Shown here piece by piece: positions 1 to 64,000 of a stretch of 64,000 nucleotides of DNA. The DNA comes from Fomitopsis serialis. Taxonomy: Eukaryota; Basidiomycota; Agaricomycetes; Polyporales; Fomitopsidaceae. The stretch is taken from positions 62,001-126,000 of the forward strand of contig NW_025955036.1 of the NCBI RefSeq assembly GCF_022376445.1, given 5' to 3'. Position 1 is the first letter of the stretch. Every line of letters begins with the position of its first letter. The position numbers and the translations under genes were made by a program. Under the pieces are notes generated by a model. That model had not been told where the DNA came from. It did no database searches and was given only the letters and a program-made list of their open reading frames with translations.

Positions 1-69
1 CGACGGCCTGTCTTGCTTGCGTACTATATACACCCTGTCCTCAGACCTGTAGTTGTCCTAACCGCCGTG

Positions 70-2342
70 ATGTCTGCTCCTCGATCCTCACTTCCCAGCT
101 CCTCCACAAAACGCAAACCCCTGCAAAAGTCGACTCTCTTGAAGACGAGACTCTCGGAGAGATCAAACGACTCGAAACACAGCTTATCACGGCCATTTCT
201 GATAATGGGTCTCTCAACAAACTTGCCAACCTCGTCCAGCTCGCTCTGAACGCATCGGACGCGAACCATGTGCTCAAGGCGATCTACGCGCTCTACCGCA
301 CATTCGTGATGCTAGTCACGAAGGGGATGATGAACAGTAAGGGTGATAAGGAGACAGAGGAGACGCAAGCGGTGAGGGCATGGTTGTCGGAGCATATGAA
401 CCAATATGTCGAGTTCCTTGGCGAATTGCTGCAAGACGAAGATGCCGTCCTGCGGGTGCGTCGCCATGTTCTGCTTCCCAAACATGTTCTAATACTACAT
501 GCACGTAGACATCGTCCCTCCAGATCCTCTTCTCCTTGCAGAAGCACCTCTCTACCGCGTTCGCGACGTACTCTCCAAACCCATCTACCTCGTCCAAGCC
601 ACAGCCACAATTCCATATCTCTCACTTCCGGAAGATCGTGTCTGCTCTTCTCACTTGTCCTTCATCATCCCGTTCTGCACCTTCATCATCGAGCAAAAAG
701 CAAAAGCTCAGTCACCCGCGCGAAGGACTTCTCGAGGAAGACGTGCATGACACCTTCCTGAACACATGGCTCGATGTACACGACGACATTCGGTGGTTCT
801 TCCTCCGCGAGGCTGGGTTCGTACCTCGATCATCCATACTGTGTCTGTGCTCATCCATGAACAGCACACTACTCTCGAAGTCAGACGCACCCAACCTTCC
901 TATCAACCTCCTCTCACTTCTGGAGAAACTCTCTACGCTCCCTACCGACGCGAAGGAGCTCAACTCATGGTGGGTCGAAGAACTCGGCGCGAAACCACCA
1001 TCCCCCAAGAACAAGAAGGGTAAAGGCACCACTCACAAAACGACGACTCTGACGACTCCTCGGACGAAGCTCGAGAAGACAAGGGCGCAGAGGACGATGA
1101 CGACTGGCGCAAATTTTTCGACGAACCGGCAGCCAACTCGAAGGAGCAGGAGAAGCGCAAATCCGCACGCGTGCACACACTGACTTTGCACCAGTCGCTA
1201 CACTCACTCGCGAGCCACCGGGCGGTGTTCACGCGCTGTTGGCTCGCGCTCCTACCGAAGCTCTCGTCACCGGCGACGCGGGAAAATGATGGGAAGCGGA
1301 AAGAGACAAAGAAGGGAGAGGCCGAGGCGAGAGGGTATGCGTTGAGGGTATTGAATGTGCTTCATCGAGGCGTGCTTCCGCATTTGACGAGGCCGGTGTT
1401 GGTCATGGATTGGGTCGCGGGCAGTGTGGACTACGGTACGCCTGTGATCGCGCTACGTGAAGCAATGTGCTGACATCCGGGACTCAGGTGGTACTGTTGG
1501 CTTGCTCGCGTTGAACGCGCTTTTCACGCTCATGAAGGAGTACAACCTGTCTGTACCTCGTCCTTCTCTCCCTGCGTCGTCACTCACACCTCACACAGGG
1601 ACTATCCCGCGTTCTACACACGCCTCTACACCTTCCTCGACCGGGACGTCCTGCACCTCAGGCACCGCGCCCGCTTCTTCCGGCTTACCGAGACTTTCCT
1701 CAGCTCCACGTACGTTCCCTCTGGCCTCCCCTCCCCACCCGCAACTGACTGACCGCTTATGCAGTCACCTCCCCGCCGCGCTCGTCGCCGCCTTCGCCAA
1801 GCGGCTCGCCCGACTCTCGCTGAATGCCCCACCAGCAGCGGTGGTGATGCTCATCCCCTTCACATACAATCTCCTGAAGCTGCACCCTGCGTGCATGGTC
1901 ATGATTCACAAGCCCGTCGAGTCCGTCGGGTCATTCGTCGGTGCGTCACATACTGCCTCTACCTTTGCCACTGACCCGCTGAGACGTTGTGCCGCGCAGA
2001 TCCGTACGACGAGAAAGAGGCGAACCCGCAACACACGCACGCACTCGAGTCGTCGCTGTGGGAGCTCCATTCTCATGTGAACCACTATCACCCGGTGGTA
2101 GCGACGCTAGCAAGTGTGTTGGAAGAGGCGTTCACACGGCCGCAGTACGCGATGGAGGATTTCTTGGACCATACGTATGGCACCGTACGTCAAACTCTGA
2201 TTCAAGCAATTCGCGGTATAACTTATCGGAGGGCTTGTAGATGTTCGAGACCGAGGCGAACAGACGCATCAAGAAGGAACCTGTCGTGGAGGACGCGAGC
2301 CTCGCACCTCCGAACGTGATTGAGGAGCTTTGGGCATTTTAA
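70..2342 (+). CDS. NOC4: Nucleolar complex protein 4 (CBF/MAK21 family)
   Basis: Noc4-type proteins pair with Nop14 in the nucleolus and support 40S pre-ribosome maturation. Visible family signatures in order are DDWRKFFDE (about 1105-1135), VLPHLTRPVLVMDW (about 1370-1410), LFTLMKEYNL (about 1520-1548), SLNAPPAAVVMLIPFTYN (about 1820-1870), HYHPVVATLASVLEEAF and MEDFLDHTYGT (about 2085-2184). Introns seen: 456-523, 817-864, 1436-1487, 1549-1598, 1710-1764, one ending at 1999, and 2185-2240. The TAA at 2340-2342 follows the ending ELWAF. The ATG at 70 opens a basic, Ser-rich N-terminus, but the frame then has to change by one base near C118-121 and again at A1037-1040; both are repaired by one extra base in the run. 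The conserved frame is also open to the window edge, so the exact start is uncertain. Identity is secure. Confidence 0.88.
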
Positions 2343-2531
2343 TCGCATTGCACCTTGCAATCTAGGGTGTATCCGTACCGTGCAATAGGGCTACAGCATT
2401 CGTCATTCCGTACTATACAGAGCATTGTGTGCCGCTATCTAACATGCACATGCACATGTATATGCATGCCCCAGCGATGCATCCCAGAAATAGCGATGGG
2501 TGTGAGGCGTCATGATGAGGAGCCTGGCAGT

Positions 2532-3791
2532 CTAGATGGCTTCCTCCTCGGTCTCGTCGCCCGACACTTCGGCATTCTCCTGCCCGGCCTTGGCCAGGAT
2601 CTGTGCAAATTCCTGTTCTTCCGTCTCGGAAATGGCTTTTGGCTGTCGGAGAAGATTGAGCATTACGAAATCATGACCGGCTGAGGGAGACGTACCTTCA
2701 TCTTGACCAGGAGCGAACCACCGTTGTCCTCGATCGTCGTCTGGATGGATTCTATTGCCCGCTCGAGGCGATCCACAGCAGCGTACTGTACGGACAAACA
2801 GTTCGGTGAGATGTCCAAGTCATGGGCTACAGTGAGGAGACGACGCACCTTGTCTGTAGCGTTGGTGGTAAGGACATACAGTGGCGGCGCGACGAGCTTC
2901 GCCTTGATGGGGACCGCCTCGCTGCTCTGCTTCTCACCCGCACGGAGGGCCTTCTTTATGGCGTTGATACCCGCGGGGGTGTAGCAGGTGAGCTCGATAT
3001 CCGCACGGAGCTTGATGGGCTGGGTGTGAGTCGGCGGGCGATGGTGGCGAGGAGGATGGACTTGACGTTCTCGGGGACGGGAGCGGAGAGGGAAGAAAAG
3101 ACGGTCTCTTGCTCACTGCACGGAAAGGTGTTGATCAGCGATAGCAAAAGTTTTCGAATGCAGAGGCACGTACGTGAGAGCCAGCTTGAAGGCGTCGTAT
3201 GGGTGGCCATATTTCTTCCCGACTGGCCATGCAATTTGCTCGTATAGCTGCTCGAGACGCTCCTCCTCGCTCGCGCCCGTATCTTCGGCCCCCTTGCCTC
3301 CTTTCCCTCGGCACCCTCACTGGGGACGGATGGAATCTTGGAGGCGACGTGCCGCATAATAGAGGCTACGCTTTTTGACTTCATGTAGCGTTCCTCGCAC
3401 TTCGTGATATCTTCGGGGGACACGCGGCGCTTTGACAGATCAATGTAACCTGTGACGAGAGGAGTGTCAGAACTTAAATTAGTGTCGAAGCAACACTAGG
3501 CGCACCCTTCTCCTTGTCCACCCTCAGCACGACCACGACCTCATTCCTGCCCACCCGGATGAGTTTCTGTATCGATCGGATACGTCTCCTCGACAGTTCG
3601 GAGAGCAAGATCATTCCCTCGATGTTATCATATTCGAGCTGCATAACCATTCGCGCGGTCAGCCGATTGCTCAGTAGATAATACCTCGGAGGCCGCACCA
3701 ACTTCACGTATGCACCCATCTCCGCAATTTGGCGGACCTGGACCATGACCAGCTCGTCCACCTCCGGATAGCGCTGCTCATAGTACCGCAT
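2532..3791 (-). CDS. SUI2: Translation initiation factor eIF2 subunit alpha
   Basis: eIF2-alpha is part of the GTP-dependent complex that brings initiator tRNA to the 40S subunit. The N-terminus [13 protein letters not shown] followed by an S1/OB fold is diagnostic. [15 protein letters not shown] carries the regulatory serine equivalent to Ser51, the Gcn2-family kinase target. [14 protein letters not shown] and SIMRHVA follow, then the helical and C-terminal domains ([20 protein letters not shown]). The C-terminus is acidic. Short introns interrupt after AYVKL, after DKEKG, after ALT, before [12 protein letters not shown] and before [12 protein letters not shown]. Two frame breaks, at G3022-3024 and near C3305-3307, are each repaired by one extra base in a short run. 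As the factor is essential and normally single-copy, these argue for sequence error and not for a pseudogene. It converges with NOC4. Confidence 0.93.
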
Positions 3792-4369
3792 TCTGTGCTG
3801 TTTTCGTGTGGACTAGCCGAGATAGATGGGAGGTATAAAGGCAAGGAGAGTGGTGGCTGATCGAGGCTTGACTCGGATGAAAGATCGCAAAGCGCCCGGA
3901 GATGGGTTACCTTCCTTTTGGAATATGACAGTGCGAGCAAATAAGCCCAAATACTACCGCGCCAACTTGAACTTCGAATTCAGCGAGTCTACTCTGTCTT
4001 TTCTTTGTCTTCACCGAGTCTTCACTCATTCTTTACGTTCAAGTGGGATTGTTGAAGCACCTGTGTTGTATCGCGCATTACACCAGTGTAACAAGTTTGC
4101 CGGTCACTGCATACTCAAGCAGGTGATACTCACGAAGCATGTAAAACAGCACAACCTAAGTGGATTGTCCGATCGTGCTACATTACCTAGGTATGTGAAC
4201 GGGTCAGTCAACTATGATACAGAACAATGGCTACAGGGGGTGGGTCATATGGGTCGGGGAGAGGATACAGGATATGCAAGTCAAATGTGAGTACTCAACA
4301 GTATGAACAAAACAACATGCGTTATTGACAAACGAAGAACAAAAGATCGTAGAAGTATCATTACCTTCC
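3792..4369. other. Intergenic: eIF2-alpha promoter, receptor 3' side
   Basis: No supported gene. A 154-codon open frame on the plus strand (3826-4290) shows no recognisable domain, and its start overlaps the eIF2-alpha upstream region. I treat it as chance. Confidence 0.5.
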
Positions 4370-6341
4370 TTACACAGTCTCATGGACGACAGTCATATAG
4401 ATGGCACCTCCATCTAAGCCCTCCGGTCGCTTCTCCCGCCCGCGCAGGCCGTTGAGACTCAAGTTTCTCCCGAGAGTAGGGAGGCCGTCCTTGCTACGCG
4501 TCCTTCTCGCCTGCCTCGGCGAACCCGCATTGTGGCCTCTCCCCGAACCATCTGCCGGCACTCCAGCGTTTGCAAAAGGAGGGAAATGGGGGAGCGTCGG
4601 CGAGTCGTGCAGAACATCCGGGGACTCGAGCGCATACGCGGAAGTGCTGACCGTGGATGACGCGAGGCTCATATCGACAGAGACGGTGCTTGGCGGACGC
4701 AGGCGGTGGACTGCTGGTGGCGGTACGGGAATCACGACGATTTCATCGGAAGCGATGAGAGGAGTCGCGGTAGGCGTGGTAGGAGAGACGGGAGACGCAG
4801 TCCTTCCCTTCACAGGCGAAGGCGGGAGAGAGGAGGGAGGTCGCGGCCATGGACCTGAAATTATGGAACTTGGTCGGCGACGCGAGCTTGGTCTGTGAAT
4901 CTCTTCTCCGTCGTTGGTTGGCCTCACTGATTCTGAGATAGCAACAGGTGGAGGTACGTCAGGTAAATATCCAGGTATATTGGCGGGTCGGAAAATGGAA
5001 GGTGGACGGGGCATCGAGGCTATCGTTGCGCGACCGACCGGCGAATCGAGGTAAGACATTGCAGATTGGGCGAAGCTGATATCCGTATCGTCAGAGTCGA
5101 TAGAGGTCGGGGGCGACGCGGCCTTGCCGTCCGGAGGCTGAAAGGACAGCGGCGCGAGCTTGACGCGCATATGGGCACGAGAACGTGTGCTCCCCTTACG
5201 CTCCGGGTCCATAGGGTGGATCGACTTCAGCGTCTCGGAGGAGCGTTTCGACGACATTTGCGGCTGCAGGTCCATGACGGAAGAAGAGCAAGACAGCGGC
5301 CTCATCTCGTCCTTGCCCGTGCCCGTGAAGAGGGTGCTGGCCCGCCAAACCATCGTGCGATAGCCATCCAGCGAGCAGTCCTCCCGGGACGCACGAGCTA
5401 GATTCACGAGGAAGATGCCGATGAGAACGAAGGACGAGGTGGGTATCATCCACCATGTCACCTCGATATCTGTCACGGTAAGAGTCGCAGAGCGGGAGAC
5501 GACGTTCGCGTGGGACAGTTGCATGTGTACCACGTCCCAGGACGTCCAAGGAAGCAGGTGAGGAGTGGATGCAAGCGCAGCATGTAAGGTGAACGTAGAA
5601 GAAGTCAGAAATAGCGACGCAATCAGGAGGGACCTGAGCAGCGGCCGGAGAAAATCGAAGGTGTGGGGGCTAGAACCCACTGACCGACTGGTGCGGGCCA
5701 GCGCGAAACCGCGACGGTGACCGCGATACATAGTGATACAGGTGAGGACGATGGCCGATATGCAGAGAATGAACGGTGGTAACCAGACCAGGACAAGTGC
5801 GGGAACGGAGTTGTATACAGCTGGTGAGCAACCGATGTTCTCCGTTAGGTTAAATCTGTGGTCTTGCACGATTATATCTGGCCCAGAGTCAGGATCCGAT
5901 GCAGGGCATGTACGCTTGCAAACTCACGAAGGGCCATGTAGACAATAGGGACATGATACACATTGCCAGATCAAAGGAGAGGACGCCGATGCCCCCTTTG
6001 GCGTCGCCCGTCATGAGAAGATGTCTCACTCGATTGGATAGACATAAGCAAGCTGCAGGTACTGCCACTCGTGCGCCGAGCAGCAGTTTTGTACCTGTGT
6101 GATGGTAAGCTCTTTGTCAGATATTCCTGCAGACGGGCTCACAGATGTCACACCAGACAGGTGCTCTTACTTCGACACTTCCTTCCCAAACTGCGGCGTT
6201 CACGCCTTGGATGGCATTGCAGATGAACAGCCAGCAGATAAGAGCCATCATGGCGATGTTCCGCGAAGTCCAGTACGCAGGAAGGAGACATGCAAGCAAA
6301 GCGACGCACGCGAAAGCCACAGCAGCCAACGCAGATGCCAT
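4370..6341 (-). CDS. STE3-type pheromone receptor (7TM GPCR)
   Basis: A fungal a-factor-type receptor of the STE3 family (GPCR class D), placed in the plasma membrane to sense prenylated peptide pheromone. Exon 1 begins MASALAAVAF with a first membrane segment and reaches the STE3 hallmark VRAPVWCDI. Exon 2 carries LLLGARVAVPAACLCL and LAMCIMSLLSTWPF, matching the TM3-TM4 region. Exon 3 has IVQDHRFNLTENIGC (compare IVQGHRFDIYEGYGC in the second receptor at 19.3 kb), further membrane segments and PWTSWDVVH. It ends in a Ser/Pro/Thr-rich cytosolic tail of about 300 residues, long for the family. Introns lie at about 6057-6112 and 5880-5928. The ATG at 6341 gives a short N-terminus as expected. 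Sequence is clearly diverged from receptor 2; whether it acts in mating or is a non-mating receptor-like protein cannot be told here. Confidence 0.85.
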
Positions 6342-7110
6342 GGACGATCCAGGTCTAAAGAGTGGTATCGCAGAATTGAGTGGGAGTGTACGAAGGTCGC
6401 AATCAGACAGTTTCACGACTTGACGGGGTGATGTGATATGGAGGGGGAAGGAAGGCGCGTAGTCAAAATGAAGCCTCGCCATTAATGAGCGACGACAAGA
6501 TCGGCAAGCTACTGGTGACTGCCAATAGAGCCCTTGACGGAGAACAACAATTGCCTGCAGCGAGACAATGAGCGGGAGCCGGGGGTATCTACGGAGGCCT
6601 TACCCGGCGCGCGCTCGCGAGGAAATGCACTAGAACCACCTGACGTCCCTCTGCGCGGCGGAACGCAGAGCGACAATAAGTGGAAGCCCAAACTGGGACG
6701 GGGTTTCTTTCGGCTTGCCGCAAGCGGATGGGGCGAGTGGCGTTCCCTATATGGAAGGCGTAGTATTCGACTGTCCGCTCATCGCGTGGACGCGTGAATT
6801 GTAACAGTGACCGAGTCCTCGAACGTGCACTTGCCAGTGATTGTCTGCATCAGACATAGATCGTTAAGCATGCGAGACGATGACGCCGGGAGAAGACTCG
6901 GGACGCTTCATCTGCGTGTCGGTTTGGTGTCGGTCTGAAGACTCATAGGTCTGATCGGCACGTACCTGAAGAATCCATCCATGCACTCAAGTATCTCATC
7001 CGCAGTTGCAGGCTAATTACTTTCTCCTCCTAGTACTGCTTGCCGTGCAACATATATACGTATCAAAATTCAAGATCTTCGCCGGGGGGGACTGGTAGTA
7101 TCAAAACATG
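6342..7110. other. Intergenic between receptor 1 and DUF6534 gene
   Basis: Upstream region of receptor 1. No supported gene. It includes a run of G at about 7084-7090. A minus-strand MDGFF start at 6982 was tested as a pheromone precursor and fails, having no CaaX end. Confidence 0.5.
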
Positions 7111-8715
7111 TCATGCAGAGACCGTTCTATCCACCACTTGAACCTCCCGATCCGAGGGTTTATTGTCAGACGAGGAGTTTTCGGAGTCTGGTGCCGTCAT
7201 CCTGGGCGCAAACGCCACCGAAGTCCATACTCTGCTCCCAGTGGTCGCCGCCGGCGCATGAGATAGATATGCACGGTTCAGGAGATGTGCGACCAAGCTA
7301 TTGGCGTAACTAAGGTTATGCTTTAGTCGTATCAGATGCCAGCAACTGTAACGCGGTACATACAGTTTAGCTTCGTTGTAGATGCTAATCATCGTTCAGA
7401 GTGAGTCAGTCGGTATGCATTGTGCGATGTAAATGCCGTCACACACTCACGCTGGCATGTAATACGATTGTTCCTGTGGACAGAGTCGTATGTTACGGGC
7501 TTTGCGGTTCATGTAACGTTTTCGCTCACCGGATATGCTAGAGCGAGGGCAACTCCTACTACAGCGACGCTCGCTGCACAGAAAGTCCAAGTTGACTAGA
7601 GCCCGGCGAGAGGTGATGAAAGGCGACATACCGGTCAAAGTACCGGTCTCAACAGTAAGACGGACGAGTTTATCGATCATTTGATTGGTGTTTATTATCC
7701 CCGTTTTCATCTTGAGCATCTGCAGGGAGGAATATGAGGGCACTGGCACTAGAGCAATGCCCATATAGTACAACTCGCCAATATAGTCATAGATACCGCA
7801 ATGACAACGTCGACTATCACGGTGCCTCCAACCCAAATCTGTGAGGGGGGTCGTCTTAGCCTAAGATCACGAAGCCTACATGGGAAGAGCATACGCCAAT
7901 AGTGATTCGTCCGGACGTCGAACCCAGGACATCTCCTATGGACCGCGACTCTTTCAACTACTTCCACGTGAGACGATGCCGTGATCTAGTTTTGGAGGAG
8001 AGATACCTTCACTCCCGTCATGATTCCGCCGATAGACTGAGTCAGACATATCTATCACAAGGGCCAAATCATCACTTCGCTTACGGAGAACAAGCGTCGA
8101 GGCGATAAGACATACCAGTACGATGCCACCACCCAAAACCCGCGAACTCGATAGTTTGTAGATGCGCCATGCGAAGAAACATTGCACCGTGACCGAGACG
8201 AGTGCACACATGATCGGCAGGGAGAACCACTCGTTTGCGATGGTGGAGTATTCGGCTATGCCATTGCTCGCGTTGAAAACGAAGGTGATGAAGGCATCCT
8301 CAGTGACCAGTCCCCACTCGACCCATTCAAAGACGAACAGTCCGTAGACTATAATCGGCATCAGTACAACGTTCGTAGGGGCTTGTCATCTAGACCGACC
8401 AAGGATCTTCAGTCGCAGAGGGTCCTGGGGGAACTGGAGGTAGTAGAAATCTTGTATCTTCAATATAAAGCACGCCACTGTGCTGCTTGCCCGTTGAGAC
8501 TTACAGACTTGCACTGTTAGTACCCCCTGTAGCATCCAGTGCATCAAATAGCTCAGAAGCTGTGAACGGCTCGCTTCAATAACAACCCAATCATTCACCG
8601 TAAAGACTCACAGCAGGTGCAGCTCTGGAAACGTAGTCAGCTATCAGGCAACCTACTAGATCTGAATAAGAAATCTAACTCACAGTTCGTCGAAAAGCTT
8701 GGAGCTGGATCCCAT
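7111..8715 (-). CDS. DUF6534-type integral membrane protein
   Basis: Multi-pass membrane protein of a large, functionally uncharacterised mushroom family. The family pattern is visible in order: FYYLQFPQDPLRLKIL (about 8408-8460), VYGLFVFEWVEWGLVTED, WFSLPIMCALVSVTVQCFFA and WRIYKLS (about 8150-8350), IWVGGTVIVDVVIAVSMT (about 7775-7835), and MIDKLVRLTVETGTLT (about 7630-7690). After a further intron comes KLYANSLVAHLLNR near 7300-7390. The C-terminus is hydrophilic and ends at the TGA at 7111. The ATG at 8715 (MGSSSKLFDEL) is my choice of start; the first small exon joins are uncertain. It shares orientation with receptor 1 and the pheromone genes, but nothing ties it functionally to mating. 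Confidence 0.65.
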
Positions 8716-10624
8716 CCTGGTATGTCTGAAGGTGAAAGGTAGACACGACACTACTGGTCCAGTATCTTATACGGTGCGAGCACGGTAGGCTATGCATCTA
8801 TCTGCCATAACAGCATCAGGATGAAGGGACGTCCTGACGGAAAGACCTGGCCCCGTATACTGCAGACAATAGGATTATCCAGACAGCTTTCTGTAGGTAG
8901 AGCAGACATTCGCACAAGCAGGCGTCGTGATACGATGAGGCCAGTGGCCCTACCAGTAGGGCTGGTATGTGTTCAAGTGGAACGTTCACCGTGACAGTAA
9001 ACATATGGGCTGTACGCGGGACCGCAGTGCACACCAATAATAGCACAAGTACATATCGGCATACGCCCCTTGAGCAGGCCGTGTCAGACGAACCTGAGAC
9101 GAACAGATAAGAGCATGCGGCCCAGGTTCGGCCTCGCAGGGAACTCCCACACGAGATTTTGTACCAACACGTTCCGGCGCCCGAGCTAGTCAACTATCGG
9201 CGGGGCCGTCGTAAATATGCAAATGAGCTCGAGGGCCTGAGGCCTGAGATCTGAGAAATCAGCCGGAAAATGGGATTAGTACAGATATATTCTCACCTGG
9301 TGAAACATTTCTTCCCGCCACGCTGCAGGGGAAACATGGAACCGTGAATAGGTGGTAGTGCTATGAAAATATTGGAGTCCAAGGTACAGCTTCGCCTTGT
9401 TGAGCCGTAGGAGCAGGTAGGGAGCATCAAGAAATAGCGACTGTGTCACAGAGCTAATATAAAGTACTATACTGTTGTGTAGAGCTTACAACGAGGGTTA
9501 AATGTCATCCGAAAACAGAGAGGAGGAGGAGAGCTACCTCGGCGCTCTACTGTCACACTAGTACTTTGACACGTGCAACGCCACCCCCGTATTTGATCTT
9601 GCTTGGTATCCATGACATCCTAGGCTTGGCGCGTAACATCGTCTAACTATCCTGGTAATCCTGAGGGCCACTCAAAATATGTACCGACTTCCTACATATG
9701 CAATGCACCGTATACACCACAAATGATGCTATGACGTCGAATGGGAAGCTCGAGGTAAGTATGTTTTGGATATGATGCATGATGCGACCGTCTGAATCGC
9801 TTGACTCTGCAGCACCACCACTCAGGCTGGCAACACGTTGACCTCGGCAGGTCGCACGGGTTTGTCCGCACAAGTGTGAGCACGTATCCCGGTGGTCACC
9901 CCTATGTGCATTGGATATGGTTTGGATATGTCCCTTCCAAGTCGCTGCTATGCCAAAGGCAACTCATGTTGTCGGACTGCTAGACCTTCGCTCGAGTCAG
10001 TAGCTGGTGCGTACTCGTCCGAGCTACCGGTAGTGCCCTTGAGTGCCCATACGTCTCAACCACATACAGGAACCATTGTGTTCGTAGCTAGCGGCGATGT
10101 CCATTGTCCTGCTGCGTGCTATGGTTGTCTCGTGGCGCGCGCGAATGTCGCTGTCCGTGCCCTTGATTTGATACTTGTCACGATGAACGGTGTGTTTACT
10201 CTTTGAAATAGTGTATCTGAATGCTCATGACCAGCCTATTTGTTTGGTCGCCTAGGCAGGCCGAACATTTACAAATACAAGTCCTTCATCCGTCCGTCCA
10301 TTTCCGGTCCATAATACAAAATTAATCTGGATCAACAAATAGGAATACAAGTAGCAAAAGGCCATGTCCGTGCAATCGCGAACGAAGAGGTCGATAAGGA
10401 TAGTGTGTGCATCCCAGATGGCGAACGCCGAGCTCAACAAATGAGTGGGGAGGTCGTTGGTATCAGCGATGCGCAGGTGCGAGGAAGGTATGATTGGAGG
10501 CCCGACTGGACCGTGTATCCGCATGCAGCGCTGTATGGGCTCTGTCAGAATTGACGTCCAGTGATTTATCTTGCTACTCACGTATCAAGCGAACAGGTCA
10601 CCGATAGGAAGAACAAGGAAGTGT
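8716..10624. other. Gene-poor stretch before the pheromone genes
   Basis: No intact gene recognised. A minus-strand frame at 8816-9193 encodes hydrophobic segments (for example YVLVLLLVCTAVPRTAHMF) that resemble a membrane protein, and could be a relic of a neighbouring family such as DUF6534; this is weak. Short open frames at 9643-9883 and 9892-10206 show no domain. Confidence 0.4.
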
Positions 10625-10750
10625 TCATGAAATGATGCACGAGTACGCGGCGGAACCGTTCGTGTGGTCGAAATTGTTTGGCACCTGGGAAGCGTCCGCC
10701 TCGATCTCCTCGGCAGGGACAGGTACAGCGACGGGGAAGAACGCGTCCAT
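10625..10750 (-). CDS. Lipopeptide pheromone precursor 1, CaaX box CIIS
   Basis: A 41-codon gene encoding a mating-pheromone precursor. It begins MDAFFPVAVPVPAEEIE, the typical acidic MD-x-F leader of mushroom pheromone precursors, and ends SCIIS-stop, a CaaX box for farnesylation, C-terminal trimming and methylation. The second half, NNFDHTNGSAAYSC, should hold the mature peptide after N-terminal cleavage, perhaps near the Asp-His; this cut site is inference. It has no intron. A minus-strand TATA box lies about 112 nt upstream. It is a clear sister of the gene at 12096-12212: both share MDAFF, PVPAE, the N-[FY]-D spacing and TNGS. The gene lies between receptor 1 and receptor 2 on the same strand as receptor 1. 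Confidence 0.88.
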   Translation of the reverse strand: MDAFFPVAVPVPAEEIEADASQVPNNFDHTNGSAAYSCIIS

Positions 10751-12095
10751 CGGTCACGATGGATATGTCGCGAGAAGAGCGAAGAGTGGCAGGTAGCCGA
10801 AAGTGAAGGTCGAGTGGCGGGTGGGTAACTTCGTTGCCGTTAGTCTGTGACCTTGCTTGTGCTTTTATAGGCCGCAGAACGGATCTATTCTCAGAACATG
10901 AACACAACTAGGAAGGCGTCCACAGAGTTTTGGAAACTGCATTGCGATCGCGATGGAAGTTCCGGTCGCAACATAGCCAGTCAAGGCACCGTTCGGTGAG
11001 TAATTGTGTAGAAGTTGTCCAGCCGACTGTGAAATTGCCTCCGCAGTGTCAGCCCCTATGAGCCCCGAGCCCCTGTCCTCGCGTTTCTTTAGGACATTTG
11101 AAGAGTCTTCGGATCCCTTCTCTTCCGTCGTGGTTCCGAGAATCCGATGTCAGAAACTCTTTCCTGAGAGAGTCATGTCCTCCGAAACACTCCTTCACGC
11201 ATGTTCACTTGCTAGCTCAGTTACCGCATGCACAGCACAGTACGTACAGCTCGCAATTCTTTCATCCTTCTTATTTGCCGCACCGCACTGACAGGCAGCG
11301 GAACTTGAACGTCGCACGACAGCATAGCCGCAAAGACAATAGCCCGAGAACCCGCGTGTGATCGATGCCGAACACCGTTCCCGGAGCGCGCATACACGCT
11401 GTTGTCTTCGCCGTGCATGCAGTATGGCATTCCGTCCGCAGAGTGCAATTGTGTTGATCATGTCACGTGAGTGAGGCGGAACTCTTCCTGACCAGACTGA
11501 ATCCTCGATTACTCAGGAGAGCTGCGGAGTCAGCGGAAGGCAATCCAACATCACTTAGTACTCGGAGGAGACTACGAGCACGCAGTTGTTTGGAAAACAC
11601 TCGAGACTTCCGAAAGACAAGACAGCGAAGATTGATGCTCTCTTTCACTGGCAGTATCCTCTTACAGAGGTTCCTATCGGCCACCCAGGGGCTGCATAAA
11701 GACTACGATGATGCCCTGTACGATATCGAGCTGAGGCAAGTTCGGAATGTTGAGATCAATGTCCCTAACAACATGCGGCGTCCGATGAGGCTCTTGTGCA
11801 AAGTATGTCATTTTGTAACCCGATTTCCCCCCTTCCTCTTCTTTAAACAAACACCCGGCTTGCCGAACTACTGATGTATAACTTAGGATTAATCGAGAAC
11901 GAAGTAAAAGCCCAAGGATGGTGTGTGAGCGCCGATCACGAGTGACGCTACTCGCGAAAACAAAAGTGTGCTGTAACAGGGAGGGTCGTCTACGGCTTGC
12001 AAGGCTAGTGTTGCGGAACCGGCGCTGAGGTCTGGAGAAGGTTGTCGACGTTAGGCAAGTAAGAATTGTCTACGCTAAGGCCGCTTACCAGAGAC
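10751..12095. other. Spacer between pheromone genes 1 and 2
   Basis: Apart from the TATA box of pheromone gene 1 I recognise nothing. Open frames at 11004-11291 (+), 11195-11461 (-) and 11467-11874 (+) show no known motif. Confidence 0.45.
10863..10869 (-). promoter_or_regulatory. TATA box of pheromone gene 1
   Basis: TATAAAA on the minus strand, about 112 nt upstream of the ATG at 10750. Similar elements precede all three pheromone genes. Confidence 0.55.
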
Positions 12096-12212
12096 TTAGA
12101 CGATCGTGCACGACCCACTTCCACTCCCATTGGTGGTGTCGTAGTTGACCGGAATTTGTGACTCTTCGATCTCGGCGGGGACGGGTGCAGCAATATCAAA
12201 GAAGGCATCCAT
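12096..12212 (-). CDS. Lipopeptide pheromone precursor 2, CaaX box CTIV
   Basis: A 38-codon gene encoding a pheromone precursor: MDAFFDIAAPVPAEIEE leader, then PVNYDTTNGSGSGS, then CTIV and a TAA stop. The Cys four residues from the end with aliphatic residues behind it is a CaaX prenylation box; Val at the last position is less common than Ala in mushroom pheromones. The leader and the D-x-T-N-G-S core match pheromone precursor 1 closely, so the two arose by duplication and then changed in the presumed mature peptide, consistent with divergence in specificity. It has no intron. The TATA box is about 108 nt upstream. Confidence 0.88.
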   Translation of the reverse strand: MDAFFDIAAPVPAEIEESQIPVNYDTTNGSGSGSCTIV

Positions 12213-13651
12213 CCCTAGTTACGAGGTACGCAGAGCGTGTGGGATGCTGCGGTGAGCTCCAAGATGTACCTCTCGTCGATGTGCTGACTGTCGAATGTGT
12301 CCGTAGTCAACAGGAGTGCTTTATATACGCACTTTCGGGGAATAAAACCAGAAGGCGCTATACGATTGTTCTCCCCAGATATCGGAACAGTTCACCATGC
12401 GCTGGAGAGACACCTGGTGAGCGATGGTCGTGTATACGTCTTATTGTTCTTGCGGGAATCCTATCGCAAGGGTCTGAGAAGGTCTAGGAGGACGGTGATT
12501 GATTGGCATGGATTCCTATAGCGCGCGCTCTGGTACTGTACCGTTGTCGGGTTTATGACGCTCATACTGACTCTGTGCTCAGTGCTCCATGCGGTGCTCA
12601 GCGCGAACTCATGGTTCAAGCAACTCACTGAAGTACTTGAAGCTCTTAGCTACACGTTTGAACGCCGAAAGCCCGGAGGCTTCTTTCACTGGCTTTGGAC
12701 GAGCGGGGAGCTTTGGGTGAGCGGGGAAGTGGCAGTCTGGGAACCTTGGAGATGAGAGTCACCAAAACGGCTGCCGTGTAGGTGAGCGCACGTTCGGACT
12801 CACGGATACAGCTAGCGCGCCTCGTGCACAATAGAAAAGGACACGCTGTGTTTCTATACGGACCGCGGTGCGTCTCTGGCAGTACATATCCTCTATATCC
12901 GGCTGGCGTTATTGTTATGCGCGGGTCATGTGACCGCGTCTGGGTAAGGATCGCGTTTTAACTTCTCATCGTCGAGGACCGCGAGGAGCGCGATTACACA
13001 ACACGGTATGTCCGCGACAAATAGCACCATTGGTATGAATGGAGAACCGCATGTGCGTTGGCATCATGGTCTAGCTCCCGAGCTAACCTGGCTACACACC
13101 TTGGCTATACACCGACTCAGGCTGGCAGCGACAGGTGTTCGTGGCTAGATGATTGCAATGCAAGTCTACTATTCAAATGTGATCTGTCTGTCAATATGCC
13201 GCATTCTCTACATTTCGTTTGCGATGGTGCCACTATTGTCGAGTCACTCACACTCATAGCCTGTCCAGTTGGTTCAGCAAGCTCCTGACTCACGAATGCG
13301 TGCCCAGGTTCGGAATGGGAGGCAGGAGATATTATCCATTAGTTGAGTCCCAGAGCGAGATATCTAGGGAGTTAGGTGAGGAGCATACGACAGCCGCGAT
13401 ACACATTACGGAAAAGAATGGAGGATCGGCTGGGCGATAGAATATTAGAGGCTACAGCTCGGGTTGGTATGCATACTAGTCAGACAGCAGGGAGCGATAA
13501 GGGCGATACAACATGGACAAGTAAGGACACAAACACACATCGGTGGCATACTGCCACTCCATAACTTACGCGCCACAGGACCGGCAATGATACATATGAT
13601 ACAGCCAATATCTCACCATCGCACTCCCCTCTTCCTTTGGCCCAGCATCGT
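12213..13651. other. Spacer between pheromone gene 2 and the membrane/coiled-coil gene
   Basis: Holds the pheromone 2 promoter. No other gene is supported; open frames at 12555-12755 and 13058-13288 lack motifs. Confidence 0.45.
12321..12327 (-). promoter_or_regulatory. TATA box of pheromone gene 2
   Basis: TATATAA on the minus strand, about 108 nt before the ATG at 12212, close to the spacing seen at pheromone gene 1. Confidence 0.5.
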
Positions 13652-15339
13652 TTAAACGACGGCCTTGGGGAGAACGTTACGCAGTGGTGGCACCAGCACG
13701 ACCATGATCCTCACGCTCGCGCGGTATGGCCATAGCAGGATCGTGTGCGCGCACTCGAGTACCCACTGGTGGAACGACACCGGCGCCGCTTGAGCCGCTC
13801 GCTTGCGCGCCGCCGAGCTGCCCCCGCTATGGCTTCGACTGCGACTGCGGCTGCCGCTCTTGCTCCGGACGCGGCGGGCCTTGTGGTGCGCGTCATTCAC
13901 CGTCGAGTGGTGATCCTTCTCGTTATCGGTAACGTACGTCCCCTCGGAGTCCGCGTCGCCTTCGCCGTTCAGCTCGGCTTCCCCATCGGAGAGTGCAGAC
14001 TCGGGGATGGTCGGCAGGCTGGGGTCAGGCGCGCCGCTCGAGGATAGCCTGTGATGTGCAGTCCCATTCGAGCTTCGGGATGTACTCTGGGAAGAGGGCA
14101 GTGGCGATGACGAGCTTCCGCCAACCAACTTCTCGAGCGGTGTGTCTGGCGCGCCCAGCGACCATACCGTCTTTGGCAGGCGCAAGACTCCAACAACGAA
14201 GGTGCGAACATAACTCCAAACACGTCGGTACGCTCGCTCGTAGGCCGGGGCAACATAGCCACGCCGGAAGGCGTCGATGTCCATCCGCCTATTCTGCTCA
14301 ACCTGTAGCAGGCCCTTCTCCAGCGCTAGCACGCGGGCAGCCAGCGCCATCCGCGCCATCTCGGTCTTGCGCTCGCTGCGCTTTGCGTCGCGCTCGACCT
14401 CACCGAGAGCCTCGCTGAGGTCGTCGCACACTTCCTGGAGCCGGCCGGCGAGCGTCGTGCGTGCATTGAGTTCCTGTACTTCGCGGTCGAGGATGTCGAG
14501 TCGTTTGAGGAGCATAGCGTTGACGGTGACGTCCTCCGTTTCGTGCTTCTCGGGCGGGTAGTGGATGGCATCGTGTAGCGCTTCGGTATGTCCTTGTATG
14601 CGGGAGATAAGGTGCGTCCATGGTCGGATGCCAGTCGCGAGCACGAAGAGCGTCGTGCTGAACCAAGAGAGCGACTCTGTCTCCCCGATGGCCGACAGGA
14701 CATGCTTCAAGAAAGTGGCACCAAGTAGGGGGGATACGCCGGTGACACAGAGTAGAAACAGCTCCTGCCGCCGTAACTCTGTCGCAGCAAGCTTGGTGAC
14801 ACGGTCGGGCTCTCCGGCGCGCATGCCCGACTTGCGAGGTCGCGAGGCTTGATAGAGCTTCCAAGGAACTGAAAGAACAATTCAGTTAACGAAACTTAAC
14901 ATAAGCAAGGATAATGCGCACCTTCGATGAGCTGGTGGAGATAGAATATGAGGAGTATGATGAGGAACAGGTTCTTGATGTGATCCCCTCCGGTGAGCCA
15001 GTTCCCAATGGGAGACACGCAAGCGACGATAATCGAAAGGTCCAAGTCGGCCCATGACGTTCCCGACCGCTCACGCGAGTACGGGGTGCTGCGAGGACTC
15101 GGGATCTGCGGCCGGGGCAGCGGCGGAACTGCTGTTCCCTTTCCCTTTCCCTTCACGGTCGCGTAGGCAATCTCCTCCTCGCTCTCATGTTCGCTTCCGT
15201 CGTCTTCCTCGTAGTCCGAGTCGTCTTCTTGCAACACAGCCCCTCCAGACCTCGTCGGCAGAGAAGGACTGCGTCCGGAGTGTCCGTTCGGCATCCTTGC
15301 GCGCTGAGAGGGGCCCGCCTGCGCAGCTTGCGTCGCCAT
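13652..15339 (-). CDS. Conserved fungal membrane protein with coiled coil and SR-rich tail
   Basis: Two exons with one intron at about 14874-14922. Exon 1 starts MATQAAQAGPSQRARMPNG and has an acidic block (EDDSDYEEDDGSEHESEEE), a SWADLDLSIIVACVSPIGNW stretch and a hydrophobic segment LFLIILLIFYLHQLIE. Exon 2 adds membrane segments (FLLCVTGVSPLLGATFLKHV; SWFSTTLFVLATGI), and then a helical coiled-coil region with LLKRLDILDREVQELNA and EVERDAKRSERKTEMAR. A low-complexity acidic/Ser region with an SKSGSRSRSRSHSGG run follows, and a last hydrophobic stretch near the C-terminus. I do not recognise a named family; the clean frame and clear domain layout mark it as real. It sits inside the pheromone region, between pheromone genes 2 and 3, on their strand. 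No role in mating is shown. Confidence 0.75.
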
Positions 15340-16093
15340 TGTCGTTCAGAGAGATGAGATGAAGTGAATGGAAGAGAGAGGAGGAGAGTGCAAGTGTCGG
15401 CGCGTGGAGTGAGCGAGGCTGCTTCAAGGCCGTAGGCTCCGTTCCGCCTTGCTGGATCAGTCACTTCCGCAGCTCCTGCGTGTTCGCCGCATGTAAACGA
15501 GCACTTTTTGTGTGTAAATTAAGCGGCCATGGACAGAACACACCAGTTAGACTTACGTTCGGAGAGATGGTGATTGTCGGCGGCAAAGGTGGCAGGACGC
15601 GCTCACGCCGTCACGCCACGAAATGGCAGTCGCATGACGCGCGCCGGCAATAGCGGCGATAATATCCGCCGTCAAATTCGTAGTCTAATTGAACCTCCAG
15701 TGATGGAAGTCATCGTCGTACAGTAGTAATACGTACGAATCAGACATGCATGATAGATGTTACAATAAGAGCTACACTGCAGTGTCTGTCGTGAACACCG
15801 TATAAATAACCATAAGAGTCTGTCATCCACTGCTCTCTGTGAGCAGCAAGTTCGTAAAGCGAGAGAAGTCGAAGTCCGATGAGGGAGTGTATGGCGCGTC
15901 TTGAAGCTTGAAGCTTGACCCCTTGACAGTGGTCCATGAGACGCATGGATACCAAAGCAGTGATCAACGCGCATGTTGGAAAGAGGATGTAGATAAGGGC
16001 AGAAAGTGGCAAGGACTGGCGACAATCTGCATTGCGGTTAGATACCACGAGAAGAGGGTAGCGATGATACATACTTACCTGGGTCGAAGACAA
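15340..16093. other. Intergenic, downstream of pheromone gene 3
   Basis: Promoter side of the 15339 gene and 3' side of pheromone gene 3. A minus-strand frame of about 117 codons (15740-16093) directly abuts the pheromone stop and is read as chance. Confidence 0.45.
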
Positions 16094-16252
16094 TTATGCG
16101 ACAATGCACATTTGGGCCACGATCTGCCCGTTCGAGCATGTCTCGGCGTGATGCTCGAAGTCCTTGAGGATATCCTCCTGCGCGTCCCGTGGCATGATGG
16201 CGTACTCTGCGCCCACAGGCTCGGGCGGAGAGAGGACGAAGAAGTCGTCCAT
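16094..16252 (-). CDS. Lipopeptide pheromone precursor 3, CaaX box CIVA
   Basis: A 52-codon pheromone precursor. It begins MDDFFVLSPPEPVGAEYAI, continues through an acidic middle with DAQEDILKDFEHHAET, and ends AQMCIVA followed by TAA. CIVA is a classic mushroom pheromone CaaX box. A Glu-His pair before HAETCSNGQ is a plausible N-terminal processing site (inference), which would give a mature peptide of about 14-15 residues with an extra internal Cys. The leader differs from precursors 1 and 2, so this belongs to another pheromone subgroup. A TATA box lies about 140 nt upstream. The nearest receptor is the plus-strand STE3 gene 3 kb away. Confidence 0.88.
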   Translation of the reverse strand: MDDFFVLSPPEPVGAEYAIMPRDAQEDILKDFEHHAETCSNGQIVAQMCIVA

Positions 16253-19200
16253 GGCTTGTGCTAAACGCACTCGCACTGAAGGTGATGAAGGGAGAAGAAG
16301 GGAGTTCCTCGGCGACCCGCGCGCTATTTGTTCGTCTATATATGTCGTTTGGAGAAGGCTGAAGCTGCACTGTGTCAGGGGCGTTCTGTACGTTTTATAC
16401 CACAATGGTGCTGCACCTACAAGAATTAGGAGATGTCGTCAAGCGCACAGCGCAATGTGTCCTATGACCTGCGGCAGCGACAAGAGAGCGCGATAGGAGA
16501 GGGGGAAGTGCAGCACGGAGCTTGCTGTGCAGCGCAAGTCATGACGACGGCCACAACTCGTCCACGCACCACAGCCAAAGCCCCGGCGATTCAGAGTTAA
16601 CAACAGGATTCGTGGAGCACATTACCAATTCAGACACGAAGCGATGACCGAAAGAGAACGACAATTGGGAGCGTGGTCGGCAGGCCGCTTCGGGCTGGCG
16701 CGTGCGACGGCGAGGTTGGGATGATACGCCGGCAGCCTCACGCATGGGTACGGAATTTGAGTCATGAGACGGAAATGGGAAGAACTTGATCGGATGGCGG
16801 GGATGGGTGTTCTGCGCGGATCAGTATCGAGATGCGTAGACAAAAGGAGGGAACAATATCTAGTCGACTGCGTCACTAGATTCACAGCCAGATAGGCTGC
16901 CGCAGGTACTGTACCGCCGGTACGGAGCCACAGGATGTGGTTCGTGTCTCCGGACACCTGTACAGCTCGTCTTCATCGCCAACGCAGACCGTGCGGAGAA
17001 GAATGGCACCGTCCGTGGCAATCCACTGAACGCAGCCTTTCTGCCGCCAGACACGGAGGCCGCGAAGATGATGCATCTTACCGGTATTCGGAAGATTAAA
17101 GCAGCTCATTAGCGGGACATCGCGGGCTAACCACTGCATCTAGCTCACGGAACAGTTGCTGTGAATTCACTGGCAAATTAACAGTGAGCCGTGGCACGCA
17201 AATTCTCGACCACTTGTGCATTTTACCTTACTACACCTTCAAGGTTACTACGTTCATTGTGAACGTGAGGTGGTTCAAAGGACCACGCATCGACCTGCGG
17301 AAATGAGTGGACGTGCATTTTGAGAAGTGATCAAAGTCCACCAGAAGGTGTGGCCGGGCGTCTATTAAATAGTATCCCGAAGCGGAAGCAGCGGTGAAGG
17401 ACAATAAGCACTTTAGCGCCAGCGGGGCGAAGGCGCTCCCCAAGCGCTCCCGCAAGACAAAAGAACGGTGACAGTCATATACTGCACCCTCCTCCTCGCC
17501 ATCCTCCTCCCTCCCCTTCCTCCCGCCACGACCGATCGGTCTCTCGAGCTCGACGGATCGTACCAGACTATGCCGACGACGATATCGGACGACAGCGCGT
17601 GCTCGCCGCCGTCCGCTGTTTTCTTGGGGATAGCCCTGTGTTCAGCGGGTGGCTATGTTCTTGTCTCTTGGACTTGACGATGCATCGAAATAGTCGCTCC
17701 TACACTCTTGGACCACAGGGCAGTGAAACGAAAACAGAAGACAGTTCGCGCCGAGGCGCGGTGAGTGTTGTCGCCCACTGCCGTCACCGGATGTTATGCT
17801 CACTGACCTTAGTGCGATGGCATCTACCCAGGTCGACGACGGGTAGTGGCAGTACCATTATCCACCCTTGACGACGGAGAGCTTCAGCCATTCGAGACGT
17901 CTCATTGCACGCCATACTGCGTGCCGCCCCGACTTGGCGAAAGGTAAGTGTTGTACTTATTATCGTCGGCCCCCGCTTAGCCTCAGTCTGAAATTGGCTT
18001 GTCTTTCTGAACCTCATGCGCGGCTCATCCAAATTGACCTCGTGAATGCGTTCGCGATTTGCAATTGCAATGGACTCAACGCCAACACCTCTATGCATAC
18101 CATCATTGTGTCGATTGTCGCTGACGCAGGCTTTGGCTAACGACTTATTGCTTCGGCTCTGCGTCCTTCTATTGACTTCGTGCACTGAGGTTGTTAGAAC
18201 TACACTTCGGCTGCTGATCTGGTTCATTTAGACAGTCCTGCCAATCATCATGTCCCATCTCCACCGACACAGCGTAATCTGGGTCCAAGACCCACCCTAC
18301 TGGGAATCACTCAGGCGTCCTTGGCAATATTGGCACCATGTCAACTTGGTCTCTACGCTGCCTCTTGTGCTCTGCGAATCCAACCTAGCTGGTTGGGTAT
18401 TCCCCTTGTCCTTTGATACCGGACTTCGCACTGCGGTATTCGTCCTTCGTTCACGTGACAACAGACGCGTCGCTAGGTCTCCCGAGGAATCCAAACAAGG
18501 AGAGGCTGGAACACCACCATCTCGTGCTCAAGAGACTTCTAGTTCTGGTCCGGAATTCGCATTCGATGTATGCCTTTCTGCTCGTGCCTGCTGATTAGAC
18601 GCGTTATCGCTGGAGCTCCCACAGTCTCGGTACTGGACCGTGAACTCCCTCCTGGTACTCTCGTTGATGTTTCAAACCTTCGCTGATTTACCTCTGCCTG
18701 CGACTTTGTTCGAAACCTCCAACTCAGCTTTCCGTCGAGACGACGACCGGCCTGTTGCTGCATCAAATTGGGGACTCGCGTCGCTGGCAATGCGTCTTCG
18801 ACAGAACGACTTCTCCGCATCCCGTTTTGGAGTTCCCATTCGCACCTCTTTGGTTAGCGGCTGGGCATCTCGGCTTGATGCTCCAGACGGCGCTCGTGGC
18901 TCGTGCCCGCGTAGCCGAGCCATGTGCCCTCATGTGGTGCCTGCCGGGATCTGCCTCCGTGGCTTCATCAAACGGTCCCAATCCGGAAGCAAGACAAGGT
19001 AACGTCTATATCAGGCAATCCGTGAGAAGCATCGTCAACCTCCGCGAGCATGGTGATGGCGCTCAGATGCCAGCCGACGCACAAGCAACCATCCGAATAC
19101 GTACACAAGGGCAGAGAGCGTGGTGAAGTATTTCATGGACGCGCTGGCGAGGACTGCCCTCCAGCAATCACCCATCTGTGCATTGCCGCAGTCGCCCGCC

Positions 19201-19290
19201 CTCCTCCCTGCAGGCTTCCAAGTCTCCGCCCGTCCGGCGTCTTCTGTGCTACCTCTCTTCACCGCGTTTACCCTCGGAGATCTTTACGCG
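16253..19290. other. 3-kb spacer between pheromone gene 3 and receptor 2
   Basis: Carries the pheromone 3 promoter and the receptor 2 upstream region. I scanned both strands for short frames ending in a CaaX box and found none in frame. Open frames such as 17784-18227 (-), 18250-18594 (+) and 18640-19002 (+) have no motif I know. Confidence 0.45.
16393..16399 (-). promoter_or_regulatory. TATA box of pheromone gene 3
   Basis: TATAAAA on the minus strand, about 140 nt before the ATG at 16252. A second TATATA at about 16337-16342 (about 85 nt upstream) is an alternative. Confidence 0.45.
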
Positions 19291-20805
19291 ATGGACGCAC
19301 AACTGGCGTCGTGGTCAGCGCAGCAACTTGCTGCCACCGCTCTCTCCTTCATCGGGTTTGTTCTGGTTAGCATTCCCCTCTACTGGCACTTGGAAGGTAC
19401 GTGACCGCTTCGCTATCTCATTACGTCGGGCTCACAAAGTGACGACAGCCTGGAACGTTGGCTGCGTTCTCTACATCTTCTGGTGCGGCACCCAGTGCCT
19501 CATCCAGTTCATCAACATGATCATCTGGCGGGACAACGTTATCGTCTGGGTCCCTGTCTGGTGCGACATCGTCACCCGCTTCCGCCTCGCCTCCAGCATC
19601 GGCATCTGCACGGCTTCGCTCATCATCAACCGTCGTCTGTACAAGATCGCGACCATTTCCACGGTGTCGATGACGAACAGCGACAAGCGGCGGATGATTT
19701 GGGTGGATCTCGCCATCGGTCTAATTCCCTCTATCGTGGTCGTTGCACTGTGTGAGTTCCTATCGACGCTCGGTCTGTTGTGCCTACTGACGCGTCGACC
19801 GATCCAGTCTGGTTCATTCAAGGCCACCGCTTCGATATCTACGAGGGTTATGGGTGCACATTCGAGATCGCGAACACCATCCTCTCCTACTTCCTGCTCA
19901 CCTCGTGGCCGATCGTCATCGGCTGCATCTCCGCCGTCTACTGCTTTTTGACGCTGCGCGCGTTCTTCAGGCGTCGCAAGCAGTTCAACGAGCTCATGTC
20001 GAGCAACAAGAACCTGACGTTCCACCGGTACCTCCGGCTCATGGGTCTGGCAGGCATCGAGATCGCGTGCACGGTCCCGCTCGCGTCGTGGAACCTGTAC
20101 ATGCAGTCGCGCAACCCGCTGTACGTATGGAAGGGCCTCGGCGACCTGCACTACGACTTCTCGCGCGTGGACCAGTTCCCTGCGATCCTCTGGCTCAACA
20201 ACGAGTTCACGAAGCCGGCCATCATCTTCGACATCTGGGACATCATCATCTGTGCGTTCATCTTCTTCGCGTTCTTCGGCTGCGCGGAGGAGGCGCGGAA
20301 GCACTACTCGATAGCTGCGACGACCGTGGCGAAGCGCGTCGGTCTATCGACGAGCTGGCTGTCGCGCTCCACTGCCAACGGCTCCTATGGGTACGTTCCT
20401 TGCGTATGTTTGCGCTAGCACGAAGCTGACAGTTGCCTCAGTTACAACACGTCGAAGCCGACGGCGAGCGCACTGGGCCGCATCACGATCCCGACGTTCG
20501 TGCAGCACAAGCGGCGCAACTCGCTCGACTCGTTCTCCGACCGCCTCTCGACGTCTATCTCCATCGGGGAGGAAACGCCCGTCGACGACCTCAAGGTGCC
20601 GTACTCGCCCTCGGAGCACTCCGCGGGCTCGAGCACGTACGTCCCGTCGCCGATGTCCGCGAAGAGCGCCGACAAGGCACACACGTTCGTGTTCCCGCCG
20701 CCGCCATCGCCGCCCGCCCGCGTGCACGATCCTGCGTCGCCGACGCGCGCTGCCCCGCCGGACGTGCCCGCGTCCGTGCACGACAACACCTTCGACATAG
20801 TCTGA
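19291..20805 (+). CDS. STE3-type pheromone receptor (7TM GPCR)
   Basis: A clean STE3-family receptor in four exons. Exon 1, from MDAQLASWSAQQ, holds TM1 (ATALSFIGFVLVSIPLYWHL). Exon 2 has the family signature WNVGCVLYIFWCG, NMIIWRDN, WVPVWCDIVTRF, then INRRLYKIATI. Exon 3 has WFIQGHRFDIYEGYGC, TM5, LMSSNKNLTFHRYLRLMGLA, YVWKGLGDLHYDFSRVDQFP and TM7. Exon 4 is a Ser/Pro-rich cytosolic tail ending NTFDIV. Introns lie at about 19398-19448, 19753-19806 and 20391-20440, all with GT-AG borders and matching phases. The start at 19291 gives the short extracellular N-terminus usual in the family; an in-frame upstream ATG at 19135 would add an unlikely extension. No frame break is seen. This is the best candidate for a working mating receptor in the window. 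Confidence 0.92.
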
Positions 20806-21510
20806 GGTTTAGAGACCTTCAATATCCCCTGTGACCTGGACAAAACCCGCAAGATTATCCCACCCCCCTCCCACCGTGTATCTCCTGTTGGATTTTCGCT
20901 CGTTGTTGTTGCCATCACCTACTGTCACCGTTATCACCTGGGTTCGTCCTCCGCTTCACACTGTATTGTTAGCTCTTTGTACCTCACTCCACGACGCCGC
21001 CGGCTCCCATATCCCTTTGCGGCTACTAATGATATTCGTATGTATCATTACTTTAGCACCGCCGCCCTTGACGCGAGTGTATTACACGTTACCTCATGCT
21101 ACCCAATAGATATGCTTGACCTTACAAAGTCGAACGCGCCGTTGTTCGGCCGTGCGCCTGCGAGACACTGACAGTGCCTGATACCCATCGATGAGACACG
21201 GCAAGGCGTTCAATTTCCCAAGCTCTTGCGCACCCGCATGGTCGGGCGACCGTCTTTGGGCCGTAAGTCCCAGTCAGCGGTGGTAATCACCTGTACGATC
21301 TGAGCTCGTCAGCATTCCGATAGCCCTCGCTGGTTTCTTTCTAGCGCGAGGTGGTGTTAAAGTGGGAGTGTGTCACCCACGGACGCGAGTTAGCTCCTCG
21401 GATCCCAAGTCGGACGATTCCTCCACCTTCCAGATACCGTTGCGTGCAAGACTCACGCCGTTGACGGTCGGACATAAAGCTCCTTCACAGTTCTTCATCG
21501 TACCACCACC
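20806..21510. other. Intergenic: receptor 2 terminator side and MFS promoter
   Basis: No gene supported. Pyrimidine-rich stretches follow the receptor stop. Confidence 0.5.
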
Positions 21511-23757
21511 ATGTCGACTCGAATCCCCTCGGCGAACGAGCCTACGCGATCCTCTGACGACGTGGAGAAGAAGGATGCTGTTGCCCTCACGGAGTCTCTT
21601 TCGCGGGACCCATATCCTCATGCGTACGCCGAAGAGGACCTATTTGAAGAGGGAGCCGTGGACGCTGTCTATCAAGCGAAGGCACGCGTACTGAACGCTG
21701 CTGTGCGGGAGATTGGAATGGGAAGATACCAGGTCCGTGGCAGTATGATCTTGTCGAGGAGGGACCGGGTGTTGACTTGTTTGAACCAGTGGTATCTCTT
21801 TGTGGTTGCTGGTTTCGGCTGGTTCTCGTACGTCGCGGTTGTCGGACTACTCTTCTGGTCTGTATTCTGACCCCCAATTTCCCGACACAGAGATAGCGTT
21901 TGGCCAGTGAGTTGCATAGGTGCCTCTTTGCGACGATCCGCGCCTTACCGCGATGATATGGTGTATCAGCTTGTGGCAGGTCTCATACTCAATCCTGTCG
22001 TCGCCGAATTCCAAGTCGACAGCCAATGGTTGTCCTTGGCATTGAATATTGGTCTATTCGCCGGTGCGGTGTTCTGGGCTTTGGGGTGTGATATTTGGGG
22101 GCGTAGGTACGCAGTGCGCTTACACTTCGAGATCATCGGTCGTGGTGTATTTACTGATTGTGGACCCCAGGTGGCCATTCAACTTCACGTTGTTCATCGC
22201 CGGTGTATTCGGTCTGGCAGCCGGAGGCGCTCCCAACTTCGTCACCTTAGCCTCCTTGTTTGCTGTCGTAGGGTTTGGCGTGGGCGGTAACATGCCCGTC
22301 GACTCTGCTGTGTTCCTCGGTGAGCTGAGAGGGCAAGTGCTTGTACCGACAAGCGAGCTGACTTATTTCGTTAGACTTCGTGCCGGGAAGCCACCAGTAC
22401 CTACTGACTATCCTATCCATTTGGTGGGCAATTGGCCAGTTGGTTGCGAGCTTGGTATGGGAGAATGCCTGCCTGGTCTCATTCTGTCGTCACTGACGAT
22501 GCCGTAGATCGCCTGGCCGCTTATTTCCAACATATCATGCCCCGAGACTGCAACGACCTGCACCAAGTCCGAGAACATGGGATGGCGGTATCTCCTGTTC
22601 ACCTTGGGAGGCATGACGCTTGTTCTTTGGGCCATCCGCTTCTTCGCGTTCAACCTCGAGGAGAGCCCGCGGTATCTCGTCGGTCGCGGTCGCGACGCCG
22701 ACGCCGTTGCCGTCATTCACAGAATCGCTGCCTATAACGGGCGCTCGTCTAGCTTGACCGTGGAGCAGCTCGCGGCGGCCGGAGAGCGCGCTGTGGAGGC
22801 GAACAAGGCTGCTGCAGGTGCAGCTGGCCTGCCCACACTATTGAGCGGAACCTCAGTATGGACGACGTACCACATCAGGAGCTTGTTCAAGACCGCGAAG
22901 CTTGCATGGTCAACTAGTCTGTTGATTGTAATTTGGGGCATTATCGGTCTTGCGTCCACGTTGTACAACAGCTTCCTGCCTTACATGTACGTCTTCTCCT
23001 TTTCGCAGTGATGGCTGGCTCACAGTTTGACCGCTAGTCTCGCACACCGCGACGCCAATTACGGAGACAGTTCATACTACACGACCTACCGTCAAGAAGT
23101 CATACTCGGCGCGATCGGTGTGCCAAGCGCGCTGATTGCTGGGTGGGCGGTCGAGCTTCCGCGTATCGGACGGAAGGGTACTCTGGCAATCTCCTCGGGC
23201 AAGTATTTCATTACTGACAATGGGTGACATTATTCAACGACCCCTCGCGAAAGACAGGGCTCACTGGTGTCTTTCTCTTTGCGAGCACCACCTCCCACAG
23301 CTCAAATGCGCTGTTGGGATGGAACTGCGGGTGAGTAAGGCGTGCTTTCGTGTGGAACTTGCCAGAGCTCATGAGACTGGGCGCGATGCGTAGGTACGCC
23401 TTTGCAAGTAACGTGAGTAGACAAAAGTCACACAGCAGAGGGCAGGACTGAACATCGCACTTGCAGATCATGTATGGTGTCTTGTATGCTATATCGCCTG
23501 AGGTGTTCCCTGCGAAAGACCGAGGTACAGGTAACGGCCTGACAGCCACTGCGACTCGCGTCTTCGGGATCATAGTCAGTCAAGTCCCTTCTCAGCCTGA
23601 CAGTAGCGGCTGACGACGTTCGCAGGCTCCAGTGATAGCGATGTACGCCAACCTCGAGACAGCGGCGCCCGTGTATGTTTCGGGCGCCCTGATCATAGGC
23701 AGCGGAGCTCTGGTGCTCCTTCTACCCTATGAACCTAGGGGGCGGACGTCCAGCTGA
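21511..23757 (+). CDS. MFS transporter, SV2/SVOP-like
   Basis: A 12-TM major facilitator of the branch related to synaptic vesicle protein SV2/SVOP. After a hydrophilic N-terminus (MSTRIPSANEP) comes AAVREIGMGRYQ and, across an intron, WYLFVVAGFGWFSDSVW, the usual start of this branch. The motif DIWGRRWPFNFTLFIAGVFG matches the cytosolic loop 2-3 motif A. FGVGGNMPVDSAVFLDFVPG is in the TM4 region. RFFAFNLEESPRYLVGRGRD is the central loop. GIPSALI-type and ELPRIGRKGTLAISS mark the second half-repeat, and SPEVFPAKDRGTGNGLTATA lies near TM10-11. About eight short introns. TGA at 23755-23757. Substrate unknown: organic ions and sugars are both possible. Confidence 0.82.
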
Positions 23758-24433
23758 GCTAATCCGTGGAAAGGTAGGTATGTTAAGACTGGTTTGGTAC
23801 GAGTAGTCACTTCGTGATAAAGCAATGGTTCTTCTTGGTGCTGTAGCCGTACTTCTTGTTGTTTGTTGTAGAATGGTATAGGCTCAATGTATGACTGTAA
23901 TGAGCTCCCCTCTCATCTGGCATGTGAATTGAATGCTTGTACTAACGCAGCCATCATGGTAAGTCGTTAAACTCGGACTGCGAGGAGAGCCCACTGACCA
24001 TTTCAACATAGGAGATTACGCGCCCGGACTGGTGCTTTCTGGGGTTGAACAGCCAAATATAGCACCAACGAGACTTCCCGATAAACAACAGACGACATCC
24101 AGAACATAGTTCGGTGCTTGCCTGACGTCCCACGGATGGCCGAAGAAGCGTCACCTCCGACAATGTGCAGTCAGCTGAGTGTCTGCTTCCGTCATTGGAG
24201 TCGAGTATAGGCTGTGTGCACGGGCCCAGTATCACGATGCAGTCGTTGACTCTGTCCTGTATCCTCCTCTGGTACTGGGCTGCAGAAGTGAATCCGTTGT
24301 GCAGAGCCATATAGGTGAGCGGTCCATGGTCCGATCTGTAATCCAGTCTACTGCCCCGTAACTCAGATTGAGTCTGCGTAGGTCGCATATCACCTTGTGA
24401 ATACCCGACGATACGACAGTGCTTGTTAGCAAG
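23758..24433. other. Intergenic between MFS and SMP-30-like gene
   Basis: No gene supported; a minus-strand frame overlapping 23954-24505 is the shadow of the next gene's start. Confidence 0.5.
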
Positions 24434-25997
24434 ATGTTGTGGCAATTGAGCTTGGCAGCATTGGGTGGCTTTGCTGCTTGGAAGTGGACTTCCTCGCAGG
24501 AGCAATCCATCTCCTTCAGCGGTATGACCATTCCTCCCCAGTCTGTGGTGGTCATTCGCATGAGACGATACTCAGCTATGACTAACACTCGGATAGGTCA
24601 TTGATCCACGGGCATACAATGTTATGGGCGAGAGCGGCACTTACCGTCGAAACTCGTTTACCGAGTTTTCAACCCTACGAATACGAGTCCCCCGTTCTTC
24701 CAGATATTCCACCCAGAATTTCTGCGAATTCTGGGTGATCGACCCTCTATTCGAGCCATCGCGTCTCGCCTGGAACTATTTTCGCACATGAGGCACCCGT
24801 ATGGTTCCCAGAGACAGACGAAGTCTTCTTCGGTAGTCACTGCTCTGGACCGAAGGGTTGGCGCGACTGTCGCGGAAACAACTTCATGTCGAAGATCAGC
24901 ATGCAAGAAGTCAAAGGCGTTGTACAGGCTGCTGGAAGCACTGTGGCACCGCTAAATGTCACTGTCACTCAGGTAAGCACCTCACGCTAGTGATAACACT
25001 TCACTACATCGTCACTTCTCCAGCTCGACACTGCAGATGTGCGGCAGAAGACATGGGGCGCGACAGGCCCTTACAAGTCATCGCTCATTCTGATCAACTC
25101 AGGGAATGTTGACCGTCCGTCGTCGATCGCACTCATGAACCCCGCACCGCCATACAACATTACGGTTCTGTTCGACAACTACTACGGGAGGCAATTCAAT
25201 TCGCTCAACGATGGCAAGATCCATCCAACGAGCCACAAGATCTTCGTTACCGATCCCACGTATGAGCGTTCAAGCTTCGAGCTTGGAGGCGTATTCTCTG
25301 ATACTAACAAATGCTTGCTTGTGGATAGATACGGATTCTTGCAGCATTTCCGTGAACCACCGCTCTTGCACAACCAAGTCTACCGCTTCGATCCGGACAC
25401 TGGCAACGTGAGGGTCGTCTCCGACGAACTCGTGAGACCCAATGGTTTGGCGTTCTCGGCCGACGGCCAAATCGCATACGTGTGAGTCCTGCACAACGAC
25501 CGCTGTCATGAAGTACGCTAAGGAAGGTGAATTATCATCAGGGCGGACACCGCTGCTTCCATCGGATTCCATGGGAGAAACCAGACTCTCCCTTCTACGA
25601 TGTATGTCGACTGTTCTTTGGTTGCAGAATGGTCTCCTCATGCGTTCAATCCGGCCACAGCTACGAGTTTGACGTCAATCCCAAAACTCAGGTATTCGAG
25701 CACAAGCGCGTCTTCGCCTATATCGACGCTGGTCTGCCAGACGGGATACAGGTCGACAAGTTCGGCAATGTTTACTCATCTTGTGGAGATGGCATCCATG
25801 TAGGTTCTCTTCTTAACATCACGCTGGTGAAGAGCTGACCATCGGAACAGGTTTGGAATCGGGACGGCATTCTCATTGGCAAATTCTTTGTCGGGAAAGT
25901 ATCATGCAACCTGGTCTTCGCTGGAGACGGAAACTTGGTCATATTAGCGGGCGACCAGGTCTTTTTGCGGAAGTTGCAGCAGGTGGGATCAACCTAG
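24434..25997 (+). CDS. SMP-30/gluconolactonase/LRE-like protein
   Basis: A beta-propeller lactonase-type protein. The N-terminus from ATG 24434 (MLWQLSLAALGGFAAWKW) is a signal or anchor segment, so it is likely secreted or membrane-tethered. Family features follow: IDPRAYNV, GTYRRNSFTEF, SPPFFQIFHPEFLRILG, FAHEAPVWFPETDEVFF, GNNFMSKISM, VIDRPSSI-type NVDRPSSIALMNPAPPYN, HPTSHKIFVTDPTY, VYRFDPDTGNVRVV, RPNGLAFSADGQIAYV and LPDGIQVDKFGNVYSSCGDG. The last three match metal-site and propeller motifs. About six short introns. Two frame breaks at T24666-24669 and T24779-24782 are each repaired by one extra T. Substrate is unknown. Confidence 0.8.
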
Positions 25998-26383
25998 CAT
26001 ATCCATGACATTTGGGAACGGAAGCACGCTTCTGAAGTCGACCGCATCCTGCACCAGTAGCTGCAACTATGACTATGGTGTATGCCCCCGAAATACGAAT
26101 ATGTTATGCCGTGGCATAGATGAAGCTAGCGAGCATCCAGGGTTCGCTGAATAGTGATCATACGAGCAGTGCCCAAGTACAGTACGAAGGGTAGCATGAT
26201 ATGACTCGGAAATGCGATGGTAACAGGAAGCGAATAATCCAAAGTGATAGCCAGTCGAGCAAAGTCAGCGAAAATAACAAACGCGCGCGTGTGAGTACAT
26301 GCAAAGTCCCTTCCTCGGATAGCTACGGCATTCAACACATCATAACCAGAATTAGAGACACCGAACACGTCAGGCTTCGGACG
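25998..26383. other. Intergenic, convergent 3' ends
   Basis: Short region between two convergent genes. Nothing recognised. Confidence 0.5.
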
Positions 26384-29300
26384 TCAGTGCACGCCGCCAT
26401 CCCAGCTGGACCGCTTGCGCTTGTTGTCGTTACTCTTCCGGAGTAGGAGGTCCTGCGGGGAGACCGCACTCAGCCCACGATGATGCATAGGGACCATGCG
26501 ATTCGCCACTGGAGGCGTGCTCGCGCTATGCGACATCAACGACATCTGCTGCGTGAGCGACGGCATGACACCCAACGGCCTCGAAGAGGCGTACGTCTCC
26601 GCAAGATCCAGCGCTTGGCCTTGACGGGCAAGGTCCACGTCTGGCTTCAGAGTGCCTTGTGCAGCACCGTCTCCATCAAGCCCGGTGATTGCAGGATTGT
26701 GGCTGGACGACGTGTAGTAGTGCAGATCCAGGAAGGGCAGATCGTACATATCCCCCTGAGGCCGCCACCCGTCAGGCTGATAGGATGGTCCCGGCTGATA
26801 CGCTTGCGCCTGCTGGAGAGCCATGTCAACGACCTCCGGTCCATGGACAGGCATGTCATCCATGAAGGACATTGACCGTGGCGGTGGCTGCAGAGGCCTG
26901 GACTTGAGCAGCTGCGTCTGCGGCGCACGGGGCATCGCAGCGCGGTGCTCAGTCGGAGGGACCGAAACCGAACGGTTGTGGGACGAGTATAGTGTGCGTT
27001 GGCATGAGATCGAATGGACCGCGACGTCGTCTGCGGCGTGCCCGGCGGCGTAGCATTGAACTCCTGCGGCAGCGACAGCCCGACGATCTCGTCGAGCTCG
27101 AGCGATTGCGAAGGCAAGCTGAATGCGCTGAGGTCCATCCTGATGTAGAGTCGTCCTTGGGTATAGCTGTCTCAGCGGTGTCCATCGGCGCTGAGGCGTC
27201 GGTCTGGTCGTTCAAGGTGATCGACGTGAGCTCGATCTCGTCGATTCCTGGCAGTGCAGGCGTATGCGCATGCATAGGGAGCCCGTGAGGTTGTTGCATG
27301 CCCGAAAGCCCAAGGCCCGCGCTCCCAAACCGAACCGGGGCCATAGTCGAAGGATTGTTGAGGCTGGTGTGAGCGCGCACCGAAGATCAGGTCTCCAGCG
27401 TAGTTAGAATGATGTGTGAAGCCGTGGAAGCTGTTGGTGGGGTACATATCCGGTCCGAGAAGGTGGAGTGCGTGTCGCCGATCCTGCCTCGGACGCGAAG
27501 TCGTGCGCAAGCGACGGTGGGAATAAGTCGTAGCGGTCAAGCACGCCGTGGTTGAGGTGCGCAAAGGAGAAGGGAGACGAAGGAGTGGGGGAGACGCCGC
27601 CAAGGAAAGACGAGTTGCTACTATGGGCAGCGGAGGGGTCGAGGCGTGGGTTGGCTGAAAGCCAGTCTTGGGGACCCCAGGCGGATTTGCCGATCATGAT
27701 CTGCGCACCGTCTGGCCGCCGGTGGAAAGGAGATTGAGTCACGAAATAGTCAGATGAAAGATGGGAGGATGTCGGTGACGCCGCATTGGTCGCAGAGGAC
27801 CATGGGCCTGAGTGCAAGGGTGTGTCGAGTCCAGACGCCCAGGCCTGCGACTGCGACGAATCCGTGATTTCAGACAGCTCGGAATTCGGCATATAATCTT
27901 GGATATCCGACGAGTCTGCCATAGTGTCAGCTTGCATATCGACTTCGCCCGGGTAGCCCTCGATGACAGAGACTGAGTGTACATCTTCGGGCGGCGATGT
28001 GCGGAGGCCTTCCTGCGCGACGGAGCTTGTCATTTCCTCCTCCCATCCGAGCTGTCCTCGTCCTCAGAGCAAGTCGTGCTCTCCGGCACGCTCTTCGTTC
28101 CACCGCGGAACAGGCCCTGAGTGGTATGGCGCCTCTTCCTGACAGGGCCAGTCGAGCTGGTTGAGACGAGTTGATCATCAGTTGCCGCTCGCACGGGCTG
28201 AGGCATATCTCCTCTCCTCTTCTTCGCCGATGCGCGTGGTTTGTATCCTGCCGCCTCGTACAGGTCGGGGAACGCATTCCGGAAGCGGTCACGGAGGTCG
28301 GTAGACCGTCGGTTCTGCTCCTGGAAGATAGGGTCCTTCACAATGGTGGCCCAAACGGTGCCATGCTTGTCGTAACCAGCCTTGAGAGCGCGATCCTCCT
28401 CCTCGGTGAAGGGTCTACGCTTCTTGCTGCGCGTCTTCTCGAAGATCGAGCTACCGTCGGGTAGGGCGGAGCGAATCTTGGAGGACAAATGCGTCTTCGC
28501 GTTTGGATAATGTTGCTTGTACGCGTCGGGAAAATAGGTGCGGAATCTGGTGAGGGGTAAATTAGTCCCTGATGACGCTCAGACAACCACGCCACGAGTG
28601 TAAGACACGCATCGCGCTTAGGGGGTGAATGGGACACCGGCAAATTCATGATCGGACTCAAACCCGTTCTGCTAGACATGGATCCTCGGTGTAACGCGGT
28701 ACATCCCGGATGCATATAGCTTGCTGAACCATGGTTGTGGGACATCGCAAGGCGGAAATGGAACGCCAGAGTAACGCATGCATGCGTCAGGAGCAACCCG
28801 TCGATTTCATCTACGGATATTGAACGCCCTGTATGCTCCGTAGAGCATCGTGGTAGTAGCATGCTTGGCCATTACGCTGCTTCATACGACTCGAGCCAAT
28901 TGCACAGTGGAACAATGTCCGCAAGGAAGTCCCGTGCACGACCGCGCACATACAATGTCCGACGTATATCCAAGCCTCTGCACGTTGATTCAACAGATGA
29001 CGCGTACACACCTGTCTTTCAGATCCACGGGCGAGCGACCGTCGAACTTGAATTGGGGTCATTGAGGATTGACTTCCAGTTCCCGACACCCCACTACCCC
29101 GAGGCGCGCACAGATGAGCCCACGCAGTCGTACAGCGATTGGCCTGACATACCTTGTTGCAGCCGTCAACAAGCATCTGGGTCTCCTCCGTTGTCCACTT
29201 CTTCCTCATCTTCTTCTCGGACAGCCCAGACATTTGAACAACCTCCTCCTCTAGAGGGTCGGTTTCGATTCTTCTCATCTTGCCCTTCTTCTCGGGACCA

Positions 29301-29524
29301 AGGCTCGACGATGACTCTCCTGAGTGGACACCGACGCCCGTGTCGTCGCGGAAGTGGAATGCGGGGAACAGACGGGGCGAGGATGGCAATGCAAGCGAAA
29401 CACGGCGCTGCTTGGGCTGGGGCGCGGAGGACGCAGACGCGGGTTTCGGAAGCGGGAACGGTGCGCTGAAGGAGAAGGTCGAGGACGAAGGAAGCTGGGT
29501 GGCGTGTTCAGCTGAAGTCGCCAT
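26384..29524 (-). CDS. Double-Myb DNA-binding protein, Tay1/Teb1-like
   Basis: Two Myb/SANT-like domains followed by a long disordered tail. From ATG 29524 (MATSAEHATQLPSSST) a Ser/Pro-rich leader leads to Myb 1: KKMRKKWTTEETQMLVDGC, then after an intron VGNWKSILND, GRSPVDLKDR and FRTYFPDAYKQHYPNAK. Myb 2 is KKRRPFTEEEDRALKAGYDK, TVWATIVKDPIFQEQNRR, STDLRDRFRNAFPDLYEAAG. This layout fits the Tay1/Teb1 family, known from Yarrowia, fission yeast and Ustilago to bind telomere-type repeats and some promoters; the assignment rests on motif recall. An acidic patch (SEDEDSSDG) and Pro/Ser/Gln-rich tail end in KSNDNKRKRSSWDGGVH. Frame breaks at G29055-29058 and C28042-28044, and several more in the tail, are mostly repaired by single added bases; one or two in the tail I could not resolve. 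Confidence 0.65.
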
Positions 29525-30205
29525 GGCTGTAGTAGCTATAGGTGTCGTCTCTTCCCCAGACTGTCGTCACCAGGAGATCTGGAGATGCTGCGAGTCGGAT
29601 ATGAAGTGCAGCAGGCAGCGAGTCGCGCGCAGATTGCAGACACGTTGAAACCCTCTAGGCCGTTGCGTAAGGCGACCACTGGACGCGGCACTCGAACGTG
29701 GAGGCGAGCAGGGAGGCGGGCATGCGGTCTCCTCGAGGAAGAGCACGAGTCGTGGTGGCTGCACTGGCTTGATCCTTCGCCCATTGCCATTTCTGGCCAC
29801 TACGCTCTCCAGCCACCGTCGTCATTCAGAGCCGGACGGACCAGAGTGCACGGTAAAGATGCTGAGAACATGCGAATTCGTCTATCCAACAGGTGGTCGG
29901 TATTGGGGCCGTCCATTGTAGGGGAGATCGATTGCTAGTACGGGCGAAATAGAGTAACTACTCTCGCTACCGATGCCATACAGCCGGAACGATTTGTCGT
30001 GAGAGGATATGACCTCCGGAAGGGTCTCACTACTTTGCTATCCTCGTTCCACACCACGATGCCATTCTAGAATCCGGATCGTCGCACAGATCCTGAATTG
30101 GCTTGCTGACGATACGGTCACCTGCTCGAGGACGGCATACAGCTGTCGCAGTGAGAGATAAGTCCATAATGCAAGTACAATACAACATTTGCGTGCGTAT
30201 CATGA
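29525..30205. other. Intergenic: Tay1/Teb1-like promoter
   Basis: Nothing recognised; overlapping short frames at 29536-29800 lack motifs. Confidence 0.5.
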
Positions 30206-31772
30206 TCAGCCGTTGACAAGCACCTCGGGGGCAATGCGTTCCTCCACTTTGTGCAGCTTCTCGCCCCACAAAGCCAGCCGCTGCGCGAGCTGCCCAATCT
30301 GCTCGACTGAGAGCACCCGCGGCTGCACCCACGTAAGATATGCCTTCTGGTCTACCTGGTCGAGCGAGCCCTTAATCAGCTTCAGGCTGTCATACAGATC
30401 ACGTTAGCACCGTCATCGGCGTCGAACAGGCAGGCAACCTACCTCAGCGCCTTCATGAGCAAGTGCTCAACCTCGTTGAGGGGCAGCCGTGTCTCCTGCG
30501 CAATGGTCTGGAACGACATCGTCCGGTCGCTGGCGCCGCGCTTGAACACCGACTCGATCAGCGCCATGAGGCAGATCTTCTGCCGGAGGAAGGAGTAGTT
30601 CTCCTGCAAGATGGCCTGGTACAAGATGAGCGCATGAGTAGGTGCACAGGTACGTTGACTAAACACGCACCTCCTGCGGGAAAAGTGGTGACAGGCTCTC
30701 GAACTTGCCGATGTTCCCTTCATTAAACGTGAAGAGCAGTTTCTTCAGCCACTCCACAGGCGTGTTGTCCAGCGCGTCCAGAATCGGGTGCATCAGCTGC
30801 GATCAGTCACCATGAGCACGTCAGAGAGGCCACCAGAGAAGCGATCCGCGGTACGCACGAGTTCCCCAAAGTTGTAGATCGTCTCCGCCAGGAACGCCGC
30901 TATAGCGAGGTCGTGCGCCCGCACGAGGCGCTCGTCTGCCGTCAAGTCCTTGGCGGGGTCGATACATGCCAGGTAGAGCAGGGAGTTGCGATAGTAAGCC
31001 GCGTACCCTCCTTTGTCTGAAACGCAGGCATTAGCATGGAACGCGGTCGAGGCGCGAATGACGGAGCTAGTGATTATAACCAGAGATGATCTTTCGAGGG
31101 AGGGGGTGAATCAGGACCCACCTTGTAATAGTCTGCAGCAACACCGTAATAGGCTGCGTTCACAGAATTGTCCACACCAGACAGCTCATCCAAGATCTTC
31201 CATGCGCCGTCGATGTCACTCTTCGTGCCTTCTAGGTCACCGTACAGCAGCTTTGCATGCGCGATGCTTGCCAACAGGAGCACGTGGGCTTCTGGGGCCT
31301 TCCCAGTATCTACCCGCGAGAGCAGGTCGGTCAGGAACTCAAGGTGTTTCTGAGGATCTGCACGAGACAACGAGTCGTCAGATGTGCTCAGAAACACGGC
31401 CACATACACATAACACGTACTGTCAAGCTCCTTTGACACCTTCACCCCCATCTCCACCAACCGCAGCTGGTTAAGCCGCGAGTCGAAATCCCGAACAAAC
31501 TTGTCGTATATGTCTACCCGGTACGGCTTCGATAGTGGGTGGTCGAAGAACTCAAACAGCTTGAGCGTCAATTGGTGCCATAGCCTACAGCGCAAAATAA
31601 GTTGTCTGTTCATGATCTCCAGTGTGGATTACGCACTTACGACTGTACAGATTCCGGAAGGACTCGAAGAACGGGTGCAGGTCCGCTGGCGTGCCCGAAC
31701 GGCAAGCGTGAGGTACTCGTCGATATCAATTTTTGGTGCTCTGGGCTTGTCGACTGCCATTGAGGAAGCCAT
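30206..31772 (-). CDS. RPN9: 26S proteasome regulatory subunit RPN9 (PCI domain)
   Basis: Non-ATPase lid subunit of the 26S proteasome. Visible family stretches are DIDEYLTLAV, then (one frame over) TPADLHPFFESFRNLYSR, LWHQLTLKLFEFFDHPLS, YDKFVRDFDSRLNQLRLVEM, AYYGVAADYYK, YAAYYRNSLLYLACIDP, DLAIAAFLAETIYNFGELL, HPILDALDNTPVEWLKKLL, FNEGNIGKFESL and a C-terminal PCI winged helix (MALIESVFKRGASDRTMSF, ETRLPLNEVEHLLMKAL, GSLDQVDQKAYLTWVQPRVL). About seven introns. The TGA is at 30206-30208. One break near C31694-31696 is repaired by one added base. Start chosen at 31772 (MASSMAVDKP); an in-frame Met at 31760 is the alternative. It is divergent from the SNF2-RING gene. Confidence 0.9.
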
Positions 31773-32292
31773 GCTGGAGAGTGCAGGTGCGGTGAGTGAC
31801 TGAAATGGTGAACGCAGTGAGTGCACCGACGCGTATGTGGGACGCGTAGGCGTTGTTTGTCTTGTATGCCAAGAGCTTCTAGATATAATAGTCACAAACA
31901 ACCGCTTTCGTACGTCATTGCAGGACCACCACACAACTCGCAGCCTTCAATCTTCTGACCAGCCATTTACAGTACTGCTCTATATCTCCATCAACTGATA
32001 GGGTAACACGCATACATACATATAGCGGAGCTGGTGTGGTCAACAGAAGCCATAGAACTGCGACGTCGTGCGCACACGATATTGACCTAGCGTCACCCCC
32101 GCAGCATTTCTTTGGATGTACATGTTTAAGCTTCTTACCTTAGTTGCGGCCTTTGACTCCTAATAAGTAGACGGCAAGAGACACAATCAAAGTGATTTGT
32201 GACGTGTGATGTGTGACGGTACTCAGTGACGTTGTGACACTACGCGTGTGAGATGAGGATCTTCACAAGAACGCGTCTTGACCGCCACCACC
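31773..32292. other. Divergent promoter region, RPN9 / SNF2-RING gene
   Basis: About 520 nt between two divergent starts. No gene or named element recognised. Confidence 0.5.
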
Positions 32293-35200
32293 ATGTCCGA
32301 CCGCAGCGACCACACGTATCACACCGTCCACCTAAACGCGCCATCGCAAGGAAATGAAGTCGACCTCTCAAGCTTAGAGTACCTCCTAGATGCCTGTTCT
32401 GCCAACAAGAAGGGCAAGAAACGTGCTAGGTCGGCGGAGCCCCTCTCTCGCAAACGAGCGCGCTTAGACGCGAAGGACGTGGGGAACACAACTGTGGCGG
32501 AGTCAGACAACGTCGCGACCGATACCACGGAGACATGGGTGTATCATCACGTCTTTCATATCGACTTCATTTCATCTGCCGCACCTCGTTTAAGCGAGAA
32601 TAGCGAGGACGATGAAGACGACGCGATGACGAAATAGACATGGACCGCACAGAGCAGACCGAGTCGAGGACCGAATCAAGTCTTGGTTAGCGAAGCGTTA
32701 TGCAGACGACCTCCCAACTACTCTCGATCTCGGGAAAGTGCTCCTAGAAGCTCGCAAGCCGTCTCGACGCGTTGCCCCCTCATGCAAGTCTACAGCACAT
32801 ATCCCGAACACTCCTACATATAGACCTGCCTAGCGAGGCTGACGCCTCGATAACAGGACTACGGTCTTCGACACACCCACATATCTCAATTGCTATTTGC
32901 GTTTGAGGCACTTAGCAGAGACGGCCGGGCAATATTTCGTGCACCTGTATGTTGACGTTCATGATCCCACCGTTCCCAAGATCGAAGACGATATGCTTCC
33001 GTTCACTTTGCGACTGGAAGTCGAGGCTGCCCTCCTGTACTCGAAGATGCTGGAGCCGTTCCCACCATTCGTAAAGGGCACCCAAGTGAGGTCGAAGAAG
33101 CACAGCGTCGTGTCTTGCTGCACTACTTCCCGTATACGACCTCGCCTGCATCATTCCAGGGTACGGTCGACATTCCGCTTTTATTCTATCCTCGGACCGC
33201 GCCCCACTTGAGTGCCCCAGAACAAGAGGAGCGCTTTCAGCCCGAAGACCTCCTTCCTACCTCCTGCCGTTCCAGCGTCGTAGTGTGGCTTGGTTATTGT
33301 CCCGAGAAGGCAAGCAGGTTGATACGCACGGGATGTAACGGATATACCCAATTCGCGGATCCTCCGTTGTTCTGGGATGAAATTCGGGTTAGCGAAGAGA
33401 CTTTATACCTCAACCGCGTACGAGGACTGCTATCTCGCGAGAAGCCTCAGAACGATGCAGACGCCTTAGGAGGTATCCTCGCCGAAGAACCAGGCCTGGG
33501 CAAGACGCTCGAGTGTATTACGCTCATCCTACTCAACCCTTCCGTTGGACGGGGGCCTGCGAAGAAGAGGTGGGACCCCGAGGCGAAAGTATATGTTAAG
33601 GAAACAAAGGTTTGCGAAGTCGTTCGATGCTACAGCTATTTGAACTGACGGATGGCACTGTAGACGACGCTCATCGTGACTCCTTCCTCGTTAGCACAAC
33701 AGTGGGCGGATGAACTCGCGTTACACGCTCCATCCTTGAGAGTCTTGGTCTACGACGGCTGGGCGAAAGTACCCGTCCCCATCACCGAGGCAGCAGCGGC
33801 GAGACAACGTGAATCACAATCCTCTCAGAGAGGCAAATCGGTGGCACGCGACGGGAGCAGAGCCAGCTCTAAAGCGCCCAGCTCCGAGAGAGGCAGGAGC
33901 AAGCGTGCCAGACAGTCGATACGGAGATGAAGGTGACCAGCAAGTAGGCGAGAACGCTGAGCAGCCCACAAGACGAAGACGTGCTGGACTGGTGCTCGTA
34001 TGTCAACACGTTCGACGTCTGCATCACACGTATAACGTTCTACAACACGATCTGAGTGTCGCACGAGCACCGCCGACGCGCCCGCGACGAGCAAACGTCA
34101 ACTACTCTGAGATTGAACGTGCGCGGAGTCCACTGATCATGTGCGAGTGGTATAGGGTCATCATGGACGAGGTGCAGATGGTTGGTGGAGGACAAGCTGA
34201 GTACGTACCGTCAAACGGCTTTCATTGGGTCTAGTTGTGCTCAGTGTCGAACAGGGAGATGGTCTCGCTGATTCCGCGACTATCCTCGTTTGCTGTCTCC
34301 GGGACTCCCGCGCGAGCGCAAGTGTCTGATCTCATACATGTCCTGCGGTACGTATCGCGGAACTTTGAAATGGGATAGAGCGTCTCATAGGCAAGCAGGT
34401 TTCTGCGAATACGCGCTGTGACGGAGAATTCACGCACCTGGCCTCGCTTACTCAAGGCGCCGTATGCCACTGACTTCGCTGATCTATTCAGCAAATATAG
34501 CATCAGGTGGGTTTGCATGACAAGCAACATTCATCTCAGTTTGTGCGGAGATTGACCACCATCGCATTGGCTAGGACGGTCAAAGCCGCGGTGAAGCACG
34601 AGCTCACCATCCCAAAGCAAACCCGTACCTCGTACCCATCGAATTGGGCCGGGTCGAGCGACACGTAAGTATTATCTTTTATGTCCCGGGATCATGCTCA
34701 TTGTGGTGGGTTTCAGGTATACGACCAGATGTTCGATGGCGCCCTCTTGGCATTGGGTTTGGATGCCCGAGGGGTCGCTGCAAGGGCTGATTGGGAGGTC
34801 GATACAGCCGTCCTGCGTACTTGGCTCAGGAAATTGCGTGGTATCTGTACGCATCCACAGGTTGGCCAGTTGCTCAACGCCGGAGATAGACTACACAAAC
34901 CAGGTGTGCTCAAGTCTATGGAGGAAGTGCTTGACGTACGTCTTTGTTTGGTCATCGTCGGCGGGATATTAAAGCGCCTTGGGCGTGTTTGTAGGGCATG
35001 AGGGACCAGAACTGGAGAAATCTCATGGAGGACCGGCGTAACAGGGTGATTAACAAGGCGCAAGTCACATTCACGCGACCATAGCTGACTATCGACTCTG
35101 CACAGATCCAACTCATGTCAACAACTGCTCAGCTGCGTCAGCACCAGGAAGATGACAAGTTTCGCTATCGCTCGGCATTAGACGTCCTGCTTAACGCAGA

Positions 35201-38200
35201 TAGGGAAGCGAATCAGCTCATCAATGACATAAATGCTGCGCTCGCCGAACATGCCGAGAAGGGTGCGGCACTCAAGGCAGAGGCCGCAAGGCTACGAGCA
35301 GAACGTGGCCAGGCATCCTCCTCGGTCGACAAAGGGAAGGGGCGAGCGCCTAGCGAGTCCGACCTGACCGATGACGACCTAGACTCCGACGAATACGGCT
35401 TGCCTCGCAATCGCGCGGGGGAAGAGCACACTTCGAAGGGCAGCGGACTGCAAAACCGCTTAAGAGACGCTCGTATCTCACTGCACAAGGTGCTATTCCT
35501 CAAGGGCGATGTGTATCATGTCCTGGGAGAAGCATATGCCGATGCCGAGAACGAAGCTTACGCCAAAGCGGAAGAATTGAGACGATTGCTGCTCTCAGGT
35601 GAGTGGACATGCCTTTTCTTCGGAGAAGCTGTTGAACTCACTGCAATTAGGTACCGAGGAGATGGCTGCAAAGGCTATGACTCTATTGACGAACACTGCG
35701 TCGGTCAAGGCACTCAAGGAAACGGAGCTGTATATCAAAGTTCCTTACTGCGAGCCCGGTGGAATCAAATCGGCTGACCTTGTAGGTAGCTGCGACGTTC
35801 CGTCCAGTACTGACACTAACGGGGATCACTAGATCGAGGAAGTGCACGAGATAATTGATGAGGTTTTGAATACGCAGTCTGCCCTCCTGTGGAAGTGGAG
35901 ACAGAAGCTTATCGCCTTGCTCACGCAATCATTGACTCATCAAGACGATGCCGCGGATGGACAAGAGTACGGTCGGAGCTTGGAGACGCAAGGAGAGGCA
36001 GAGGCATATCTACAAGCTTATGCGGCACTCATTGCAGACCGCCGCGAAGCTCTGACAGCTGAACGGACTTTACTTGCTACGCACGACGTCCGAGAGACTC
36101 ACGCTCGACATACGAAAGCGGCCCAACGCGCTTTGGAACCGGACGACATGGTCGAACTTCACCAACTCGATAATCAAGAACAATTGCCGGAGCATGAAGT
36201 TCTCCTGAAGACGTTGAACGAGGAGCGAAAGGCGATACTGGAAGAATTTAACAGTGATAGGGCCGTCAGATCGGTTTTGGTCGACCTCAACAATGTTGCC
36301 GCTCGCATCGCCAAAGATACTGATCCCGAGAAGATCCTGGCGCGTGAGGCCACCAAGCAATTAAGAAAGCTACTCCTAGAGCAGAGTGCGTTACTGGACT
36401 AACATTCATGTGCCTGCGTCGTTCATCGCTTCACAGATAAATTGATGGACAAACTACAGGCCGATCTTGTCCCATTGCGAAGAGCGTTCAACGAGCGCAT
36501 ATCGTAAGTGTGCCCATTGTCGATCACTAATCTGAGTTGACACTGCTATCAGCTATTTTCGACAATTACAAGAGATCTCTGACACAGTCGCAGAGGCTGC
36601 ATGGGGAGACAGTGTCGAGGTTGCCTTGGCTGACATAGCTCGAGACCAAGCGGAGCTGGAGACGAAGATTACTACTGGGCGCGCTCATCAACGGTACCTT
36701 GATAATTTGGCACAGTCCCGCAACGAGAATGAGGAAGATGAGGAAGAGCGCTGCTGCGTTCTCTGTCGATGTGACTTCCTCCGTGGTTACATCACGCAAT
36801 GGTGCGTTGTGTTGTTTTACTCGTCTGCTCGCCTTCTGGTATTAATTGACTGTGGAAGCGCGCACGTCTTCTGTGAGGTATGTATCCAGTATGATCCGTC
36901 TGGGATCTGTTATGCTTAGCATTGCCCACGCTCTAGGCTTGCTTGAAAGAATGGATCTCTCGCAAAGAAGGGAAAGTGTGTCCTGTGTGTCGGGAGAACA
37001 TCAATCCCAGCCAGTTGCAGCGCTTCTCAATACACAACTCGAAGACAGAACCAGCACCCGTAGCACCGGCCCTCATTCGCAACAACGAAGCTATCCCCAA
37101 GTCGCAGCGTCAAACGACTATAACTACATCCCTGCCACTTTATTCGAAGATATCCAGACTATGGAGGCTATCGGAAGTTATGGCAGCAAGATCAATACGT
37201 TGTTGAGACATCTCTTGTACTTGAAGGTTGCGGACCCAGGGGCAAAGAGCATTGTATTTTCAGCATGGGCTGATTCACTCCACAGTGCGTATATGTATGG
37301 TTCGTTGATAACGAACACTTATTTCTCCTGTCGTGCAGTCATCCAGCATGCTTTGAAGCGCAATGGTGAGCGTTCTGTCTGTATGAGGATCTCGTCCATG
37401 CTGACGATCAGGACAGATATATCTTGTTTGCGGATTGATCAACAAAGACGAAAGGAGCATGCAGCGAAGAAGTTCCGCACAGATCCTACTATTGATGTTC
37501 TTCTTCTGCATGGGTATGTTCATTTTTCTCTCATGAGTTTGATCGCTCAACATTGCCGTCTATCAGGGAGCGGGAAAATGCGGGGTTGAATGTAACGTGT
37601 GCCTCTCGCGTTTTCCTCGTCGAGAGTGTCGTCCACCATGCTTTCGAATTGCAAGGTCGGTGTGCAACCCTCGCGGCGCGAGCACTCGACTGAGATTATT
37701 GGTAGCGATTGCACGAATCGACCGTATGGGACAGACCAAACCAACAGAAGGTAAGTCTACATAAACGACACAAATGACGGTCCACAGCTCATGCCATGAT
37801 CAGTGTATTGCTACTTTGCCGAAGACACAGTAGAGCGAAACATCTTGGATCTGGCTGTTCGACAGGGACAATCGCTGTACACGAAAGACAACTCAGCAGG
37901 GACTCTGGACACCTCAACGTTCGCCCTGGCGCCTGGCAAGAACGCGGTCGACGCACCTGCCAAGAGAGCGCAGAAGGGCGATTTTGTTTTCAAGTACGGT
38001 ACTAGTGCTCGTCGATGTTCCTTGGCTAATCCACATGGCAACTTGTAGGACCGACGATATGCTGGCTATCTTCTTCCCTCACCTATTCGAAGATATTGAA
38101 TATCTGATCCCACCCGAAGACTCAGTCATAAACGATACCGCCCCCGCCGCCGCATCCTCGCAAGCACGTCAGCAACCATCTGCAAACGCTGAAGCAGGTC

Positions 38201-38238
38201 CTCCACGTTGCCCTCATAGCCATCCACAGTTTCTTTAG
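32293..38238 (+). CDS. SNF2-family ATPase with RING finger (Irc20/SHPRH type)
   Basis: Large nuclear DNA-dependent ATPase and likely E3 ubiquitin ligase. The start MSDRSDHTYHTVHLNAPS leads to a basic KKGKKRARSAEP segment. The ATPase core has Walker A in GGILAEEPGLGKTLECITL (about 33465-33520), then VTPSSLAQQWADEL, Walker B as VIMDEVQMVGG (about 34155-34190) and motif III as FAVSGTPARAQ. A long helical linker follows (LLNADREANQLINDINAA and more to about 36400). The C3HC4 RING starts at CCVLCRCDF (about 36750), with AHVFCEVC and KVCPVCRENINPSQLQRF (to about 37030). The helicase C half has KSIVFSAWADSLH, CLRIDQQRRKEHAAKKF and AIARIDRMGQTKP with YCYFAEDTVERNIL (to about 37850). RING between the two RecA lobes is the Rad5/SHPRH/Irc20 layout; human SHPRH polyubiquitinates PCNA. 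Several frame breaks occur in the first 1 kb. Confidence 0.82.
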
Positions 38239-38591
38239 TCTAATTTAATCGTAATGTACAACACGTTCGTAACAAGTGTATATGCCACAGACCACTGAGT
38301 GGCTTTAGTGATATCTGTCATGGACACGCTCAATGCATTGGTTTTCTCGCAGTGACCAGACCTTCAGACGCTCCGAGTGTGTCCGATTGATTTGCGACAT
38401 GTCATCACTAGTACACCGACCTTCCCCCATGTCCTCCCTCGTCTGAGTCCTATTAGTATCAGAGCATGGAACGAATCCCAATACGAAGAGTCCAGAGCGG
38501 CCAACTCAAACGCAGAATTTGAATCATGGTTACCCGGTTGTGTCTACTACATACCCGTCCCACTGCAGGAGCCAACCAGTTCGAACTCGAA

Positions 38592-38663
38592 GGTCGTAGA
38601 CTTAGCATCATGATGTCGACTGTTGCAGGTCGTAGACTTAGCATCATAATGTCGACTGTTGCA
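38592..38663. repeat. Tandem duplication, 2 x 36 bp
   Basis: Two adjacent 36-bp copies (38592-38627 and 38628-38663), each starting GGTCGTAGACTTAGCATCAT, differing at a single position (G versus A after CATCAT). Confidence 0.9.
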
Positions 38664-41600
38664 CACAGTAAGAAAGAATGGGGCTCGAGCACGTTTGGAT
38701 CTATCGCTGCGTCCAGGCTCAACGGTGACTCTGAGAGATCAGCTCGCCTGGATACCTTGTGTGCAACCCAACAAATATACCCGAGACTCGCCTTGCTGCG
38801 TCAGTTGTCGAGATCCAGAGGATGCGATGGTACCAGACTTCACGCTATTCAGTATTCTTCTGACGTACGGCGGTGTTTCCGTATCCCCTTCCGGGTTGCG
38901 GGGTGCCGGCGGCGACGGATTCGGACGGGGATGCGTAGTATGCGTCGGTGTGCGACATCCTCGGGCTGCCCGACGTCCCTGAATATTCTGATTCATTCTC
39001 TGCGGATGGACGGGGAATTGAGTGTGTTTATTTGTCTCTTGCTACGCTAGAACGAATTGACGGACGAAGCTAGTGCTGCAGTGTGCGTCTACTGGCACAC
39101 ACCCAGGGCTGATGTGCGGTATCAGCTAGCGTCGGTCCTACCTCGAAGGACTCGACTGAGATCCCACTGTCCTCCCGGCTGCACCGGCGAACAGTGGTTT
39201 CCAGGACGCGCCCGCTGATAGAATACGCAGCACCGCAGTCCTACGTGTCTCGTCGTCACGGTGAAGACACCTACATACCCACCTTGCGTCCCCCCACAGC
39301 CCCGATATTTCCGTGCGTGCAGAAGTGGGGCACCGTCGTCGGTGGCGACAACGCCGCCGTCTGATCATCATCGCTGCGCCGTTATTAGGTGGTGCGCGCT
39401 TGCGGATGACAGGACGGTTGCCGCTTTGAAATGCAATGAGCTGGATGGCGCATCACATACTACCTCGACTCCGGACTATTGCTTGAGTACTGGCCGGATA
39501 CCTAGGGTGCGCCGCACAGTGTCATTCTCCGGCCTGGGTTTGGTGCGTACGTATGCGCTGTCCCGACGGCGTGCAGGTCGGGCGGATCCTTTGACCGAGC
39601 CTCATTTATCGGTACTTCGACGAATCCTGACTCCCTGAGTGAGTATACGCCGTGAGTATGCCGATTGGACGTTCAACGTCCGAATTTACTCACAAAATGG
39701 AGGGTCATTGTGCGGTCGCCGCCGGCGGACCAGGGACAAGCGTTTCCGCCGTGAAAAGACAATTATCATCAACGTCCGTAGACCGTCTGATATATAGCGT
39801 TCTGGCCGTGGTTGGACGACGTCTGCATGCTAATCTGGGCGACCACCGATCAACAGTGGATTTAAGACGACTGCCACAAGGAGTACATAGAGGGTCCTCG
39901 ACGTCGAACGTCAAGTCGATGTCCCCGGTCAACTATGGAGCTGCTGAACCATGAACCGGACAAGCCCCGGGGCAGTGTTAGACAGATGGGCGCCGCCAGA
40001 TTCGCAGTCTGTCGCGCCGTCGCGAAGACAGGCGTACGTGGAGTACTCGAGTCGGTGTGACTTCGAGGTTCCGGTAAATGCTGACGGCACAAGATGGGCG
40101 GCGCAGGTCAAGTGGGCAGTGATGTGCAGTCATTAACTCGGACCTGTGTGACAATCTGTTGGTACATTGAACATCATTATTAATAACAGGTTCTGTGAAG
40201 CTCGAGCCGAACAGAACTGACGGTAGTGAACGGGAAGAATACTCCGTGTTCAGTTTGAACGGATCATAGCAAACCGCACTCACCGCCTTGGATACCTGCC
40301 ATGCCGACAATTGCTCTCGCACCACCTGCACGACATCGGCAGAGCAGGCCATCTCTGGCAGATCGACAACTGCGTGCGATCGGTGTACGTATTAGTCGGT
40401 GCCCTGTGCTGTACATCATTCGATCACGGCCGCCTGCCACGATCCCGCCGCGGCGCCCTTCGTCGGGTCGTGCGGTTCGGGACTTACGCTTTTAGCGTCG
40501 TTCATGCATGTGAACTTTTAGTTTGAGTTATGCGACGCCTGGATTTGCAGCTATTTGCAGTATGTCGCCGCAGGAAGAGATGAGAAGCCTCGGAGACTTG
40601 CACCTGAACTTCTCCCCAAACCGTCTCAATCGCAACCCTAAGCTTTGCAGGCTATCTCTTTTCGTCTGCGAAAGGACATCCAGGATCTCCACGGTTCTGG
40701 TCTGGCCTCAATGCTTAATGACCGCATCCCTGGCCCGCTCTCTCGCCGCATCCATTCGCCGTTCCGTAGCTAAGTGGCGCATTTAACATAGGACCCGGAG
40801 GCGGACCATCTGACAGAAGCCCTATATTAGACGAGCTTAACCAATGTGCTCGCATGACTATTTCTGCGCAATGACAGAAATATACGCGGCCCCCCAGCTG
40901 CTCAGCCAAATTTTCAGCAGAAGCTGTACGCCGCTCAACTTGGATCCGACCCACCGGGACCGCGACCATCGGCTCATCTCCGCTCGCGCCCTCAGCGCAT
41001 CCTCGCCATAGGCCAGGTCCTGCCTAGCTTGATCACAGCACACCGTGACTGAATGCGCCCGCCCCGCACGCGACCCATCGAGATGCCGACTTGCCGACAA
41101 TCCGAGGTACTAGATTGGGTCCGCGCTTCTGCATCGCAAGTTGGTGACCTCGAGGTTCGACTTCTCTGCAAGCTGTCAACGAGTGTCACTGCAGCCGTGA
41201 CGAGGGTCCGACCGAACCGGACGACAAAAAACGAACAGAGCAGGCGACGAGCGGGTATTCGAGAGCTCGACTCCGAGAACTGCGATGGTGGTGTCAGCAA
41301 GCGCATACGGCTACGGCATGCAGGAAGCTCGGAGGGTGCGCTCGGAGGTCGGACGGCCACAATTCGGCATTCCACAGCGGCGGCGCGCCCCATCTCCGTC
41401 CCGCGCACCGAACCTCGACCTCCGAACTGCGAATAGCGGGACGCCGCGCGGGCCACGAAGGGAAAGGTACCCCATCATCGGGCCTTATAGGCGGTACGCT
41501 AGCCCGAGCTGCATTCCACCATCCGCCCTCCGAGGCCGTCGCCGCCCGGCATCACGACCAATACCATGTGCATTGTATGTATCTGGGCTGGCGTGTAGCT

Positions 41601-42314
41601 CCGTGCGCGCCGCGGCCTGGCCTCATGAACGGTATAGATCATGATGCTGTGACCCGCGTGCCACTGGGATTGACGCGCTCCTGCTGTTGAGCAGGGGCGC
41701 GTCATCGACAGGAACCCGCACTCCTGTGCTCGCCGCGCCGGGTGTCCATACGCCCTCGCGTTGCCCAGGTGCAGATGAGTACCAGCCCCCGGTCTCCGAG
41801 ACTCTGTACGAGGGAACGCGACGATTAGACGGACGAGCAGGGCGATCATGCGCTACTCACCCTCGGTGATAGATTGCCCCCACAGACGAAGTGGGTCTAC
41901 CCTCGTATGGCTCTGGCAGGGTGGGCAGGTTCCTGATTGGCCCTAGGCCTGCGCGGTGCGCTCGGTTGGACGCTCAGTTCGGCAAGATGGTGGCGAGGTG
42001 GCAGTGCCGCGGCAGGGTACGGGGAGGATGGCCGGTGCCGCCAGCCCAGTTGTCCTGGGCAATGTTGTGGACTCGCCCGTGCGTCTGTTCGCTGGGTGGA
42101 AGGGCCTCGGAAGGACTCCGCCTGCGCCATCGGCCGACTTTGGGGAGCGCGTGAGTCTTGGCAGCGCACCTATGCAGCGTACAGAGTCGCTCGTAGATGC
42201 ACCCTTCGACAACCTAATCAAACCTGTCAGTAGTCGATTTGCATAACCTGTCCTGGATGTCTGTTCGCCAGCTCGGCATGTCGCGCCACTGCGGGCAGAG
42301 TGGATCAGGGTGCC

Positions 42315-42370
42315 ATGTCCGTCGGTGACGATAGCAACTCTAGTCGCGCGGCTGCGCTCTGATGGTGGGG
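42315..42370. repeat. Repeat copy A1 (direct, partner at 42565)
   Basis: The first 30 bases match 42565-42594 with only five differences, all transitions. Similarity continues with small gaps into a shared GCTGCG and ATGGT. Confidence 0.65.
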
Positions 42371-42564
42371 TCGAGTATGCAGAACCCTCGATGGTTGGGG
42401 AGGAAGCGGGCGTTTTCGAGGGATGTTATCCGGATTCCGGACATGCGAGCCATTCAGACAGAGCACTTCGTGGTCGCCCGGGGGATGTGGGACATGAATA
42501 GCCCGAGTGCTCTCGTGTACGGCGTCAGTGCAACAACCACCCCGAATGACCGTGACGGTCGCCA

Positions 42565-42612
42565 ATGTCTGCCGATGACAATAGCAGCTCTAGTGCTGCG
42601 ATGGTTGGTCGA
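42565..42612. repeat. Repeat copy A2 (direct, partner at 42315)
   Basis: Partner of copy A1 in the same orientation, 250 bp downstream; lacks about 11 bases present in A1. Confidence 0.65.
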
Positions 42613-43368
42613 GCAGATCTAGCGTCGAGCGCCGGCGACATTGCACATGGCAGGGCCGGGACCGGAGGATCAAGATGGCATCATAGGGGTGTACTTATCT
42701 TCGATTGTTGGATGATGCTTATGGCGCCTGGGGACTGCAGAAGGGTGGGCCGGGGGAATCTTCAGAGAGACAAAAAGCGCGATGTGGATGAGACGGCTGG
42801 GATCGGGCACCTCGGGGCTTCCGGCAACTCAAGCGGTTCTCTTAGAGGCAAGTCTCGGCGGAGGGCGATCTTGTAGGACACCAGGGTTGCACCAGGGGTC
42901 GGACCTGGGGGAGGCGCGGGAGTGCCGAGCACGGGACAAGCCTTGGACGAGCTCACGGAGATAGCGCGGAGAGAGACCCATCAGGTCCGCTATCCGCGGA
43001 AACGCGCCGATCCTTGGATCTTTCGGGGCAGGAGGCACGCGTCAGCGGAGGCGCAGGGGGGTTCGCGAGAGAGCTAGCTGATGTCGGATGGCGACCTAGC
43101 GCCTCGGCGGGCTCTAGCGTGCGCCTGCAGGCCATCAGCTGGGATTGTTGACGGGTTCTAGCATGCGCGGCGCGCGATGCCTGCGGGATAGCATGGTGAG
43201 TGAGGCGGCCGGCAGATGGGCACGGTGGGCGGTGGTGCGTGTTGAGTACGATTGCGATCAGCAGCGAAGGCGTTGAGGCGTCGACGTCGTTGTAGCCGAG
43301 CGGACCCGCGCGGGGAGGACGGCCACGCGAGACCCACGCGCTAGATTCGTCCGCGATGGAGGAGTTGA

Positions 43369-43405
43369 GGGCGAACCGTTTATTTTGGACTCCGAGAATC
43401 CTGAG
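43369..43405 (+). repeat. Inverted repeat copy B1 (partner at 44182)
   Basis: 37 bases that match the reverse complement of 44182-44218 at 27 of 37 positions without gaps; nine of the ten differences are transitions. Confidence 0.5.
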
Positions 43406-44181
43406 AAGACGAGCGTGCACGGGGAACCTTTCTTGGGTTTGTTCAGAATTCGAACATGCTGACCATTTGCATGAAATGTTTACCGCCGAAAAGTCCAAGA
43501 AATCAACTCTAGGTATTTCCGTTCGGGCTCCTGTCGATTAGAGTAGTACTATTAGAGAAAACTTGGATAGTACTATAGAAGACGTGAGACATGAGCGCTT
43601 GAGCTCGGTAATGGGAAATCATCGCAATGGGAGAGTGGGGTAGACCGCCGCGCGATCTTCGAGAGTATTAGGGGCGAGAGAGAGGTGTGTAAGTAGCAAC
43701 GAGTGCGGGGCGCAGCCCTCCGGGCTGCCAGACCCAAAACGAACCACCGGGACCTGTGGGTACGGATGAGCTGCAAGGGCAGGCGGGACAACCGCAGCCG
43801 CTTCGTAGCATGATCCTTCACAGGTTGCGGGAGGAATTGGGGAGGAAGCACGTCGAGCCAATGGACTGAAAGGGGAATGCACTTGCCTGAGAGCTGGGAA
43901 GCAAGTGGTGAGAAAGCGGAGAGGGTGAGGTGGTTGGGTGAAAAGATGACCGAGGACGAAACTGAGCTCTACATAGGGTGCTTCGTTGGAGGAGAGACGT
44001 GGGCGCGCAAAGAGAGCGATGCGCGCCTAAGCCCTGCACTTAGACTACGCTCTGCGCTCGGCTCGTGCCTCGCCTCTCGCAGACCGCCAATGTTCGACGC
44101 TTTTGGCTGAACATGCTACAAACAATGCTGGGATTTGGGGTCAAAATCTGATTGAAGCAAGATCTGTTGGCTACGAACACG

Positions 44182-44218
44182 CTCGGAATATTCAGAGTCC
44201 GGAATAAGTGGTTTGCCC
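44182..44218 (-). repeat. Inverted repeat copy B2 (partner at 43369)
   Basis: Minus-strand partner of copy B1; weaker similarity continues on both sides. Confidence 0.5.
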
Positions 44219-45503
44219 CCGGTGGCGGCTTGAGATTTCCGACCCGGAGGAATGGGCACGGCGCATTTGGGACGAGGGTGCTGTTGACGAGGCACGCCCT
44301 CGGAGTCCGGTCTTCTGGACCGCGAAAACTATATACCTATAGCAGGCCGACGCGGGCGGAGAAATGCACACGAGCCACGACGCGACTCAGAGTGCAGAGC
44401 TGGTGCAGAGCTCGCTCGGTAGCGTATACGTGCAAGTCTCCGTTGCAGACCATAAGAGCCGACGTTCAGTCGGCAGAGCCCAGTGCCAGTGGGACGGGCA
44501 GCCACTGCCGAGGTGGTACCATGGCCGTCTTGGCTGGCAGCAGCTGTCAGTTGGTGTTGGACAGGGCTTAATTATCTGACTGACTGACAGGTGGAGAAGA
44601 CCGTTGGCTGCGCAGAAGCCACTGAACTGGCATCGAAGAGGAAGATGCAGATCATTCCGGCAGCGGACGGACGAGGGCCGTGGTTGAACCTGAAGATGGA
44701 GGCGGAAATATCACTGATCTGGGGGAAGGAGCGGACGCCGTGCACGAAGCCCACCGTGCCCGTCCGTTTCTGCGTCGTCGCCGGCCTGGGCCAACTGGAC
44801 AATGCGCGACCGGCCTCGGCGAGAGTCCGAGGGGTTCCGCTGGAGACGGACGAGCCGACGAGAAATGATGAGGGCGACGGCGTGCGGGTGGTAATGCTGT
44901 GACAACAGACGCCTACGCCGGTATGGCTGTGTGGAGGGTCTTGATGTCGGGCAGCGAGCGCCCGCGCGATGGGCCTGTGCCTGTGGGCTGGCGAGCCCAG
45001 CCATCGAGGAGGCGTCCAGACGGATGGATGATGTGGCTGGCGGACAGCAGAGGCGGTGCGAGGGCGTGACTGGCGAGAGGGCAGACGCGGAGACGCGCTG
45101 GGGCAGCGTCCGCGCCGGAGCGCCTCTGTGCTCATAACTTGTGGACGCCGCCCTCGTCCCTTCCTTTCTTCGTCCACCTCGCGAGAGGCTAATATTTCAC
45201 ATCCATCTGAGCCCGGGCCTCCCCCATATCTCTACCGACCGCCTGATAATCGCCCGTGCTGCGTGCTGCACGCCCAGGTGCACGCTTCCGTCCTCCCGCC
45301 CGCACGCACGCCTTCTGACAACGCTCCCGCTCGCTCGCTCGCCCCTTCTGCATGCACGCGTGTTGCCAGCACGACCCATAATGTGAGCCCAACTTCCCAT
45401 CGATCCTCTCACCGCCCGCCAGCTCACGCGTGCCCCCCAGTTATAGCATCACGACCGTCCTGGCCACGCTCCCTTCCCCGTCCGAAGCATACTACTCGTT
45501 CTA

Positions 45504-48500
45504 ATGGACTCGTCAGCACCATATCAGACCGCAGCACTCCACGACCCATCACCGCTCCAGCACACCGCGCCCGCATCGACCTCCTTCCAGCCCACGTACT
45601 CCCAGCAGCCCTCCCCGCGCTCCCTCCAGATAGCCACCGGTGCGGCAGGCGCACACGCACCCGAGCCCGAGGAGCAGACCGCCCACCCCCTGCGCTCGCG
45701 CGGGCAGCACGAGCTGCTTGCAGACGCGGAGGGGGACCCCTCGCACAGCGACCATGGCGCGGACGCGGCAGCTGCGCCCGACTCCATCGCCCACGCAATG
45801 ACCCGCGGGCCCGGTCCGCACGGCGGACTCACTAGCCCACTCACGCACAAGGAGCGCGAGCTCCTCAACCACCTCGATCGCCTCAAGTTCTTCCTCGCCA
45901 CCGCGCCCTCGCGCTGGTCCGGCGACGACCCGTCGTCTGCCGCTGCCGCGGGCCTCCCCGTCGGCCACCCCAGTAGCGCGCACCCTGCGCTGAACCGCTT
46001 CCTGCTCCCGAACTCGGAGTATGTGAGCTGCGTGCTTTGGGGCGGCCTGTACCACATCACCGGCACGGACATCGTGCGTGCGCTCGTCTTCCGCTTCGAG
46101 GCGTTCGGGCGGCCGGTGCGGAACATGAAGAAGTTCGAAGAGGGGGTGTTCAGTGATCTCCGGAACCTAAAGCCAGGTATGGACGCGTGTCTTGAAGAGC
46201 CCAAGGTGAGCACTGCTTCAGTCGCTGGTACTTGCCTCGAGATGCGTGCGTATGCGCGCATACACGGACAGGTTGCGTGGTCGCTGGATGTCTGGGGTCG
46301 GTATATGCGCGTATATGAGTAGACGCTGTGATACATCGTCGATCATGCTGCTATACGTGCCCCTAGACGCGCGAGAGGCTTGATTCCAGGTCCTAGACCT
46401 CTGGTCTCCACGTTAGAACGGCAATGTGGAGATCGATATGCGCATCGACTGCGTTCGTGTCAAAATCAGTGAGGACCTGGGATCGGAGCCAGCATCTCAA
46501 CGGGATGCTCTGAACGGACCGTTACGAACCCTGGATGAGAGCTAGGGTTTCCTACTCTTCATCAGGGTTTTGAAGGGTCACTGTTCACAATCCATCTGTT
46601 CTTTTCCTTGTCAACGCCACTCGCCAATCGTTCATATGTCCGTCGAAGTGAGAGATACTGACTTAATCTGATCCAGTCGCCCTTCCTCGACCTGCTGTTC
46701 AAGTATCAATGCATCCGCACGCAAAAGAAGCAGAAGGTTTTCTACTGGTATGTTCTGGCATCGCACTAACTGCCTCCGCATCCTTGCTCACTCTCCAGAA
46801 AGGTTCTCCGTCCCCCACGACCGTCTCTTCCTCGATGCCCTCGAGCGGGATCTCAAGCGTGAGAAGATGGGCATGGAGCCGACCACAGTCGTCGTAGGCG
46901 AGCCCGCGCGCTCGTTCACGTATGACTCGAAGCGTTCGCTGTACGAGCAGTTCAGCAAAGCGCAGAGCGGCTCTGACAACGAAAGCGAGCTAGAGGGCCC
47001 TGCGCGCCCCAACGAGCAAACGGGCGAGTCCGACGGCGAGTCCGCGAGTGCGTCGGCGCAATCTGACGTGGAATCCGAGGCAGCTCAGGGAACGAAGACG
47101 ACGAAGAAGTTCGGGCCGGCGTCGCCCTTCTTCTCGATGTTCAGCTTGTTCGAGGGCTCGCCGACGTACAAGCAGCGACGGAAGAAGCTGCATCGCACGC
47201 GGCGGACGCCGCCAGACGCATACAGCATGGACGGCTACATGGGCCGGATGCACGAGCCGCACGTCGACCGCTTCGGCCGGGACACATCGCGGATGAGCGC
47301 AAGCGAGCTCTTCATGGCGCAGGCGCGGGGCGACTTCGACGGGCAGAGCAACCCGGACCTCATCGCGTCGCAGAAGGAGCGGCAGCGGCGCGCGCTGGAG
47401 GCGCAGTTCGCGCTCGCGAACCGGAATCGCTTCGTGGACCCCAACCGCGCGGGGAGCATGCCACAGGCTGCGCTCGCGCACGACATGCAGGCGTCCATGA
47501 TGATGGAGGGCGGCGGCCAGCCCGCGATGATGCCCGCGTACCCTGGCCACCTGCCCCAGCGCCCTGTACCGCACGCGCGGCACACCTTCCCAAACGCCGA
47601 CTTCCCGCATCACGCGCGCTCGCTATCACAGCCGTTCCCCAGCTCGAGCGCCGTGCCGTTCGGCGACGTCGACGGGTGGCAGGGCGCGCCCGCGGCTCCC
47701 GACATGCTAGCGGAGTCGAGCACGCGCGCGAAGGCGTTCGTCTGCCCGCTCTTCTCGTGCGGGCGCATGTTCAAGCGGATGGAGCACCTCAAGCGGCACC
47801 TGCGCACGCACACCCTCGAGCGGCCGTACCAGTGCGACCGCTGCCAGAAGCGCTTCTCGCGCTCGGACAACCTCGCGCAGCACACGCGGACGCACCTCCG
47901 TGCTGATGAGGGCGGCGAGCTCGGCCCCGAGGCCGAGCAGGAGCCGGAGGAGAGCGACCAGGATGTGAACGTGAACGACGTGCGGATATACGAGGTCGAG
48001 TTTCAGGGCCCGTTGCATGAGGTCCAGGGCGACGAGGAGGGCCTCGTGATGGCGGCGGGTGCGGTGCCAGTCGTCGGTCCCTCCGACGAGGTGCAAGACG
48101 GATATTACTCGACGCACTCTATGAACCCCTCACCTGACCAGCAGGGCAACTTCATGCAAACGGAGGGGTCCCCGGGCTCACAATGGGCGACCGTCCGGCC
48201 ACACTCGAGCATGTCTTACACTGCCGGCCATCCTATGCGCATGTCACCACCGAGTTCGGGATCGCGAACGACTACGGGCTGTCCATGTCGGCGCCGTCAC
48301 ACAAGGCAACGTTCGAACACGGGGCGCTCTACCCCTCGGAGCTCGATGTGGGTGGCCCCGGGCCCATCCGCCGCCATCGCAGCGTCACTCCAGCGCGCTA
48401 TGGCGAGAACATACGCCGCCCGTACAGCGTTGCGTCCGACCACGGCGTTCCTGCCGGGCGTCCCTACCACCCCTACGCCCACGCGTACTCCGCGGAGTCC

Positions 48501-48935
48501 AGTCCGATGGCGTCTACCGTTTCTCTTGGCTACAGCGGTGCGGCGCCGATGGCGAACCTCCACCGGGGGCACTCTCGCGCCGGGTCGGCCTCGAGTAACG
48601 AGCTGCAGGACCAGATGCGCCAGATGATGACGCTGCAGCAGACGGAGATGGACGTGGACCATACGCAGACCGCGGCGTTCATGCGCGACCCCTTGCTCAC
48701 CTCGTACACAGCGCCGTTCCGCACGGACTCGCCCATGCAGTACACGACGACGGCGAGCGCGGAGTACGAGCTCGTGAACATGCTCCCCACCGCAGACGCG
48801 AGCCAGCAGGTGCCGATGTACGGCCTCTACGGCCTCCCGGAGCAGCAAGGTGACCAATTCTCCACCCAGGCCCCGGTCTCGGATGCATCCTATTCAACAT
48901 TCGCGCACGGCGACCCTCAGCAGGTCCTCATGTGA
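45504..48935 (+). CDS. STE12: STE12-type transcription factor with two C2H2 zinc fingers
   Basis: Fungal STE12-alpha regulator, the nuclear output of the pheromone/filamentation MAP kinase pathway. From ATG 45504 ([10 protein letters not shown]) a Pro/Ala/Ser-rich leader leads to the homeodomain-like STE domain: [59 protein letters not shown], then after an intron [20 protein letters not shown] and, after another, [20 protein letters not shown]. Two C-terminal C2H2 fingers are clear ([23 protein letters not shown] and [21 protein letters not shown], about 47740-47895), which S. cerevisiae Ste12 lacks. The first intron (46206-46676) is 471 nt, against about 50-60 nt elsewhere. A frame break near 48250 is repaired by one base. 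The gene lies 25 kb from the pheromone receptor. Confidence 0.93.
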
Positions 48936-49404
48936 ACCAACGGAATCGGATTTACAGCAACAAGCTTAATTTATTCTACTGATCTATCCACTAATGCTCC
49001 CATCTCTCGCAAGTCTCGACATTCTGGACGCCATCGGTTGTATCTATACAGTAATCGCTGTCGTTATTTCCTCTGCCCTGTCCTGCAAAACGGTTTCCGC
49101 GTGTACGGCGTCTCGACACGCAATACCTACTTACTACTTCGCCTAATTATACGCGCCAGACGCGTTTTGTTTTTTTCCACCTACTTGTATATAGCTGTCG
49201 TATATTGGTGGCCGGTTGTACCGTATATCTGCTAACTGCACCCTCTCTTTGTTTACATAGTCGAATGCATGTGCACTGCTTTTTGCGTCGAGTGCATTGA
49301 TTAGCTACAATACAATGGATCGTCCTTCAATACATCTCTTCTTAATACATCGAACGTCGAGCGGCCTGCCACAAGCCTGCCAGTGTCTAATAGTCTGTGC
49401 TCAA
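48936..49404. other. Convergent 3' regions of STE12 and VPS36
   Basis: T-rich and AT-richer than its flanks, consistent with 3' untranslated sequence. No gene. Confidence 0.5.
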
Positions 49405-51590
49405 TCATGCGATCTGTCCGTCCCAGACGTATCCTCGGAATACGTTCACCCAGAGCCTCACTTCTCCGCCACCTGAACTCGCCCAACCGCTCCCTGAGAG
49501 TCCGGACGTGACATCCAAACCTGCGCCGCCCTCGTCTCGACATACCTCCCCCTCCTCTTCGACTTCATTGACCATTTCTTGGGTGAGGCCGATGGGGAGG
49601 GCCTCTTCTCGTGCGACTTCGACGACAGTCTGAGGGCCGGCTAAGGAAGTGACATCAGGAGCAGCAAGCACTCGCGATGTAAGGGAGACGTACCGAGAGA
49701 AAGGAGCCCAACGAGGCGCGCAGCAAACGCTGCCTTGGTGTATGGTGGCGTATGCAGAACTGAGAGCCCAGATGCAGGGAAGGTCCGCGTGTGTATCGGA
49801 GGGTCGGTATACGGAGGGAGCTGCGGGATGACCTGGAGGAAGGTCGACGGAGGGATGAGGGCTGTCCATTCACACATCAGCACAGACCCTCAACCGAACA
49901 GATCGTCCACAAAGTACGCACCGACGCCTCTCGCGCGATTCCACCCTCCCCATACTTCGTCGAGCCCCACCACCCCGCGCTGGCGCATGATGCCCTCGCG
50001 CTTCTCCTTCCCGCCGCCGCCCTGCAGGACCCCCGCGAGCTCCCGCGCAAGCTCCTCGATCCACCGCCGCTCGTCGCGGATCATGTCGAGCGTCACGGGC
50101 GCGTTCGCCATCTGCAGCCCGAGCTGCGCGAGCGAGGACCGGATGAAGGTCGCCTCCTCCGGCTCGACGGCCTGCGTCGTGAGCACCTCCGCGTTGGCGG
50201 GCGTGGGTGATGCGCCTGCGGGGGAAGGGAATGATGGCAGGGCGGCGGCGGTGGCAGTAGAGGTCGAGGACGCGGCGGTGAGCCGCTCGTTGAGGTCTTG
50301 CGCGAGCTTGACCATCTCCCGCCACTTGACCGTGAGCGCCTCGAAGTCCTGGAGTGCATCTTCCATATCGGTCTGCGAGCTCGCCGCGGTCGTCTCGACG
50401 TTGCGCAGGATGCCATCTAGAGATGGAAGTGTGCTCAGCGAAGTGCAAGGCTCAGTCGGGAGAACGACTCACTGATCCCGGAAAGGCCAGATGTCTGGCC
50501 GGTGTGGACTTGTTGCGTGCATGCGAGGTCGCGCTGCTCTGCTAGGCTTCAGCTACATGACGCGCCATAAGCCAAAACCATCAGCAGATGACAGTAAACG
50601 AACGTACCTCCCATCCCTTACCAAGCAGGCTCCGGCGAAGTACAGCATAGAACGTCTTGTCGCCTCCCCTACGGAAGCTCAGCCTGATCATCCTCGGATC
50701 TGGGCCATCCTTGTCCGGGAGCGGCGAGGTCGGGCGCGATGCAGGAGCTGACTTCGCATGGACCGTCTGAGACGCACGGGGCGGGGCTACCCGCTTGGGC
50801 AGCGGCGTGCCGCACATCTCGCACATTGTCAGTGCGGGGTGATTCAGAAAGGTGCATATAGTGCATGATATCTCGTCATTGGGACCTCGGGGTGTCGCGG
50901 GTCTGGGTGAGGACGAAGAAGAGGTGGGCACGCGTGCGAGGTGGACGGAGGAGGAGGGTAGGGAGGAGGAGAGAGTCGCGGCGGACGCAGAGGGTTCACC
51001 ACCGTCAGAGGATGTCGTGGCTGAGCGTGGGACGCCACAGAGAGCACATATACGGGATGCAGCAGGGCTGAGACCTGGTGGGTTGCGGTAGTTGCATACA
51101 TCGCATGTCCACGACAGGAAAGCGGGGTCTTCGGGCGCCGCCAGGCTCCTTGACGGTCCATCGACCGGCGAAGCGGGAGTCTCGATCGGGTGCAGGTATA
51201 GCGTTACTTTGGACGAGCTCGTGAAGAGACCTGCGTAGTACTCCGTCCGGGCAACATGCGCGAGATCCATCTCGAACGAGCGGGTCTCGGGGTGCGACGC
51301 ATCGATGTAGAACAGGCGATGGGTGGTAGCGAACGCTGTGCCAGATTGGTGAGGGGCTGATTTCTCGGTGCTGAGAAAGTGAAGAGGAATGACGATATCA
51401 ACACGGTGCGCTCTTAGAGCCATAGGAAAGGAGGAGACAATGGATGGTGGGGGCACATACTGCGTGAGGACACTCACCCATCATATATGCCTATGCCTTC
51501 CTGAGTGGCTAGCAGTTCCTCATCCTCGTACAGCAAGGCTTGGACGGGTATCGTCCCGTCTACGCCCTTTGTATAACGCCTGAGACTCAT
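49405..51590 (-). CDS. VPS36: ESCRT-II subunit VPS36 with NZF fingers in the GLUE domain
   Basis: ESCRT-II component that binds ubiquitin and phosphoinositides on endosomes and sorts cargo into multivesicular bodies. From ATG 51590 (MSLRRYTKGVDGTIPVQALL) the GLUE domain runs through LATQEGIGIYDG, ATTHRLFYIDA and MDLAHVARTEYYAGLF. Two RanBP2/NZF-type zinc fingers interrupt it as in yeast: WTCDVCNYRNPPG with RICALCGVPR, and ISCTICTFLNHPALTMCEMC. GLUE resumes at IRLSFRRGGDKTFYAVLRRS. The EAP30/Vps36 winged-helix half has MEDALQDFEALTVKWREMVK, TLDMIRDERRWIEELARELA, AYFVDDLFG, FPASGLSVLHTPPYTKAAFA and ends WDGQIA. Introns after IYDG and between later blocks; one spacer near the C-terminus shows shifted frames. 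Confidence 0.9.
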
Positions 51591-52475
51591 GTGTGCTATA
51601 CTCTAACTCTGGAGGTGCACTGTCAACACTTCAATGACGAAGAGGCATGCCACGATATATCGTACGCACGATGTTGAACGCCTAACGAATTGTTCTGTTC
51701 AATGCGTGTAGAACTAGTAGAAGGTGACCGTGCAGAGCGGTCCAGTGCTATCGCGGCTTTCACAGGTCCTCTATGTAGATGCCTTGATCGACTGGCTGTG
51801 GCGATCGATGATATGCAAAGCAAGCCGAGAAGCCCTAGGTTGTCGCTTCATATGCTGCAGACGAGGAGATGAGTCCAGTGAGTCCAAGAGGCTCAGCAGC
51901 TTGTGTAGTGAATAACTAGTGGCGCACACGACCGGGCATTTCACGTAGTGGGCGAACAGGTAGCTGCCAGTGTGCGCCGAGTATCAACACCTTAGTCGAC
52001 GTCGCACAGAGTGGATCGAATATAATCCAGGACCAGAAGTGTCGTGAACGAGAGCCAGATAGATGAGCTCGATCGACTGGAGGAGAGAGGGAAACGGAGG
52101 TCGGCATCGTCGTACACGACCACGTGAGGCGTGTCTCCTGCGCGCGATGTGCAGCTGCCTGCCGTCCGGCGTCGGCCTGGTGCTCATCGATATCGCAGCT
52201 CAAGCTCAAGACTGACTCAGAGGTATGCATCGCGTAGATTCGTACCCGTGGATACACCTGCAGTTACTCTGAAATGACTATCTATACAATAGGCGAATTG
52301 CTAATCACCGGTCCGAAGCCTATTGTTACATACAGCGCGCAAGCGTCCCCTGATAGTCCAATGGGTTTTACAAACGAGTGTGTCGACAACGTCCGATGTC
52401 CAGTCACGGTTGCTCAGAAGGTCCATACAGCCTAGTGTCCCAAGATTACAAATCGTAGTCCTAGCCCCGCTACGC
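51591..52475. other. Intergenic: VPS36 promoter and F-box 3' side
   Basis: No gene recognised. Short overlapping frames on both strands at 51623-52257 lack motifs. Confidence 0.45.
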
Positions 52476-53840
52476 TCACCACGGGTCCCACAGTTCCGGC
52501 TTTGCTTCAGACGAGACTTTCTCAAGACAGGCTTCGGCGCCGACGTGACCGACACCTTCCGCGGCCGTACGGAAACGATCCGGCGCGCGCACGAGAGCGG
52601 GAGTCTCGTCGAGACTTCCGCCGTATATGCATCCATCTGGGCCGGCGTACCAACGCCCCCGTCGCACTCGACGACGAGCCGGTGGACACCATCGAACTGC
52701 GGCTGCGACAGGATGCTGTCCAGCGCGTCGAATCGGATGTGCTTCATTTGGCCCGGTTTGCGGAGGCGTGGCAGTTGCACGGTGATGTCGCGGACAGAGG
52801 GGGAGTTTATCTGGGAGAGGAGCCCAGGAATCCAGTCGCTCCTCGTGTCCAGAAAGAGACATAGCGAGCTGAGCGAGGCGTTGTGGACTAGACGAGGATA
52901 CGTGCCTGTAGATAGAGTATGAGTCTCATGTTTCGGTAACCTCTGTATGCTCGCGCCCAGCACTTACCTGCGTCGCCTTCCCACTCGGATACTCTCTTGT
53001 TTTTTCTTCTGGTCGCACGGCGTGACGCTACGCCGATCTCCAGGCGTCGCAGCGAAGGCCCTGCTGCCGTCAACAAACGTTCGACGTGCTCGACATCTTC
53101 GGCGCTGATGGTCGACACGCATATAGTCTCCAGATTCTGCACGGTGGCAGCCATGAACAGCCAGTCTGCGAAGGCACTCGACCATTCCATATCGCGCACC
53201 GAGAGCGACTTCAGCTTCAGACACTGCTTGCAGTCCCGGAGCGCCTGCACGTCGTACGTCTTCTTCACCCAGTCCACCATCCAACACGACAAGCTGGTCA
53301 GCCTCGGCAACGAGCACACGAGCGTCGAGAAGTCGTTCAGCGTCGGAAACTGTATGCGGCGCAGCTCCAGCGTCGTCACGCTCGCGAACCGCGCGAACGC
53401 GGGGTAGAAATCCGGGTGTATGTACGGATAGAAGTCGCGGCGTATGTCGATCCGGAGCCGCTCCACGCACGACAGCTTCCCCGCGAGCTCGAAAGGGAAC
53501 GTGCCAAAGAGCTGGGACTGCGAGTAGTACGGCGTGACGAAGAGCTCGCGGAGCGTCGCGCCGAGGCCCGGGTCCGCGGCGAGCTGCGCGGTGTAGCGCG
53601 AGAGCTGGTCGAAATTGTAGAGCTCGACGCGGGCGAAGAGGTTGTGCCGGCTGCGCTCGTGCCACCGCGGCAGGTCAGCGCGCACGCGAGGAGCGTCTCG
53701 CGGTCGGGCCAGACGAGGTCGATGATGAGCTCGTACACTTCGAGCGGGAGCTCGGGTACTGGCGGTGGCGGCGGCGGCATGGTTTTGAAGTTGGGCGTGG
53801 TTGACATGGTGGGCGCGGTGGGCGTGGTGCAGGATGACAT
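52476..53840 (-). CDS. F-box-like/leucine-rich protein of mushroom type
   Basis: The N-terminus after a Pro-rich leader (ATG 53840, MSSCTTPTAP) reads PELPLEVYELIIDLVW and TLLACALTCR, an F-box-like start common in Agaricomycetes; such proteins may link targets to SCF ubiquitin ligases. A frame shift near 53685 joins to LPRWHERSRHNLFARVELYN. Repeated leucine-rich strands follow (SCVERLRIDIRRDFYPYI, FASVTTLELRRIQFPTLNDF, LKLKSLSVRDMEW, VQNLETICVSTISAEDVEHV, LRRLEIGV). After a short intron the sequence continues with ASLSSLCLFLDTR and VRDITVQLPRLRK. The most likely end is the stop at 52476 (PELWDPW), reached after a one-base correction near 52573-52575; without it the frame runs to 52301. Target and role unknown. 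Confidence 0.65.
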
Positions 53841-56764
53841 TTGTGCTTCGGTTTTAATACGCGCGCGAGGCGGCGGAGTAATTTGGTTGGTGTGAGGAAG
53901 CCCATTGTGGGTGCTTCGAGAGATGACTGAATTAGTGGGTCTCCTGGTAGCGCAGCATGAGTTTTATGCCAAGGAAGGACTAGTACAATGAGACTTACAG
54001 AGAGTACTCTTAATACGTTGACAGTCGACTAATCACTAGTCACCTGAGACGTGGATGTTACAAAGTGTCTGCAAGTCGGGTGCACCTGATGCTTGTAAAC
54101 CGCCTGTTCACGAAGATTCCGATAGTACGACGTACAGCACCGTAGGTTGAAAGTGAATGTAATCCTGGAGAGACCAGCTGTCCGTCAGAGAGGGTGCCTT
54201 TTCACGAATGTTGAAGGCCATTCAACATACCTGCCGTCAGAGATGTGTATTCCCGGTACGTGCTTGCTGCCGGATGGGTGATGATCGAAGCGCAGCAGCG
54301 GTCGAACACTAGCAACTGCATGTAAGGGCCCATCACGGTACCTGGCCCTGTGAACAGGTGGACCAACAAACTTACCGAAACGGTGCCAAAACGGCCACGG
54401 TGAGCAGGTTCGGTGCCTCAGCTTGCAAAGCCGCGCACTGTACGGTAGCATAATCCATCAGTCCAGGCACGGCGCAATCGAGAGCAGCTGACCAGAGCTG
54501 ACCTTGACCACCTCCGGATCTGGGCTCGGGCGGAGACCCGTCGCGAGTTGGTGGAACGAACGGCTGCTGCAGCGGCGGACGCTGATGAGACGGAAGTCGC
54601 TGGGGCACCATACTTATAACTCACGTCGCCTCACTCACTCCGAGAGGAGAAGTCGCGCGCAACGCTATATTTACATCGAAGCGCTACAGGATTAGCTATA
54701 CAGCGGCGTCGGGGCGAACATGATAAGATGTAACCAAGCTGGCAGCTGTCGTAACGCTGTCGTGAGAACAGACAACGGACGCCGTCGGAGGGTCACTGGT
54801 GCAGCCAGACACCAAGTTGGGACGTAAGAACGGCGTACGAGCATGTGGCGAATCACAGAGCGCTCATTACATGGACATGTATGAGCGTCTGCATGTCGAG
54901 GTCGTGACGGACAGATACGGCGTAGATGGACATTCGGGGTGCAATCACAAGGAGAAAAAAGGATACCAGTGCGTCGCAGTTGCTGAACGGGGACATCGCG
55001 CCAACATACTTCCTCGGTCAAGAAGTACCGTCGTGGCCAAGTCGTGGCCGTCGCCATCAGCTGCTCTTCTCACAATCTGAGTGGGAAGGTTATTTTTGGG
55101 ATGAGGCCGCGTCAAGAGAACCGAAGAGGGGCCATGAATACGTCCTCGAGGTCGAGGAGTTAGATCGGACTTGGTATTGATAGGTCGCCCGGTCACCCTC
55201 GGAATATGGTGGAGTATCCGTGAGGGCGTCACTGATCCCTGGTCAGCCGGCCTGCCAGTGATTGTAGCATACGCCGCTAGAACGTGGACAGACGTTGCGG
55301 CCCAACGTCAGGTCGACTAGCTTGAACGTCGGGACTCGAGTCCTGTGGGGAGAGAACCTCAGAGCCTCGCGTAACCAGCGTGGAAGACACGAGTACAAGA
55401 CTCCTTCACATTTGCGTCACATCATAGCGAAGGGATCATCGCACTGCCCACGCCGCGGACAGTGCACATAAGGAGATGAAGACGATGTTCGCACCATGAA
55501 GAAGCGGATGGAGAACGCCCCGCGTGCGGTTGTTGCCAACGCACAAGACGTCCTATGATCTGGCTATAATAGCAGCAGGGATTGAACGCTCGCTTCGGTC
55601 CAATGGAGCACTTCCAGTGCTATATCGGTTACATCTGGCACTGTCGAGACGCAGGGAGGCTGGACGAGACTATGATGCTCACGAAGGGTTCTTGAAGGTT
55701 ATAATCGTGAGTCAGATCACGGTGTCTGACAGAGGGCTGAGTATCAGGCTCGTATAGTCCTGCTGCATATCATTGAATCAGATCTTCTGCAGCCGCGAAG
55801 ACAATAGAGAACTGAACATACCACGTTCGTCGACGGCCCAGCACGATGGGTTCCGTTTGAGACTCAACAGTAGTATTTGTATACGACGCCTTCTCTGATT
55901 CCATAGTTGAGTACATATGCTTGCGCAGCCTCGCCCCGGCAGTGTTTGGTCAAGATAAAACGTTAGTATGAGCGCACAGTGCGTTCACTGGCAATGGAAG
56001 TACATACGTGCATGTGACGGTACATGTTGGGACATGTAGCGAGTGTCATGATAATCACGCTATGTATAGTGCTGTCACACTGAGACGCCGGATGTACTGT
56101 CACGGCATGGTCGTACTACCGGCCTTCTTTCCGTCCTCCATGAGCAACGCACTTTCCGCCGGCGACCAACGCGATGGCATTGGACACACTGGCATTGTCT
56201 ACTCACAGCTCTATATGTCCCTGGCTTGTTTTGGTTCAAATGCATAACGCGCAGACATACATGGGACCGGGTGTGTTTAGCGTTCAGCCATATAGCGTTC
56301 AACTGCAACGAGGCATTCAAAATCGGCGCGTATCGGGCGTTCATAAGTCCAAGGCCTTGGGATGGCATGTTCGCCGCGCGGCGCGCTGTGGACTCTGGAG
56401 GGACGCAGCCCTGTGCGTTGCAGAGGGTGTGTGTATGTTGTAAACGTCAATACACCTGAAACTGAGTATGTTATGCAGCTTCCGTTTGTCCAGTCACATG
56501 AAGTCTGAACCTGAATCGGAAAGGGCTACAACGCACAGCTATCGACTCTGAGACGGGCCGGACCCTGTAGCGGCCCCAAGTAGAAGTCGTTGTCGCACAG
56601 CCCGCAACCACAGCCGCGTGTCCACAGGTACAGTTATTCCTTCGACTTAATTGTACGAGACTCGTGCTACAAATCATCATCATCTCCTTGCGTACTACTA
56701 CCCGCCTGTCCTGCCGGTGGTGCTCCGTTGCACACCGCGATCTGACCCTTGACGATCTCGACCG
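53841..56764. other. 2.9-kb stretch without a recognised gene
   Basis: The longest candidate is a minus-strand frame starting MVPQRLPSHQ at 54611 with possible splice signals near 54375 and 54225; it shows no domain and I leave it out. A minus-strand Arg-rich frame at 54692-55057 and plus-strand frames near 54926-55180 and 56008-56459 are equally unsupported. The last 150 nt are the promoter of the next gene. Confidence 0.4.
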
Positions 56765-59502
56765 ATGGCCGCTTCAGAGGAGGTATACGCGAAGGAGCTC
56801 TTCAAATGTGGCAAGGGTTACCCACTATGGCAGCCCGAGGCGACGGAAGACGACATAGAGATAGAGCTGGGGGACGTCGGTTACTTGGACAAGGGTGGAT
56901 TCTGCCGTCTGTTCAACGCGCTCCGTGACAAGGAAGATCCTCTGAACAACAAGCCTCAGCATGTCCCCGACGGATTCGAGAGGTTCACGATCGACATGCA
57001 GCCCAAGCGGACACCCAATGCTATCGGGGCAGGTCCCCTGCTCAGCAGGACCGTCAAGAGAGTTGGAGGGAAAGCGGAAGCCGTCGTGTATGTCTTTCAT
57101 GTCTTCGCAAGCTAGATCATCGTAAATCTCACCTTGCTGCAGACATGGCGCGAAGGCGGGCTTCGAGTTCGAATGTGTGGAGAACCAAGGTGCTTGCGTC
57201 GTCGTAGGCTCGTCTGCTGCGCGCGCGGAGCTCCACCAAGCGCGCCGGATGAAGGCGTATATGAAGAAGAACATCGACAGCTGGGTGTACTACGCCACAG
57301 AGGTCCTCGGTATGGATAAGCGGCTCGACGAGGTTCTGTTCGTCAGAGGATGGGTCAAGACGACGCATTGGGCTGTAGCCGCGTTCGTCGAGCGAGCGAA
57401 GAACGCGAAAGTGAGTGTCAGCGGAGGGCTCGGCGCCATCGCGGAAGTCGGCGTCGGCCTCGTGGTAGAAACGTCGTCGAGCTCTGTGGACCACCACACA
57501 GGTCCGGGGGCACCACGGTCCAGGTCCCGCAGGCCAGCCCCAAGCGCAATAAGAAGGGGAAGAATCGTGAGGTGGCTGAGGTCGGGCCCAAAGTCGAGAT
57601 GAAGCAGACCAATGTATCTTCTTGCATTACTTCAAGATGAAGAGGAGACTGGTTCTGCCGCAAAGATTGAAGCTGCGGCGGAACCGCAAGATGTGTCCTC
57701 TATCAATGATGACGAGGATGATCAATTCGAGGAAGCTCCGTTGAAGAAAACGGTATGCATCCGAGCGTGCCCGTGATTCACTGTCTGACGAAGATTGCGC
57801 AGTGCTACGATCCAGTTGACCATGTACTCGACTATATATTACAGGTTTGTTTCCGTAGAGTGCCTGCCTGTCGAACGTCCTCAGATCACCTCTACAGAAC
57901 TCAGACGCAACCGAAGCTATCGCGGCGACGGCGATATCCTAGAACTCTGCAAGGTGGCGACATACATTACCGTATCTACTAGTTCAGCTGACGTCTTCGG
58001 GGACAGAACAATGAGCCGAGTGAATACCCCATCCAGACGACATACCCGCTTTCCTTGAGACTGTCGCCCAGAAATCGAGCTCACCAATGATGGTCGTGAG
58101 TGTGTGTCCACTTGGATAGTGTTGGATCGTACTGATGGTGTCCTCAGTTGGTATGTTGCTCTTCAACGATGACATCACGATTCAACACATTGCGGAAAGC
58201 GCCGCCCTCGCGCAAAGAAACGCGGCGAATCCTGCCGGATCGGAAGAGAGGCCACCGAAGAGCAGACTGATCGCAAGCAGGAGCCGATCCAGATTCGGCT
58301 CAGGGTTCAGCTGGCGCCGACGACTCTGCTGGCAAGTCGCACGGCAACCGAGAACGTACCGCCAACGACGGCCGGGGTGACGCGGCCGGCGGCAACCGAG
58401 ACGCACCTCGTGAGGAAGGAGAGGGGAAGAAGTTTGGGATCAGTTTTGAGTCGAGCGACTCTCTGCTGCAAATGCCACACGACGTGGATCTCGAGCGCAA
58501 AGGCGGGGTCTTCGCGCTCGCGTACTCCGTCGCTGGCAACAAGGTCGCCGCCGGATTCGAGGACGCGACCGTTCTGGTATGGAGTGGCGAGAACCGCCGC
58601 CTGCTGTATACTCTTTCAGGACACACAATTCGGTCTGCTCGTTGGCGTTCTCGCCAGACGGTCAACGCTTGGTCACCGGGTCCAGGGACCACCTCGTCAT
58701 CATCTGGGATGCCGCACAGGAGATCGGCTGAGGACCCTGCGTGGCCATGATGGCTTTGTTAACTGTGTCGCGTACTCGCCCGACGGACGGATGATTGCCT
58801 CCGCTTCCGTCGACTCGCTGTGAAGTTGTGGGACCCAGACACTGGGTATGAGCGCTGCTCGACGGAGGGACACGAGGCGATGGTCATGAGCGTCGCTTTC
58901 TCTCCCGATGGCCAGCGATCGTATCCGCGAGTGCGGAGGGCGTGGCGTTCCTCTGGGACACTATCGACGCGCAGCGCACCAGCACACTCTCGGGGCACGA
59001 GGGAGTCATCTACACGACGAGCTTCTCTCCACATGGTGATCGACTCATCACAAGCTCAGACGACGGATCGGCCAAGGTTTGGAGCGCGATATCGGGAGAC
59101 GAGTACATGTCGCTGCGCGAGCACCAGGGGTCCGTCTGGGGAGCGGTCTTCTCGGCCGATGGACGACGCGTGCTCTCCGTCGGGAGTGAGCGAACCGTCA
59201 AGATCTGCGACTCGTACAGCGCGGAGCTCTTGGATACCATCGACGGCGGCGATGATCTTGCGAACGCGGCGACGTTCTCGGCGGACGGCAAGTACATCGC
59301 TGCAGGCGGCGAGGATCACACTATCTCTGTGTGGAACACGGATTCCAAGGAACGCGTCAGGCAGCTCAACGGGCACAGGGATAATGTCAACAAGATCATA
59401 TTCTCCCCCGACAACAAGCGACTGGTGTCTGCGTCGGATGACGGGACCGTCAGGATCTGGAGGCTGGATGGACCTCAGCTCCTCGCTCCTGTGGCGGTCT
59501 GA
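56765..59502 (+). CDS. Basidiomycete-specific N-terminal domain fused to WD40 repeats
   Basis: From ATG 56765 ([20 protein letters not shown]) the first 350 or so residues match a family common in mushroom genomes and known to me only as uncharacterised: [115 protein letters not shown] and [13 protein letters not shown] disordered acidic linker leads to at least seven WD40 units: [130 protein letters not shown] and [20 protein letters not shown]. Nine or so one-base frame breaks interrupt it, four between WD40 units 1 and 5. It is either a pseudogene or a badly called region; the all-deletion pattern shared with essential genes favours the latter. Confidence 0.65.
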
Positions 59503-60580
59503 TGAAATGGATCTTGAAGTGAGGATATTTAACATGGAGCATCGTGTACGGACGCAGTCAACATCGCCAGTCGATTTGTCATGTTTTTGAGAGATAACTA
59601 CTGGGAATCGATACTTGAGCCCGGTCGGATTGGCATCTACGCACGTCCGAATACATGGTTTTGCTAGCTTTACTAGGATTATGGGACCCATAATATCGAG
59701 TGGCCCACGCAGTACCCATCCACAGTCCGATTCGCTGGTATGTCATATCACAGACCTTCGGTAACGTATTAAAACGAACGTATTGCTACTCGCACCGTCT
59801 GCAGGAGGAGACGGGAGGGCTCCGAGTCACCGTACGGGAGGCTCGGAGGAGCGAGAGGCGGCGATGGATGAGGGACGAGATTGTGAGTACGGCATGTCTC
59901 TATGCGATTAAGCCCATACAGTGCTGACTAGCAGCTTGCCTGTCTACACAACTGCTCATGCAGCAGTGGCAGCGGTAGCTCCGTCAGCCCTGCGCGGGGT
60001 ACGAGCGTCGCTATCGAATACTGCGGATATTGTCTAGTGGACGCGGCGGCTCAGATTGTAAAGGTCGTCGCGAACTACATATGTTCAGACCATCACAATG
60101 GGAATTCTTTTTCACTTATATCCGCTCTTGCTTGTCGCGAACTGCTCGACGGAACATGGCGCGTTATATAGATATGCGATAGTCCAACAACAGTTCCAAG
60201 CAGACGTACGGGAAGCGATTCGTACCGAGCGACTAGTACACAACACATTGAAAACATTTGAACAGCAACACCCCGTTCGCGGAAGCTCCAGGCAATCCGG
60301 TCGGCGAACACAAGCGTATCGTAGAGCACACCCAGCAAGCCCGTACATATTGAGACTCCGAGACCATAGCCCGCGAAAGCATCAGATGGCTATAAGAAAT
60401 ACAAGGCTGCCAGGGCTGCCAGACGCAATTCAAGATATATCTTTGTGTATTGGGTTTCGTCGATCGTCCGCCCGTCACTAGAGTGAACGTTTGAACGTCA
60501 GCAGTCAGCGCTTCAGCGACGATGATGTGTCCAGCAACGTGCGACGTACACGTCAAACCCGTCATCTTCCGAACTCCCAA
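59503..60580. other. Intergenic with a possible membrane-protein relic
   Basis: A minus-strand stretch at about 60093-60400 reads YGLGVSICTGLLGVLYDTLV then FADRIAWSFRERG and another hydrophobic segment, reminiscent of the ends of mushroom multi-pass proteins (DUF6533-like). No start or upstream exons are evident, so I treat it as a fragment at best. The rest holds nothing recognised. Confidence 0.25.
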
Positions 60581-63500
60581 TCAGCCGCCGCTCTCGTTCT
60601 GGCTGCCCAACTGGGAGTGCGACTCGGATTGCGCAGGTGCGACTTCGGTGTCAGGTGTTTCCTCCCAACGCCTGTCGTCGCCTCGACGTTCATCTGCGTC
60701 CTCGCTCGCGCCCCCGACCTCGTCGCGAGAGCCTTTGTCCGCGTCCGCGTCCACGCCGTCCTCAGCTAGTCTGCGTGTGGCATTCGAGTCGTCTGCGTGC
60801 GGTTCAGTGGTATTTAGTGGCTGCGAAGGCTTGGTACTGTGGGCCGTGTCCTGTCCTTGTGGCGATTCGTCGAGCCGCGTCGTCGCGGTGTCCGTCGCAC
60901 CGGGTACATCTAGTGCTGCGCTCGGGCTAGTATCCACGGCTCGCCCTTCAATGTCCGAGTCGGGTTCCTGTGCTGCAGTGGTTCCTCTCAATCTGTGCCA
61001 GCTGTTTCGGCTAGAGAGCCTTCATCAGCGACGATCGAACGAGTGGAGTGCAAGGTTCACCGCTTACATGACTCGCACTATAGATTGTATCATACTGCCC
61101 GTTCGCGGTTCCGGTGGGTCCTGCTCATCCCCAGCTTTCGATGTAGGCTCTGGGTCAGTCGCTTCTGAGGAGTCAACACTTTGATCGTCTTCGCTCTGTG
61201 GCTCATCTGGAACGCATTCGAGCCAACCTGACCTGTTGCGAATGTCAGCGTGTCTTGGCACTTTGAGTGTCGAAGATGTGACTGACCAGCCTTTCTGGCC
61301 TATCTCAGGGTCTTTTAGGATCTCTTGTGTCCAGTGCACATACCAATGCAACTGAACGCAGAACCCTTGGACCGCCCCTTGTGGTGTCCAAGCTTTGCGT
61401 GTGAGCAGCCATTGAAGACGCCGTGCGATGTGGTTTGTGGAGATCATGATGTTCCGGCGGATCTCGGTCGCACCCAAGGCGGAATAGATGTCGCTGAAGG
61501 ACATGCGAGCCAATGCCCAATCGAGTATATATACTGCCGGGGGAGGAAGGTGTCGTATAGTGATTTTCAGCTCCTTGCGACGGAGGGTAGCCAAGTACTC
61601 GTCGAATCGTTGGAGCATGTCATCCAAATAAGCTCCCCTCGATGGTTCGTGTGGCAATGTGTGCCCGTTTTTAACGGATAACATGCATATCGCCAGAACG
61701 ATCGTCATGATCTGAATGGTGGATACAGGATCACCGAGTTTGGACACCGTCATGAGTGCAGTTTGCACGCATTCCCAGTCTATGCCGTTGAACATCAGCT
61801 TACAGCCATTGCGATTGAAGCAGATGTTTGACTTACTTTCAATGTCGCGCAGACGATATAGCTCAGTATACGGTGCACAGTCGTATGTTCTCGCCGCTTG
61901 CATCTTGGAGTCCTGCAAGTCCTCCGCAAGGAAGTCGACCGGCACATAAATGTTTCGTACAACATCTAAGGTGGCTCTTCGTTGTTTCTTGGACAGTCGA
62001 TCATCACGTAAATGCTGAAACAAAGTCATGCAGGCCTCGATTCCATGAGTGGGAGGCATAGCGCGGATCAGTCCAGATAGCATGCGACGGTTTGAGTCCA
62101 AATCGAGAGCCTGAGTGTCGTCGTCGAGTTCTGTCTGTGGTCGAATATTAATGAACTCGTCCAGCACCATGTGACCTATCAAAGTGGTAGAGGTGCTGTC
62201 CGGAACATCGTGTTGGTTACCAGATGGCGGCCTGGGCGCTCGTGAACGTGAATCCTGGCGGTTTGACAAGGCCGCGAAGGCGGTCTGGCCTAATTGTGTC
62301 ACATGTCTCATTGCTCGGGCACTAGGCATCGCTCGCACGCAGGTTTCCATTGCGCGAAGGACGGCTATGTCGTTTGCAATGGAATAAATGTCCCTGAATA
62401 TTGTGTTGTTTTTGCTGTGGGTTATCCAGTCATCCAGACATGATGCTTCATATTCTAGCCAGTTTTTCTTCATCATCAACGTACGCGTGCGTGCTTGATG
62501 TTGTACGAGGGATGCACGGAGGTCCTTGATCCGTTGGTATATATTATACACACGTATAGATGAAGACTGCAGCGGAATTTGGATCTTGATGAGGACGTCG
62601 ACCATGTGATGTAACAGCATGACGACCCAGTAAACCGCCCACCGCGTGCGTATGCAGGCCTTCCATATCCACCACGCTTGGGGCGACTTGTAGGGACTGT
62701 AACCACCCAGTGCGGGTGACACGGAAGTGAAAGCCAGAAAGAGCAGCAAGGCGCCGACAACGACCGTGCTCGGGACGGCGATGTCGAAGCCAAGCTCCCA
62801 GAGGTAGCCCACAATCCCAACGAGGAAGAGGACGAGGGCCACCTGAAGGAGAGATGGAAGGATGCTGACCATGTTTTCCACTTGCCCCTTGTCCAGTGCG
62901 TGCCTACGGAGCTGCCACGTCCAGATACTCTGGGATGCATCTTGCAGCCCAGCTTGCTCCGTGGCATGGAAGTTCAGCCATTGGTTCACGGCTAAACCGA
63001 CGGATGCCGCGCTGAGACTGAAGACTAGGGCGACGAACCACAGCGCGGCAATCCAGCGGGGCGCAGCGGGTGGCGGGGGGAGGTTTGTAGATAAGTAGTT
63101 CGTAAGAGCCATCGGCACCGGTACCGGGTTCGAGGAGTTGGCGGCCGCTACGACGACGGCGTTGGTAGCCATATTACTGAGTTGCAAGGATAGTATGCGC
63201 TCAAGGATGATCATATTGAAGTCCGGTGCCGGCAGCAGAACGGCATAGTACTGCACCACAAAAGCGGTGAGAACGGCGGAAAACAAGCCGGCCTACAAGC
63301 GAATCATCTCTCAGTCGCTCTTCGCGCGCGCCCAGTCAGCGGTGTGAACATGACTCACAAAGGTGAGCAGTGTATTGATTTCATTCCGCCATCGATCTGC
63401 ACGGTTCTTTTCATAGGCCCACGCTGTATCCGCCAGTTTCAACCAAGCTTCTTCTGGTGCCCCTGTCGGGTTTTGTGACTTCATGAACTTCTCGAGTAAG

Positions 63501-63948
63501 TTGAAGAAAGCCTTTTCCTGTTCTGACTGCACTGTTCCCTGCGCTGGAGAGTCGTGTGATGGCGGAGCTTCCGCCCCATCCGTTCGCACATACTGGTCCT
63601 GATGGTGCATATCATATTACGACCAGTTCACGCACAAGCATAGAATGATCGATGTCCGTACTCACCTGATTCTGAGGTGAAGATGCAGATTTACGAGGCG
63701 ACGGGGAGGCCCTCGTAGTACCCCCACCATCCGGGTTTGATGACTGCCATGCACATAGGTGGGCAATCGCATCCAGCCTTCAATCCTGCATATACTCACT
63801 GACGGATCGGAGCATAAGCCCGTTGAACCGATGGCAATCGAAGCATTGGCCGACGGTTCCTGTACATACAGTCCACGGATACAACGGCGATATCAGTTTG
63901 CGTGCCGTGCCAGTGGAGGGCGATGGTACGTACCTTGGGTGGGCCCAT
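60581..63948 (-). CDS. DUF6535-domain multi-pass membrane protein
   Basis: The DUF6535 pattern spans two exons: AFFNLLEKFMKSQN, KLADTAWAYEKNRADRWRNE, INTLLTF, then across an intron (about 63296-63353) AGLFSAVLTAFVVQYYAVLL, with APRWIAALWFVALVFSLSAA closing the domain. More membrane segments follow (VALVLFLVGIVGYLWELGFD; VVVGALLLFLAFTSV; WAVYWVVMLLHHMVDVLIK), then a 450-residue cytosolic part with no named domain. This is an uncharacterised family expanded in mushrooms. The 740-codon main frame is unbroken, in contrast to its neighbours. It could stop at 61064, but a GTAAGC donor there and a CAG acceptor near 60997 join it in phase to an acidic, low-complexity tail ending at 60581. Upstream small exons run to MGPPK at 63948; the frame is open beyond, so the true start may lie outside the window. 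Confidence 0.72.
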
Positions 63949-64000
63949 AATGGCGTTGTACGGCGATTGGTCTAGCTCGAGAGATACGATCAGGCAGAGT

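Follow-up and report, generated by a model that had tools for sequence, protein, structure and literature searches.

The 64,000-nt stretch of DNA analysed here (the window, corresponding to positions 62001-126000 of contig C734) probably carries the non-mating, right-hand section of an extensive B (pheromone/receptor, P/R) mating-type cluster of a mushroom-forming fungus. Judged from sequence, the locus as a whole is a genuine B (P/R) locus, predicted to control mating compatibility. The genes likely to set the mating type lie just outside the window, which therefore would mostly cover the non-mating flank of the locus.

Receptors and pheromone precursors in and around the window

The assembly comprises 66.19 Mb in 806 contigs, with 53 exon-wise STE3 matches spread over five of them. 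Clustering of receptors and precursors is a trait of the B (P/R) mating-type locus of Agaricomycetes, and on C734 seven receptors and eight precursors are clustered across ~59 kb (C734:23.7-82.8 kb), which bears out an earlier sequence-only reading that had assigned the region to such a locus. Five of the receptors and five of the precursors lie on C734 outside the window, where the precursor scan covered the first 136 of 192 kb. The same reading had placed two STE3 receptors and three MDxF...CaaX precursor genes in the window, and these were recovered at the same places (Table 1). The receptors, here called f and g, matched PF02076 with 162.3 bits (E 1.9e-47, for the first 304 residues of the f model) and 318.3 bits (E 6e-95), respectively, at a cut-off of 29.2. 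The three precursors, named after their CaaX ends CIIS, CTIV and CIVA, are uninterrupted ORFs on the minus strand and carry the marks of fungal pheromone precursors, namely a short ORF, an MD-x-F start and a CaaX end. Chance was rejected as the origin of these ORFs, since 200 dinucleotide shuffles of the window yielded a mean of 0.045 and a maximum of 1 such peptide and never the three observed. By eye, a charged dipeptide, a putative maturation site, precedes the glycine-rich/CaaX end in CIVA (EH) and CIIS (DH), and CTIV has YDT at this place. A Pfam search with the three peptides returned no family at E up to 1; a profile match would be supporting rather than defining, and the precursors of Flammulina match Pfam at E 0.0013-0.45 only, according to the part of that study used here (PMC3140503). 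Scanning the window for Rfam families and tRNAs gave no hits.

Table 1. Features of the window and of the wider cluster (window coordinates unless prefixed by C734; identities are at the amino acid level and refer to the two versions of the cluster or, for h, to its two copies)
Feature	Position	Strand	Structure or remark	Identity	pS
eIF2-alpha-like gene, first exons (S1 domain)	3325..3791	-	single copy in assembly; marks stretch without second version
STE3-family receptor f	4370..6341	-	exons 6143-6341, 5924-6094, 4370-5862; model uncertain around TM4
Precursor CIIS	10625..10750	-	pheromone-like, 41 aa; glycine-rich MDAFF family; no second copy in assembly
Breakpoint between versions	11270..11271	.	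rightward alignable to C370
Precursor CTIV	12096..12212	-	pheromone-like, 38 aa; glycine-rich MDAFF family; allele on C370	89.5%
Precursor CIVA	16094..16252	-	pheromone-like, 52 aa; C370 copy identical	100%
STE3-family receptor g	19291..20805	+	451 aa; exons 19291-19396, 19449-19751, 19808-20390, 20442-20805	99.1%	0.019
Receptor a				94.6%	0.055
Receptor b	C734:27029-28455			77.1%	0.794
Receptor c				86.5%	0.346
Receptor d				97.9%	0.063
Receptor e	C734:37234-38483			67.0%	0.778
Receptor h			unlinked	99.7%	0
Precursor beside b	C734:26543-26689			53.2%
Precursor 31719	C734:31719		starts MDAFF	78.3%
Precursor 32264	C734:32264			100%
Precursor beside e	C734:36434-36571			39.5%
Precursor 41112	C734:41112		glycine-rich MDAFF family	94.6%

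Receptor f is strongly diverged, with a terminal branch of 2.15 in the receptor tree and a long C-terminal tail, and has no counterpart elsewhere in the assembly. We consider it plausible, though we lean against it, that f is a decaying pseudogene and g the working non-mating receptor. If f is spliced as its relatives are, the reading frame is interrupted in TM4 (judged by eye); the open model relies on a GTTTGC donor, at the cost of some of the conserved VQGHRF motif, an alternative model loses TM4, and the GC3 of the tail is 0.64 vs 0.87 in g. All of this, like the long branch, fits decay; however, f retains a 499-codon open frame with its STE3 match and a GT-AG model with seven hydrophobic segments by crude hydropathy. 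At the threshold used, this crude measure gave 5 peaks for g, 4 for b, 7 for c, and 7 and 6 for models 1 and 2 of f.

Allelic divergence between the two versions of the cluster

Much of the region occurs a second time in the same assembly, on contigs C287, aligning piecewise to C734:23319-58506, and C370, aligning to C734:73270-86073. The two versions probably represent the two nuclei of one dikaryon. For the A locus, three Homeobox_KN matches were found, which were uninformative on heterozygosity. Left of the breakpoint in the window (Table 1), C370 carries 16.8 kb unmatched to that part of the window, the first 10 kb of which holds dispersed repeats, and positions 1-11270 of the window have no second version in the assembly. 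Receptors and precursors were compared with one another within this assembly, as was the case for the receptor tree; the tree and an identity table were compiled without h_541, one copy of receptor h, and without A_x, which is the broken remainder of receptor x.

The sequence-only reading had called for a comparison of alleles across the region. Run between the two versions, this comparison, which rests on two alleles of one dikaryon, found deep divergence at the units formed by receptors b and e with their precursors and background values at g and CIVA. Deep divergence of specificity genes is a further trait of B (P/R) loci, and here it is confined to units b and e, 23.5-35.5 kb to the left of the window, with a milder peak at receptor c and precursor 31719. 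Both receptors are saturated at synonymous sites, the adjoining precursors are at or near saturation, and DNA identity in a gap-free 500-base profile is 63-72% at b and e and 93-100% over 73.0-86.1 kb. Units b and e thus look like mating-type units; their pheromones may activate the b or e receptors of the other nucleus, and such cross-activation would thereby determine the B mating type.

Receptor g, for which a clean four-exon model was predicted from the sequence, lacks the deep allelic divergence that marks a mating-specific receptor (dS 0.019, from two versions only). It lies within 10.7 kb of 98.75% identity between C370 and C734 that contain no old-allele block. Its sister in the receptor tree, h, is located on contigs C223 and C541, which have no other STE3 match, and is as invariant as g. 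We therefore rejected the candidate reading of f and g as two mating subunits, given that g is 99.1% identical between versions and that the saturated units b and e lie to the left. The earlier suggestion that the window genes are mating-specificity units likewise finds no support in g, in the identical CIVA or in the little-changed CTIV. Over its 38 codons, CTIV differs from its allele at four replacement sites and at no silent site, numbers too small for interpretation. Of the suggested pair of one mating receptor plus one receptor-like gene, the receptor-like part comes closer to this result, and g would be a non-mating STE3-like receptor. A PDB sequence search with g gave no STE3 match at E up to 1, no relative of g was confirmed in either viral_contigs or genome_contigs, and CIVA has no relative in the genome beyond its copy on C370.

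It is conceivable, if unlikely, that g and the divergently arranged CIVA form a private ligand-receptor pair, the same in both nuclei, that serves as an autocrine non-mating circuit beside the mating circuits; if true, this would provide a ligand for the orphan non-mating receptors of mushrooms. It is also improbable that the pairs g/CIVA and f/CIIS represent additional mating specificity units, homozygous or unassembled in this dikaryon. A difference at one B subunit suffices in tetrapolar fungi, so g may be homozygous if b or e differs, CIVA (minus) and g (plus) share the divergent pheromone-receptor order of units b and e, and f and CIIS lack a second copy in the assembly. Chance homozygosity at a mating unit has been argued for FvSTE3.2 of Flammulina in the part of the source consulted (PMC3140503). 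Against this stand the missing old-allele block, the equally invariant sister h on contigs without another STE3 match, and the distance of 3.0 kb between CIVA and g, vs 0.3 kb in unit b and 0.7 kb in unit e. An assembly artefact, in which a collapsed or mis-phased C370 copy makes g and CIVA look hardly diverged, seems very improbable despite the fragmented assembly and the missing second version of the left part of the window, because C370 differs from C734 by ~1.25% over the 10.7 kb and, along another 2.1 kb, by 7.5% and is therefore a separate sequence.

A dispersed family of glycine-rich precursors

CIIS and CTIV are members of a glycine-rich family that has more loci on two contigs lacking STE3 matches. 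Six family loci were found, and half of them (CIIS, CTIV and C734:41112) are in or beside the P/R cluster. An MDAFF pattern gave 18 hits, 7 of which were known cluster genes; the remaining 11 comprised 4 pheromone-like hits at 3 loci, one of which is present in two identical copies, and 7 others, and the reversed-pattern control gave 4. The MDAFF start alone is no mark of a non-mating family, as precursor 31719, 78% identical between versions, has it too, and the string MDAFF returned unrelated matches only in literature text. The expectation of two pheromone subgroups was upheld as regards form, but the family of CIIS and CTIV is dispersed and is similar to non-mating pheromone-like peptides in the literature. 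We propose that these precursors may yield farnesylated pheromone-like peptides that have no tie to mating specificity and perhaps play a part in growth or self-sensing, a role put forward for the non-mating Brl1-4 receptors of Schizophyllum commune (PMC8161036, in the part used here).

Comparison with known P/R loci

The locus appears to be of a known kind, and the window mostly shows its little-studied non-mating side. Seven linked receptors and eight precursors could be sorted by their mating-type-allele signature within one assembly, f and CIIS excepted, which have no second version. For work on the function of non-mating STE3 receptors, the analysis offers defined orphan receptors together with candidate ligands, namely g with CIVA as well as the glycine-rich MDAFF peptides.

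The following comparisons refer to those parts of the cited studies that we drew on. As in MATB of Trichaptum, conserved and hyper-diverged STE3 genes are intermixed, with precursors among them (PMC8970355). There, the conserved STE3.1/3.3 were judged non-mating and the diverged STE3.2/3.4 mating, different mating types show <86% identity, and the flanking genes are PAK, RSM19, DML1, RIC1 and SNF2; in contrast to the seven receptors and eight precursors across ~59 kb here, Trichaptum has four and two across 30.3 kb (PMC8970355). Other many-receptor clusters are the B loci of Grifola frondosa and Polyporus umbellatus, with six receptors across ~48 kb, just some of which are considered to determine, or to differ between, mating types (PMC10607315, PMC11766841); eight precursors here compare with five in Grifola (PMC10607315) and with none found in P. 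umbellatus, in the portion of that report used (PMC11766841). Of four published PR primers of P. umbellatus, two have their best sites on C734, C287 and C370 at 5 or 6 mismatches (at best 5 of 23) and the other two find no site there within 6, which gives no indication that the fungus analysed is P. umbellatus. The presence of STE3-like receptors at the B locus together with an unlinked one (brl4; here h) is shared with S. commune Brl1-4 (PMC8161036), and the Agaricus study describes non-mating receptors that fall into two groups and lie close to the P/R loci in other species (PMC8305134). Among precursors, Pycnoporus has seven of the MDA/DF...CaaX type, four of which are similar to each other and to precursors presumed to be non-mating (PMC4101180), and Agaricus has glycine-rich peptides similar to non-mating pheromone-like ones (PMC8305134). 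The non-mating precursors of Pycnoporus, Agaricus, Coprinopsis and Laccaria share with the family described here an MDA/DF or MDS/AF leader, a CaaX end, a glycine-rich predicted mature peptide and the occurrence of several similar copies; the likeness is one of description rather than of full-sequence alignment and, in contrast to the published cases, three of the six family loci here are in or beside the P/R cluster (PMC4101180, PMC8305134).

Receptors and pheromone precursors along the contig

The five features that the sequence-only reading had placed in the window, two STE3-family receptors and three pheromone precursors, were all confirmed at the positions it had proposed (table below). 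The plus-strand receptor, g, matched the PF02076 profile with 318.3 bits, and the minus-strand receptor, f, with 162.3 bits over the first 304 residues of its model. The pattern of this precursor type, present three times in the window, occurred on average 0.045 times and at most once per shuffle in 200 dinucleotide shuffles.

Table. Receptor and precursor features of the window, and pheromone-like loci outside the cluster
Feature	Position	Strand	Description
Receptor g	window 19291-20805	plus	four-exon clean model, 451 aa
Precursor CIIS	window 10625-10750	minus	uninterrupted, 41 codons, MDAF start, CIIS end
Precursor CTIV	window 12096-12212	minus	uninterrupted, 38 codons, MDAF start, CTIV end
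Precursor CIVA	window 16094-16252	minus	uninterrupted, 52 codons, MDDF start, CIVA end
Off-cluster MDAFF locus	C45:2318-2422		pheromone-like
Off-cluster MDAFF locus	C45:22269-22388		pheromone-like; identical copy at C137:3651-3770
Off-cluster MDAFF locus	C805:88840-88953		pheromone-like

In the assembly (66.19 Mb, 806 contigs), PF02076 gave at least 53 exon-wise matches, located on C734 (whose positions 62001-126000 form the window), C287, C370, C541 and C223. Receptor models, obtained with a spliced aligner written for this analysis, placed a (from 23.7 kb), b (27.0), c (29.2, minus strand), d (33.1), e (37.2), f and g on C734, a, b, c, x, d and e on C287, g on C370, and a single receptor, h, on both C541 and C223. 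Receptor x is a broken remnant at C734:30847-31669 and looks intact at C287:7592-8880, so that receptor number differs between the versions. A scan for ORFs with an MD start and a CaaX end found eight precursors in the first 136 of the 192 kb of C734; C287 yielded five and C370 two. This census along C734 shows that the window contains the right end of a ~59 kb cluster.

The lengths of exons 2-4 of b (113, 67 and 138 bases) match those reported for Schizophyllum receptors. A receptor tree built from 15 rows put g and h, with 57% identity to each other, in one group on the larger side together with b, x and e; a, c, d and f made up the other side, the placement of f being unsure because of its very long branch (2.15). 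A scan of two contig collections for relatives of g gave none, and the tree contains no named receptors.

Several neighboring features were also noticed. Between CTIV and CIVA, inside a 98.75% identical block, lies a predicted protein of 544 aa (window 13652-15339, minus strand) without a Pfam match. Adjoining g is a sugar-transporter-like gene (21511-23757, plus strand), one piece of which scored 21.9 bits against Sugar_tr, just under the cut-off of 22.3. A piece of a possible membrane-protein gene (7954-8361) recurs in similar form at C734:173.9-176.8 kb and on further contigs; two pieces tried near it gave no Pfam match.

Divergence between the two versions of the cluster

C287 aligned in pieces to C734:23319-58506 and has 4.9 kb of additional sequence (C287:26323-31206); C370 aligned to C734:73270-86073. 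Identity was 92-99% in long pieces and 70-95% in receptor pieces. C541 and C223 were 98.4% identical over 6.2 kb. We read the two versions as the two nuclei of one dikaryon, whatever the phase of C287 relative to C370. The frame of receptor a (C734:23692-24821; C287:378-1521; DNA 93-100% identical with gaps left out) seems to be broken differently in the two versions, through either sequencing error or independent decay.

For window 1-11270 no counterpart contig was found in the assembly, which precludes an allelic comparison of f and CIIS. An assembly gap is the likeliest reading, because the eIF2-alpha-like gene there is presumably essential, yet was found as a single copy. C370:1-16763 (16.8 kb), which precedes the CTIV allele and lies beyond the break at window position 11270, did not match the window left of 11270; its first 10 kb gave 75 genome-wide matches covering parts of its length, these parts being dispersed repeats, and for the other 6.8 kb the comparison covered C734 alone.

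Among the genes compared (f and CIIS lying outside), deep divergence was confined to b (77.1% protein identity, synonymous-site difference pS 0.794) and e (67.0%, 0.778), and was weaker at c (86.5%, 0.346) with its neighboring precursor 31719 (precursors numbered by their position on C734). The values for the remaining receptors were: a (94.6%, 0.055), d (97.9%, 0.063), g (99.1%, 0.019) and h (99.7%, 0). The precursors beside b (26543; 53.2%, pS 0.703) and e (36434; 39.5%, pS 0.820) diverged likewise, and identity of the others was 78.3% for 31719, 100% for 32264, 94.6% for 41112, 89.5% for CTIV and 100% for CIVA. In 500-base steps with gaps left out, DNA identity fell to 63-72% at b and e, where adjoining steps could not be aligned, and was 93-100% across C734:73.0-86.1 kb.

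A study of Trichaptum draws on the same contrast in classing STE3.1/3.3 as non-mating and STE3.2/3.4 as mating, and sets protein identity below 86% as the requirement for a different type (PMC8970355). By this criterion the mating units would be b and e, which lie 23.5-35.5 kb to the left of the window, c would be borderline, and g, as judged from the single dikaryon compared, would not be one. Less probably, g may be a mating unit that is homozygous in this dikaryon, a situation that the Flammulina authors argue for FvSTE3.2 (PMC3140503); a single dikaryon leaves room for this.

The minus-strand receptor and the precursor families

With the splice corresponding to that of its relatives, f has its frame broken in TM4 (read by eye); one open model avoids the break with a GTTTGC donor at the cost of part of VQGHRF, and another drops TM4. 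The open frame of 499 codons argues against simple decay, and the weak codon bias (GC3 of 0.64 versus 0.87 in g) together with the long branch argues for relaxed constraint.

CIIS and CTIV are members of a glycine-rich family starting with MDAFF. The corresponding DNA pattern gave 18 hits versus 4 for the reversed control; four of the 11 hits outside C734, C287 and C370 were further family members, at three loci that also appeared among the nine matches of a CTIV peptide search, and the other seven were judged not pheromone-like. C45, C137 and C805 had no PF02076 match in the assembly profile search. An MDAFF start alone is no proof of membership, since 31719, beside c, has it with a different tail and differs in sequence between versions. 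CIVA is longer than CIIS and CTIV, has an internal cysteine and matched only itself and its identical copy.

A B locus and its conserved flank

MDxF...CaaX-type precursors are farnesylated and trimmed, and the pheromones of one nucleus activate the non-self receptors of the other. Here, the pheromones and receptors of b and e would carry out this recognition, and g and the glycine-rich peptides may serve another signal. Mutually similar precursors in Pycnoporus (PMC4101180) and glycine-rich ones in Agaricus, Coprinopsis and Laccaria (PMC8305134) are presumed to have no mating-type role, and hyphal self-sensing is suggested for some Brl receptors (PMC8161036). A bolder reading, from invariance and divergent order alone, would make g and CIVA an invariant ligand-receptor pair. 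The part of the B locus in the window is its conserved flank, which is probably non-mating. With this contrast between the two versions, the question of orphan receptors can be put to the test in Fomitopsis serialis. The locus is a real B locus of known kind, with no departure from known systems.
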